A DNA stretch of 64,000 bases, from positions 1,426,501-1,490,500 of the forward strand of contig OY979730.1 of NCBI GenBank assembly GCA_963855995.1, written 5' to 3'. The notes under the pieces were generated by a model. The model had not been told where the DNA came from and made no database searches. It saw only the letters and a list, made by a program, of their open reading frames with translations. The position numbers and the translations under genes are program-made. Numbering within the stretch: position 1 is the stretch's first letter; every line of letters begins with the position of its first letter. Origin of the DNA: Muricea muricata (taxonomy: Eukaryota > Cnidaria > Anthozoa > Malacalcyonacea > Plexauridae). Positions 1 to 64,000 of the stretch are shown here, one piece after another.

Positions 1-1224
1 ATTGTTTGAAGAGCGATAATTTTCGCATGGGAAATTATCACAAATATAATCTCACGTGTGAGATTATCAGTTTTATCAGTGCCCGAAATCCCTATAAAGC
101 ACTGTACTTTATATAATAAAGCTAAATAAGCAGTAAATCTTGCTGGTTGTTGGCTTGCATGGTGAGTCGAATGAATTTTGAATCCAACTTAGAAAAAAAT
201 AATTCTAAGATCATCATAATCCATACTACTTCAACTACTAGAAACTGTGTGCTGCATGGACACCCTAGTGTGATCACCCTGGTGATCTGGCATTGGAAAG
301 GGCCAACTTTTAGTGAAAACTAAAACCAAGCAGAGCTTCTGCCGCGGCGACCATATTTGATTGACCACCACAAATCTACAGTGGTTTTATCGAGGTAGAA
401 GAATAGTTTAGAACAATTTCAGGCAAAATCAGTGATAATAGATAAACACTATCTGAATTTTTTTCCCAAAATGACCTCTTCTGCTTTTTAAATTGGCCTA
501 TGGATAACTAATAAGGTCACCCACCATGAGCCTGATTATTGAGAGTTTGCAGAACGTTCCAGAAACCATTGGGAAGTTTTGACAAGCTATGTCTTACAGT
601 GAAATTGGAAAAGGTATTTGCTTGATGTAATGGCCAGTTTGTACACATCGCAATGTAATTTGCAGAATTTTGATCGATTTTAGAATTTTATCTCCTTATA
701 TAAATACTCTGGCATCAAAATTAGCTGACTTGATTCAAAAGGATGCTTTATCCAGTTATACTTTTTGGATCAGTGGTTAGGCGAGATAATTTTGCTTGGC
801 GTGGTGATTTTGCTCTAAATAAGTTCATGATAACCTCCATTGTATAAGATTATTTTTAATTGAATTTTCAACCACTAACGATTATTTGTTATTGATAAAA
901 TTAAACTTATAAAATAAAGAAATGTGGTCACTGGTATTAATTTCAAGTTGAATTATAAAGTAAGAGTAGAATTTACAGAGTGGGGTACCAAAAGGTAGCA
1001 AAGCTCTGTTCTGTTAATATTAATGATTCAGCACAACCGACTTTATAATTTAAATAGCGTTAGAGGTAAATAGATAAAGTTGTTCTCAAACTACGGGAGA
1101 AAGAAAATTTAAACGTAAATAAACAACTTGTTGATGAAAACAGGCTTGAACAATGTTTTGCTATACCTACACTGTTCAACGTTGTCAACAATATTGTTCA
1201 GCATCGTGACACCTGATTGCGGGT

Positions 1225-1345
1225 TCAATATTAAAATATAATTTTGTGGAAACACCACGTAAGTTTTTGTTATCGCAGAGCTTTCGATCCGTAAGGTCGG
1301 GTCTTCATCAGTGGTAATAATAAAATTATATTTTAATTTGAAAAT
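1225..1345. repeat. inverted-repeat element fragment
   Basis: The arms TTAAAATATAATTTTGTGG and the complementary copy ending near 1340 flank a core containing GAGCTTTCGATCC and GTCTTCATCAG, giving a hairpin of about 120 bp. From memory, similar TTTCGATC/TCTTCATCAG cores recur in invertebrate genomes; I cannot name the family. The antisense open frame across it is a by-product of the repeat. Confidence 0.5.
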
Positions 1346-1994
1346 CGCCATGCAAACATACGAGGGTTCAATATTGTTGACAACTATATGAACAATGTAG
1401 AGGCAGCAGAGCATTGCTCAATATTGCATGCTCAACCTGTGGTTCAACTATGATATCTTCAGTCCATTCCAATCAATATGCTGTTATTTCTTTTAACACT
1501 TTGCATAGTGGTGTATCAATAAGAAAACGAATAATTTGTACATGTGGTTTCGCCATGTATTATTAAAAACATTTCTTAAAACGAATAATTTGTGGGTTTC
1601 ACCATGTATTTGTTAAAAACATTTCTATACAGATTTTTTTTAATAAATAGATGATGGAAACTACATATTATTCGTTGCCAGCTATGGCTCGTACCTGTTC
1701 TTTTGCCTCGCAAGAATTCTATAATTTTTGAAGGTTATGGGTTGAGTGGAAACTTTGGCATATTTTATTTCCGACCTTTCATGGTTATAAGTAATTACTG
1801 CTTCCTTTCACTTGCGGAATGGATGTATCCGAAACGTCGGAAGGAGCCGTTTGTTTGGATGAAAGCTCGTCATAATATCTGTCTAATATAAACAAAATAA
1901 AGTTGCTTTTCTTCTAATTATAGCATATATAGTTCACCTTAAAAGCGAAAATCAAATTAGGCAACGCTGAGCATAAATTTGTTTTTTTCATTCA

Positions 1995-2375
1995 TGAAAT
2001 AAACCAGTGGATATAGCTCGTTGTTGAAGCGTTAAAATTTCGTTGAAAATACGTTGACATATCGGCAACGTATATTTCAACCTTATTCTGTGTCGTTAAC
2101 AAATGTTGGTCCAACATTAGTAAACAGACGTCTATATATAACACCCATTCATGGCTGATCATTTGACTTCGATTTCACTTGTAATCTCAAAGTTGCTTTG
2201 ATCCAAGGAAATTGGCAACGTAATTACAACTTTTTTCAATGTCAGGAAAATATGGCTGATCCAATTTGCATTTTTAATCCTTTTGAACATTGATTCAATT
2301 TCTTCAAGGCGATTTTAGACATTGGTACAAATTTGGTTCAATGTTTAGTCAATGTAGTTTTTTTGCCCGCTGGGT
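1995..2375. repeat. degenerate dispersed repeat
   Basis: The stretch is rich in short motifs of the type CAACGT, GTTGA and TTCAATG in both orientations, and ends at TTTTTTGCCCGCTGGG. That ending is common in dispersed animal repeats built on AACGTTGA units. Borders are uncertain. Confidence 0.3.
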
Positions 2376-5300
2376 AGTACATATCCAATATGATGGATAA
2401 ATTTGGAAACTGTACTAAAGGCGGTAAAATTTATGGAAAACAAACCATTTCTGAATGCTGATGTGTTGTTGTGTCTAAATGCTGGAAAACATTAAAAACT
2501 TGTTTGGTTATTGAAATGTTGTTGTATTCGGAGTTTTTTTTGAGCATTTCGATAGCCTCGGCAACATCAAAGGGAAAGAAATGACTGGATTTTCGAGACA
2601 GATTTATCTGACTTTTTTACATCACTTATAACGACTGAACCCCTATTGAAAGATGACAGTACACCGGCGAGTTTGTGTGGAATTATTCTCTCAATTCTCG
2701 TGTCTGAGTCAGAGAGAATCAAGAGTTGCGTGAGAAGTTGACGGCATTATGCAGCGGATATTACCCGGCCAACGAACTCCCGCCATGAACGCCCAGCAAC
2801 ATTTTACAGTAGAGATCTCATTATCTCTCATTAATTTACATCCTTGTATGGCCTAAGGGGTAAACTAAGCCTGCGAAATCTTATGATTTAGTTGTTATTT
2901 TTACATGTTGTATATTATGATTTGCTTCTCATTCTGTGGCAAGATCTTTGAGAACCCACTCGGTCCCTTATCGCATTTTTTAAAGATATTAGTATAAAAA
3001 AGCCCTTTGCTCCAAAATTTCGTGTTAATTGTAGTACACTATAATAATATCCTAAATTCAGTCTCCCATGAAAAGAGTGTCTGTACAGATGTTCATAAAC
3101 ACGTAGTGTTCAGTTGGAGAAGCATCTTAATTTTGCATCGCTTTTGGAACGGGAATAAGATACGGGGCTGACTACGTCACTATCTGAGATTGTGGTTTTA
3201 TTTTTGTGTGGTGTATTTGGGAAAATATTACCGACTTTTACACATTTACGTAATAATAATAACCTTGGGCACTAAGGGACATACATTGAAGATTGCTGAT
3301 ACAAAATAAAACATGCTGCAAAGAATTACATCTTGTAAACTCAATACTCGAAATAATTGAAGCTGTAACATTTCGGCTCATTTCAAAACCAACATCAGAC
3401 AGACGATGATGGTATTCAAATAAAACCGACATATTACAGCTGGACATCTATTTCGAACTGACACATCAAAACGCTGTCGTTTTCATCATCTACACCTGAC
3501 CAAACAATACGGTTTTTAAAACGTTTCATGATATTATCGAAAATCAATGCGCCTGTTTTCATCAAGATTGTTTTCTCTTTAGATGCAATAAGTTCACCCG
3601 TCTTTTCTATTTTTGGTAAGATATATTAAAAAACGCATCGGAAGGTGCTTTGCTACGCATCTTGACCGGATGTGGCTAGTTGTTTGGCCATGAACTCATT
3701 TTCTCCTACTTCAGATCTTTGAACTTTTCTTATTTACATGTATACAAGGCCAGTGTTTCGTATTATGAAAACTACCTTTTTAACCATTTCTTGTACTGAA
3801 TGAAAAAAAAACACTTTTATCTCTAACATCGCTCTATCATTGTACCGCATGCAGTAATTTATTGAAAATTGGATTTTAATTAAGGCAATTGAAAGAAATT
3901 CCTGTATTTGCAAAATCATGATAATTATATTATGACCATAATAAGTTACCTATAAGTTTAAGGTCACACAGCCAACAGAATGGATCCTGTGATAGCTAGA
4001 TTTCGAAATCTGTGAAAAATCATTTTTCTATGTAATTTTTGTATGCATATATACATTGTTAGATTGTAGTTGCGCGGTGTACATTCATTCCTTTTTAATG
4101 CTGCAGAATCTGCTTGAACGAACTGCGTCCTTAATCCTACGGGGGGGGGGGGGGGGGTGGAAAAACACCATAAAAAGGGGATTTGATTTGAAATTATGAG
4201 AAATATGCTAATCGGTTAATTGTCTACTATCATATTTTATCAGGATGTGGTAGTCTGAAAGGAAGCATTATTCCATGTGTCCTATTTTTACACAATCTTT
4301 GGCCGGTATGCTTCAGCCTACATGGCTAAGCAATCGCGACGATTATGTAACCATTTATGGTCACTAATTTTGAATACAAAAGTTGTGTCGTCGCATAGTA
4401 ATGGCAATGGTAAAGTGTAGATTAAGTTGGCGGTGTTATTTTTACTACAACTTTTTTGTAATCACCAAAATGTTGGAGGTCTTTGGGCTATACTTGCAAA
4501 AAAGTTTACCTGTATGTATACCAAGTTATAGCTGGTTCCACGTAGTGTACTAGTAGGCTAATGGACAGCCTTGTAAAGGGGAAACCTTCACTGCAAAAGT
4601 CAATGATATCGTGCTAACCTGTACTTGTATTTGTGAGGAGAGTTTTAAGAGCAAATAATAAACCACTTCCTTCCCTAACCTTGACCGAGTGCAGGGTGGG
4701 CCGATGCTGTGGAAAGATAGCGTTCTACAGTAGTCTATCTCCTTCTTTCCGTGACAGTCACAACTAACAACTAGATGATAGTGTTCACGAGCAAGCAATT
4801 CGAATAAAGCGCATTTATTTTTTCTATTGCAAGAAACTTTCGAGTTTTTCGACAAAAAAAAAACAACCAAAAACGAGTATTTACAATTCATCTTATGAGC
4901 GGTTTAGATGAAATGTTTACTTCACTATACCGACTTAGTAAGCGTCCGATTGGCTACTGGATCACATATTAGTACCGAACTGAATGAGCGTAAAAGTAAA
5001 TTGCTAATTTTTGGCAATGGTATACACACTGTCAATCTACAACGCTTTACTGCCTGTGCTATTTTCAACTAGAGCGGTGCGCGGCGTGAAAGTTAATCTG
5101 AACAGGCGCGGAGCAAACAACTTCCAAAGTGCGCCGTTTTTTGAAATCTAATAGTTTTCTGTTTTATTAAAAAAAATCTCCGATTGAGACTCGTAAGTTT
5201 GACAAGTTTTGATTGACATTAGCTCCTTGATCGCATGATGCACCTAGACTGCAGCAACAAATAATTAATATTTTTTATTTTTATAATCGCTCCACTCATT

Positions 5301-5587
5301 CAGCAAATCCAAAGAATCCGGATCCTAGAATTCTAAATCTAAATCACACCCAAAAACAAGATCTACGTGATCTTAGATCAAGTTGAAAACTGCGAATTCG
5401 AAAAAATGTTCCTTTTGAAAACACCGTCGTCACAAGTATTCTTATGGTAGGAAATCGATTATGTTTTTGTAGCACTTTAGATAATTGATTTACCCAAAAT
5501 AATAGTTGATTCGCGGAAATTACTAACAACCTATTCGCAGGTATTGCCACCCTAAAATAAATATACATTACGCTTGCTCTTTTCTAA

Positions 5588-5650
5588 ACCGTAGCTTAGT
5601 GGTCAGAGCATTGCACCGACATTGCAAAGGGTCAATTCCTGCCGGAGTAT
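5588..5650 (+). pseudogene. tRNA-like sequence, probable SINE head
   Basis: A box-A-like TAGCTTAGTGG lies at 5592-5602 and a box-B-like GGGTCAATTCC at 5629-5639, at tRNA-like spacing. Between them is an anticodon-type stem-loop: TTGCA, seven-base loop CCGACAT, TGCAA. The loop has C instead of the invariant U33, and the T-stem and acceptor stem do not pair, so this is not a working tRNA gene. A tRNA-derived SINE head or decayed tRNA fits best. Confidence 0.55.
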
Positions 5651-8343
5651 GTATAGTTGATTTTTTCTTGTTGGGTATGTGCTATTTTCATATTTTTACG
5701 TACTTTGTGTCAAGATAAAGATCAGGCAGTTCATAAACTTTGCCAACTAAACCGTAAACATGTTTCTTTCGCTGATGTTCGCAAATGAGTTGAGAAATGT
5801 ATGCAATACCCTTTGCACGCTTCTTCCAGTTTAATCCGGACTGCCTAGCAGACTGTTTTCGTGTCAGCATATATATGATATTATTTGCGATAAACGGATC
5901 AACTAAACTTTATTTTTCTTACGCTTTACTACATAAATAAACGCGGCATTTACTGCTAATCGGACTTATGTGGTGCGAATTAAGGATGTAGATTTTAGGT
6001 TTTAATTTTTGCTGTCGCCATGCAGAAACGCTGAGCTAAGGGAACATTCTTAGTGTATTTTATCACATGCGCAACGGCAAATAAATATTAACATTGGCTC
6101 ATATACAACCGTTGTTTTTAAACATAATTTTCGGCGGATTAAAATTGCAAAATGCATTAATGAAAAAAGCTAGGATTGACAATCCAAACCGACATTCCAG
6201 CGAAATTAAACGAGATTTGAAGAGCCTAAACAAATTGGGTGTCGACAAATTGTTGTTGTGGAGAACAAAATGTGGTCGACGATTTTAATAAACTAATTGT
6301 GCGATGAACATTGTGGATAAGATAGTTTATATTGTATTCAGTAGACAAAGAAAAAGGTTTTTTAAAGAGACGACAACTAAATGTAGCTAGGTGACAGCGA
6401 AAAATGCTGAATATATCGTCGGTCGTTACGTCTGTGGGAACATCCTATTGCACAACATTAATAATTAAAAAATAAAATGTGTCAATAATTCTCTATCATC
6501 AACAAAAAGTGGCCTAGTTTTCTCGCATGGAGATCTTATATGTGAGAATCGTTCAGTCATGTAAATGTGATGTCCTCCACACCAAATATATACAAAATGT
6601 TTGTGCATAAAGTTTTGGTGTACAAAATTTTGATGGCTAAATGGAATACCAAGATCTGGGTGCGCACAAGTCATCCTAATTTTCGTTAAATATGGGCGGA
6701 AATTTTAGCAATTGTTGCGTCGCTTGAGACAAAACATCCCATCAGAATAAATATATTGTGTTCAGTTGCCTGCACAGGAGCCAACCATGACGTAAATTTT
6801 AATTTTTTATAAATTTTTAATTGCGGAATTTTGTGAGGTTATCTGTATAGGTCTACATAATATTTCAAAGCCTTCTTAAAGATTTCAAAGCTTAATTCAA
6901 AGTCTTTGCAGCAATCGAATATTGCTATAAAGCATGTAGATTTGCGACAAGATTGCGCAAAAAGTGCAAATCTAAAGCAAGCTAACGCCCAACCTATTTG
7001 ACTCCCTTCAAACGACACTTTAAGCAAGGGCCTGCACGCAAGAGCACGCGTCATAGTTAACATGAAACAAGTTTATTTAAAGAATAAATGGAAGTCATGG
7101 AACACGATTTCAGCCAAACATTTCTCTGAAAATCACGCGGAGAGTATAACAGAGACATTGATTGAAATTGTGCGACAACATATGTATTTCGAAGATTCGG
7201 AAGATTCTTGAATTTCGTACGATTCTTGAAGGTATTACGTAATGCGGCAATTTGGAAGATTTTTGAATTACTGCAAAGTAAATGGTTTGTTTGAGCCTGT
7301 GCGGTAGTGTAACAGTATTGCTACAATCCAATACTTTTTTCATATAAAAACGCTTCTGTTTTGATTCAACCACATCAAGCTTGTCTTGGAACTTATGAGA
7401 AAGCTTTTTAGGGTATCCTTTTACACAACTATTGCCATGAAGGAATTTCAAGGCCAGTACGAATAATTTTAACACTCATATTGCATCATTCTTGGGCGAG
7501 ATAATCCAGGCAAAACGCGCACAGCGGCCAATACTGCCAGGGACAAACCCGACATTGTGCATTCTGTGAACAACTTATAATTTAATATTCAGAGAATACA
7601 TGTTTGGTAAAAAAGTTGTAAACTTAATCACAAAATATTAATTGCTGTAAATTGATGCAAAAATATACAAATCGTCAGAAATTTCTAGAACACTAACACT
7701 AGAACTTCTCATAGTATTTACATAGGATACCAGAATATTACTGACATTTGCGCGCAAGATTTTGAAGATGTAGAACGGGGACCCTTGCCTGGAACAAGCA
7801 ATATAATTACGTATGTTTTCGCACAGGATATTATTCAACAGTTTGATTCGCGCACTGATAAAGCTTACTAGGGTATTGTCACACCAGATAATCAGCTATT
7901 CACACACTAATTGACCTTGTCCTTGGCTTAGTTCTTTCCCGATTCAAGCTATGGTATACCTGCCGCGAATTATTCTAAAGACTTGGAAGGTTTTCAGATA
8001 CAAACTTTCCGTTTACGTCTCACAGTGAGCAGTGACACGTCGCGAGTAGTCTATACGATATCATTTGCGAGCTTGACGGGGCGACCGCAACATTAACATA
8101 AATTGCGTACATGTAGCATTAGAACCAATTCAAATGAATTGTTTACTGTAAATATTGTGATATGCGCAGAATAACGCAGTTGGATCACTTGAAGATCATA
8201 ATGAGAAGCAAAAGATCACATAAATATACTGTACAGGAATGTGACTTCGGGATTAAGCGTCAAGACACAGGCTCTTGTGAGATTTGGGTGACTTCTAGAA
8301 TTTCTAAGTGTATGTACTTATGTTTAGAAATGAAATAACACAC
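5651..8343. other. non-coding stretch, nothing recognised
   Basis: AT-rich sequence with scattered short open frames lacking plausible starts, splice context or composition bias. I see no RNA gene, repeat array or protein family in it. Confidence 0.5.
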
Positions 8344-8446
8344 CTCGTCGTGGTTCCATGAAGCAGCTTCTTCTTTGGGTATAATTCCTTCTTCGATCAT
8401 CGGGTTGTAATTTGGATCCCTCAGCATTCTGCGCCCGTGACTTCCT
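8344..8446 (-). CDS. candidate single internal exon, unknown protein
   Basis: Read on the minus strand, a good acceptor (TTTTTAAACAG) opens 103 bp that end at a GAG followed by GTGTGT. With one leading base completing a codon, the exon reads 34 codons without a stop: GSHGRRMLRDPNYNPMIEEG then IIPKEEAASWNHDE. The composition is protein-like (many E, P, N, D) and GC content is higher than in the flanks. It starts in phase 1 or 2, depending on convention, and ends in phase 0. I do not recognise the family and found no convincing neighbouring exons, so it could be one exon of a gene with very long introns, or chance. A second frame is also open, which weakens the call. Confidence 0.35.
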
Positions 8447-11400
8447 CTGTTTAAAAAGAACGAAAATTACTTAGAATTGCTCGCACCGCTGACCTGTTAT
8501 GCACTGGCACATGTTTTTGAAAAGAGCTAGCCTACCGAAAAGATTTTGTAGTTTATACAATAACAATCTGATAATAATGACCCAATACTTGGGTTTCACT
8601 TCAGGCTAGCATGCATCATTTGACAATTGGGCCCGGCATAATAATGATGTTCACATTTCACGAAGGCATTAGCCATCATGTAGTGGTTGGATCGCAGTTG
8701 CCACTAAACGTGGTCTAGTTTCCTTTCCCTTGAATACCAACACTTCTATTTAAAGTCGAAGGAACATTATTATTTTTTGCTTCAGAAAGCTTCAAAACAC
8801 AGCAATTACCTAATTGTTTCGCTGAAATATGAAAGACGCATGGCAAGGAAGTTTAATTATTTACTTACTAACTGGCTAATCAAAAGATGCAGGAATTTTC
8901 GGCTATAAGACCACGAATGGCTAAACGAAAACTTGGGATAAGTTCTTGCCAATGAGAGTCAACACCCTTCGAAAAGATCTTTGAAAGGTTCTAAAGTCTC
9001 AACGACCAGTTCCTATTGCTTGTCAAAATAATAATATTGCTTGTCTTGCTGCAATATTTCAATCACAGCATTTGCGGACAAGTCGAAATTTCCGTGCAAG
9101 CTTTTGTGAAACACCAACGCCTTAAATTTGATACAGTGTTAGTTGAAGAGTTTAAACTGTTTAGCACAGTAACTCAACTGTTTAGAATAAAAAAAAACAG
9201 AATAGAGAACATTTGACCAGTTTTGTTCTGTATCGCGTTAAATATAGTTTACAAAAAGGCATGCGACTCACTGAAGACTGCCGAGGAAGCTCGTTACAGA
9301 GACCACAAATTTTTGGCTCGGAACACAGCTCACAATAGTGTCGAGTAACAATAATTCTGACCAATTAAGTGCTTTAATTGATAGTTCACATCTTCCAGTT
9401 CGCGTCGTTCACATTTGTTGGCTCGTCAGCAACAAATACGCACATAACTTGAACGTGCAGCTAAGCATTGTCGAAGCATGTTAGAAGCCTCTTGAAAACC
9501 GTGAATAAATTGCGCGTGCAGACGAAAAGATATTCGACCGTGTGAATTTTGTGCGCGCGGATATCGCACAGTTGATATCGGTTTGAATTATTCAGAAACA
9601 AACGTTTGCTATTACTGCAAGCGTTCTGTAAATTCATTAAAATGTTTTAATTAAAATAAAGCATATATGCCGCGATGTTAATAGTGTTTGTTAAAACGCG
9701 CACACGTTATCATGGATGAAAATAATAACCAACCTCTGAATCTTGTGCATTCTATCACAATTACTGTGCATTATCGAATGGTATTTACGTTAAGTTCTCT
9801 CAACTCAGCAGCATATCAGATGGAACTGCACACTCTGACAGTAACACGTCTCAACTAGAGACCACTGTAGGACACGCGGTTAAACATTGCCCCCAATTTA
9901 TAATACCTTATAACGTCCAGTGATTTCTCGAAAAACGGCTGATTCACAAGATAAGCCGTTTGTATTTCTAAGCTCGGTTGATCCGGCAACTAAGAGGACG
10001 ATAGCAGTGTCTGACCAACTAAAACTGTGAACAAGCTGAACTTCTTCCGCTACTTATGATGTAACCTTGTCCGAGTTCAAACCGCCGACTACCGGATTCC
10101 CATCTATCCCGCGACATATAACTACCAAGCAACTACGACCAGTGCATGTTGTTGCCTGGTAATTGTACTCCTTATTTACCAAACAAAAAATGTATCAGTT
10201 GGCCACAAGGAAAACGTGAGGTTTGTGCGTGACTTTGCCAATTGTATACTTAATCTTTTGCTCCTATAATACATGCTCGGTCAGCTATTACACTATCTAC
10301 GCAACAAAGTCATAAAGTACAGTTATCGCACAAGGTTATTACGAAAAATTTAAATTACATTAATGATGAGAATTACGTACTGGAAATCATGGTAATCCAA
10401 GTTGCGTTTGACCAGCGTACTACAATTCTATTTTTCCTCTCTCCGGATATTTTACATGAAGAACCTTGCTTGTGAAAGTGTGTGGTGCTTCCAAATAACA
10501 ACGTAAACACTGCGGCGCTCAAGAAGATCAACAGATCCCTGCTGTCGTCCACGCAAAACCTTGGCAAATGAGCAAAGAGATATCGTGAAACACTTTCCGG
10601 ATATGAGCGGCAAATAAGTGCCTAGCTTATCATCATTCAGAATTCCACGTTGGCTAAGTTCGCAGTTAATGCCTATTTCTTGGAAGCAGTTCAAAGAACG
10701 ATCGCGCGCGCTGAGAAATTACGTGCTTCAGAGATTCAGCCCACGCTAATACCGTTTTTGCGCAAATAGAAAAACGCAACTTAAAAATGCTGTAATATAT
10801 TTACAAAGTACACATAAGGAATAGGATGTGCACTTGTCATTTCCCCGTTTCCGCTAAAATGAGGCAAGGTGGCCACTTACTGCGTCTTCGGTTGACCTGA
10901 ACCCCCTTCGATAATAATTTCTACCATACTTTATACGCCTTCCTGTCATTAAAAGTAAAAATGTAAACTATCAAACTATTATTCCTATATGCAGTAAATT
11001 CAAGGCTAGTGAAGCAAAGTGTGTTTGATGTTATGATAAAAATACTCGTGCATACAAACTGTCAATATTTCTCCGTATCATAGCTATAGTTATTACATTA
11101 ACTGAAAAAGAACATTCTCACTATGTATAGTTTTAAAATATTGGTTTTTACGCAGACTCCTTGATCGATATTTTTGTTGTTTTAATTTTGAACGTACATC
11201 TTTTTAGTAAATAGCACTGGAAAACAAATCGAGTGTCATGATTTTTTTGGCTTTTAAATATATATGGACTTTTACTGGGACTTTTAATGGTTTTTGAATT
11301 TCATACTGTGGATAATATCTGGCAAAATCCGTGGACTCCATGAAAAATAAATTTCGACCGGTATATGTACGCACTCTTACGGTGTAAGATTATCAATACA

Positions 11401-14200
11401 TGACTGTTGTTCCTTTTGTTTTTGTCAGATTGCATAAACTTTGTATACTGTCCGACTCCAATTTTCAGTGTTTAAATGATGCCCTCCGGAAACTGCATTA
11501 CTCATTCAGTTTCTGTTTTGTTATAGTGCTGTTGTAAACTCAAACAAAATAGATCAACAATAACGAAATGAGAGATGCTTGTGAATGCCGCTTCCAATAC
11601 AAATTATTTTTGGCACAATATTTTTACCTCCCCCTATAATTGATTCTTTTCATCGAAAAAACCCAACTGAATAATTTTGAACAGGAAAAGGTCAAACAAT
11701 CGGATACTCAGCAGATATCTTCCTTTTCCTTGCAATCTCTTTCGGTTGTGTGCAAGAAGTAGTTAAATAAAATTGCGCACAAAACAATAGGGTATTTGAG
11801 AAAGGAGCCCTCCTCTAAACTTCAAATTTCAAAATTTGGTGTTTGTATCTTAAGTAGTGAAATATCTTTATAGTTTGCTTTTGCAATTTTAGTTTACCAT
11901 GAAATTGGCAGCTGTTGAGAAGACTGGTAATTTTGAGGGAACTTTTCTGTCATTCTCCGGAAAAAAATACCAGTGATTTACAGTGGGTATTGGCAATAAT
12001 ATTGTTGGGTCAATGCCCACGCTTTTTAGGGTTTTATAATTATTGGCATAAATTATATTCACCTGTGGTACATTTTCCGGTTTGCGGTCAATAATATCGC
12101 GAAATATGATCAGATCTACACACAAATGGCAAAATGCATGCACGTATAAACAAACAAATATGGCACAACTGCATGTCGAGTTTTGTGTTTGGGCAAAATT
12201 AAAACCTTGAACGTTCGATGAATCGTCCACACAAAACTGAAGTAGATGACCTTGTTATCAAAACTTATGCGCTTTCTACGCTGTCAATCTGTCGTATTTA
12301 TTTTGACTTTCAAATCGGACTTTAAATAGTTTTGGCAAAGGTTTTGCAAAGAAAACATGAGTTTTGGAACCTGTTCAACTCTTATCATATTTCATGGGAC
12401 GATAAATTTAACTTAAATATCTTGTAAAGTATAGTAAAGGAACGCAAATTGACAAAGATTCAAATCTTTCAGGAACTTAAACTTTTTCGATCTTAGTATA
12501 AATTGTGCGTGATCGTGGTAATTCGTGGTCTTGAGAGGTCGCCTTGAGTATTAGAAAACCATATGAAAGTGATGTAAAAGGAAATGCCATGCACGTTTGA
12601 AACAAGTTGATCTGTCACCAGCACAAAAAAGTCCTAAGTATTGATAAACTCTTCTACAGATAATCTCTATATATAGCCACCGACGCTCGTTGATTATGTA
12701 AATTAGCCCGCAATTCAGGCACTAAGCGTAAAGTGTGGCACGCCTTTGTCTCGAAATTTGCCTTTTTCAAGTGGATTCTTATACTTTTTACCGAGCTTTT
12801 TACGATATACACTTCACAAAACACTTATACACTGATGTGATATAATACTCAACACTGCCATAATAGATTTCCCGGTGAGTATTGAATACTAAACCGCATA
12901 CACGCACACAAACTGTGACTACAAATTGTGGTAAGTAGAAAGCTAGAACGAGCGTGTTTAGCCATTGACCGCCATTCACAAGCAACAAAAGATAAGAATA
13001 TTTAGACGTTTCGCATTACCTATTGTGTTTTATTTTTACCATTACTGTGGCTTCGTGCCAATCCCCCCCCCCCCCTCCTCGTAAATTATTAACGTTTACG
13101 TTAGGTCAGCTTACCTTAAATGAAGAGTATGCGTATATCAATGAGCGATAGGGCGTATTTGTATTGATATTATAATACATTTTTTGTGTTAATAATTATA
13201 AATAGCCATTGGTAATCGTAGCCAATTTAACAACAGCGATCCCCAATTAATGTCAACTGTATGGCAAGTATTGTCTTTCTTTAAACAATCTGATAATGGA
13301 CAAAAGTGATACCTAATTTTAAGTACAATTAAAATAATTCAAGTTGTTAAAATTATCAGACGAATAGATAATAGTTGACTCTTGAAATAAATATTTCCCT
13401 CAATTCCCAAATGCTGAAACACAAAAATTGAGCAGTACATCTAATACAGTAGGAGAGCAGTGGTATGTAAGTAAATCAAACCCCGTATTTTGTAAATGTG
13501 AAACTCCTCTGAGTTGTATGTACTCATACAGTCAGTTAAAAAAGGTTGTTTCCAAAAATTAAAGATCTAGAATATTGAGCGCGCCAGTGATCATGGGTAT
13601 AAGTTGATTTTTGGCTCTGAACGACGAAATGGCGTTCAATAATAATTTTTGAAGAACAAACTTTTTCAGTGTGCCGGCTGTATACATACGTGAGGCTTTT
13701 TGTGTGAAAATATTTGCGTAGAAAATGGTAAAAGGTTTAATTAAAATCGTGCATGTATGATGTATATAATAATTGTGAAAGTCATTAATACTTTATGAAG
13801 AAAACGAAGGAATTCTGTATACCCCGAAGGAGTACAGTTAAAATTAGAAAAACTCGAAGTTTTGTGGAAAAAAAAATAAACTTTCTCGTTTTCTTCTTAT
13901 TATATCAACAGAGAAATCTAAGTTCAGTATCGAACGAATCCAAATTCGTTTCTCTAGAAATTGGTTGTCAGTTTCGCACTCATTGAACTCTAAAATATTT
14001 GCTAATCGGACTTGAAATAAGCACAAAAAATAACGTAGTTCAATAGTGACAATGAAACATATTTCAACAAAGTAAATGATTAAACATCGCAATTAGGTCA
14101 CGCCGTGTAATGATAAACCAGCTACTATTTTAGCTTACAGTAGATACAATATGGAAATTTAAACGTTTTCATTGTGGTTGCTATGGATTTGTCGGTACTT

Positions 14201-14273
14201 GTTAATGATACCATACCATATCATATCTTATCATGTCGTATCATATATTGTCATATCGTGTCATATCATATAC
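14201..14273. repeat. degenerate TATCA pentanucleotide repeat
   Basis: Repeated ATCAT/TCATA units with substitutions: ATACCATATCATATCTTATC and continuing. It looks like an old five-base microsatellite. Confidence 0.6.
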
Positions 14274-15465
14274 ATAGCAAAACTTCACAGACTTAATGCT
14301 CTATTAATTGTAGTCTTGTACTTTCGGTATTCACTAGGTTTGCACGTTGCGTGCTTCTGTACATTATATCTCATTCATTAATTACAATACAATACGTGCT
14401 ATATATATACATTGAATTATATTTATTTTGATTGCATAAATACATCAGCGTTGCGTGTATCCGGCGCTCTCAAGACGCCACTTTGAACTGGACACACAAG
14501 CAATTAAATTGCTAGAGATACTTGTGTTTGTAAGAATTAAAAAGAAATTTGCCGCATTGTGAAGGACGAATTTGACATTTCCTGCACTTGTGTTTGCAAC
14601 AAGATCAATATACGGCGCTTCCTGGCGCTCTTACAATGACACGATGTGTAAACTATAGACTGTAGTGTGTTACACGCCTTTTCTAATTTATTGTATCTTA
14701 ACCATACATCATTGCCGATTTTTATTGTTCTTTTTGCGATGCGTTTGCTGAAAAGCGTTTCCTAAAACACGATTTGATAAAATGAAATTAAAATTCAGTT
14801 TAGTGGAAAAGCCAAATTATTATTCTAATAATCAATTTGCGTGCACGTGTTTTCACCAGACAATTGTTGTACGCATTGCAAAACTTCGCAGAACTTGAAC
14901 TGATTAATTTAAATTAAAAATCTTATCCAGATTATTTGTTATTAGTGTACGTATTTCAAATAGCAATATGTATATAAATGTTGTACTGAAAATAAGATTG
15001 TGATTTGCGCTAACAATCCCAATAATTCACTGGATACATATAGCTGATGTGACCGTGAGTAAAATCCTGGAACTAGCTACCAAATAGAGATCCATTTTGT
15101 TGTTTTTTTAATTACTTATATCTTTTGTTTTCCTTTGCGAAACTTGTTCAAACTTAGTAACTACCTTTAATAAAGAAAATTATAAGTTTACCAGAAATTT
15201 AGAAACAAAGTAAAATATATTTCATGAGAAATTTGATAATTTGGATCGAAAAATGGATTTTTATTTGACAACTAGTGCCAGTACTTTTCCGTGTTTTTAG
15301 ATCAGCTGGGTATCTTATTGACTCGCAACGTTCGGATTGGGTGCAAGCTTCTACCAAATTGTGCTCCTGGGTTGCAGCTCATGTTAAGATCACGTTTTGC
15401 AATAGAACCTTATGTTTATTGCAATAAGCTACTCTTGTACTATGTGTGTGATAAGCCATTGTAGA

Positions 15466-15572
15466 TAGAGCTGCAATACTTTGTTTATCACAATAATATG
15501 GTTTGTCACAAAAATAGATAGGTAGGGCTGCAATACTTTCCTTGAAATATGGTTTAATTGTCACAAAAATAG
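15466..15572. repeat. two-copy tandem repeat of about 52 bp
   Basis: Copy 1 (15466-15517) and copy 2 (15522-15572) share AGRGCTGCAATACTTT at the start, ATATGGTTT in the middle and GTCACAAAAATAG at the end, with a few substitutions and small indels. Confidence 0.65.
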
Positions 15573-16259
15573 TCCACCATATAGAGCGTGCAGCACCTGC
15601 AGTCTCCAGGCTTGTCGCCCCAATAACTCATGGGCATTTAAGACAGTGATTACGTGGATTGCAATGTTTGTCAACGATAAGGGCAACTGAAGAAAAACTC
15701 AGATTACGGTTTAACCATAGATGCATGTGTTGTACACTAATTATGCTATTTTCACGATGCAAAGATCTATAATACGCGAGCTTTGCATGCATGCAGACTG
15801 ACTAAATTAGATCGGAAACTCTTTGCAATTATTTGTCCCATAAGGATTGCTATACAGTTCTTGCATCCTATCATTCAACACACCTCCTCAGACTGCGGTG
15901 TAAACTTCTGCGGGGCATTGCGGAATGAGGTTAAGACGTCTGGTGCAACTGCAATATGTTGCGGTGATGCTGGATAAAAATTCGGCGCGAGACACATTAA
16001 GTGGGTGGTAATTATTTTAACGTTTTCATTTGCAAAAGAGGCAGCTTGTCAGGACTTGAAAAACAGAAGAGGCGCTGCTTGTCTTTTATTTTTAAGTACT
16101 AGTGATTATGCACTAAGCATTTCTTCACACTTTTAGATTTTTTTACGCTTTTATAAATGCGACAGGTTTTATTCTAAAGTTCAAAAAGTTTATGAGAGGT
16201 TTAATTGGGTTAGAGGAAGCTTGGGAATTTTAACAAGGTTTTAAGATTTTTTTCATTTG

Positions 16260-16560
16260 TGTGTCAAGGTAAGGTGAGGTGGATTGGGGTAAGGGGACGC
16301 ATAGTAATGCGTGGTGAGGCTAGCTGAATTGAGTTGAGGTGTAAGGTATAAAGTATGACCTGGGATAAGGTAACTGGTCAGATGAGGAGGTGGGTCCAGC
16401 TTAAAGTGTGAGGTAAGGTGAGGTGAAGTATGGTGAGATTAGATTAGATAAGCAACTTGTTTGTGGGAGGTGGATTGAGGTGTAAGCTTTTGTATAAAGT
16501 GTGAGGTTAGATTGAGATGAATTGTGGTGAGGTGTGGTCAGGCGAGGAGAGGTCAGTAAA
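16260..16560. repeat. decayed GGTGA/GGTAA-type pentanucleotide tract
   Basis: Dense AAGGTGAGGT, GGTGTGGT and GTGAGGT words in an otherwise AT-rich region. The flanks of the young (TGTGG)n array near 58.1 kb have the same texture, so this looks like an old array eroded by point mutation. Confidence 0.55.
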
Positions 16561-17522
16561 GTACTCAAAGCTCGACCATTGTCCATAGTAAAACAGTTCT
16601 ATAGTACAACTGGCAAATAAAATAATTGGCAAAAATAATGCGTAGGCATGCAGTAAGCCATACAATTCTGTTTTTGGATTCGTCTTGTCTTAGGCGTATA
16701 CCCCGTGTTTGCTTTTCCTGTCATTCTTTTAGTGCGTGTAAAATTCATGTCATTTTATTTTATTTTGTATGAGGATTTAATTTGAAATAATACAATGTTT
16801 ATTGTTAATATGTGCACGCATTCGACCTGCAAATAGATTATATTATGTATATAGAGAAAGAAAATTAAAATCTGAACACTAGGAGTTCCTTAGATATTAT
16901 TTCTTGTGGGTTTAAGGGTTTAATATTTATCATGGTTCAAGCATACAGCTATTCCAAAAAAAGTTTGTTTAAACTCTATGCGCGAAGGGGATAATGGGTA
17001 ACTTATATTTAGAGTGTTAATTACAATGTTTTAATTCTAAGGCATGCAGTGAACACATTTGGCCTATCAAAGACAACCTTTTTAAAATTATGCAGTTTGA
17101 ATTATTATTTGCTGTGGAAGTTGATTAGTTGAATACTGTCCCTCACTGTCATGATATCATATGCGTATATTGTATTGTACTATCAAATACGGATATTCCG
17201 GGGTGTAATCAGTATCTTAGGACCGCCTCATGCAGATATCTGCTTACTTGCATGTTTTTGCGAGTTATTTTTTTAACCGGTATTTGTTTTTATATTCGGC
17301 TTGTTTTTTAACTACAGATATATTGTATCACAAAAAAGAAGCAAAAATACAGGCGCGGGCGGATCAATTTCATTACACACCCCATGTAGTCTCAGTTTCC
17401 CGAAAACCGCGCTGGCGACAATCGGCATAAACGCTTTTACATTCATGAATGGCGGTTGGTGGAAGATCTGGAACAATCTCGCTGAGTGTTCTCACACGAA
17501 ACAATGCATGATGCGGCAAAAT

Positions 17523-17944
17523 CAAAGTAGCATATGAGAGTTTATGAGAGCTGTAATATATATATGCAACATGAGCTCCTCCTCTGAATTTACTATATCA
17601 GTAAATTCTTAAACGCTTCTGAATTTACTAATATAGTAAATTCGCGACAATGTAGTGCGCCGTAACAATTAGCCACGGACCAAACATTTTTAAAGTAAGA
17701 TTCACTTTAATGGGTGCACAGTCGGGGCGGTGGAGAGGTGGGAGTACATACAGGATTAGGTTTAGGATTAGGGTTAGGCTTGTCGTAAATTTATCATATC
17801 AGTAAATTTGAAGGCTTTTACCAATTTACTGATATAGTAAATTCGGATGAGGAGCTCAGGAGCTTATGCTGTATATATCGCGTACGGTTTGTTTGCACTA
17901 AAGCCCGGACCAAAGTAGGATATGAGAGTTTATGAGAGCAGTAA
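17523..17944. mobile_element. foldback element bounded by 34-bp direct repeats
   Basis: The inner foldback spans about 17573-17857. Its left end, GAGCTCCTCCTCTGAATTTA, is repeated inverted at the right end. Each arm also carries a smaller TACTATATCAGTAAATT-type palindrome. The core contains GGATTAGGGTTAGG. Outside the foldback, the direct repeats 17523-17556 and 17911-17944 share CAAAGTAG, ATATGAGAGTTTATGAGAGC and GTAA. The direct repeats are too long for an ordinary target-site duplication and may be part of the element. No coding capacity. Confidence 0.6.
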
Positions 17945-20900
17945 CTCGCTCGAGCTTGATCTAGTAGTGTTCACATCCATTATACAGTTCAAGTTTAGAA
18001 TCAGAGTCGATGAAGAAGAGCTCTTGCTCGTTTCACCAGTCAATTCAAGAGTTGAATTTTGGCAGTTATAATATTACGAGTGGAGTGTACTAAATTTTTA
18101 AATAGTGTCGTCAGGATTTACTGGCAGTGGTTCCAGGAAGGCTTCAACTTCAATTTTAACGCGGTATGAGATTTGAGAAATATCTCATGCAAACTTTGGC
18201 GTTCTACTCTCATCAACTCTCTTTGACCAGGGCTTATGTTCATGTCGCAATGTAACCTAGCTATTATAAAAACAACAAAACAAATTCGACCGGCCCCTAT
18301 AGCTATATACACATATTCCCAGTTTAAAATTGGAATCAATTAAGACAAAAAGGGAAAACAGAATTAAAATATTCAACAATAAAATATTCAGGCGCAACTA
18401 TATACGTAATACTGTACGAAGAATTGGATTGACACATGTTTCGGAAAGCAACTGGGAAAAGGTTAAATTAAGCAATTTCTAGGACGTTAAACGATTGCTG
18501 CAAAGACTGCAATCTGTTCTTGAAAAATGTATACCTAAACCACCTCCTTAAAAGCATAAGTAAAATATTTGTGCTCTATATTTTAGCTTCGGATTTCTAA
18601 CGACTAAAGAAATTATTATGTTCAATATAGGACAAAAATTAGAACAGTGAATATTAGGAATTTAAAATAATTATGAATCTCTTAATGTAGAAGCGCATTA
18701 GACGCTTTTACTACCATGTTGTCAAGGACTTGGTTTAAGTGTGCATTGCAAAATTAATAACGTGTAAATGTTGCGGCTGCATGCCGGATATTTGTACATT
18801 CAACAGAGATTATTTCAGTCTTTCTCCCACCCCGACCCTATTCTATTGCGTGTTTTGTAGGTGTTAACTCTGTATAAACGGGAAGGAAGTGCATATAGTT
18901 GAACAGTACATTCAAAAGGTTTACAGTACAATAACAATGACTGGGTCGCCATTTTGGCTAACATCTTTAAAGTTAAACTTTTGTGAGTGGTTGGATATAA
19001 CAATAAAAGACAATAAACTATAGAAATTGGTTTTCTAAAGAACGAATCACAAACAATGATGACTTTTGTTTCAAAGTCCAATCAGAAGGCCTGATCATTT
19101 TGTATTTACCGCAGTGATTTGTTAGTCTGAGCTCAAAGTACTTCAGCGCCAAAACTCTTGGAGAAATCTCATGCATATTTTTAATAGCAATATTTGAAAC
19201 TTATAAGCTTGCAGTAAATAATTTGAATTGAGCTGTTTCGGCAGAAATTGTACTGTATTACAAAACCAACAAAATTTTTTAAATCTATCTTTTGTGCGTG
19301 ATCTCATATTTAGTATATAGAAAATTTTTCCGTATGTCTTATAATAGGAAACTGTAAATTAAGACCGAATTTCCCCCCAGGTTACCTTCCCAGGAGATTA
19401 TTGACGGACGAGAACACAACAAACACCTTAACACGTCAAAGAACATATAGTTTTGTTTTAGTTAGTCTAGACAGGGATAGGTGCAGGTACATAGGACTGG
19501 TGCATGCGTGCATTTTTGCACGTACGGTCGTTGAATGTAGACGTTGTCCTATCTTTATGCTATCAATTGGTGTTTTGAAACCTCTCGGGTGGCAAGCCGA
19601 CCACTAAAAGGATAATTACATTTTGCGTGTGAAAGAATAATTACATTTATGCGAAATCATAAAGCACCACCGTGAGATTGCTCTTGAAATAAGCAGGTTA
19701 TGGAAGCAATGTTAAGGCAAGGCTATTAAACCTACACAATAATATGCTATATCTATTCATCTAAATATGTGCTCTAATATGCTGTACATGGAGAACTCTT
19801 CACAATTTCCTGAACCATGACCTACTTCTGCCTGCATGCATCTCACAAAACTAAGGAATCGATGTATTGCAATGCACAAACAGAAAGAATTGAACAAAAT
19901 AGAAAAGCCTTAACCTTTATAAAATATCAATATATTTAGTATGTTTCCAATGGTGTTATGTATGAGTAACAAATTTAATAAATAGTTCATGCTTGATTGC
20001 ATGCTCGTTTTCCACTAAAAAAATCTCGGCGAATTTTGGCAATAAAAGACAAAAAAATTCATTAAAAGTTATTCGAAATTAATAAGAGAATTTCTCCCGA
20101 GCAAAATGGATTCTTTGCACAAGATGTAACTTCATTATTTTTTAGCAAAGTGCTTAATATTCAAGCTAAATTAACATACTGCGAGAATTTTTTCAGTGCA
20201 AGGATATGTAGTATTTTTTTGTTTCTCCATTTGCTGGTGATTGCAATACGATCAGGATATTTTAGTATACAATATATTTAGGATATTGTCTGTCATAGAG
20301 AGATTTCAAGATCAACAGATTTAATTTTAAGATTGGAGAGTGCTTATGAGTTATGTATGCACTTATGCAAAAAGTGCTGGGTTTACCTAATATTCAAATG
20401 AAACTCTCTCAAGTATTATATAGTGTTGCTCGAGATTCAAGTGTCACAATAACACACTTGTCTCGCCCAAGGTTTAATTTGATGCAGTCACGTTCGTTGT
20501 ACATTGAAATGTTGGCCTATATCAATGATTATTTTCAACAATTATGTTCAAATTGCGAACCACTATCTTGGATTATTCCATCAAGCAGCTATTCTCTTTC
20601 TTTTTCTAAAGGAACATTGTACGTTTTAATTAATGAAAGAACGGTGAAGTGACTCGATCCTCACTTTACATGGCTGCATATGGCCATTTCACAGTCAACA
20701 AGCATTGCAGGTAAACTACAATTAATTTACTTAGCTTTAAATATGTGTTTCACTCATCTTGTTTGTGAAGTGCTCCCAAACCACTTCACTCGGGCATATC
20801 TGTCGACCATATTGCAAAATGTTTTTTCTCAAAACTATAATGTGTAGGAGTTCTTGTTTGCGCCAAACTGATGAGTAGGACAAGGTCGTAAAAAGTCACG

Positions 20901-23900
20901 CATGTGAACGGTCCATGAATTGACACCCAAACAACGCAGTTTATCGTAATTTCTCGCACGATAATGTTATGCGTATATCGTTTCTTGTTATGTAAAGATA
21001 TCAGGAAAATCGTGAGTGTAGCTGATCGGCTTAATCAAAAGTCACGCATCTGCGCCTATGATCCGCGAAGAAGGCCAAAATATTTTCTTATAATTACTGC
21101 AATCACAGATAATGTACTGTACAATATGTGTACAAATGTATGTGGGCAACATGTTCAGTAGTTGAATCAGGTTGTCTCCTTACCTCATTTTACTCCAGAC
21201 TGTACTGGATGTAGCTGTATACTTCGGTCGGTGGCCCCTTGTTCTTAGGAATTTTAACCGTCTTCCGTTTAACTCGTTGAAAATCGTGCTTAAATGAATC
21301 GCCTGCAATTCGCAGGTTCCATGAATTAAGTGCAGGGACGAAAACCTAGCCAAAACTCCGTACGTTTGTCAGTGTTGTGTTTTCATCGAAGGCAGAGCCA
21401 TGTCAGTTGTATTTTGCCTTTTAATTCGTCCGCGACTACCTTCTGGCTTCTGTTATTTGTACATCTTGTAGTGAACTGCATCCAAAGAGACTGGCTAGTT
21501 TATGATATGTCAGGTTAGGCAGGAGGTACACACAGCACAAATAGTATAACTTGGTACAAACTGACTCTGTGTTTATAATGATAAAGCTCCTATTTCTTGC
21601 CGCACCTTGCTCAGTTTTGTATATGTTGGACTGTCTTCTTGATCTATTACTGTGCATCTTTCGAGCAGAATGAAGGAGTTGTATTCACGTCTGTACCAGT
21701 TTATAAAAACTTTACACAATTCACAAACTGTTCGTGAAAAGTGCCTGCCAGGTATTTCGAAGAACGTGTCAAGCGCTCTCTCTCTATAGCCGGAACTTTG
21801 CTTCTTTATCGTCACCCCACATTTGTTTATCCTAAAAGCCGAACGGCTCTTAAGTCTTAACCGGCGAAGAACAGGAACGGCGTGTTGTAGGCTCGATCCC
21901 CGTTGTAAAAAAAACTACATTATTGTTTTAATTATTTAGCTGGGAACATTGAAGCTACTGCGCTGGCGGAACTTAATCTAAACATGTGCAGCTATCGATC
22001 CGCTATAGAAAATGCCATCTATATGTTGGAGTTGTATCGCACGGTATCGTCACAACAGATTTTTTCCTGGCGCAAATATGATCAGCAGGTCCACGTTCAC
22101 TTCTCCCATATCTACTCAACTAGACAACTACCCAACTATCTTGGAGCACATTCGAAACGTTTGTATCTCACTTATAGCAAACTGCATATCCGGCATACTA
22201 TAGTATTACACCCCAAGCATGAAAATACACCCTTCACACTTTTGAGTTATTGTAAATATTGCTTACTAAGATGACCTTTACAAGTGAACTGAGTCTTGAG
22301 AGCCTCGGGTTTGCAGCAGTGGAAGAGAAATGCTGTAAAAGCATTGGATAGTATAGCTACTAATTTGACATTGTGCCAGTGAAGGAATACAGGAATTTAA
22401 GCAATATTTCTGGTATTATATTTGATTTATCCGACGTTTACCCCGCACTATTTAGCATCGTCGACCATATTAAATTATCAAGCAATTCTTACCTCTTAAA
22501 GTTTTCATAGTAATTCCCTTGAAAGCGGTTCAAATTTGACATAGTGCATTCGAAGAGTTGCTTCTACTAGGACTACTAAAGCTTCAGGTCAAGCATCGTT
22601 GTTGTTACCCAGTCCACGACGCGCGCTCTTTGTTGGGGTAATGAAAGGTAGATATAATATATACACGCAAATCTGTGGGGCACCTCCTCGTAAAGGGGGC
22701 ATTACGCGTCATATTTTATCCCCATTTGAAAGTATGCCAATTCTTAGCTTAAACCAGTGTATGCTATACTTTCAATTCAGCCACTTGAGACACGTATTAG
22801 GGAAATCAGCCATTGCTTTACAGAGAGTCAATTCACAAGGACCTATAGTGCCTGGGTGGACACATTGGATTTTATCAATTTAATGAAGAAGTAGTACGTA
22901 TACATAAATAGAGTTAGTTGCTTACGACATGTGTGTAATGAAACTTGTGTAAAGACGATGTGTAATATTGTCTTGAGACAATGTGGAATGTATAATTCAT
23001 ATACATGCAGGGGATAATCAAACCCATTTTTGTGTTTAATTGCCGTCATATACTAGTAAATTTTCTTGGTTATGCATTATAGTTTATGTTCCTGTCAAAT
23101 ATGAACATGTTAGCACAACGTTTTGGGGGTACAGGCAAGCATTGTTGGGTATGGGGGCTAAATCTTACTATCCATTCTTCAAAGATCTGTAGGAAAATGT
23201 CCACATTGGTAGATCAGTCGGTGATAAGTTGATAATGTATAGTAGTTGGTAAAGAAATAGTAAGTTGTTGGCAAACAACATTGGTTGTTATGTGGTTTAT
23301 CTTATAATATGATATGTATAGTATAATATAGCATAAACTATTTATTGTTTGGCTGTTGCCAGTGTTGGTCAAAGGGGCATATGGGAACATACTAGAACAT
23401 CATATAATGAAATGACATATCAGTCTATTGTATACCAGTTCTACTCCACTGATTCAGTGGCACTATAGTAAATTCAACGGATCATTGATAATATTGTCAC
23501 GCATGCCACCTCTTCTAGTTGTATACTGTTCCCAGACGTTTGATATAAAACATTCCACCGTTCAGTAAATTTTCAATACTATTGATGCGCTACTTTGAAT
23601 TGGTTACCAATGAAGAAATTAGTTTTCATGCAAGTTTTATTTCGTCTCGTCTCTGTGCATAGTTATACCTTTACAAATTGTCTCTTTGAGTGCATTTAAA
23701 TTGTCATAAAGAATTTAGCGAGGTATACAAATATTTCCCGTTGCTACAGGTCAACAAGGATGATTTGTCAAAATTGAAATTAAACAGCATGAGTGTTCTT
23801 GAACAGCGAATATATTGTTGTAATTTGACAATTATAAACACTGCAATAGTTTAGAAATTCTAATTTGTATCAGTGGGAAGACAATGAATTTATCCTGACC

Positions 23901-26900
23901 TTAGATGTTACTATCTATTCCGCGAGTAATGAGAACTTCTGAAAAAAATTGGTGAAGAGACACAATTCGTTGTTATTTTCGCACTTTATATTCTAAATCG
24001 GTTCAGCCTTCAGTAGCCACAATTCTCTCCCATTTCTAATGATTTTTGGCCCAACAACCATAATTCATTGAAAATACGCAGGTGTTCTTGGATCATATCA
24101 ATAACCTGTTTGAATCGTATGTAGATTAAGATTTACGAATGTTCCCTTGGTTCACAGAACACTAAAGGATGACACAAGAGTCAACAGAACAATTGTCATG
24201 TAGTTTTACTTGGACCACGTTTGCCACAATACAACCGGTTGTTCGATTCTATGAAAGACGGATCAGTCGGTGTTGGATGATTATCCCTTGTCAGTGTAAG
24301 ACAAGGCAGTCAACCCAGCTAAATATAAACAAATAAAGATGATAAGATTTAGGTATCTTGCACGAAAGCTTCTGTAAAATGTACAAGCAACACGACAAGA
24401 CAAATAATTCACTATTTTAACTCGTTCAAACATGGGAAGTCATGTAGTAAAGCTGTGCACACATAGAACACGAGTTGGCTTGCACTTTTAGAGCTATTAG
24501 CATTATACAAAGTATATAAACACGCTGAGTACAAATACGATTTGCCCCTATTTTCAGTTCAGTTTGGTTACTGAAAATTCACCTGTAACATAATCGTCCT
24601 TTGAATGGAGTAGACAGGTGTAATATAATAATATAATACCCTAGTATAATACCCTAGTATAATACCCTAGTAGTATAATATATGTAAACTATACTATTCA
24701 CTCAATCAAAACGTCATTTACCAATTGGTCATGCAGTCTTAGCATTTATAAGATATTCGATTCGATCGTGTGCAATATTTTACCAATCTGGCACCTATGC
24801 TGTGGACTAGTGCTAAATCTACTAGTCTTGTTCATCAGTCTGTGGAAAAATCTGGAATCTTTACGTATAGGATACATATCGTGCCTGCCGGTAAATGGGC
24901 CTTTAGAGAGAAATAAAGCTATTTCTTATGCGAGTAAGTTTGTTGAGCATGCAAGAATTTAGTGACAGTGAAAGTCAGGTTGCATTAGTTGGAATAAAAT
25001 GGCTAGGCAAAATACTAATACGTATATACTCTGATGATACAGCTTGTCGAAATTTAGCATGGTCGTCAAGCAGGATCGAAAGTTTAGTTAAAATATATTA
25101 CTATTTTAACGATGCAAGGAAAATTATTTACTAAGTGAGTAGGGTTTGTCGATCGTGCGTCCGTATTCGAAGCTAACTGATCAACCTCTTTTAGTCGATC
25201 TTATACTGAGTTGACCTTCGTGGCGAGTTGAAAGGACCTGTCAGAGATAATCTCAACTAGGCTCTTAACAATTCTGTGGAAAAAAACCACACTAGTATCT
25301 GGAGAAAACTTGCAACAGATTGTTGTTATTCAAATAACAACGACATATTGTTCATCCACACTTCGTCTTTTCGGGAATAATACCTGGTTTGGATGTAATC
25401 TTTGGACTTTGATGGTAGTGAGTGGCCAATGGAATCACATACGAACAGTGAGACTCGGTAATTACATTTTCATCGAATTTATAAGCATTTATAATTATGT
25501 TGAGAAATAGGTGATAGGCAGTGCAAAATTTTACTGCATGAACTTATGCTTAATCACTTTAGTGTCAAAAAGTGATTGACATTTTGAAATGTAGCAGACT
25601 TTGAACGTAGGCTGAAAGGTGTAAGCTATCACGAAATATGATTAGCTAAATTCGACGAACATTAGGAATTTTTTTCATTTGATGAATTTGAAAGATTGCC
25701 TATTATATCCATCCAATTACCAGCTCGATGTGTCAAAGTGTATCCGGTAACGTAATAATCTGACATATATATCCATTTCCTTTTCCTTTCAAAAAAGTCC
25801 TGGGAACATCACAACTCGAAGATGAGGCAGCTCAGTTGGCTGTTTTCTGTTCAAGAATACCTAAACCTATGCATATTCTTGTCACAACAGGACTCGTGGC
25901 GTTCTTTGGAATGTTTAAAAGTCTTTGCAGACCTTTAATGTCTTCGAAGAATCCTCAAATTAATTAAAAGCAAAGAAAATCTTTTGATGATCATATGTCA
26001 CTAGTCATCCTTTAAAAATAGTACAAGTTATATTTATAAAGTATTATGTCAATTGTGAGACGTCTTTGAAAGTGCAAATATCTTGGAAAGTTTTCAACTT
26101 TGTTACCGTGAACATTTTATCTCTCTCTGTAACCGATTCCAATGTTTTTGCGGATAAAATCGTCTTAAATCGAAATCTTGCCTTGTTTGTGCTTCTTTGT
26201 CCTACATCGTCGCCAAATATCAAAGAGTATAATTCGGGAAAAAAAACTAACAAAACAAACCTGAAAAACACCGCCTTTAAAGGCAACACCTTTTTGTGGC
26301 CGCCGTAATTATTCTGTAATACTATACTCGAGTCCAACTATATTTCACGTTTCATCGGGTTTTTCTTTTTTTGCGACTTTTGCTTTATATTTGAAAAGAT
26401 TTCGGAGCAAGAAATACCTTGAAACACACGAAACACGAAAACACAAAAGACACGAAAAACCTTGACACGAAATACCTTGCATATTTCCATTGTTGACGTC
26501 TATGATAATCGTGTGACACTAAATCATCGCCATATTCAGTCGACGAGACTTGTTGCTCGCATTTGCTGAACAGTCTTTTCACGAGTGCGCGGTACAAGGA
26601 TCGCAAGTATATGGATCTGCGATTTCGTAATAACTGCGCCATTGTAAACTCTTAATAAAAAATCATATGCAAAAACATTTCAAGGATCATTCTCCCGTAA
26701 TAAACAAAAACAACAAAAAACAAAAAGGTCATTGAACTTAATTTTTAATCCCTCTCCATTCTCTGAAGCATGCAGAATGCAGACTTGCCAAATAAAGGCA
26801 CAATGAAGCATTCAAAAGATATTAAGCCATACTTTACTTGGACCAAGGTAGGTATATGTATTTTTGGCCTGTGTGATTGAACGCCACTCATCCCACTATA

Positions 26901-28284
26901 TACACACTTCACCTGCTAGATCTACTATTGTCCAGATCCCATGAGTAATTAGGTCGGATTAAAAACAAAGTCTGGAAAATTTTAATGCCTTTACTATATC
27001 CACATACTTATAACAAAACCACTTTGATTCAGTTGTCATTAAGCAATAACCTCAGACATTTCATGGCTCTTTACTACTTATTTCTGCAAATTATGATTTG
27101 GGTAGCACCCTTTTTAAGCTTCAGAAATTGTGCTCTGCTCATGTTGTCTTTATACGTAAAACTTTAATCTTTACAGGATTTCCGCCTATGCCATCACATA
27201 TTTCAATAACTTTATTGACCTTTTTTCAGGTCATTCCATTGTCTTAGTTTGCATGCTCTGTTCATTCTTTGGGAGCGCTCTTCACCAGGCGCTTAGCCGA
27301 GTCCATACGATCATGCATCTTTTGACATTGCACCAATGATTTTTTCATTGACTCTGCCGTATTGATGAGTCATTCAACAGGCGAGCAGTGCCAACCATAA
27401 TCACTTGTAGTCGCCACGATTCTTTATATATAAGTACTATGAAGTGTCATGAACAAGGTAATTTATCGAAAATACTCAAACGATACAACAAGATCCTTAT
27501 CGATAAGCTACTCCTGGCTGCCCACAATCAAAAGCGTGGCGTCGACGTTTCAACGGCGAAAGCACTTGACTGAAAAAGATATATGAAAGGATGATGTCCT
27601 TAAACTTTTTACTTGGTATATCGTTGAAATACACACAAACCACATTTCTTAAATTTTATTGCCCAATTTTTAAAAAGAAATATTAATAATTCATAAAGAG
27701 AGTTTTAGGAAATATACAATATTTTATTCATCAATTCATCATTATATTGCAACACGTAGGCTGACCACTTATGGTCACAGTACATAGGGCAACTTTCCTT
27801 GAAGTTTGCAAAACAATCGATGTTATTTTGAATGTGGTTGGAATTCTGTTTCGTTGCTGCCATTCTCATGAATTATAAGAAAAATAGTGAAATATATATT
27901 CTGGCAAAGTATCCCCCTGCCTCTAAATATATCTGTTGGCACAGATCCCCACCTTCTCGTTACATAACATTGTTTTATGCAATCAGAATTCATTTATTTA
28001 TCCGGAGAAGGAAGGGGGGAGGTGTATGCGGTATGGGATCTTAGGCATCTAAACACCAAAGAAAAACTCTTTTATAAATACGTAGAGGTAAATTTTTATG
28101 ATCACATGACCGTGTAAATTACGTTTAAAGTTTTATATTCTTATTCAGCAACATTCCCAATATCAAGGTAATATTAATCAAGAAATCTCAAAAGCAACTC
28201 TAAGCCCCCTTCATATGTGCATATGCCTGCTAAGTCTGCATCTTTTGGTTAGGTGATCAACGAAAGCCTATTAAAAGTGCCCCG
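17945..28284. other. non-coding stretch
   Basis: I find no supported gene here. Open frames of up to 99 codons occur, but they lack plausible starts, splice context and any family resemblance. Minor items are a 13-bp tandem (TATAATACCCTAG, about three copies) at 24638-24675, a tRNA box-B-like GGCTCGATCCC near 21890 without a matching box A, and a degenerate ACACGAAA tract at about 26415-26475. Confidence 0.5.
24638..24675. repeat. 13-bp tandem repeat
   Basis: Three near-perfect copies of TATAATACCCTAG in a row, followed by a partial unit. Confidence 0.65.
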
Positions 28285-28464
28285 ATGTTTTCGCATGGCG
28301 CTACAGATGATAATCTCAGTATTTCCAATGACGTTATTTGTCCTGCCAGATTTTCAGATTTGCGCATCGATCCAAATAACATTGTTCTAATGCTTCAAAG
28401 GGTTCCGCGTCAACAAGTGTTCGCGTTTGCGTCACGGCTGCCATTAAGAGTCGCATTGACGTAA
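28285..28464 (+). CDS. short ORF of 59 codons, unknown, possibly an exon or element relic
   Basis: The frame opens at ATG 28285 and ends at TAA 28462-28464. It also stays open upstream to an acceptor-like TTTTGGTTAG near 28254. The product includes MFSHGATDDNLSISNDVICP, then ARFSDLRIDPNNIVLMLQRV and a basic tail. GC content is visibly above the flanks and the residue mix looks protein-like. I recognise no family. It could be a terminal exon, a transposon remnant, or chance. Confidence 0.2.
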   Translation: MFSHGATDDNLSISNDVICPARFSDLRIDPNNIVLMLQRVPRQQVFAFASRLPLRVALT

Positions 28465-28854
28465 TTTAGAAGAATTACAAATCATGCGCATATTGACATT
28501 GGCATCATAGCACGGTACCGTTAACAGCCAAAAGGTCTCTGCAGTATAACAGGATTTTCGTTTAGCTATTACGGAGGCACGTTATGATTTTCCACTATGT
28601 CTATGTTATAGGGTTGTGGAGGGGAAATTATTCCTATTCTTATTCCTATTTCTCAGACCATGTTTTGAAAAAATTGCGTTGCCTAAGTCCAGACACGCCG
28701 TTGCCTTAGTGGCTGTCTTACGAAGGTCTTAATCCCATTCCAATTTTCCAGTATTTTTACTAATGATTCCGGATGCGTGATGGAATATCCCATTTACCCA
28801 GCAAAAAATATAAACAACTCCAAGCTCTCATTTTACAATAACTTGTCAGGGTCG

Positions 28855-29037
28855 GTTGTTCAAACCAGAGTTGAAGTTTATCGTTTCTGTATTGCCACAG
28901 GTCTCTTCCTTTACCAAAAGTACGATGATATTGCTCCGCACAAGATTTCTTAACAAAATATTTCTAAGCTTATAATCCAGCTTCTCGGAAACGTCCTTAC
29001 GCTAACTCGGAGTTAAGCTAACTGACTTTTGAACAAC
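28855..29037. mobile_element. MITE, GTTGTTCAAA family, copy 1
   Basis: The element starts with GTTGTTCAAACCAGAGTT and ends with AACTGACTTTTGAACAAC, so the ends are inverted copies. The right half contains AATATTTCTAAGCTTATA and AACTCGGAGTTAAGC, which recur in the same order in the copy at 31113-31303. No open frame of note. The superfamily cannot be assigned because no clear target-site duplication is visible. Confidence 0.6.
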
Positions 29038-29535
29038 AGTCTCAAAGATCCGTTAAGTGGCTTAGAGCTGCTGCCTTGAGCACACTATTTCGTCTTGTTC
29101 CTATTGGGTGCCAGTTAATCTTTACTCGGATTGTACATCCCAGTTCTCGCAGATAGCAATTTGCCTGTCGGTGATGATCAGGGAGCTTTTGCTCGTCAGT
29201 GCTCCCTGTACCGCGCCTATATTGAGTTCTGCTGGGCCATCCTGTCAAGGCTTGACTATGAATTAGTTTGAAATTAGTTGATGGTTTTCGTCAGCGCTGT
29301 CATGTTTTTATCGGTAATATATCCTTAACCATGCACAGGTGCATTTTTCTAAGCGAAATGATTTTTCTATTGCTTAAATGGAAAAAAATTGGTCGTCCCA
29401 CGGGACGGTGATTTTGTTAAACGTGTTCAACTGCGGCAGTTCAACGAGAGGTCATCAATAAAGGGACAAGGTAACAGCTAGAATATTCCCTCCCTTACCA
29501 TGCGTTACGCAACTAGATATATTAGTATACACCAT
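29038..29535. other. non-coding stretch
   Basis: Nothing recognised apart from a short palindrome GTCCCACGGGAC near 29394. The minus-strand open frame at 29042-29248 has no family resemblance I can name. Confidence 0.4.
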
Positions 29536-29551
29536 GTAATATGTCGTCGAT

Positions 29552-29842
29552 CTCTTTCTATAAAATTCGTAAAGATAATTGTTTATTATATGGTTATGGG
29601 TGTTTTACCGTAAACGAAAACACCCGTATTTTCCATATTTTCACTAGCAAAGATATGAAAAAATATGTAACGCGTGAAAAACACGTGTGTTTTCCCGCGG
29701 CATTTATATGTTCTCTGTTAGCTTGTTCCGACTTCTGACCATATAATAAAAAGAACATTACACGGTAGTTTGAAGATATGAGTATTATTTTCTGGTGTTA
29801 AAAACACGTGCTTTCACCACTCGAAAATAATATTCATATCTT
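29552..29842. repeat. hairpin-rich dispersed repeat
   Basis: It contains the hairpin GGGTGTTTTACC...AAAACACCC (about 29598-29627) and a second stem-loop in which GAAGATATGAGTATTATTTT (29772-) pairs with the complementary copy ending at 29842. Internal motifs such as ACACGTG recur. The layout suggests a non-autonomous foldback element. Confidence 0.5.
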
Positions 29843-31112
29843 CGCGCCACCATATGTAATATCGTCTATATATGTTTTTAAATATAAATCTACACCAAAT
29901 CCGGAAAACCTTTTGTAATATAGCACACGCTTCACAGCAACGTCCTTGATTTTTGACATTGAGTAGTGTAAATAATTTTGCAATCGGCAATTCGCAACGA
30001 GCGCGATGACTTTATGATAAACCATTACTTATTTATTGAACTTATTGTTCCAATGTTGAAAATTACAACAAGATGTGGACCTTTTAAAAAGGCAATGCTG
30101 AACTTTAAATAAGTGAACTCTATTTGGCTTTAAATTTTCATTACAAAATTTAATTAAATATACTATGTGAATAGTATGTGAATAGGTCTGTGAAAGCTTT
30201 TGTTAAATAAACACTCGTTCAGAAATAATCAGCACAGATATTAGTTTAAAAATCGTAGATATTTAATTACTTATTAGTGTATATAAGCCTTGACAAAATG
30301 CCAAGTATCAATTTGAGGTAATCCGCGACAGTTGCTTGTAATATGTCAGTATAACATCTGACTGCCAGAGAAATAGCTTATCGCTAATGTTAGCCCCGTT
30401 ATCTTTTTGTGCTACAAGAAGTTATCTTGTTTTTCATGTCAACAAGTGTAGATGCGGTTACATGTTTTACACGACAATTTTATTGAACTATCCCAAGTAG
30501 TAAACGAATTATAACTAATTTCAAAAGCATACATATCTTCCAAATCCAATATGAGGATTAAAAATAAAACGATGTGAGATGTTCTAAGAGCTTTTGCAAT
30601 TGATTAAGCTATTTCCAAGATGTACCTGTTATCTATGTTCAATCGCGGTAAATTATATCAATAAAAAATTGCGGTAAATAATCTTTAAAAAATCAAATAG
30701 TTTTTTTCATAGCAGGTGTGGACCCGACGTCAAGGTCAGAGGAATTGACAAGGTTAACTGAACTTTACTAATTTGTTATATTTAACAAGTACGAATCCTT
30801 CCGAATGTCAGTTTTTGTCTCAGTGAAATATCCTGGAACGGCATTAAGTTTGTCGACTCTAGACGAAGAAAAAATACTATTAAAAAATCTCTAACAAGAT
30901 ATATATATATATAAATATATAATTGTGCAAAATACCTCAAAAACTTACCACTACAGTCTGTTTCATTGACATGAAAATATTTTCCCACAAATATTTAGTT
31001 TCACTTGTGGAGTATGTTCTTTTTTTAGGAATTTTTAAACTGTGCATTTGTGAAGAAAAAAGCGCGAATTTAAAAGCATGCTCATAGGATAAATTTAGCA
31101 ACAATCTTGGCC
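29843..31112. other. non-coding stretch
   Basis: AT-rich, with an (AT)n run at about 30898-30923. No supported gene, RNA or larger repeat. Confidence 0.5.
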
Positions 31113-31303
31113 GGCGGTTCAAAGCTGGTTTAGCGCTAATCCTGGGCTAAAATTTGACCCTGTCTCAACTATTTTAGTACACATTTCAAACCTGCAGAAA
31201 CCAAAACTTTTGGTCCAGATGTGTGAAGAAATATTTTCAAGCTTATACACAAGCCGCTGACAAATGTCCTAACTCAGAGTTAAGCGAATGTGCTTTTAAA
31301 CAG
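31113..31303. mobile_element. MITE, GTTGTTCAAA family, copy 2
   Basis: A diverged relative of 28855-29037. It opens with GCGGTTCAAAGCTGGTTTAG plus CGCTAATCC, carries AATATTTTCAAGCTTATA and AACTCAGAGTTAAGCGAA in the same order, and closes with GCTTTTAAACAGC. Shared order plus substitutions mark it as an independent old insertion. Confidence 0.55.
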
Positions 31304-31713
31304 CTGCATGGCTGCTTTTTAAGTGTGCTTGGAAAAATCGCCAGTATACCCTCTTGAAAAGCATTCATAATAGAAAACATTCCAAGGGAGAGGTTGATTC
31401 AATCATTTTGTGCGATCCTATTTAGAGTGATATAATGCTATATTCTCTAATTGTAGTGTTCCACAGGTACTTCAGAATACAGATAAACCCCGGCAGCTTA
31501 TTTCAGCTGTAGAGAACAAACGACATCCGGAAATCAAATCTGGAATACAGTTCTATACTAATGCGCTTTCAATTTGAGCGCTTCATGCTAACTAGTGATG
31601 CGGCAATTCGATTCAGCTTGCACATGCTAATAATTTATGCTTTCATGTATTTCAATTGTAGGCAACGTCAGTACCTACATTGTATGGCAATTATATCCAC
31701 AATTTGTCGGTAA

Positions 31714-31921
31714 GTTCTAACACCCGATCCGAACGTTGTATCCCAATAAAATTATTGTCTCCAATAAATTATTGGGATTGTTAGGGTTAGGGTCAGGGTT
31801 GGGGTTTGGGTCAGGGTTCATTTTATATGCATGAAATGACAATTCCAGTAACTATTGGAATTATCAAACGTTGTAACCAGTAGTTTTATTGGAATACAAC
31901 GTTCGGATCGGTTGGTTCTAA
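31714..31921. mobile_element. MITE with 7-bp target-site duplication and telomere-like core
   Basis: The element proper is 31721-31914. It starts CACCCGATCCGAACGTTGTA and ends with the inverted TACAACGTTCGGATCGGTTG. The flanking GTTCTAA at 31714-31720 and 31915-31921 is a direct repeat, read as the target-site duplication. Ends of CA..TG and a 7-8 bp duplication fit the hAT superfamily. The core is GTTAGGGTTAGGGTCAGGG plus variants. A diverged second copy sits at 47584-47766. No coding capacity. Confidence 0.75.
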
Positions 31922-32340
31922 AGGGATTTCGGTTTTAAGGGTATACATCATGGCTGCTGATTTAGCAGATGTATTTTTCCACAAAGCTTCCGGAATATCT
32001 AGTGTTTTAGTCGTGCGGTATGTCAATTCGTCTTCACAAAATGTGTCGCTCAGAACATAATTTGTATTTTCAAGTATACTAATGCTTGTTTTCTTCATAT
32101 GTTTCTCTTAGTATGACGCTGCACTGCAGGTAGTGAATCATGTTCGCCATGTTAGACCGAGACTAGATTAAAATATTTATTTGCACAGCATAAATAATCG
32201 TCAGTTGCTATGGTTTATCTTCGCCATATTTGCTTCAGTGGCAATATCCACTCCAACTTGACTTTAAGTTATGTAAGTACTTTAAGTTATTTACTTTCTT
32301 CATTTTAATTATATTTTGCTTTGCTTACTTTGTATCTATT
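31922..32340. other. non-coding stretch before the ACTTT array
   Basis: No gene seen. Near 32270 the sequence becomes pyrimidine-rich on the plus strand and grades into CCTTA/TTACA words that lead into the array. Confidence 0.4.
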
Positions 32341-32605
32341 ATTTCATTTTACCTTACCTTACATTAAATTACACTACATTACTTTTTTTAACTTTACTTT
32401 ACTTTACTTTACTTTACTTTACTTTACTTTACTTTACTTTACTTTACTTTACTTTACTTTACTTTACTTTACTTTACTTTACTTTACTTTACTTTACTTT
32501 ACTTTACTTTACTTTACTTTACTTTACTTTACTTTACTTTACTTTACTTTACTTTACTTTACTTTTACTTTTACTTTTACTTTTACTTTACTTTACTTTT
32601 AACCT
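32341..32605. repeat. (ACTTT)n pentanucleotide array
   Basis: A perfect ACTTT run occupies about 32391-32564 (about 34 units). It is preceded by degenerate CCTTA/TTACA units and followed by about four ACTTTT hexamers and a short ACTTT tail. All three forward frames are open because five-base units without stops cycle through every frame, so the frames reading YFTLL here are artefacts. Confidence 0.95.
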
Positions 32606-35191
32606 AATTCATATTTTGAACAGACATGACGTAAGTCTTTCTCGTATGCTGTTTCTTATCTTCATTTTCTCAAATAGTCATAAATATGTGTAGAAACAAC
32701 ACCACCTAAAAGAAAACATTGAAAATTTAAAACTTTACACACTTTTTGATAAATATATTGAGGATATACTCTACTCGTTTTTTCAATTTTAAACGTAGTT
32801 TTCACCCTTGAAAATAAACTTCTTTTTTACATCGCTATTTTCAAATAAAGTTCGAGATGTTCTCGATAGCAAGTTTAGCAATTTTTCATTCAGGAATGTC
32901 CTACATGTTTTGTGGTATAAACATCCACCTGTTAGATGACGAAAGTATGATAATAATAATGGCATGTAGGAGACCATATTTGCAGAGCCGGTGCTAGAAC
33001 ATTCATACGCCGGGGGGGGGGTATTAATGTATTCGTTTCACACCCCTTATTTAGCGCTGGCCCAGCATTTTTTTCATGTCAACCACAAAAACAGAATAAT
33101 AGGTTATCAAAGGAGTTGAATAGAAACACAGGTTGCTGAAGCGCTAATGTTGCTGAATGATGCAAAATTAAAGCCCCACACAGATGAGCAAGTAAAAATC
33201 ATCACTGAGTGTTTCGATTATTTCTCGCTCACTTTAAAAACATCGCTTTTGCAGTGTTGGCAAAAACGTTTTACATAACATTCAATGGTGATTTTTGGTT
33301 TATTCCCTTGAAAGGTTGAAAAGTGATATAGTTGCATTAGATTTTGAATGAATTACCGTTTTTGTTTAAAATATGTAAACAAAAATCTGTCACGTGAGTT
33401 GCAGTCCATTCCTTTGATTGTCTATGGCTGCATGCATGAACATGCAAAAGACCAATCAAAGCCTCTCATAAAACATAATGTGTCTGTACTCAAAATTCAC
33501 ACCAAAAGTTGCATTAAAACATTAAATTTTATGGACACCGCCCCCCTTTCGCTTCTTTCTGTTCTGTGCCTTTTTGGGTGGCGCGATTTTAGGTCATGTT
33601 TGTTTTCTTGCATTAATTTGTTTCCTGTGTGATTTATAGGTGTTTCTATGTACACTCTTAGGTATTGGCTTCGGGCAGCACAGCGGGTATTTGTAATCTT
33701 TTGGACATCGCTGTTTTCCAAAAAGTGTTTCCAACAGATCGTGTTTCTCCCTTGAGAAAATGGAGTGAAACTCAATGTCTTTACGTTAAGAATAGCGTGC
33801 AGTATGTTGGCAGTTCTGTTGGTAAGTATGGAAACATGCTTTAACACAGAATTTGTGATTGGATGTCTGGCAAAGCATCGAAAAAATAATCGGCGGTAGT
33901 TAAAGACTTGCAATTTTAAACGTGTTGGAATTCTTGACTATTTTTAATCATTTTTCATCTTAGTTCCTCTATATACAGTATATGCGTTTTTTAACCGTCT
34001 TTCATCGGGAATTTTGTTTCCTACGGTTTGTGAATGCCCGTTGAATTATATCAGTTTATTATCGTCTATGAAGCGAAGTTAGTCAAAGTATCACCTGAAT
34101 ATGTGGCTTTGGTTTACATTTGTACCTGTGCTTATAAATAAATAACTTCACTTTTCGAAACATTTCGTGATGCAAAAGAAGGCCCAAACGTTCTGCGCGT
34201 GTTGATAACTTATTCAAAGTAAAGAAATAAAAATTGATAAATTCACTTTTTCTGTACACCAATAAGCATATTTGTGTAACACATTAAAGCCTATAATTAT
34301 AATTAACAGTTAGCTGCGCGTTGTTAAGAGAAATAAATTTAAAGTTATATACTTAGGAGTATATAGTAAGAATTGCTAAGAGTTTCTCAAAAAAAAATTA
34401 GTTGCAATATTTTCTAAATTTTCTCAAGCATGTTGACAAGATTGTTTTTTTTTCTATAAACAGAAGGTTAAAAATTCAATGTTCAGATTATTTTTCTTTC
34501 CAGATATTTAATTAGTTTCTCTGTAGGGGGTTATTTTCTGATATAATTGTTTTCTTTTGGCTTAAAATTCATGAAGTTGTTAAATTTTAGAAGTTGACTA
34601 TTAAATGATAAACCGTTTGTCTTGAAATCGTATATGTGTATACGGAATTTTGTAATGTTTATGTCTTTTGCTGACAAGACGATAAAGGTATAAACATTAC
34701 TACCGTTTAGTAATTAATCAATACTTCTAATTAATAATATATCATTGGTCGGTGCTAAGCCAATAAGAAGCGAGATAAACTACACGATGCCGTTATCTTG
34801 ATTCTTAAGTTATTTTATGGTAAATTTTCCTTTTGACACTAAGAGGAACTTTCGATCCATTTCTATTCCTAAGCTAATTATATTTCTTCGAAAAAACCTA
34901 TAAAATTAAAGCTATATGCGATGAATTACCAAGAGCTCTCCAAACGCAAAATAGTTACTATAGTTTTCAAAAAGAAATCACTAAAGTGTTTATGAAACAA
35001 AATTTTCTCCCACCATTTTGTTATTGCATTATTAGAAAGATCAGTTATAATCACAGTACAACTTCTTCACAGTAGACCTACTGTTAATTTAATTATTACT
35101 TTTGTTAATAGATTTTCATAGGTAATGTAATGTATTCTTTCTGAATTGTACATTACGAGACACGCATTCAGTGTGTTTAGTGATATCTATT
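32606..35191. other. non-coding stretch upstream of the pseudogene
   Basis: No supported gene. A 138-codon minus-strand frame (33497-33913) starts at TTG and lacks family resemblance. A motif like ACATCGCTGTTTTC occurs in it and again near 32838, which suggests a shared repeat rather than a gene. A G-run lies at about 33011-33020. Confidence 0.45.
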
Positions 35192-35245
35192 ATTTTTTAG
35201 TTCTTACTCTTATCAACAAAGGTGGATTTTTCGAAAGGTATGACC
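35192..35245 (+). other. duplicated upstream block shared with 43928-43982
   Basis: TTTTTTAGTTCTTACTCTTA and the following TCAACAAAGGTGGA..TTTTCGAAAGGT match the block upstream of the intact gene with few differences. It lies about 280 bp before the pseudogene's discoidin exon. It shows that the duplication extended upstream of this exon. It could be intron or an unrecognised upstream exon edge. Confidence 0.5.
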
Positions 35246-35527
35246 GTATAAAGAACTGTATTATACTTCAACTCTTTCAATTTGCACCTTAAAGGGCAAG
35301 AAGGATATTCATGCTAAATTTCGCTAGTTGAGATTAACAAAAACAAAAAAAGATCACGTCAATTCATGGACGTGTTTCTTTTCTAGTCTAAAAGTATACG
35401 CAAAGTCTTAAATAATTGACGAGAAAGAGTGCCTTTACGTTGGCATAGCTCGCATAAACGCAAAGAACTTAATGAACGTGCTCGGTGGCCAAAACGATCT
35501 AGTTTGAGTTTTAAGTTTCTTTTGTAG

Positions 35528-35844
35528 GCGTGTGTTTGAATCCTGTTCCGTTGGGTTTGGAGGATGGCCGTGTTCAGGATTCACAAATGACTTCGTCAAG
35601 TCACACGGGCAACTACCTTAAAGCAAATTCTGGACGTCTTAATGCTGAAGCTAAATCGGGTCGTCCCGGAGATGGATGGCGTGCTGGCAAAACCGATCCA
35701 AATCCGTGGATAATGGTTGATTTTTTGTGACCTGTCACAGTCACTGGAATTATTACACAAGGTCGAGCTTCACGAAATCAATGGGTGACTCAGTATGGCT
35801 TAGCCTTCAGTGACGATGACATTACGTGGACAAAAGACCCAATA
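35528..35844 (+). pseudogene. first half of a discoidin domain, with nonsense codon
   Basis: The acceptor TTTCTTTTGTAG is followed by GVCLNPVPLGLEDGRVQDSQ, closely matching the first discoidin exon of the intact gene. After MVDF L the codon is TGA (35728-35730), where the paralogue has CGA (Arg) in DFLRPVTI; this is a CpG-type transition. Beyond the stop the frame continues PVTVTGIITQG to a GTATGT donor at 35845. The second discoidin exon, which should close the domain at the last Cys, is missing. Confidence 0.85.
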
Positions 35845-35985
35845 GTATGTGGCTATATCCTTGAAAATGTTGTGATCACATGTGAAACGTATTTGATCAT
35901 CATCATATATGAAATTTATGTGACCACAAGTGAAATTTATGTGATCACTAAAATAGCAAGAGCTTGATATTTATTCTTATTTCAG

Positions 35986-36823
35986 GCGTTCACCATGTTG
36001 AACAATTCCAAAATGACACGTACCCGGATCCTGAGTCAAGCTTCAGTTCTCGTAACCGACGCTCGGTTGCGTGTGAGGTTGGAGCAAGACGTGTTCGACG
36101 TTCTTGTGTTATCATCCCCCCTGCCCCACCCAAACCTACTGAGCGTCCCTCCGGGGTTCTTAAGATCCTAGCAGCAGACAATGTTGGTTTTGATGGCAAA
36201 TTTTTCTACCCCAACCAAACTCCGAACTACAATCTGACAATGTATGAATCTAGTTGTATCTTCTGGGATGTTCTGAATAAAACATGGAAAGGGGAAGGCT
36301 GTAGAGTGAGTATGAAACCGAATTTGAACATACTCCTTGCATGTAGGTAGACGTACTTAAAAGTCTGCATTTTTTTGCTTTTTCACCAAGTTAAAGTTGC
36401 ACAGAGTAATAAAAATTGAACATATTGTTAAGCAAACCCTACTCATTAAAGTTTGACATGACTTTCGAGTATTCAACTACACTCTCTGAGGCGAATAGAC
36501 ACCAACCACTACTGGTATATCTCAGCAACCTGATCAACAAGGTGGACTGATAAACCAACTTCTAAAATATAATTCTTCCCTCCCCCTCCTAGGTTGCTGT
36601 AGGCACCAACAGAGAACAAATTCTTTGTTACTGTAATCATTTGAAGTCATTTGGAAGTGATCTTATCGTCGCACCAAATCCAATTGACTTTGATTCAGTT
36701 TTCAGTAATTTCGGAAGTCTTGCTGAAAATGTTGCCGTGTTAGCTTTGATATCAACCATTGTTAGCGCGTACATCATTGGAGTTATCTGGGCAAGGCGAG
36801 CTGATAAGAGAGCCTTGTTAATG
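35986..36823 (+). pseudogene. GAIN end, GPS and first TM helix remnants
   Basis: Exon 35986-36305 carries two basic clusters (RNRR, RRVRR), a Pro-rich linker and the start of the GPS, ESSCIFWDVLNKTWKGEGCR. Exon 36593-36823 completes it with CYCNHLKSFGSDL, then a hydrophobic helix AVLALISTIVSAYIIGVIW. The GPS Cys and Trp residues remain, but HL-T is now HL-K, removing the cleavage nucleophile. The paralogue's donor ATG-GTGAGT reads ATG-TAGAGT here, so the exon runs into a stop at 36824-36826. Using a GT one base earlier would shift the frame. Confidence 0.85.
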
Positions 36824-36826
36824 TAG

Positions 36827-36998
36827 AGTACTTTAGCCTACCTTGACTGACCTTGGTTCACCTTGCCTTGCCTTGTCTTTTGTTTTCTTACCTTACCCTT
36901 ACCTTACCTTTACGTTACCTTCCCTTGTTTTCATACCTTACCATACCTGACCTTACCTTATATCTTACTTTACATTCCCCTGTTGACTGTTTTGACAG
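36827..36998 (+). repeat. CCTTA-type pentanucleotide tract in pseudogene intron
   Basis: Repeated CCTTG, CCTTA and TACCTTACC words fill the 172-bp intron remnant. The corresponding intron of the intact gene has unrelated sequence and a MITE instead. Confidence 0.6.
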
Positions 36999-38480
36999 AT
37001 TGGTCCAACAATCCTTCAAGAACCAAAAGGAGACTACTATTATCTCGTCACCACCGCTACAGGCAGTCGACAAGGAGCAGGAACAACAGCTAGGGTTGTG
37101 TTTACAATGACAGGAGATAGCAAACAAACCACACCAGTGCGGCTACATGACAAAAACAGACCATGTTTCCGAAGAGGACGAACCAATTCCTTTGTCGTCG
37201 GTTACCACCACGGCATGGGCGATCTAAGTTACATTCAAATATGGCATAACAACGGAGGTAAAATAGATACACTTCCAGGTGATTTGAAAACACGGAAAAG
37301 TACTGGCACTGTACTGTAGTTGTCAAATAGAAATCCATTTTTCAAGCCAAACTAGCAAATTTCTCATTATATAGTATATCTATTTCTATAGTATAATTTA
37401 CTTCGGTTCCAAATTTCTGGTGGACTTATAATTTTCTTTACTGAACATGATTACAAAGTGACATTTCATTCACATTAACTAAGCCGTCTCATTTCATTGT
37501 TTCAGGTTCTTCACCCTCATGGTATCTCAGCCGATTTACCGTAAAAGATCTTCAGACTGGTAAAACATGGAAACTCATTTGGAAAATTGGTTAGCTGTGG
37601 AATCCGAGGATGGAAGAGTATGTCGAATACTAGCGGTAGCCAACGAAGAAGAATTGACAAATTTTAATTACGTTTTTCCAAGAAAGCTATAAAAGGTCTC
37701 GCACATGGCCATCTGTGGTTTTCCATTGTCTCCAGACCTCCCACAAGTAATTTCACGCGCGTACAACGTCTCTCGTGTGCTCTGTGTCTGCTTTGTTGTA
37801 CGATGATCACGAGCGCAATGTTTTATAACATGGGAGGTCAAGGTCCGAGTCCTTTTGTAGTCCACATTGGGTCATTAGTAACTGATCTTAAACCGTTTGT
37901 GATTGGCTTACAGAGCAGTATCATTATTATACCCGTCAATGTGTTGATCGTTCAAATTTTCCGCAATTTTCGAAAGAATGAAAAAGAAAAGAGAGAGACT
38001 TCTTACGACGTTAACGAGGATGAACTGGAAGTGAATAAAGTTTTGGAGAGGGAAGACGAATACGTCGTTGAAGGAGTTAAAATCGAAAACCAAAACCCTC
38101 GTGAGGGAAACCTACCGTACTGTTTCATCTATGTAGCATATGGCATCTGTTTCCTCGCCTCGGCAGCCTCGATATTTTTCACTTTACTCTACAGCATCCA
38201 ATGGGGAAAGGGGACTGCCGAATTTAACCGAATGGGTCATTGCTATGGTAACGTCATTCCTCCAATCAGCATTACTTCTCCAGCCAATCAAAGTAGTCCT
38301 TGCCGCAGTCGTGTTTGCACTGTTTATGAAGAATGCACAAGACTCAGAGGTGGAGGATTATGACGAAGGACTGGTGATTACGAGGGCTGGTCCAAAGAAG
38401 CAATTGACATTAGACGAGCTTGAGGAGTTGGCTGAAACGGAAAAAGCGATGAAAGAAAGACGACGAGAAGGCTATTTCCG
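36999..38480 (+). pseudogene. PLAT domain and TM-region remnants
   Basis: Exon 36999-37257 has exactly the same length (259 bp) as its counterpart 61959-62217 and encodes the PLAT start. Exon 37506-38480 continues PLAT and then helices such as SCALCLLCCTMITSAMFYNM. A one-base deletion near 37581-37590 brings TAG into frame at 37592; a second near 37671-37679 and a net 7-base insertion near 38216-38230 follow. Beyond each lesion the protein similarity resumes in another frame, for example TEWVIAMVTSFLQSALLLQP after the last. Confidence 0.85.
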
Positions 38481-38583
38481 GTAATTTATGTACAATTTTA
38501 TGACACTTTGTTAGCCAGCCAATTAATATGGTTTAACAAGTGAAAGTTGGCATTCTTATAATCAGTATTCTATTCTATTGCAG

Positions 38584-39828
38584 CCCACCAGATCCAGCCA
38601 AATTGCGACAGGCAAGGAAAAAACGTCTAAAAGAACTCAAGATGAATGCAGCTTTAAAAGAGATTTTTGCTTTCTTTGTTTTCCTTATCTTACTCATGGA
38701 TGTAGCCCAATATCACAGGACCTCAGAGACATTTTTGTTGACAAAGACTTTGTATGAGACTTTCGAGGAAGTGGACTCCGATGGACTTGATCTGACAGCT
38801 GTTAGTAGCGATATGTAGCGATAGGGGGGTTGGGTGTATCCAGCACGAGTCCAAAAGGAGTATTTAATTGGTTGATATGAACTTGACCTCGGCCACTACA
38901 GCTTATTTTGAAAGACTACCAACATTAACCCCTCACCTCCTGTTGAACGTAGCCGGTATCTAGGTATTCTTAGTTGTTCACGGTATTAATTAATACCGCT
39001 GCGTATGTATTGGTTTTGACGCTATACCGTTATCAGCGCTATGCATTAAGGTATATGAGTATCATAATTCATATCTTTCATTGGTGTCTGTTTCTATTTG
39101 AACAACAAGAACAGTTGATCAACAAAAAGCAACGTATATATCAAATCTTAGTTTCAACTTGACAGCATGATTTGCATCATTGAAAAATAGATTTAGCGAC
39201 GCAGGCGATCACATGGAAACAACGATCATTTACATTATTGTTGATCTCGCAAAATATGTTAACTGTATTTTGGTATATTGCGATATTTAAAAATGCCACC
39301 TAACTTTACCTCGTACGCAATTTCAAATTTTCAATTGACCATAACAAAAAAGATGGCAGCATGTACATTTTACCAGAGTGCATTGCGGGCATTAAACACA
39401 ATTACTGAAAAAGCATGGCAAGAAAAACTGTCCATGCCGTGAAATTTAACAAGAAAGAAGATTGTCTTTTTTTTGAAGACTAGTCTTTCAACATTGTGTC
39501 TACCTCCTTCCTGGAACGATTTCTGACCTCGATGCATCCTGACAAAATGCACATCCGCCATCTTTTTCGTAATGGTCATTTAAGATAACTCAACAATGCT
39601 TGGTCAATTTGGCTTAGCTGTCACATATCTTTCTGTTCTATTTTTATTGTGCATAGGTCTCTGACTTAGATTAATTATTCTTTATGGATGTGGTCACGTG
39701 AGACACTCATTCCTGGCCTCTACCGAACCGAGATGTACAATGGTAAAAAGATGCAAAAGGGATGGCTTGCAAATACGGAGGACTATCTCGTGGGGTCCCG
39801 CGTTTACGATTGCTTCGCGTGGAAGAAG
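38584..39828 (+). pseudogene. TM helix and start of channel extracellular domain
   Basis: Exon 38584-38800 is undamaged (217 bp, same length as 63574-63790) and encodes RKKRLKELKMNAALKEIFAF then a helix and LYETFEEVD; its donor is GTTAGT. Exon 39670-39828 reads LIPGLYRTEMYNGKKMQKGW, then LANTEDYLVG, and after a one-base loss in GTGGGGTCCC continues in another frame as VPRLRLLRVEE. These match the polycystin (TOP) domain that precedes channel helices, including the conserved RLRxLRV pattern. Confidence 0.8.
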
Positions 39829-40115
39829 GTAAAGCAAATATGATTTTATTTCAACTGGTAATCATGGCCATGTTGGTCAAGAAAATATTATCAAACACTT
39901 TTGATTTTAATTTTATCACGCAAGATTTTGAAATAATTCTCGACACAAATTAAAGTGATAATGAATTTATTTTAATTTATTTTAATTTAACAATGTTTCG
40001 ATGCTGTCATAGCATGACTTAAATTTTTATGAACGTTGATGTGGATGAAATGTTTTTACTTGTCTTCTCAGCATGACCTAGGTGCAACTGTACTTATGAC
40101 CGGCTTGTATTTTAG

Positions 40116-41929
40116 ATTCATGTACGATCTCCGGCTACTTCAAGGACAGTATTCCACATTGCTACAGTGATTACTTTGTGTCCAATGAGGAAGGTGGTTC
40201 GTATGCCGTAGGATGGGGACCATTACCCGGTGAGAACTCTCGACAGCGTCGCGATATCACTGCGACTCAAACTGAGGCCATGTGGTCACAACACTTGGCT
40301 AACGATAGCAAGGCGAAACATAGGCATAAAAGAGGAGTGGACCCGATTATGAGTTCTGCTAGCGGGAGGAATCGTCGAAAAAAGAAACGTTTACTAGCAA
40401 GTAGTAAGCCTCGAGTTTATACAGTGAACGACAACGCATTGTTGCCAAATGGTAAAATTTTTGGGACCATCAAACCATGATGGATCTTCGAGGATTTCCT
40501 TACTGGGGTACAATCACAATGTACAGCGGCAGTGGTTATGTTGCAAATCTTGGTTATGATCCCGTGACTGCATACACCGTTGTTGCGGACCTGCATTCGA
40601 ACGGCTGGCTTGATGCTCAAACGCGAGCTGTGTTTGTAGAGTTCACCGTATTCAACGCGAATACGAATCTCTTTGGCATTGTTTCATATTTCATAGAGTT
40701 TCCGCCATCGTCAGCTGCCATAACCACCACCCAATATCAAGTCGCCAGATTCTATTTGCTTCTCAATGGAGGGCAAACACTGGCTCATGTCATAGTCATA
40801 TTCTTCATGTTGTATTTCCTGTACAGGGAGGGAAAACTCATCTACAAACAACGTTGGGCTTACTTCAAAGGTTTCTGGAACTGGATTGAAGTGATTCTTG
40901 TCGTCTGTGAGTTTTTGCTGATTATTCTTTTCCTTGCTCGTCTGTATGAAGTCGACAGAAACCTTCTTCAATTACGAGAAAATCCAAACGATTACGTTGG
41001 TTTCCAGTACGCTAGAAATGCGGATGCCCTGATGACCTATGTGCTTGGTGTCCTGGTCTTCTTCTACATATTACGTTTCTTACGTCTGCTGAGATTCAAT
41101 AAGAACTTTCTTGTTATTGGCAAGACATTGTCGAGAATAAGTGCTCCAATTCTTAGTTTTTGTCTTCCATTTATTGCGGGATTTTTAGCATTTGCGTTAC
41201 TGGCATTTGCGATGTTCGGGTCAGAACTGGAAGATTACAGTTCCTTCATGGACAAGGACACTAGTGACTCAATTCAGTATGACTTTAGGAGATTTTGATT
41301 TCGAAGCCATATTCATGGTGAATCCAACCATTGCAACACTGTATTTTTTTTCATTCATTGGACTAAACGTGATGGTGTTATTGAATATGTTTATAGCCAT
41401 TATCAACGATTCGTATGCCGAAATACAAGAAGAAACGGCTGAAATCCAAAACGAACTAGAAATCGTTGATTATGTAACCGAAAAGATTACGCGTGGTTTT
41501 AATAAAACATTCCAGCGTGGTAAAGTAGCTCCGGTTCAAAAAATAACACAAGAAATAAAACACAAACGTAAACCAAATCCAAAAGAAAAACTAACCAACG
41601 TGGAGTCAGACACACACCCGGAGTTGGATCTACGTGTAGAGAAATTGGAGATTCTCCTGAACACTATGGAAAACAGTATTAGAGAGGACAAAAAAGAAAG
41701 GAGACGGTTCCGTTTAGTACCACAGGAGAAGAGACAAGACCTGTTTTTCCGTGTTTTGTGTTTGATGGAAAGCGTTCTCAATGACGATGATGATGATGAT
41801 GATGAGGAGGAGGAGGAGGAGGAAGGTGATAATGGCGAACCTCAAAGGTACGGACCAGGGGAAGAAGATGCGAAAATCAATAATGTTGCACCCAATGTGG
41901 ACGGAAGTGGAACACAGGCTATAGAATGA
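40116..41929 (+). pseudogene. polycystin cation-channel domain and acidic C-terminus
   Basis: The exon begins DSCTISGYFKDSIPHCYSDY and continues through the extracellular domain. Hydrophobic segments include AHVIVIFFMLYFLYREGKLI, WIEVILVVCEFLLIILFLAR, YVLGVLVFFYILRFLRLLRF, LSFCLPFIAGFLAFALLAFA and the last helix LNVMVLLNMFIAIINDSYAE. The pore segment TQFSMTLGDFDF follows a frameshift near 41251-41263; another lies at 40478. The tail has a coiled-coil-like EKLEILLNTMENSI stretch and an acidic D/E run encoded by GAT and GAG repeats. It stops at 41927-41929. It previews the part of the intact gene lying beyond this window. Confidence 0.85.
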
Positions 41930-44311
41930 TTGAGACGCATGACAAATTATTTTTTCCTGATACATATACTATAAAAGCTTGCATCTAAAGCGATAGCATC
42001 CGTATAGTAATAGTGAATTTTTCTACCGATAGATGCACAGAAACGAGGTATTCACTCATTTGAGCATGCACTGATTAGAAGATCTCGCTTGGTTTCGAGG
42101 CCCTCGCGCAAAAGCTGAGTTGATCCCCAGAAGGCCTCGTAACAATTAAAACATTTATTGATTTGAAATGCCGGGCCACATTAATGAGTCTAAGTTGGCC
42201 CTTCTGACAAGTCCACAAATCTCAATTCTCTCACCCTATTCTCATCCAAGGGTCTGTCATAAAATTAGAGCAGGTTTTGTTCTGTTTTCCTTCTGGATTA
42301 TTTTCAAAAAATTTTGTGGTATAATGATTCTACGCCCACAGAGGAGAAAACTAAAGTAATATGAGGTGTAGCGGGCTAGGCATCAGGACAACTAAAGTCT
42401 ACAATAAGAAACTGACTCCGGGGTAATGTCGTGAGGCATAACGAATCCACACAGATAGACAAGCTTTAGAAAATATAAAATTTCATTGACACCCACTCGT
42501 TTTTCTCAAACTTTACAGGTATTTGCGTACCAAAGTCTTTGATGTGTTTTTGAGGTTACGTTTGTTTATTATATTTAGTTTTGTTACCTTGGTTATATGC
42601 AGGTTTTATTGTGTACATTCTTCTGTTTGCGCAAAACAGGTATTTCCGATAGTTGGAACGAGGAAGATGCCTACGCGTAAGAAGTTTTTCTTTAAAGAGT
42701 CTTGTTGTTCTGTTCTGAAGATGGAATAAAATTACAGATCTTTATGCAAGGAACAGCATACAATATGCTAGCTGTTTTTTTGGTGAGTACGAAAAGTGTA
42801 GATGTGTAGCAAAGCCTAGAGCAAAAAATCTTGCTACCGGTAATGAGCTGCAGGTAAAAAATCTGTAGGGCTATTCAAGAATCTTATAGGGCCTGATTAT
42901 ATATGATCCCGCTTACCCGGGATTAGAAATCGTGACATTTTTATGATATGACAATTGCTTAATTCTGATTGCTTGAGATCTTTGTTTTGCAAAAAAAAGA
43001 AATAAACAAAATGGCGTTGGGCATTAATGGTTGTAAAATATATCTTTCTTATTGATCAATACTAAAACATTCTAACTTTGGTTGTATCGTTTCATAAAAT
43101 GACGAAAATTGCTTCCTCAAAACTATCGTTGATCAAAGTAAAATTTAGGATGCAGCTTTAACTGTTTAGTTTTTAAAATCGTTGATAAAATTAGCGAGCA
43201 ATGCTTGGATATTTCATAATAAAATGGCGTAGTCGAATTTATTTATCAGTTTTGAATCGAAAGCTGTATTGTTGCTAAAAGTGCATTTATTTGAGAATTT
43301 GGTGATGTCATAATTTGCAACCAAGTTATAACGTCATCAGCATGCTGAAAACAGCGCATGCGACCACGAGTTTTTATTCCATTCTTTAACTGTCCATGAT
43401 AAATCCATTTTGAGTATTGTTAGATTGTTTTATACTTCTTAAGCATAAGTTATTAATACATGCAAAGGAAACAAAATACACTGCGTGCTCTAAAATTACA
43501 TACCGCAGGCTCAACCTACATATAATTGAACTAGTGAGCTCAATATTTGTAATAACTGGAACGAGAACAGCGAGCTTAACTAACAAGAGTAGAGGACTGA
43601 AACTGACGTACGGATCGCGTACTGTTTGGATGCGGGAGACTGAAACTGACGTACGGACCGCGTGAAAGACTAAGACCAAGACTTCACCAGGGCTTCACTT
43701 GTTTCCGGTCTAAATGACTGAATGTTATCGTTGCAGTTATTGAAAATATTGAGTTCACTGAATTGAACTATCTGTAGCTTGCGTCATGTTTATATGTACC
43801 AAATTGACCAATCGTAACGCACTAAACAATTTATTTATTTATTTGTTTAACTCGCCATATAGAATACATACAACTATACACAATGGCAGGGAATCGCTAT
43901 CAATGTATGATAATTAATGATTGCTAATTTTTTTTGTAGTTTTTACTCCTATCAACACGTGTGGAATTTTCAAAAGGTTTGACTTCATTTTTCACTTTTT
44001 GCCTTGAAATATCACATGCAATAACGATGCTAGCGCCTTGTTTTCCAGCAATCGTTTCGATGTTTTTTACGCGGATAATTTATAGTGTGCTTTCTCCTTT
44101 ATTAAATATTACTTCAGACACATTTTTGTAAAAATGTGCAAAATTTACCTCAATTCCATAAAACTAAACTCTAAATGAAATGTCCAAATGCGCGGGAATG
44201 TCATTTCTGAGGTTCTAGTTTAAAGGGGAGGAACTCCTGGACCTCTTTGCATAACTTGCACCTTCGTCGCACGTATGTTCAACCCCGTACCTTGGATACG
44301 TTCCTTTATAG
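41930..44311. other. spacer between the two polycystin-like genes
   Basis: No supported exon. It should hold the promoter or first intron of the intact gene, but I could not identify a signal-peptide exon. Notable items are a 26-bp direct repeat, GACTGAAACTGACGTACGGA(T/C)CGCGT, at about 43596-43621 and 43638-43663, and a block at 43928-43982 duplicated at 35192-35245. No clear polyadenylation signal follows the pseudogene closely. Confidence 0.5.
43596..43663. repeat. two-copy direct repeat, 26 bp
   Basis: ACTGAAACTGACGTACGGAT plus CGCGT occurs twice, 42 bp apart, with one T/C difference. Function unknown. Confidence 0.7.
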
Positions 44312-45012
44312 GCGTGTGCTCGAATCCCACTCGGCTGGGCGTAGCGAATGGTCGTATTCAGGATTCACAAGTAACTGCGTCAAGTTATAATAGCGAAGAA
44401 ACAAGAGCCTTTTTTGGACGTCTTGATGGTGTGCCTATAGTAACTCGCACTGAGAGTGCATGGCATGCAAACGTCCGAGACTGGCTTCCGTGGATTCAGG
44501 TTGACTTCTTACGACCTGTGACAATCACTGCAGTTCTCACACAGGGTGACCGAGGCAAATATGTGAAAAAATACAACCTGAAGTACAGTGATGACGGTAG
44601 CACTTGGACAAAATACCACGAGGTATGTCACCTAGCTGAGGATGGTTTTGAAATATGTCGCCTATCTTCGCTATATGGTTGTTTTCACCTTTTGCAAGAC
44701 TTGAATCTCGAAATCCTCAGGAATATTTGCCTGAGAAAAGGAGGCAAAATGATAACGTCGTGATTATAATTGGAGTAGCAAACATGCATCGCAAGTCAAG
44801 TTTTCAAGTCATAAGCAATCTGACGTTCAATGAAAAGGTAATTGAATGTTGTTTTTTCTCGTTGATTTAGATCCTCACCGGCAACGTTGATTCTATTAAT
44901 ACCAAGAAAAATACTCTTTCGGATCCAAAAACTCATCGTTTCTTTCGTATATTGCCAAAAGAATGGTATGGTCGGTGTGTCATGAGAATTGAATTTGTTG
45001 GTTGCATCGAAG
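44312..45012 (+). CDS. exons 1-2: discoidin (F5/8 type C) domain 1
   Basis: Exon 44312-44622 begins at a phase-1 acceptor with GVCSNPTRLGVANGRIQDSQ and includes the typical FGRLDG, WIQVDFLRPVTI and YSDDGSTWTKY segments. Exon 44871-45012 completes the domain with RFFRILPKEWYGRCVMRIEF then VGC. The first and last Cys are the usual disulphide pair of this fold. Discoidin domains bind lipids, glycans or proteins outside the cell; the ligand cannot be read from the sequence. The frame also stays open upstream to ATG 44275, but the good acceptor and the paralogue argue for an earlier first exon. Confidence 0.9.
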
Positions 45013-48000
45013 GTATTATTCGCTTTAGTTTTTTTAGTTTTCTGTTATATTATTACATCAGTCTAGTGTAGTGTGGTGAGATGTGGAAGAGAGTAACATG
45101 GTGTGGTGTAGTGTGGCCTATTGTATGCTATGGTATGGCATAACATGACATCTGTTGTAATGTTTGTATGGTGGTATTGTATTCTACAAGATGGTTTGTT
45201 ATGGTATGGCATGGCATGGCATGGCATGGCATGGCATGGCATGGCATGGCATGGCATGGCATGGCATGGCATGGTATGGTATGGTGTGGTATGGTATGGT
45301 ATGGTATGGTATGGTATGGTATGGTATGGTATGGTATGGTATGGTATGGTATGGTATGGTATGGTATGGTATGGTATGGTATGGTATGGTATGGTATGGT
45401 ATGGTATGGTATGGTATGGTATGGTATGGTATGGTATGGTATGGTATGGTATGGTATGGTGTGTGATATGGTACATGGTTTGGTGTGACGTGGCGTGTTG
45501 TGGCATGGTATCACACGTATTATTTTCCAAACTGAAATCGTAATCGTCACACCGGGAAAGGCACAATCATATTTTAGTATACAACTTCTTATGACTTTTT
45601 TGTTTATATTTTCTCAGGCTGCCGAGACAGCGCACCACTCGGCATGCAGAATGGCCTTATTCATGACGTTCAAATAAATGCGTCGTCAAATGAATCCCAT
45701 TCAACCAGTCCACAACTTGGTAGATTAAATGGCCCGGCTTCCTGGCTTCCTGCTTTTGACGATTCTGACCGATGGTTCCAAGTCGATTTCATTGCCAAAG
45801 TTTTCGTAGATGAGGTACAGACACAAGGACATGGGAGAAGTGATTTCTTTGTACAAACTTACAAACTTCTCTACGGTGACGATGGCTATATATTTACGGA
45901 GTACGGCGAAGACATTAGTGGACCTAAGGTTTGCACATTGATATGTCTTAAGGCTGGACAACAGGATTTTGAAACCGAAATGGACCATTCCCCAATTATA
46001 CAAACTTTTAATTTCGAAAACAATTTTAGCACAGTTGGAAAGAGCTTCCTAAATTTAGTGAAATTGTGAAGTTTGGTTGCAAAATATCATAACATGTGAA
46101 AAATATATAATCCTGTAAAGTTTGTGAGTTTTGTATACTTTTGTATTACGAAATGAAAAGCGTTACATCTATGTGGAAAAGTGGTAACGCTTTTTTCCGC
46201 GTAATACAAAAGTATACAAAATTCGCAAACTTTAAATTACTATATTTTCCACACTTTACAATATTTCACAACCAAGCTTTACAATTTCACTAAATTTAGG
46301 AAGCTCTTTCCAACTGTGCTAAAATTGTTTTCGAATTTAAATGTTCGTATAATTGGGGAATGGTCCATTGCGTCGTAGTCTTGGACTTGCAGTCATGTTG
46401 GATGACCCCACTTGAGTGGCGAATGCCATAAGATTTCTATTAAAACAAGAGGCATAGTTTACGTTTTATAATAAAAGTTTTAAATGCAAAAACGCCCTAA
46501 AAGAGATTTAGTACCACAAATTGTTAAAATAGTTTCTATATCACTTTAACATGCTTCTCGATAGAACTGGAACATGGAAATGATTTTCGTTAGAATACGG
46601 CTATTTCAATAGCTGCACGAGCAGCTTCTGCACTGCAGTCTGGAAACACGAAAATGCCTAGTTGAATGGAGAGTCTTCTTGCTTATAAATCTCTTAAAAA
46701 GACCGTACGTTGGTTCTCTTTGCTAGATCTTTGATGGTAACACAGATACTGCTACAGTTGTTGCGAACAGCATTACAGCAACAGTTGCACGGTATTTTCG
46801 CATAAAACCAGTAACATGTCATCAAAATTGCGGGTTACGGGTTGAATTCATTGGTTGTTATCAGGGTATGTATAATTGCCGTTATGTATTTATGATCGCG
46901 CGCCGTCACCCGTACCATGCATTATCACATTATCATCATCCTCATACTGATTATCATTATTATCATCATCATTGATTATCAGTGTCACTAACATTGTTTG
47001 GTATAAGTTTCTCCAGACGGATTGTTTTTACAATCCGATATTCACAATAAAATGCATTTTTGGTTTCAGATTGTGCTTCCCCAGGAGCTCTTGGTTTAGA
47101 GAATGGTAATTTTAAAGTCTTGGCGTCTTCTTCCTCTCCGGGTTATCTTAAGGAATACGGTCGTCTGAACTATAATGACAGTGGCTTATATGGTGGATGG
47201 TTGCACTCTAACACAGATGTCGACCCGTGGTTTGGAGTTAATTTCATGAAAGATGTATTGATTAGTGGTGTTGCCACGCAAGGAGGTGTTCAGGATAGCA
47301 CTGTGTGGATGACGACATTTGAAATGTCTTATACTGTGGATGGAGTCAACTTTGCGTTTTATAAGTTTGCTGGCACGTGGAAGGTACAAAAAATATTAAT
47401 GAAGATAATAAAGAGTTAATAAATAAGGGTTAAGGGAAGACAAGCTCTTTACTTGTTGGAACGGTGCGGGTTAAGTTTGATTATATCTGATAATGTCCTT
47501 TCTTATTTCTTGGCCTAACCTTCTTGCATCTTTTGGAGCTGCTATTTTACCATTAATTTATACAGGCAAAAATATACTAGAATCACCTCATCCGTTTTAA
47601 CCCAGTAAAATATTTGTATCCAGCAAATTATTAGGATTGTTACGGATAGGCCGTTGAGGGTTGGGTGGACTTTATTTTATATGCGTGAAATTACAATTCT
47701 AACAAGTTGTCAGAATTTTTAAAGGTAACCAATAATTTTATTGGCTTACAACGTGAGGATCGTTTGCTAGCTAGAACCACTGGCATCCCAGCGCACGTTA
47801 CGTCATTGCATACATTATTATATAAATACCCTAAGGCTGGCAACTCTTTTGCAGTAATAAACTGACACACGTTAGACTTTCGCATCAAGCAAACCAAATA
47901 GCACAAGTTACTGCAAAAAAACTAGATACAAATGATCTTGGATATCTCTTCTACATTTCTAGATAGTTTTTGGACGAGAACAAGATTCGAAAATACGTAA

Positions 48001-51000
48001 ATTTGTTCAATAAAAAGTGTTTTTGATCGAAATTTTCCGTGTAGATAGACGGGATGTAAAGTGCCCCACAAACGTCATCTTCGGAAATGACTTCGGCAGT
48101 GGCGGATCTAGGGTAAGTCAAAATAAATTATAGCAGCTCAATTTTAAATTCAAAATAACTTTATAACACTGTCATAGGTTATGAATTTCAAAAGAATAAA
48201 ATCTAACCAATGAAGTTGCTTTGAAGGTATTTTAAAATGTAAATATATCCTAGAGTGAGCTGTGGTAATTTATTTTGACTTACGCTAGATCCGCCACTGG
48301 ACTTCGGCTAAGCTGCTATTGGCTGATGAGCACTCGGAAACGTCGAAGAAAAGACGAATTCAATAGCAGCCAATAGGAACTTAGATTTTCTCAGCCGAAG
48401 TCGTTTCCGAGGATGACGTTTGTAGGGCACTTTGCATCCCGACTATCTACACGGAAAATTTCGATCAAAAACACTTTTTTTTGAACAAATTTACGTATTT
48501 TCGAATCTTGTTTTTGTCTTGTTTTGGGATGGACATTAGCCGAATTTGTCTATTCTACAACTGTCTATTCATAAATGAAATCTGGAGTGAATGGCAATAT
48601 ATGCGAGCACCTACCGAGCAATTACGATACATACGTAATTGTTCGTTTTAAATGAAAAAGCTTAACACAAATAATTTGGGTCAAAGTAGGCCCCTCAATA
48701 CGCATTAACTTTCTTTATCTATGCTGTTTTAGGTTTTTGTGGCCAACTACGATCACAGTTCGGTTGTCAAGCACAATTTGCCATCAACCGTTTATGCCCG
48801 AGAAATCAAAATTCATCCTAAGACATGCAATTCGAACTGTGTTATGAGAGCGGAGATTTACGGCTGTTTGGACGGTAGGCTTCTTGCTTATGTTAGTGTA
48901 GTGATTTGATTGCTGGGGTCGGTCGCTCCAAAGGTGTTTAGCGTGACCGGTGGATAAGTGGAAAATAAAAAAAAAAGTTTGTACATTACATGAACAAACC
49001 AGCTAAAGTTAAATAACCTAAGCTGAACAATTATACATATTAAAATAAAAGTACTTATTCCATTAAGCTGATAATTTTACTTAGAAGGTTACTTAGAAGA
49101 TGTAAAAGTGATCTCTAAATTTGACTTATCCACCGATTAAGCTAAGCTCCTTTGATACAACTGACCCATGATTGTTGTAAGTATTATGGCGACGTTAATA
49201 CTTTTTGATAGTGATGATGGTTCTGGTGATGGTGATGGGCGAGCCTGGGAGCTTGAGAGTTCATTATCGTCAACACCATTATTACGATTATCTTCATCAT
49301 CATCATCTTCATTATCATGATTATCATCATCATTCCAATGACCCAATCATCATCATTCCAATGACCCAGTCATCATCACTATTATAATCCTGTTCAACTT
49401 CAATGTTATTATTATCATTATAATTTCACTATCAATCATCATCATGCTGTCATCATTACTATTATAATTATGATCATTATCGATCATTATCATCATCCTG
49501 CTCGATGTTATTGTTGTAACATTATCGTGTTATTCATTTTTAGATCTTGATAACTGCGCATCAGTCACGTGCCAAAACGACGGTACTTGCAATGATTTAT
49601 GGGATTCCTTCAAGTGCGACTGTCCATCTGGTTATCTGGGAGGTCTATGTGATCTAGGTATGTGGTGTGTCCGTTTAAATTTCTCACACGGGAAGACCGT
49701 CATCTTAAATTAAAAAATGAATAAAGAGAACGAAATATCCTATCTTTCGAAAATTTTCCAAAATTATAGAGTTTTTTTATCACGCAATTTCTTGAGACAA
49801 TTTCAAAATTTGGTGTTGGTTCAAGTCCTTTCAATATGTTTTTAATATTTCATCTAGATTGCTCAGATGTAATCAGCTACCTACCTATAGTATAACCACT
49901 TATTCAAAAATAGTTTTATCATTTCTCAATCTTTCTTTTTCTTTACAGTTGTGACTACACCACCTCTAAATGCAACTACACCACCTCTCAATCCAACTAC
50001 CCCTTTAACAACTCAAAATAATGTCGGAACAAGCCAAGGCAATATTAATACTGGTCCAGGAGCTACAACCGATCCTTTACTGGGAACATCCCCAACGAAC
50101 GTGAATGATAGTGATGATAGTTATAGTGGTAGTGGTAGTGGTAGTGGTAGTGGTAGTGGTAGTGGTAGTGGTAGTGGTAGTGGTAGTGGTAGTGGTAGTG
50201 GTAGTGGTAGTGGTAGTGGTAGTGGTAGTGGTAGTGGTAGTGGTAGTGGTGATGATGATGGTTATAGTGGTGGTGGTGATGATGATGGTTTTGGTGGTGG
50301 TGGTGAGGATGGTTTTGGTGGTGGTGGTGATGATGGTTTTGGTGGTGGTGGTGATGATGGTTTTGGTGGTGGTGGTGATGATGGTTTTGGTGGTGGTGGT
50401 GATGATGGTTTTGGTGATGATAATAGTTATAGTGGTGATGGTGATGATGATGGTTATGGTGGTGGCGGTGGTGGTGATCCGGTGACTGGTCCAGGTGCCA
50501 CGGCCACTCCTTTATCGAATACAACCAAAACCAGCGTGAATACTGTTCCAACTATTCCAGTTATGACAGGTTCAGTGGGAATAAACGGTTCAAATCCGGT
50601 TCCTACCAATTCCGCATCGACAACACCAAGTCATACTTCGATTGCGGGCTTTTCGTTAAACCCGATTTCAGCTCAGAAATTTGGTGAAAGTTTTTTAGTT
50701 GGCTGGACAATGACCGCTGGCACGAATGTTACAGTACTTGTAGCATATAATGGTATCCCATGTTGCAATGCAGGGCCGTTTAACAATACGGGTGGTCAGT
50801 GTGATTGCTTAATATCGGATCCAAATCTTTTTGACCCAGATGGCGTGGTGAACGTTAGTGTCATCGCTTCAAACCCAGTTTCCAGTACCCCCGCATACAT
50901 CGAAGTCGAAGTGTTAAAATTCATCACTCAGGCGTCGTTTACAATGTTGACAAGTTACTCGGACTTTGGGACTGGAGTCGAAGGACGTGGGAGCCAGCGA

Positions 51001-54000
51001 AACATTTTTCCAGCGGAGCATCCTGTAAAATTTAATTGTTCGAACACAGGTAGGTTTATCGTACACGATCTGGCGGGAAATTATGAATGATATCTTGCGC
51101 AAATAGGTTACCATTTCCACGAAATTCTTCTCGAGAAACTGTTTATATGAAGTAGGGATAGGACAGGAAAGTAGAAGTGAGAGGATAGAAAAAATCATTG
51201 ATATCCAACCAGCCGTATTTCGCACATTAAAGAGTCCCTCTGGAATATTCACCACACATGCCCCAAAGTTGCTTAACTTAATTTGATCACCATCATAATT
51301 ATTATTATCATTAACAGGCGGCCCTGCCACCACAGTGTCGTGGATGTTTGATTGTGACGTTGATGGAACCATTACTGAATCAAAGTTCTCCTTTGATAAA
51401 ATCTTTCCAAGTCAAGCCAATCAAAGTTGTCAAATAACTTTGGGATTACAAAACAATATCAATTCAACGTTTGCATATGGTAGCATACAGCTGAAAGAGA
51501 GCGTTATTCTCAACAGCACGACGAACAATGGTCCTGTCAAAGAAAACCAGACCATCACATTCACAATTTCATTACAAAAACTAGGCATCCAAACTTGTTT
51601 GTGGGTTGACTTAGGAGACAATAGTTCGCTTTATCTGTTTGGAGATGCTTCTTGTCCAGGTAAAATCGATGTTTCTCGGATTAACCCATATATCCTGTCA
51701 GACCCGCCTTTCACATTCTCTCTCAGAAGTTCCAACACTCATAAGATTGTCATCGATCACGTTTATCCAGCTGTTGGTTCTTATAACGTCAAAATGAACG
51801 CGTCAAATGATGTTTCCATGGTAGCAGAAGAAATTGTCGTTGTTGTTTTGCCTTATACATGTCGTAACCCAAACGTGACAATAACAGGTTGGTGTTTTTT
51901 TTACTTGACACTTTCCGGAAAACAATAGAACGAGAATAAAATGGGTCTTCATTTTCTTGGGCGTTAGAGAAAATGATTGTGTTATTGTTAGTCTAGTTAC
52001 AGGTGTTAAAACCTTTGGTGGGGACCTCGTGCCCTATTGTTTGTTCGCCTAGTGTAGTATATGTACATGTTCTATACTAAATTTTTAGAATAAAATAAAT
52101 AAAATGAAATGATAATTGTTCTTTCATCTCATGTTTACATTTGTTTATAAATACTTTAATGAACCATCACTTCATTATTTTGGTCACTATTTTCTTCTAC
52201 AATGTTCGCCAAATAATTTCCGTCTTACTTTTTCACTTGTAAGGTTTATCTCCGCATCCAACAAACGTCTTAAATGCGACTCAAATCTACCGCTCCGTAC
52301 CCATAGCTTTAACCGCGGAAGATGAAATATTTTGCGAAAACACAGAGAAGGCAAAAACGAAATGGACTGTATTTAAACTCGATGATGATCCACGCGTTTT
52401 TACAACAGTTCCTGTTTCTAGCTTAAGAAAAACAGCGTATCGGACGGATATTTTTGGCTTGGATCTTTTACTTCCCGGGAAAGAATTACCGTATGGCTTC
52501 TACGAGATTACTGCTCGAGTGGAAATGAAAGGTTTACCTGATGTGTTTGGAACTGATTCCATTTACATCCAAGTGGTCCAGACTCCTTGGCTTAAAGCTG
52601 CCGTAGTTGGCGGGTCTTATTATAGTGCGCCGTTTGGATTGACTGTAAGTTATTCGGGGTGATAATTGTAGCAGACTTCAGGAAGGCTAGATATCCTTAA
52701 ATGCCGCCGGAAATAATTTCTCAACCTTTGGAATATTCACTGCACATTGTAAAAAATAAAAATACGTTTTGTATGATAACGTAAAATGCGGAAAACATTT
52801 TATGGGTTGATCAGCAATTTTGAATGAAATTTATTTGGTTTGATGTAAAACTGAATTTGAGAAAATTGAAAAACCTTTACCGAACTCAAAAAAATTATCA
52901 TCTAGTCGATTCAACACCTTAAAAAACTTTTCCAAATATGATATCTTTCGGAAATCAGTATACTTCAGCTTCTTTTTATGGGTACTTCTACCTTTTTTAA
53001 CGCCAGGGAGTTTTGGATTCCTCAGCGTCATCCAATCCAGATTTTCCTGGCACAGATGGGATGAGTTTTGTTTGGTACTGCAGAGATGCTGATGATAATG
53101 AATTGCCCTTCCATGTTACTCACGAACCACTTGTGTCCCCCAATCATCAGAATGCTACATTTCTTACAAATAAGGTAAGCAAGCCATCGAAGATGAGGTA
53201 AGCAGGCCACGTAAAAAATTAGCTAGTGTTTATAGACTTTTAATATTGTATAATGTAAACATTGACGCCACTGTCTGGGCCAGCGTCACAAAATGTATGT
53301 ATGTGTGTAGGTACGTATGTATGTATCGAAGCCGCCTTTTCGTAAATCCACAGGTTTTCCAGTAGGTTTAATACATTTAATTACATAACTAAATTGATTA
53401 AACACATTTGATTTGGTAAATATGTAAAATATACATTTGGTTGTTTGGGCAGACATTAAATTTAGTCCACCTAATTGGTTAGAGACATTGAGCACACCTG
53501 GTTGGTTAGTGATGCGAATGGAATATTGCTAGTGAGAAGTCCGAATCAACACGAATCAGTCCAAATAGAAAAACGAAGCTGCGCAAATTTTTCGACTTAC
53601 TATGCTGTTAAAACACTAGGCATCGGGTCAATTTTTCTTTATTGCATCTTTGTTTTAGTCTGGTTATAGATGGGACTGTGGTGCTTCATTGTATATCACG
53701 ATTTTTTTCAGTCTAGTGGATGTTTTGGAAGTGGACGGGGACGCATAAACACTGCGAATTCTACACTTCAACTGAACACGAACATGATGGTGGAGGAAAG
53801 AACGTATGTGACATTTATTTCTTACTCCCTCATTTTCAGTCGAATTTCATGTAGTAACTAAAATAGCTTTTATATTGCGGTCAACACCTGTATCGTAGAT
53901 TAAGGAAACATAGATGGGTAACTCCGGATATTTCGCATATGATTTCGCTGTCTCACGGACTACGTCGTATCCACACGCATTTCTGGCAAGTACATTTGTT

Positions 54001-57000
54001 CGAATTTCAATATAAATGTATTATAGAAGAATGGTCTCTGCCGTTTTATAAGCCACCAGGACAAAAACATAACTTCATTTGTTGCTTGAAATATACAGGG
54101 CAACTTCTTTCTATATGTTTCTGTGAACCAAGGCAATCTAATGGCAAGTTTTCTCAAAATAACCGTTTATTTGACATTTCCCTAGTATGTAATTCTTTAT
54201 AAACTCTCACATGTGTACTTGCCAGAAATGAGCGTGCGTATGACGTACCCAAGCCATCCACGTAAGACAAGAAATACCCCGAGGTGCACATCTATGTATC
54301 CTTAATCTGTGCCTGTAGTGTTCTGTTCGGTAAAAAGATCTCTTCCATGAGAATTGCAATTTTAACACTCTGGTAATTCAGGAAAATGGATATAAATTGG
54401 GGCAAGCCATATGATGTTCAGAAAATTAATTGTTTTGACACCCCTAATTTACATTAGGAACCAAGCCACGTTACGTCATTTATCAATTATTGGATGAGAT
54501 CGAGCAAAATATCGTGAGTTGTCGGTGGCGAGAAAATCAATGATTTGCCGATGCCGAAGGCGGAGGCAAATAATTGATCTGCGAGCCATCGAAAACTCAC
54601 GATATTTTGCGAAAAGCAAGTTCAATAATTGTATATCATTTTCTTACGTAGTTTATTATATGACTTTATAACTAGGAACACAGGAACGAATGCTCTGCAA
54701 AACGAGCAGCCATTGTTTTGCAAAATTGAAAGCAATGCGTATGCTCAGAGTGTTATTTGTAGCTGAACAATATTTTTAACAAATGGGAATACTCAGAGTG
54801 TTGTGTGTACACAGTTATTTTCAGGTAAATTAACCAATCAGAATTGAGAAACCAATGCTTCTAAATAGACTGCTAATGTCATTGGTTTTCAGTTATGTCA
54901 TTCTGCTCGTGGTATCCATGACTCATCCAGAATTTGGTCTACGTCAGGGTAACACAACAATATTCTTTCATGTGAGCAAAGGTGTCCCACCAACGTTCGC
55001 ACCTAGGTAACTTGATTTACAGTATATTTGATATGTTGTCATTGTTGTTTGATATTTTATCTTTGTTCACTGCTCTTGTTATTTTGAAGTATTAAAAGTA
55101 AACAATAATGCGGTGGCAATTAGTTAACAATAACTAATTCCAGCGAATCTCAAACGAGCTGAGTCCATTCGGCCACATGGACTTTGTGCTGCGTGTGCCT
55201 TACGATTGTCCCTTTAAATGACTAATAGGGCAGTTACTCTCACCTTGATCTTAATTCTCCCACATCTTGAGAGCCCTTACCGAAAGGAATCAGGCTTTGA
55301 CATCCATTTGTATCTCATTTGCCTGACTTTGCATGACTTATTAAACAATTTTACATTCTTTCATTGCACAGCTGCGTCAAAAACTGTCAGTCGAAAACGA
55401 TTGCGAATGAGAAAATTGTCTTACAATCGAACTGCGAGGCCTATTGCGCGGGCGAGTTGAAGTTCTCCTGGTCATTATATCTCTTTGACAACATCAACAC
55501 TCCTGAACCTCTGAATTTATCATCACTATACGAAATTCCTCAGCAAGAGTTCCAAAACATGGTGTACAACCCAACCAATGAGTTGTTTCTTGCAATCAAA
55601 CCTAATGTGTTACAATGTAACCAGAAGTATATTATTGCGTTTCAAACTGAAAGACCAAATGACGTATTAGGAGAACAAAGGATGACTCTGCTCGTGAATT
55701 CGCCGCCAACTGGTGGTAAGTATGCTTGCCTGAAATAGCTATCTAATCTAACCATGGCTATCTGTCATTCCATTCATTTATCTATCACGCCATTCGTCCA
55801 TTTAGTTGTTTATCCACCTAACGTTGCATTTTTTCCTCTGGCTATCCACCACTCTACCAACCGTACCAGCTGGTGTGGTGTTGTAGTTACCACGTCTGTT
55901 TTCCAAGCTGGGAGGCCAGGGTTTAAGCCATCGCTAGGTATCTTTCTACATAAGGGGCTTTTCCTCTGATTTTCCCGCTTTTTCTCGGATTTTCGCCTGG
56001 TAAGTGAATCCGCTCACCCAAGAGAACACAACAAATCAATGCAACCATCCGTCCGTTCGCCCATTCATTCATCCATTCACTCTCTATTTATCCACCATTA
56101 TTTGATTCAATTAGCTATTCGTGTCTCCATCTATTCGTCCCTTCATTCTATCAATTTGCCCATTGAATGTTCCATCCATTACTGAGCACTACTACGATGG
56201 GTACAGTTGCGCTACCAACGTCCTCTTTTCCCTTTTTACAAAGGTAATATAATTCTATTCTATTTGATTTATTTGCCTACAGGGTCTTGTAGTATCTCGC
56301 CATTATCAGGCGTTGCTCTCTCAACCAACTTTACCTTCAATTGTGAAGGATGGAACGATCCTGACTCTCCTTTAACATACGAATTCTCGTACGGAAATAA
56401 TGGAAGTGAGGCGTTGTTCTACTATCGTAAACTTGCTTCTGGCACCACCATCAGACACACTAATTGGTTATCAGCTGGAGAAGAAAGTAGCAATTATACT
56501 TACGTTGTTACAATAAAAATTAAAGATTCATTTGGATCTAGCTCAAAGGAAGAATTTTTGGTGCAGGTAAGTGAACGGTTTCTGCGATTTATAGTATTCA
56601 ATCTAAACATTAAGAATGTCATGACTTTTTTGTAGTGTTTTCGTTACTAACAATAGTAAATAGGCATACGGAGCATCTAAATTTAACCTTTTTAAATAAA
56701 AAGTCAGAGTAGGCATTTAATTTCTCAAGGTTCTTCCACTGCCGTCAAACGAACTAAATGCAACCAAGCTAAGCGAATTAGTTGCGGAGTATCTGGAAAA
56801 TGGTGACCCTGCGGCAGCTCTTGGGCTGGCTTCTAGCTTGAGCTCTTCATTGAATGCTCAAGAGTCTAGTAGTGGCAACCAGATGATTCAAGGAGAGAAG
56901 ACACCAGAGCAGGTATAGATCAACACTTTCTTTCTTGGTTGATTTTCTACCAACTTTCTCTTGACTTCATGTATAATAATCTTTAGTATTTGTTTAAATT

Positions 57001-60000
57001 CAACTTTTTTATCAATTAATTTTTACATTACTTTCAACTTTAACAGCGTTAGAGATAGACTAACAACGCAAATATTTTTGGTTATGTAATCATTTTCCAA
57101 CGGTATTTTTACACTCCTCAGATACGAGAAGAAATGCTCATCGTTTTATCTGGTGTAAAACTGCAAGGTACATCTGCTACCGTGCAGGTCAGCAGCACAT
57201 TCGCTCAAATCGTAGGACGACCAGAACAGCTTACGACAAAAGCACAGGTATTTACACGTGTTTGACTAACAGCCGAGTTGTATAAAGTCGACTGCTCTGG
57301 GTTTCAAATCGAGGGTTTATCGAATATCAAGAATCAGGAAATAATGATGTCGAGGATAAAGATGCTTTGGCATAACATTTTATGCTGTAGTTATTAATTG
57401 ATCACTATTATAATTTTATTGTCAGGATACAGCCATCGCAGTGATTGAAAAAGTCGTAAAAAGGCTACAGAACTTATCAAAAGACGACGAAAGGTTTACG
57501 AATATCAAGTCCGGAGTTACGAATGTTCTTAGAATGCTGGGTAATATGAACAGCGGAAGTTCAACTAAAGATCCCGTATCATTGCCTGAAAATAATACGG
57601 CTGTACGTGCTCTTATTTACCTTTATTCCTCCACATCTCCTTAAAATTAGCAACATGTACCATTATTTATGCATAGCTATGTTGTTCTTCAGGCTCGCGC
57701 TGAACGTATTTTTAACATTCTGGAGCAACTACAAAATATTTTGCTGGAATATTTGGTTGCCAGCGAAGGATCCAAAAGCATTACGACCGAGACTCTCTCG
57801 ATCATGGCTGAAAAAGTCGTTGCAAGTCGTATCGGAGAAAAAGAAAACAAACTAAAGAAATGTCGCTTTAAACCTCCATTCGGTGCTGCGTTTGGACTTG
57901 AAGAAAGTAAGTTGTGGCACTCTGTTAAACATTGTTTTTTTTCTATAGATAAAGGGGGAAATGTCAGACCGTTTTAGCATCTGCGAATTTTCCATGAAAC
58001 GTTAAAATAAGGTGAATGTGTGGTGTGGTCAGGTGAGGTAAAGGTGCGGTGCGGTGTGGTGCGGTGAGGTGAGGTAAATTGAATTGAAGGTGTGGTGTGG
58101 TGTGGTGTGGTGTGGTGTGGTGTGGTGTGGTGTGGTGTGGTGTGGTGTGGTGTGGTGTGGTGTGGTGTGGTGTGGTGTGGTGTGGTGTGGTGTGGTGTGG
58201 TGTGGTGTGGTGTGGTGTGGTGTGGTGTGGTGTGGTGTGGTGTGGTGTGGTGTGGTGAGGTGAGTTAAAGGTAAGATGAAGGTGATGGGAGAGTGGGGGT
58301 AAGCTTTTATGAGGTGTCGTGAGGTGGGGGTGATGTGATGTGAGGCGAGGCACAACCTGGTGTGCTGTGGAGCAACATATTAAGGGTGATGGGGTACAAC
58401 GTGGGGAAGTATATAACGGTGCGACGTGTTGAGCTGAGTTAAGGGGTATGTGGTGTTAAGGCAATCAGTAATGTGATGCGATGTGTGTGGCGTGTTTTGT
58501 TGTTGTGATGAACATTGTGCGATGTGTCTTATTTCTCATGAATCATTTTTATTGTAATTTGCAGTTCTTTCAAATCCGAATAAAACATTCCTTCAAATGC
58601 AGCCAGTTGACATCAAGGTATGGATCTCAGTTTGATCATAATAATTTACAAACAGCTTCAGTTGTAGTCATGTGTATTAAAAAGATGATTCAGTGTATCA
58701 AAATCTTAAAAACAACGTCAATGTTACTTGTGGTATTGAAGTTAAAAGCACGCGAATGAATGAGAATGTTTGATTGCTAGAACGATGAATATAGAGCTTG
58801 GACTAGACGTGAATCAACTGGTATTTCGACTCCTCGGATCGTACAGAGAGACGGTCTTGATCGAAGTCTCAGCTTTGACTTTTTGTGTGAATGTCTTTCA
58901 TCACGGGCAGATAGTGCACCAGAGACGTCCTCTAAGTTACGTTTTTGTACATCTGAATGTATCATTGTTTGTATAATTGACTCATGCGTTTCGTTTTCAG
59001 TTGGCATTATTTGACAAGAATCCATTCAGTTGGAACAACTCGAGTCAAAATGTCACCTCTAACGTGATTGACATTGTAGTCGAGTCAAAACGACTGAACA
59101 TCTCTACGTCCAACCTTACCGAAGATATTGTCGTTACTATATCTCGTGATCCATCACAGTTTAACGGAGTTGGTACCTCTTTTTACATGAAGCCAGACGA
59201 AATGAATTCCACCACTAACAAAAAGGATTACATAAAATTCCATTGCTTCACACGACGAAGTAACTACACAGGAATGAATTTCGAAATTGAACCAGAGGAC
59301 GTTGGCTTACATTTGAATGTAAGTGATCTCATGAAGCGTTAATAATTTTGAACGCCCAAATGTAGGAAGATATAATGCAGAAGTGTGATATCTAAAACAC
59401 CACACTTTTTTTCTTCCTTTTCAAGTTGGGTCCAATAAAGGTGGTGTAGAGGAAGTGAGAGGGGGGGATTTCATCGTTGTCATAATACCAAATGTTTGCC
59501 ATTACACTAATTGTAGCTCTTTCAACATAACATTTGTGCCATACGTTTGCCTAAGGTGTGAGCTACTAATGTGTTTATGGTTGCTAGCATAGATATTTCA
59601 TATACACTAAATGATGCATTCCACACTATGGGCAGGCGAAATTTGAAGCCGGATCGCAGGCGCTGGTCGTTCCCACAGAGTTGACACGGAGCATGATAAT
59701 TTGTGTATTTTGAATTGTGGAAATGGACAAAGTTGATACTAAGTCCTCTTTTATGCAGTTAAAAAGTATTTAATACAAATGCAGAAAAGTATAATGTTTT
59801 CTGCAGGATTTTTTTGATGAGTAGGAACGACCAATATTGCCGCCGTCTATTGTTATGAGGGGATACCGCTGAGATTTTTGGCTTTTTCTTCTCTTCACTT
59901 TTTATACACAAATGCGCTATCTAGTGTATATGAGATGTCTATGGTTGCTAGTCCTTTTGCTAGTGCTGTAGCTATCTACAGAAAAAATATTCACGTGCAA

Positions 60001-63000
60001 CAACGTAATTATCTTGGAGCCATTCTGAGTTCCAGAACTTCAGGAAAAACATAACCTCTATGTATAATTAATGAGCCAATAAATTATAATATATTTGTCT
60101 GTGGGGACATTTTCGTGTTATTTCGTTCTTCACGGAAGATCACTATATATTGAGAGTAGATATTCAATTGGAAAAGAGCAGTTTGAATGGATTATCCCAA
60201 TAAACAAACATGTATGACATACTAATATTTTTGATATCTTTTATATCTTGTTCCATGCGTTTATATATCAGGTATACTTGAAGAAAGGCGGCAAGCCCAA
60301 TCCAAATACAGAAGATTACGATTTCTTGTACAAGCTTCCAGACTTTATTACTTGCAAGGTCGGCAACGACACGGTTCATGTGTCGGATTCACAGTCACAT
60401 GACGCTAAAACCCTGCACATTGATCCGAAGAATTGTGCAAAAGACCCATACACGGTCTTCGTGTCAAATCTTGACTTTAACGGCCACGGGGAGTACTGTT
60501 TCGGTGAGCTTTTTTATCTCTTGAAATAAGAGACATTTTTTTTGAAATATAATAGATTTATATAGATATAGATATAATATAATGGATATAAACCTCACCC
60601 TCGGGAGGTTTGTGAAATTCCACAAACCTCCCTCGTCTTTCGGGGACATTTAATCACTAATTTCCCTCATATCATGGTATTACTTATAATAATATCCTTG
60701 AAGCCCAAGGAAAACTAGGAAATATCGTTGTAGAAGTATCATGTTTGTTCAAATTTAAAATTTTCTGTCAGAAAGCAATGATATTTCACCTAAAAATTTC
60801 CAAAACTTGTTTCAATCTATATTTTATTCTTATTTCAGGTGTTCACCATGTTGAACAATTCCACAATAAGACTTACCCGGATCCCAAGTCAACCTTCAGT
60901 TCTCGTAACCGACGCTCAGTTTCCTGTGAAGTTGGAGAAAGGCGTGTTCGACGTTCTTGTGTCATCATCCCCCCTGCCCCACCCAAACCTACTGAGCGCC
61001 CCTCCGGGATTCTTAAGATCCTAGTAGCAGACAATCTTGGTTTTGATGGCAAATATTTCTACCCCAATCAAACTCCGAACTATAATCTGACTATGTATGA
61101 ATCTAGCTGTATCTTCTGGGATGTTCTGAATGAAACGTGGAGAGGGGAGGGATGTAGAGTAAGTATGCCTGTCTGAATGTACATAGTAGCGCTTCAAAAT
61201 CCTTCTTTTCTTCTTGCTTTTTACGCAAGTTAAAGTTGCACACATCAATTAAAATTGGATACGTAGTTGAGATACGTAGTTGATAAAAGCCTGCTCGTCA
61301 AATTCTGACACAACGTTCGAGTGTTAAACTACAGCTTCTGTCGCGAAATGCCGCCCCAAAATGCGATTTTAAAATACGATTTTTTCCCCGTCCAGGTCGC
61401 TGTAGGCACAAACAGAGAACAAATCCTCTGTTACTGTAACCATTTGACGTCGTTTGGAAGTGATCTTCTCGTCGCACCAAATCCAATTGACTTTGATTCA
61501 GTTTTCAGTAATTTCGGAAGTCTTGCTGAAAATGTTGCCGTGCTAGCTTTGATATCAACCATTCTTGGAGTGTACATCATTGGAGTTATCTGGGCCAGGC
61601 GAGCTGATAAGAGAGACTTGTTAATGGTGAGTTAATGTATCAGTAGTGAAGCAAGCCCGACATTTGGTCATGAAAATGCAAATTTTTCTGTGTTTTTGAC
61701 CGTATAAGAAATTCTAATTAATCGTCTAAGAATTTCTAAAGAAATGAATAATGATAAAGTTTAAATTTGCATAGCATGACCAAGTTGTCGGGCTGGCTTC
61801 GCTTCTGTAATGTATCATGTCTTCATTGACTTTGCTTTGCCTTCCTTTTGCACAGTACCATGCTTATACTTTATCCTAACATAATTCCACTGACTGCATA
61901 CCGTAGCAAAAACAGCATAAAAGTAGGTTATTTAACAATTTGTTATTAATTTTAACAGATTGGTCCAACCATCCTTCAAGAACCAACAGGAGACTACTAC
62001 TATCTCGTCACCACCGCTACAGGCAGTCGACAAGGAGCAGGAACAACAGCTAAGGTTGTGTTTACAATGACAGGAGATAACAATCAAACCATACCAGTGT
62101 GGCTACATGACGAGGACCGACCATGTTTCCGAAGAGGACAAACCAATTCCTTTGTCATCGGATATTCTCAGAGCATCGGCGATCTAAGCTACGTTCAAGT
62201 ATGGCATAACAACGGAGGTAAAATGCATGGTCAATCCAGTGAACGTTTTATATAACTTGAACGATCACCTGTCCGATAGTTTAAAACTTGATAAATGCTG
62301 TGCCTTTCCATGTTTGTTGTATTTTTATGAGTGTCCTACGAGTGTAGATATATCTTAATTCAATTAAATTCAGTGTGATTTACTGATTTGATTTTTATTT
62401 GATTTGAAACCGCCATCTTGGCTTCACCCAAATATAAGGTTCGGCCTTTTATGCGGTGTTATCGCTCTCGTCGCTGTTATCGCTCTATACATAGATATAC
62501 TCAACTCAAAAACCTCAAGCAAATTCATCAATTTAGATTCAGCCACGGTCAATAAATAATTATCTTTTCCGCAGGTTCTTCACCCTCTTGGTATCTCAGT
62601 CGATTTACGGTAAAAGATCTTCAGACTGGTAAAACATGGAAACTCATTTGTAAGAACTGGTTAGCTGTGGAATCCAAGGATGGAAAAGTATGTCGAATAC
62701 TACCGGTAGCCAACGAAGAAGAATTGACAAATTTTAATCACGTTTTCTCCAAGAAAGCTTTAAAAGGTCTCGCAGATGGCCATATATGGTTCTCCATTGT
62801 CTCCAGACCTCCCACTAGTAATTTCACGCGCGTACAACGTCTCTCATGCGCTCTGTGTCTGCTTTGTTGTACGATGATCACGAGCGCAATGTTTTATAAC
62901 ATGGGAGGTCAAGGTCCTAGTCCTTTTGCAGTCCACATTGGGTCATTAGTTATTGATCTAAAACCGTTTGTCATTGGCTTACAGAGCAGCATCATTATTA

Positions 63001-63790
63001 TACCCGTCAATGTGTTGATTGTGCAAATTTTCCGCAATCTTCGACCAAAGAATGAAAAGTCAAAGGAAGAAGTCTCCGAGGAAACGAACAAGGGGGATGC
63101 CGATAAGGGAGTTCAAATCGAAAACCAGAAAGCTATCAAAGAAAAGCTGCCCTACTGTTTCATCTATGTAGCGTTTGCAATTTGTTACCTCGCATCGGCA
63201 GCTTCAATATTTTTCACTTTACTCTACAGCATCCAATGGGGAAAGGAGACTTCAACTGAATGGGTCATTGCTATGGTAACGTCATTCCTCCAATCAGCGT
63301 TACTTCTTCAGCCAATCAAACTAGTTTTTGCCGCACTTGTGTTTGCATTGTGTATGAAGAAAGCAAAAGACGCAGAGGAAGAGGAGCATGACGAAGAATT
63401 AGTGATTAAAACTTCTAGTCCAAGGCAGCAATTGACTGCAGATAACTTGGCTGAGCTGGAAAAAACAATGAAGCTAAAGCTACGGAAAAGCTATTACAGG
63501 TAATTACATATAAATACTTGGGTTTAACTATTGTAAATTTTTTAATACTTGATTTTACTTTACTTTTCTGCAGACCACCAGATCCATCCACATTGCAAGA
63601 AGCAAGAAAGAAACGTCTAAAAGAGCTCAAGTCGAATGCAGCTTTAAAAGAGATTTTTGCTTTCTTTGTTTTCCTTATCTTACTGATGGATGTAGCACAA
63701 TATCACAGGACCCCAGACACATTTCTGATGACAAAAACTTTGTATGAAACTTTCGAAGAAGTAGACGCGTATGGACTTGACCTAACTGCT
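44312..63790 (+). CDS. polycystin-1-like discoidin receptor-channel, partial at both ends
   Basis: Twenty-seven exons: 44312-44622, 44871-45012, 45618-45928, 46727-46865, 47070-47383, 48733-48874, 49544-49657, 49949-51049, 51318-51887, 52244-52644, 53007-53174, 53712-53803, 54893-55006, 55372-55715, 56283-56566, 56730-56912, 57122-57247, 57426-57602, 57693-57906, 58565-58617, 59001-59318, 60272-60503, 60839-61158, 61396-61626, 61959-62217, 62575-63499, 63574-63790. They sum to 7,802 bp, have GT-AG borders, consistent phases and no stop. Domain order is 3 discoidin, EGF, low-complexity stalk, PKD/Ig-like, REJ, GAIN-GPS, TM1, PLAT, TM bundle. In the known family the ectodomain binds ligand and may be cleaved at the GPS, and the C-terminal part forms a TRPP-type cation channel with a polycystin-2 partner. 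The signal-peptide exon and the channel half are not seen. Ligand and cell type are unknown. Confidence 0.9.
45201..45460 (+). repeat. composite (ATGGC)n-(ATGGT)n array in intron 2
   Basis: About 13 units of ATGGC (45206-45270) are followed by about 38 units of ATGGT (45271-45460) with one GTGGT variant. Degenerate relatives flank both sides (45060-45200 and 45461-45515). The open frames of up to 167 codons on both strands are artefacts of the five-base period. Confidence 0.95.
45618..46865 (+). CDS. exons 3-4: discoidin domain 2
   Basis: Exon 45618-45928 reads GCRDSAPLGMQNGLIHDVQI and RWFQVDFIAKVFVDEVQTQG, ending at a weaker donor (GTTTGC). Exon 46727-46865 reads ARYFRIKPVTCHQNCGLRVE then FIGC. 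The 311 bp length of its first exon equals that of domain 1, and the intron positions and phases are identical. The intron between the halves contains a large foldback element (45979-46369). Confidence 0.9.
45979..46369. mobile_element. foldback element in intron 3
   Basis: The left arm 45979-46166 starts AATGGACCATTCCCCAATTA. The right arm 46184-46369 is its inverted copy, ending TAATTGGGGAATGGTCCATT. The arms differ by scattered substitutions and the loop is only about 17 bp. This is a long palindromic, non-coding element; no clear target-site duplication is seen. Its left arm begins about 50 bp after the exon 3 donor. Confidence 0.85.
46920..46985. repeat. (ATC)n-like trinucleotide patch
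   Basis: Interrupted ATCATTATCATC units in intron 4. A larger patch of the same type is at 49205-49500. Confidence 0.7.
47070..48874 (+). CDS. exons 5-6: discoidin domain 3
   Basis: Exon 47070-47383 reads DCASPGALGLENGNFKVLAS and PWFGVNFMKDVLISGVATQG. Exon 48733-48874 reads AREIKIHPKTCNSNCVMRAE then IYGC. The same split as domains 1 and 2 shows tandem domain duplication. The internal intron carries a MITE (47584-47766) and a nested pair of inverted-repeat elements (47975-48520). Confidence 0.9.
47584..47766. mobile_element. second copy of the 31721-31914 MITE
   Basis: Shared words in order: CAGCAAATTATTAGGATTGT (copy 1 CAATAAATTATTGGGATTGT), TTTATATGCGTGAAAT, and AATTTTATTGGCTTACAACG with GATCG at the end. 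The first ten terminal bases are eroded. It sits in the intron splitting discoidin domain 3. Confidence 0.65.
47975..48520. mobile_element. outer long-inverted-repeat element, interrupted
   Basis: The left arm (about 47975-48096) reads CAAGATTCGAAAATACGTAA ... GATCGAAATTTTCCGTGTAG ... CAAACGTCATC. The right arm (about 48385-48520) is the inverted copy. A MITE with its duplication (48089-48307) is inserted in the left arm's inner end. An inner GCTGCTATTGGCTG palindrome (48308-48384) forms the centre. Confidence 0.8.
48097..48299. mobile_element. hAT-type MITE nested in the outer element
   Basis: Ends CAGTGGCGGATCTAGGGTAA and the inverted TTACGCTAGATCCGCCACTG form long terminal inverted repeats (about 43 bp each). 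A perfect 8-bp target-site duplication GACTTCGG lies at 48089-48096 and 48300-48307. An 8-bp duplication and CAG..CTG ends are standard for hAT elements. At 203 bp with no open frame it is non-autonomous. Confidence 0.9.
49205..49500. repeat. ATC/ATT trinucleotide-rich intron tract
   Basis: Dense CATCATCATC and ATTATC words in intron 6 with a small tandem CATCATTCCAATGACCCA(A/G)T repeated twice near 49325-49372. Confidence 0.7.
49544..49657 (+). CDS. exon 7: EGF-like domain
   Basis: One 114-bp exon with phase-1 introns on both sides encodes DLDNCASVTCQNDGTCNDLW followed by the last three Cys (C-x-C-x8-C). The six Cys have EGF spacing. It lacks a complete calcium-binding consensus: DLDNC is present, but the hydroxylation-site Asn/aromatic pattern is unclear. 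Extracellular spacer or ligand-contact module. Confidence 0.9.
   Translation: MLITAHQSRAKTTVLAMIYGIPSSATVHLVIWEVYVI
49949..51049 (+). CDS. exon 8: mucin-like, Ser-Gly and Asp-Gly stalk plus Ig-like segment
   Basis: This 1,101-bp exon, symmetrical in phase 1, starts with Thr/Pro repeats (VVTTPPLNATTPPLNPTTPL). Next comes an acidic DSDDSY, 21 Ser-Gly dipeptides encoded by AGTGGT hexamers (50125-50250), DDDGYSGGG, then repeated DDGFGGGG units to about 50480. A Thr/Pro linker follows, then a beta-rich segment with GESFLVGWTMTAGTNVTVLV and a C-C-C cluster. Ser-Gly flanked by acidic residues is the classic setting for glycosaminoglycan attachment, so this may be a chondroitin or heparan sulphate carrying stalk; that is inference. 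The antisense His-rich and Val-rich frames over the repeat are artefacts. Confidence 0.85.
50125..50250 (+). repeat. (AGTGGT)21 coding hexamer repeat
   Basis: Twenty-one perfect AGTGGT units encode 21 Ser-Gly dipeptides in exon 8. The purity at the third codon position (always AGT GGT) indicates recent slippage, so length is probably polymorphic. Confidence 0.95.
51318..51887 (+). CDS. exon 9: PKD/Ig-like beta-sandwich region
   Basis: The exon encodes TVSWMFDCDVDGTITESKFS, many N-glycosylation sequons (NST, NQT, NSS), and CLWVDLGDNSSLYLFGD followed by HVYPAVGSYNVKMNASNDVS. The last stretch, with WVDLGDNSS, HVYPAVGSYNV and ASNDV, fits the PKD domain pattern (GDG, YxxxGxYxVxVxxxN). PKD domains are force-resistant extracellular spacers. 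Symmetrical phase 1 introns. Confidence 0.8.
52244..56566 (+). CDS. exons 10-15: REJ (receptor for egg jelly) module
   Basis: Exons 52244-52644, 53007-53174, 53712-53803, 54893-55006, 55372-55715 and 56283-56566. Key REJ features are LDSSASSNPDF and FVWYCRD (exon 11), GCFGSGRG then STLQLNTNMM and ERTYVILLV across the exon 12-13 border, C-NC and LQSNCEAYC with FSWSLY (exon 14), and GVALSTNFTFNCEGWNDPDS plus LTYEFSYG (exon 15). The module joins the stalk to the GAIN domain in polycystin-1 and sea-urchin REJ proteins. Intron phases here are 0, 0, 2, 2 and 1, unlike the 1-1 modules upstream. Confidence 0.85.
54481..54633. mobile_element. hairpin element in intron 12
   Basis: TATCAATTATTGGATGAGAT ... 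GCAAAATATCGTGAGTT on the left pairs with AACTCACGATATTTTGC ... CAATAATTGTATA on the right, and the inner part (GATTTGCC, GGCAAAT) is also palindromic. Almost the whole 153 bp can fold on itself. Confidence 0.75.
55866..56030 (+). repeat. tRNA-derived SINE-like fragment in intron 14
   Basis: GGTGTTGTAGTTACCACG resembles box A and D-arm, and GGGTTTAAGCC (55919-55929) resembles box B, with a plausible anticodon arm (GTCTGTTTTCCAAGC) between. A pyrimidine-rich unrelated tail follows. Box spacing fits a tRNA-derived SINE head; the fold is too damaged for a tRNA gene. Confidence 0.5.
56031..56175. repeat. CATTCATC-type degenerate tetranucleotide tract
   Basis: Repeated CCATTCATTCATCCATTCAC-like words in intron 14. 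Low-complexity only. Confidence 0.6.
56730..58617 (+). CDS. exons 16-20: helical part leading into GAIN
   Basis: Exons 56730-56912, 57122-57247, 57426-57602, 57693-57906 and 58565-58617. The protein is helix-rich: KLSELVAEYLENGDPAAALG, then ATVQVSSTFAQIVG, VIEKVVKRLQNLSKDDERF and RIFNILEQLQNILLEYLVAS, ending in LSNPNKTFLQMQPVDIK. Position and composition match the alpha-helical half of a GAIN domain. Five small exons, mostly phase 0, are well supported by GT-AG borders and frame. The last intron (57907-58564) holds a (TGTGG)n array. Confidence 0.8.
58010..58270 (+). repeat. (TGTGG)n pentanucleotide array in intron 19
   Basis: About 33 perfect TGTGG units (58091-58255) flanked by degenerate GGTGAGG/GTGCGG units on both sides. 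The minus-strand HTTPH frames of 108-129 codons are artefacts. The transcript strand is G-rich with GG spaced every 3 bases. Confidence 0.95.
59001..60503 (+). CDS. exons 21-22: GAIN domain, beta part
   Basis: Exon 59001-59318 reads LALFDKNPFSWNNSSQNVTS and ISTSNLTEDIVVTISRDP. Exon 60272-60503 reads VYLKKGGKPNPNTEDYDFLY and ends NGHGEYCFG. Several N-glycosylation sequons fit an extracellular fold. In adhesion GPCRs and polycystin-1, GAIN holds the cleaved GPS strand in place. The intron between the exons (59319-60271) shows no recognised element. Confidence 0.8.
60839..61626 (+). CDS. exons 23-24: GPS cleavage site and first TM helix
   Basis: Exon 60839-61158 (GVHHVEQFHNKTYPDPKSTF) carries two basic motifs, RNRR (60904-60915) and RRVRR (60939-60953), a PPAPPKPTERP linker and the GPS start CIFWDVLNETWRGEGCR. 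Exon 61396-61626 completes it with CYCNHLTSFGSDL; the expected cut is between Leu 61444-61446 and Thr 61447-61449. A helix AVLALISTILGVYIIGVIW followed by ARRADKR is the first membrane segment. All GPS Cys and Trp residues and HLT are intact, so autoproteolysis is likely. The basic motifs could add proprotein-convertase cleavage; that is inference. Confidence 0.9.
61633..61815. mobile_element. hAT-type MITE next to the exon 24 donor
   Basis: The element 61641-61807 starts CAGTAGTGAAGCAAGCCCGA and ends with the inverted GTCGGGCTGGCTTCGCTTCT plus G. A perfect 8-bp duplication TAATGTAT lies at 61633-61640 and 61808-61815. The insertion begins 14 bp after the exon border, leaving GTGAGT intact. 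The pseudogene lacks it. Confidence 0.9.
61959..63790 (+). CDS. exons 25-27: PLAT domain and transmembrane bundle
   Basis: PLAT begins in exon 61959-62217 (YYYLVTTATGSRQGAGTTAK, WHNNGG) and ends in exon 62575-63499 (SSPSWYLSRFTVKDLQTGKT, WLAVES). Membrane segments follow: LSCALCLLCCTMITSAMFYN, IGLQSSIIIIPVNVLIVQIF, YCFIYVAFAICYLASAASIF, and WVIAMVTSFLQSALLLQPIK running into VFAALVFAL. Exon 63574-63790 adds ALKEIFAFFVFLILLMDVAQ then LYETFEEVD, the start of the extracellular channel domain, and ends at a GTAAGT donor. PLAT is a cytoplasmic lipid/protein-binding module in this family. The charged linker KNEKSKEEVSEETNKGDADK is shorter than in the pseudogene. The gene continues beyond the window. 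Confidence 0.9.
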
Positions 63791-64000
63791 GTAAGTATTG
63801 GCGTATCCTAGCGCAGTCAGTTACCACTAAATCCCGTGTGATTATCTGTCAGGATATAGTGAATACGGGATATGCAGACACTAACAACTGCAGCATACTG
63901 TCATATGTTACCAGTCCATCGGTGACTCTAGCACCCCTACCCCCTTTCATTTGCATGTACCAATTCATTTAGATAGTTCAACAATGTTTTCACATTATTC

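Follow-up and report, generated by a model that had tools for sequence, protein, structure and literature searches.

A predicted polycystin-1-family receptor with a discoidin head and its related loci in an octocoral genome

Results

A discoidin-polycystin gene of 31 exons

The window is the whole stretch of DNA that was analyzed, 64,000 nucleotides of the 453 Mb Muricea muricata assembly (C15:1426501-1490500), and "window gene" refers to the discoidin-polycystin gene that it carries on its + strand, whose model has every splice inferred from sequence. Between 44312 and 63790, all 27 drawn exons are preceded by AG and followed by GT (27/27), and when one base is supplied for the split first codon, the joined exons give 2,601 codons with zero stops, which bears out the coherent 27-exon frame claimed in a sequence-only reading of this DNA. 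The same reading had taken 44312-63790 as the gene interval; its exons are confirmed, but the gene is longer, with likely leader exons on the 5′ side and two exons past the window on the 3′ side. The full model comprises 31 exons encoding 3,260 aa and runs from 42744 to the window-equivalent position 66017. A coding start at 44312 was rejected, as this position lies mid-codon after an AG with leader exons upstream. Also rejected was an exon start at 53659, after which a stop would follow; the frame stays open with the acceptor at 53710-53711, and exon 14 is present in the neighboring paralog.

At the 5′ end, exon 1 (42744-42782), with its ATG at 42744 or 42765, is the putative start of a likely signal peptide, and exon 2 (43940-43976) would supply the remainder. 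Exon 1 lies in a block shared with the neighboring paralog (42275-42827; 70% identical, with gaps, to the region upstream of that gene), where the paralog carries ATA at the position of the first candidate ATG and a leader that is otherwise similar. Exon 2 has AG/GT borders and a phase that fits exon 3, and this 37-base exon also occurs in the paralog. Spliced in phase, the two exons predict a hydrophobic leader, MQGTAYNMLAVFLFLLLSTRVEFSKG, ahead of discoidin 1. At the 3′ end, the two exons beyond the window (64008-64173 and 64279-66017 in window numbering, with the TAA stop at 66015-66017) encode Polycystin_dom (1.4e-43) and PKD_channel (2.1e-49), as matched in Pfam.

Domain order of the window protein

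The Pfam search that the sequence-only reading had proposed was run on the spliced protein with the exons past position 64000 included, and it matched F5/8C, EGF, PKD, REJ, GPS, PLAT, Polycystin_dom, and PKD_channel. The head consists of three F5_F8_type_C stretches (3.3e-61, Pfam-A; PF00754), with discoidin 1 in exons 3-4 (44312-45012), discoidin 2 in exons 5-6 (45618-46865), and discoidin 3 in exons 7-8 (47070-48874), the last of which was also found by our own profile at 47072-47365 and by a match to a CASPR2 discoidin. Exon 9 encodes one EGF domain (49544-49657; PF00008, 6e-6), so that the three discoidins and single EGF of the earlier reading are confirmed. Near the ends of discoidins 2 and 3, in exons 6 and 8 (46727-46865 and 48733-48874), are the cysteine pairs CHQNC and CNSNC, whose counterparts in the paralog are CHQLC and CKISC.

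Exon 10 (49949-51049) encodes a Thr/Ser-rich linker, the Ser-Gly run, acidic Gly-rich repeats, and a conserved ectodomain module, and is followed by a PKD domain in exon 11 (51318-51887; PF00801, 1.8e-11) and by a REJ domain in exons 12-17 plus the first part of exon 18 (52244-56912; PF02010, 2.1e-64, covering profile positions 5-450 of 452). Exons 18-26 (56730-61626) encode a GAIN-like region, the GPS (PF01825, 4e-9), and, near their end, the first TM segment; the label "GAIN-like" is inferred from position, as GAIN itself had no Pfam match in the window protein. The GPS cleavage motif CxCxHL/T is present as CYCNHLTSF, with the Thr codon at 61447, and cleavage is predicted. The first part of PLAT lies in exon 27 (61959-62217; PF01477, 4.2e-19) and runs into exon 28; exons 28-29 (62575-63790) complete PLAT and add hydrophobic segments and the first portion of the channel, after which the gene continues past the window. 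The hydrophobic segment 2129-2147 sits just before PLAT, which places PLAT directly after the first TM.

The REJ domain is described as the defining feature of the polycystin-1 (PKD1/REJ) family (PMC1934368, in the excerpt available). In addition to REJ, the window protein has the other features of this family: a GPS with its cleavage motif before TM1, PLAT after TM1, Polycystin_dom, and PKD_channel. A simple hydropathy scan gave 15 partly overlapping peaks, the family feature being 11 TM segments. No WSC domain, the mark of cnidarian WSC-type polycystin-1 proteins, was matched in the Pfam scan of the window protein. The in-phase frame and the Pfam domains together support the claim that a polycystin-1-type receptor carries discoidin and EGF domains in one gene.

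When compared with known channels, the C-terminal 699 residues scored 263 bits with PKD2L1, at most 242 with PKD2, 144 with PKD1L3, and 82 with PKD1, and both the filter and S6 of the window channel align with PKD2L1. This closer match to PKD2-type chains may only reflect slower change and is in itself no demonstration of conduction. The filter reads LGDFD in the window gene, in the two other C15 members of the group described below, in one C2 member, and in a broken copy; it reads LGDFV in the other C2 member.

A group of related loci with varying heads

A search with the channel part found six loci: three on C15 (window gene included), one at C5:9.826M, and two on C2. Channel identity of the five other loci to the window gene is 72-94% over nearly the whole query; other long channel matches in the genome are at 27-34%, and short pieces are at 21-51%. 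The ectodomain module of exon 10 was found at the same six loci only (seven matches, two of them on C5). The sequence-only reading had called the architecture unusual; the architecture stands, but it is not a one-off, as the six loci and a broken copy form one similarity group, a grouping that rests on identities rather than on a tree.

At five of the six loci, discoidins were found on the strand of the body and upstream of it, from 3 to about 11 per locus. Counts were made on the + strand of the stretches read, using a profile built from the three discoidins of the window gene and joining intron-split matches, and gave 3 in the window gene, 6 in the downstream paralog (C15:1496000-1527600), 8 at C15:1.77-1.81M, 11-12 in the stretch read at C2:45.72-45.79M, and 9-10 in the stretch read at C2:46.12-46.19M. 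Because the two C2 stretches end amid further upstream same-strand discoidins, their counts are neither totals nor proof of single genes. Dense same-strand discoidin clusters (C2:45.69-45.79M and C2:45.97-46.19M) lead into these two group members and are possibly very long heads or further genes. At the sixth locus (C5:9.83-9.85M), there was no discoidin among the up to 150 scored candidates listed. In the downstream paralog, the six discoidins are accompanied by a linker of (GGGDSSH)8 and by three or more EGF motifs. Discoidin pieces of the three more distant paralogs are about 27-55% identical to the window gene.

The broken copy lies upstream of the window gene on the + strand (35515-41779 in the window; C15:1.467M), where tblastn pieces comprise one discoidin exon followed by GPS-region, PLAT, and channel exons. 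Pieces of one and the same exon fall into different reading frames, there is one TGA in the discoidin piece, and the channel pieces are 94% and 90% identical to the window gene. Its discoidin exon runs directly into the GPS-region exon; the discoidin at 35.5 kb was accordingly rejected as part of the window gene, since it leads into this copy. The HL/T motif of the GPS is present in 5/5 unbroken copies, and the broken copy has HLK.

Elsewhere in the assembly, WSC matches occur on the same strand near four other PKD1-like loci (C9:0.87M, C14:3.97M, C2:70.12M, and C5:18.21M), and at C5:18.21M, a discoidin match lies ~1.4 kb before the WSC. Two REJ matches on C11 (C11:8835777 and C11:8992634) have nearly equal scores and one TGA each; there was no PKD_channel among the matches listed for C11, and the pair is possibly a set of duplicated remnants. 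PKD_channel pieces at C3:19.67M mark a PKD2-like candidate. On the mitochondrial contig, 19,292 bases long, one frame encodes a mutS that includes an HNH domain (Pfam: MutS_V 2.7e-33, HNH 5.6e-6), and ARAGORN found one tRNA, tRNA-Met. A mitochondrial mutS marks octocorals, and this one points to such a source.

Selection against the neighboring paralog

Every one of the 29 exons tested (exons 3-31 of the window gene) is matched in the downstream paralog (29/29), and their order is kept. dN/dS was calculated exon by exon, with exons 1-2 left out as too short and exon 10 restricted to 188 of its 366 codons because the stalk could not be aligned. By segment, it was 0.46, 0.45, and 0.48 in discoidins 1, 2, and 3, 0.12 in EGF, 0.44 in exon 10 (188/366 codons), 0.25 in exon 11, 0.35 in REJ, 0.30 in GAIN, 0.30 in TM1-PLAT, 0.37 in TM2-6, and 0.24 in TOP-channel. 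With 29 colinear exons and values below 0.5 in 11/11 segments (0.12-0.48), the gene model is unlikely to have arisen by chance. The window gene is very probably one polycystin-1-family gene with a discoidin head.

The highest segment dN values were those of discoidin 1 (0.235) and discoidin 2 (0.154), with other segments at 0.019-0.099. Rapid change does not extend to the entire head, since discoidin 3 (0.070) resembles the body, and dN is likewise high in GAIN-region exons 20 and 21 (0.210 and 0.174). Single exons in which dN slightly exceeds dS are exon 7 (0.044 versus 0.037) and exon 20 (0.210 versus 0.183). dS itself spans 0.064 (TM1-PLAT) to 0.506 (discoidin 1), a spread that may reflect gene conversion in the body.

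The Ser-Gly run and its counterparts

The run described in the sequence-only reading is present: a perfect hexanucleotide array, (AGTGGT)21, with 100% repeat matches at 50125-50250 encodes exactly 21 Ser-Gly dipeptides and is followed by a 24-base repeat array (50241-50470) encoding acidic, Gly-rich Gly/Asp/Phe repeats. This coding array shares its repeat-rich setting with long intronic microsatellites of the same gene, (ATGGT)n and a GGTGT-type array (45191-45473 and 58018-58264). At the stalk site, the nearest paralog has eight GGGDSSH repeats instead of Ser-Gly. Neither a Ser-Gly nor a Gly-Asp run was found in three other paralogs, in the corresponding exon and the stretch leading to it from the last EGF motif. 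A Ser-Gly attachment region is therefore kept in none of the four paralogs read, and since the stalk differs in this way, the repeat is a fast-changing insertion rather than a conserved glycosaminoglycan site.

Discussion

Our preferred reading of the window protein, which draws on homology with other polycystins and which we consider about evenly balanced between right and wrong, is that it combines receptor and channel: the head would bind a ligand and the channel would conduct, and sensory cells or cnidocytes would be the place of action. Four other accounts compete with it. That the discoidin-EGF exons encode a separate secreted lectin and exons 10-31 a polycystin alone, as separate genes or alternative ends, is very improbable. 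Exon 9 can be read into its intron, where a short tail ends in a stop (ORF 49474-49710), so an alternative end is possible; however, the join between EGF and exon 10 is in phase, at each of the five loci read the discoidins lie ahead of the body in the same orientation, the close paralog retains exons 3-31 in order with both halves, and leader exons precede discoidin 1 in the window gene and that paralog alike. A membrane proteoglycan, in which glycosaminoglycan chains on the (Ser-Gly)21 run would anchor the receptor to mucus or matrix, is an unlikely account. Runs similar to this one carry chains in vertebrate serglycin, the run is flanked by acidic residues, and the counted stalk segment of 123 residues has 61 Gly, 26 Ser, and 25 Asp/Glu. 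Against it are the perfection of the hexanucleotide array, the other long microsatellites in introns of the gene, and the GGGDSSH repeats or missing run in the paralogs; with the run replaced or missing there, the group as a whole shares no proteoglycan role. The glycosaminoglycan stalk that the sequence-only reading had proposed finds no support as a general claim. Most likely, the run is a repeat-expanded, flexible, acidic spacer, and it may still bear sugar chains in the window protein alone.

Discoidins are common among matrix proteins, and the GPS-cleaved N-terminal part might be shed into mesoglea or skeleton matrix, making the protein a supplier of extracellular matrix. A REJ protein of Acropora digitifera is found in the skeletal proteome, with N-terminal release proposed (PMC4890752, as excerpted), and in Acroporidae, the skeletal matrix is reported to have recruited polycystin-like proteins (PMC7902050, as excerpted). 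We nonetheless judge a matrix role to be quite unlikely, as conservation across the group is higher in the PLAT-TM-channel part than in the discoidins, an argument for selection on transduction. A role in gamete recognition, in which the discoidin head would bind the egg coat in the manner of sea urchin REJ proteins, could appeal to the family-defining REJ domain, to SpREJ1 and 3, which are thought to be active in the acrosome reaction (PMC1934368, excerpt), and to the faster divergence of discoidins 1 and 2 relative to the body. Set against these points, polycystin 1 of Nematostella is a hair-cell gene (PMC8846589, excerpt), and we regard a gamete role as decidedly unlikely.

If the receptor-channel reading is correct, the window protein would unite a large receptor of the cell surface and a cation channel in one molecule. 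Its discoidin head would bind an extracellular glycan, lipid, or protein ligand; the chain would be cut at the GPS yet remain attached; binding or pull on the head would be transmitted via the GAIN region and the TOP domain; and a Ca2+-permeable pore would open, alone or with another polycystin. Alignment with neuropilin-2 gives no hint of a ligand, as a loop tyrosine there, a pocket residue, is paired with Glu in discoidin 2. Cnidocytes or ciliated sensory cells would be the site of sensing. In Nematostella, hair cells express polycystin 1, and the polycystin-related Hydra genes that change with symbiosis are mostly nematocyte-expressed (PMC8846589 and PMC7859245, both as excerpted).

Since the membrane parts are similar across the group and the heads vary, its members probably sense different ligands. 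A broader and more tentative proposal, which we think likelier to fail than to hold, is that this group is an octocoral repertoire of ligand- or touch-gated polycystin channels, in which one strongly conserved channel is joined to fast-changing, lectin-like discoidin arrays built by duplication, and which cnidocytes or ciliated cells would use to distinguish prey, self and non-self, or symbionts. We know of no firm molecular candidates for receptors in the chemical priming of cnidocyte discharge, in octocoral allorecognition, or in symbiont contact, and varying lectin-like heads on one kept polycystin channel offer testable candidates for them. The polycystin-1 body would then serve as a platform whose sensor heads can be exchanged, discoidin heads being an addition to the WSC type described in other anthozoans.

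PKD2-type proteins are without a receptor body, unlike the window protein, and neuropilin and factor V/VIII have a different body. The TOP domain and channel of PKD2L1, PKD2, and PKD1L3 (Protein Data Bank entries 6du8, 9dli/5mke, and 7d7e) align with the window protein through LGDFD and S6. The best matches to the head are the b1/b2 discoidins of neuropilin and the C1/C2 discoidins of factor V/VIII (Protein Data Bank entry 4qdr and others; 1.5e-40); in the alignment shown, the neuropilin-2 chain is without the first of the CHQNC/CNSNC cysteine pairs, whereas the window protein has both. Among anthozoans, polycystin 1 of Nematostella vectensis likewise has PKD and REJ modules, PLAT, TOP, and a channel-like TM block, but its head is WSC, with no discoidin named in the excerpt available (PMC8846589). 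The REJ skeletal protein of Acropora digitifera shares PKD, REJ, GPS, PLAT, and a multi-pass body with the window protein but also differs from it in having a WSC head; the word "discoidin" has zero occurrences in the text of that source (PMC4890752). In the sea urchin SpREJ1-10 and human PKD1 family, as in the window gene, REJ, GPS, and PLAT after TM1 are found in many members of a multigene family with variable N-terminal modules, and the head modules mentioned for them comprise C-type lectin, EGF, SUEL, WSC, and a stretch rich in Ser, with discoidin unnamed in the excerpt (PMC1934368).

A discoidin-headed polycystin-1 is described nowhere in the literature searched, which lay mostly outside subscription papers and is no proof of absence; PMC8260672 mentions polycystin-1 and discoidin in its reference list only. 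Sequence databases may well contain predicted proteins with this architecture that have gone unnoticed. The polycystin-1 body with variable heads is known, and the discoidin head on it is, within the literature searched, apparently new.
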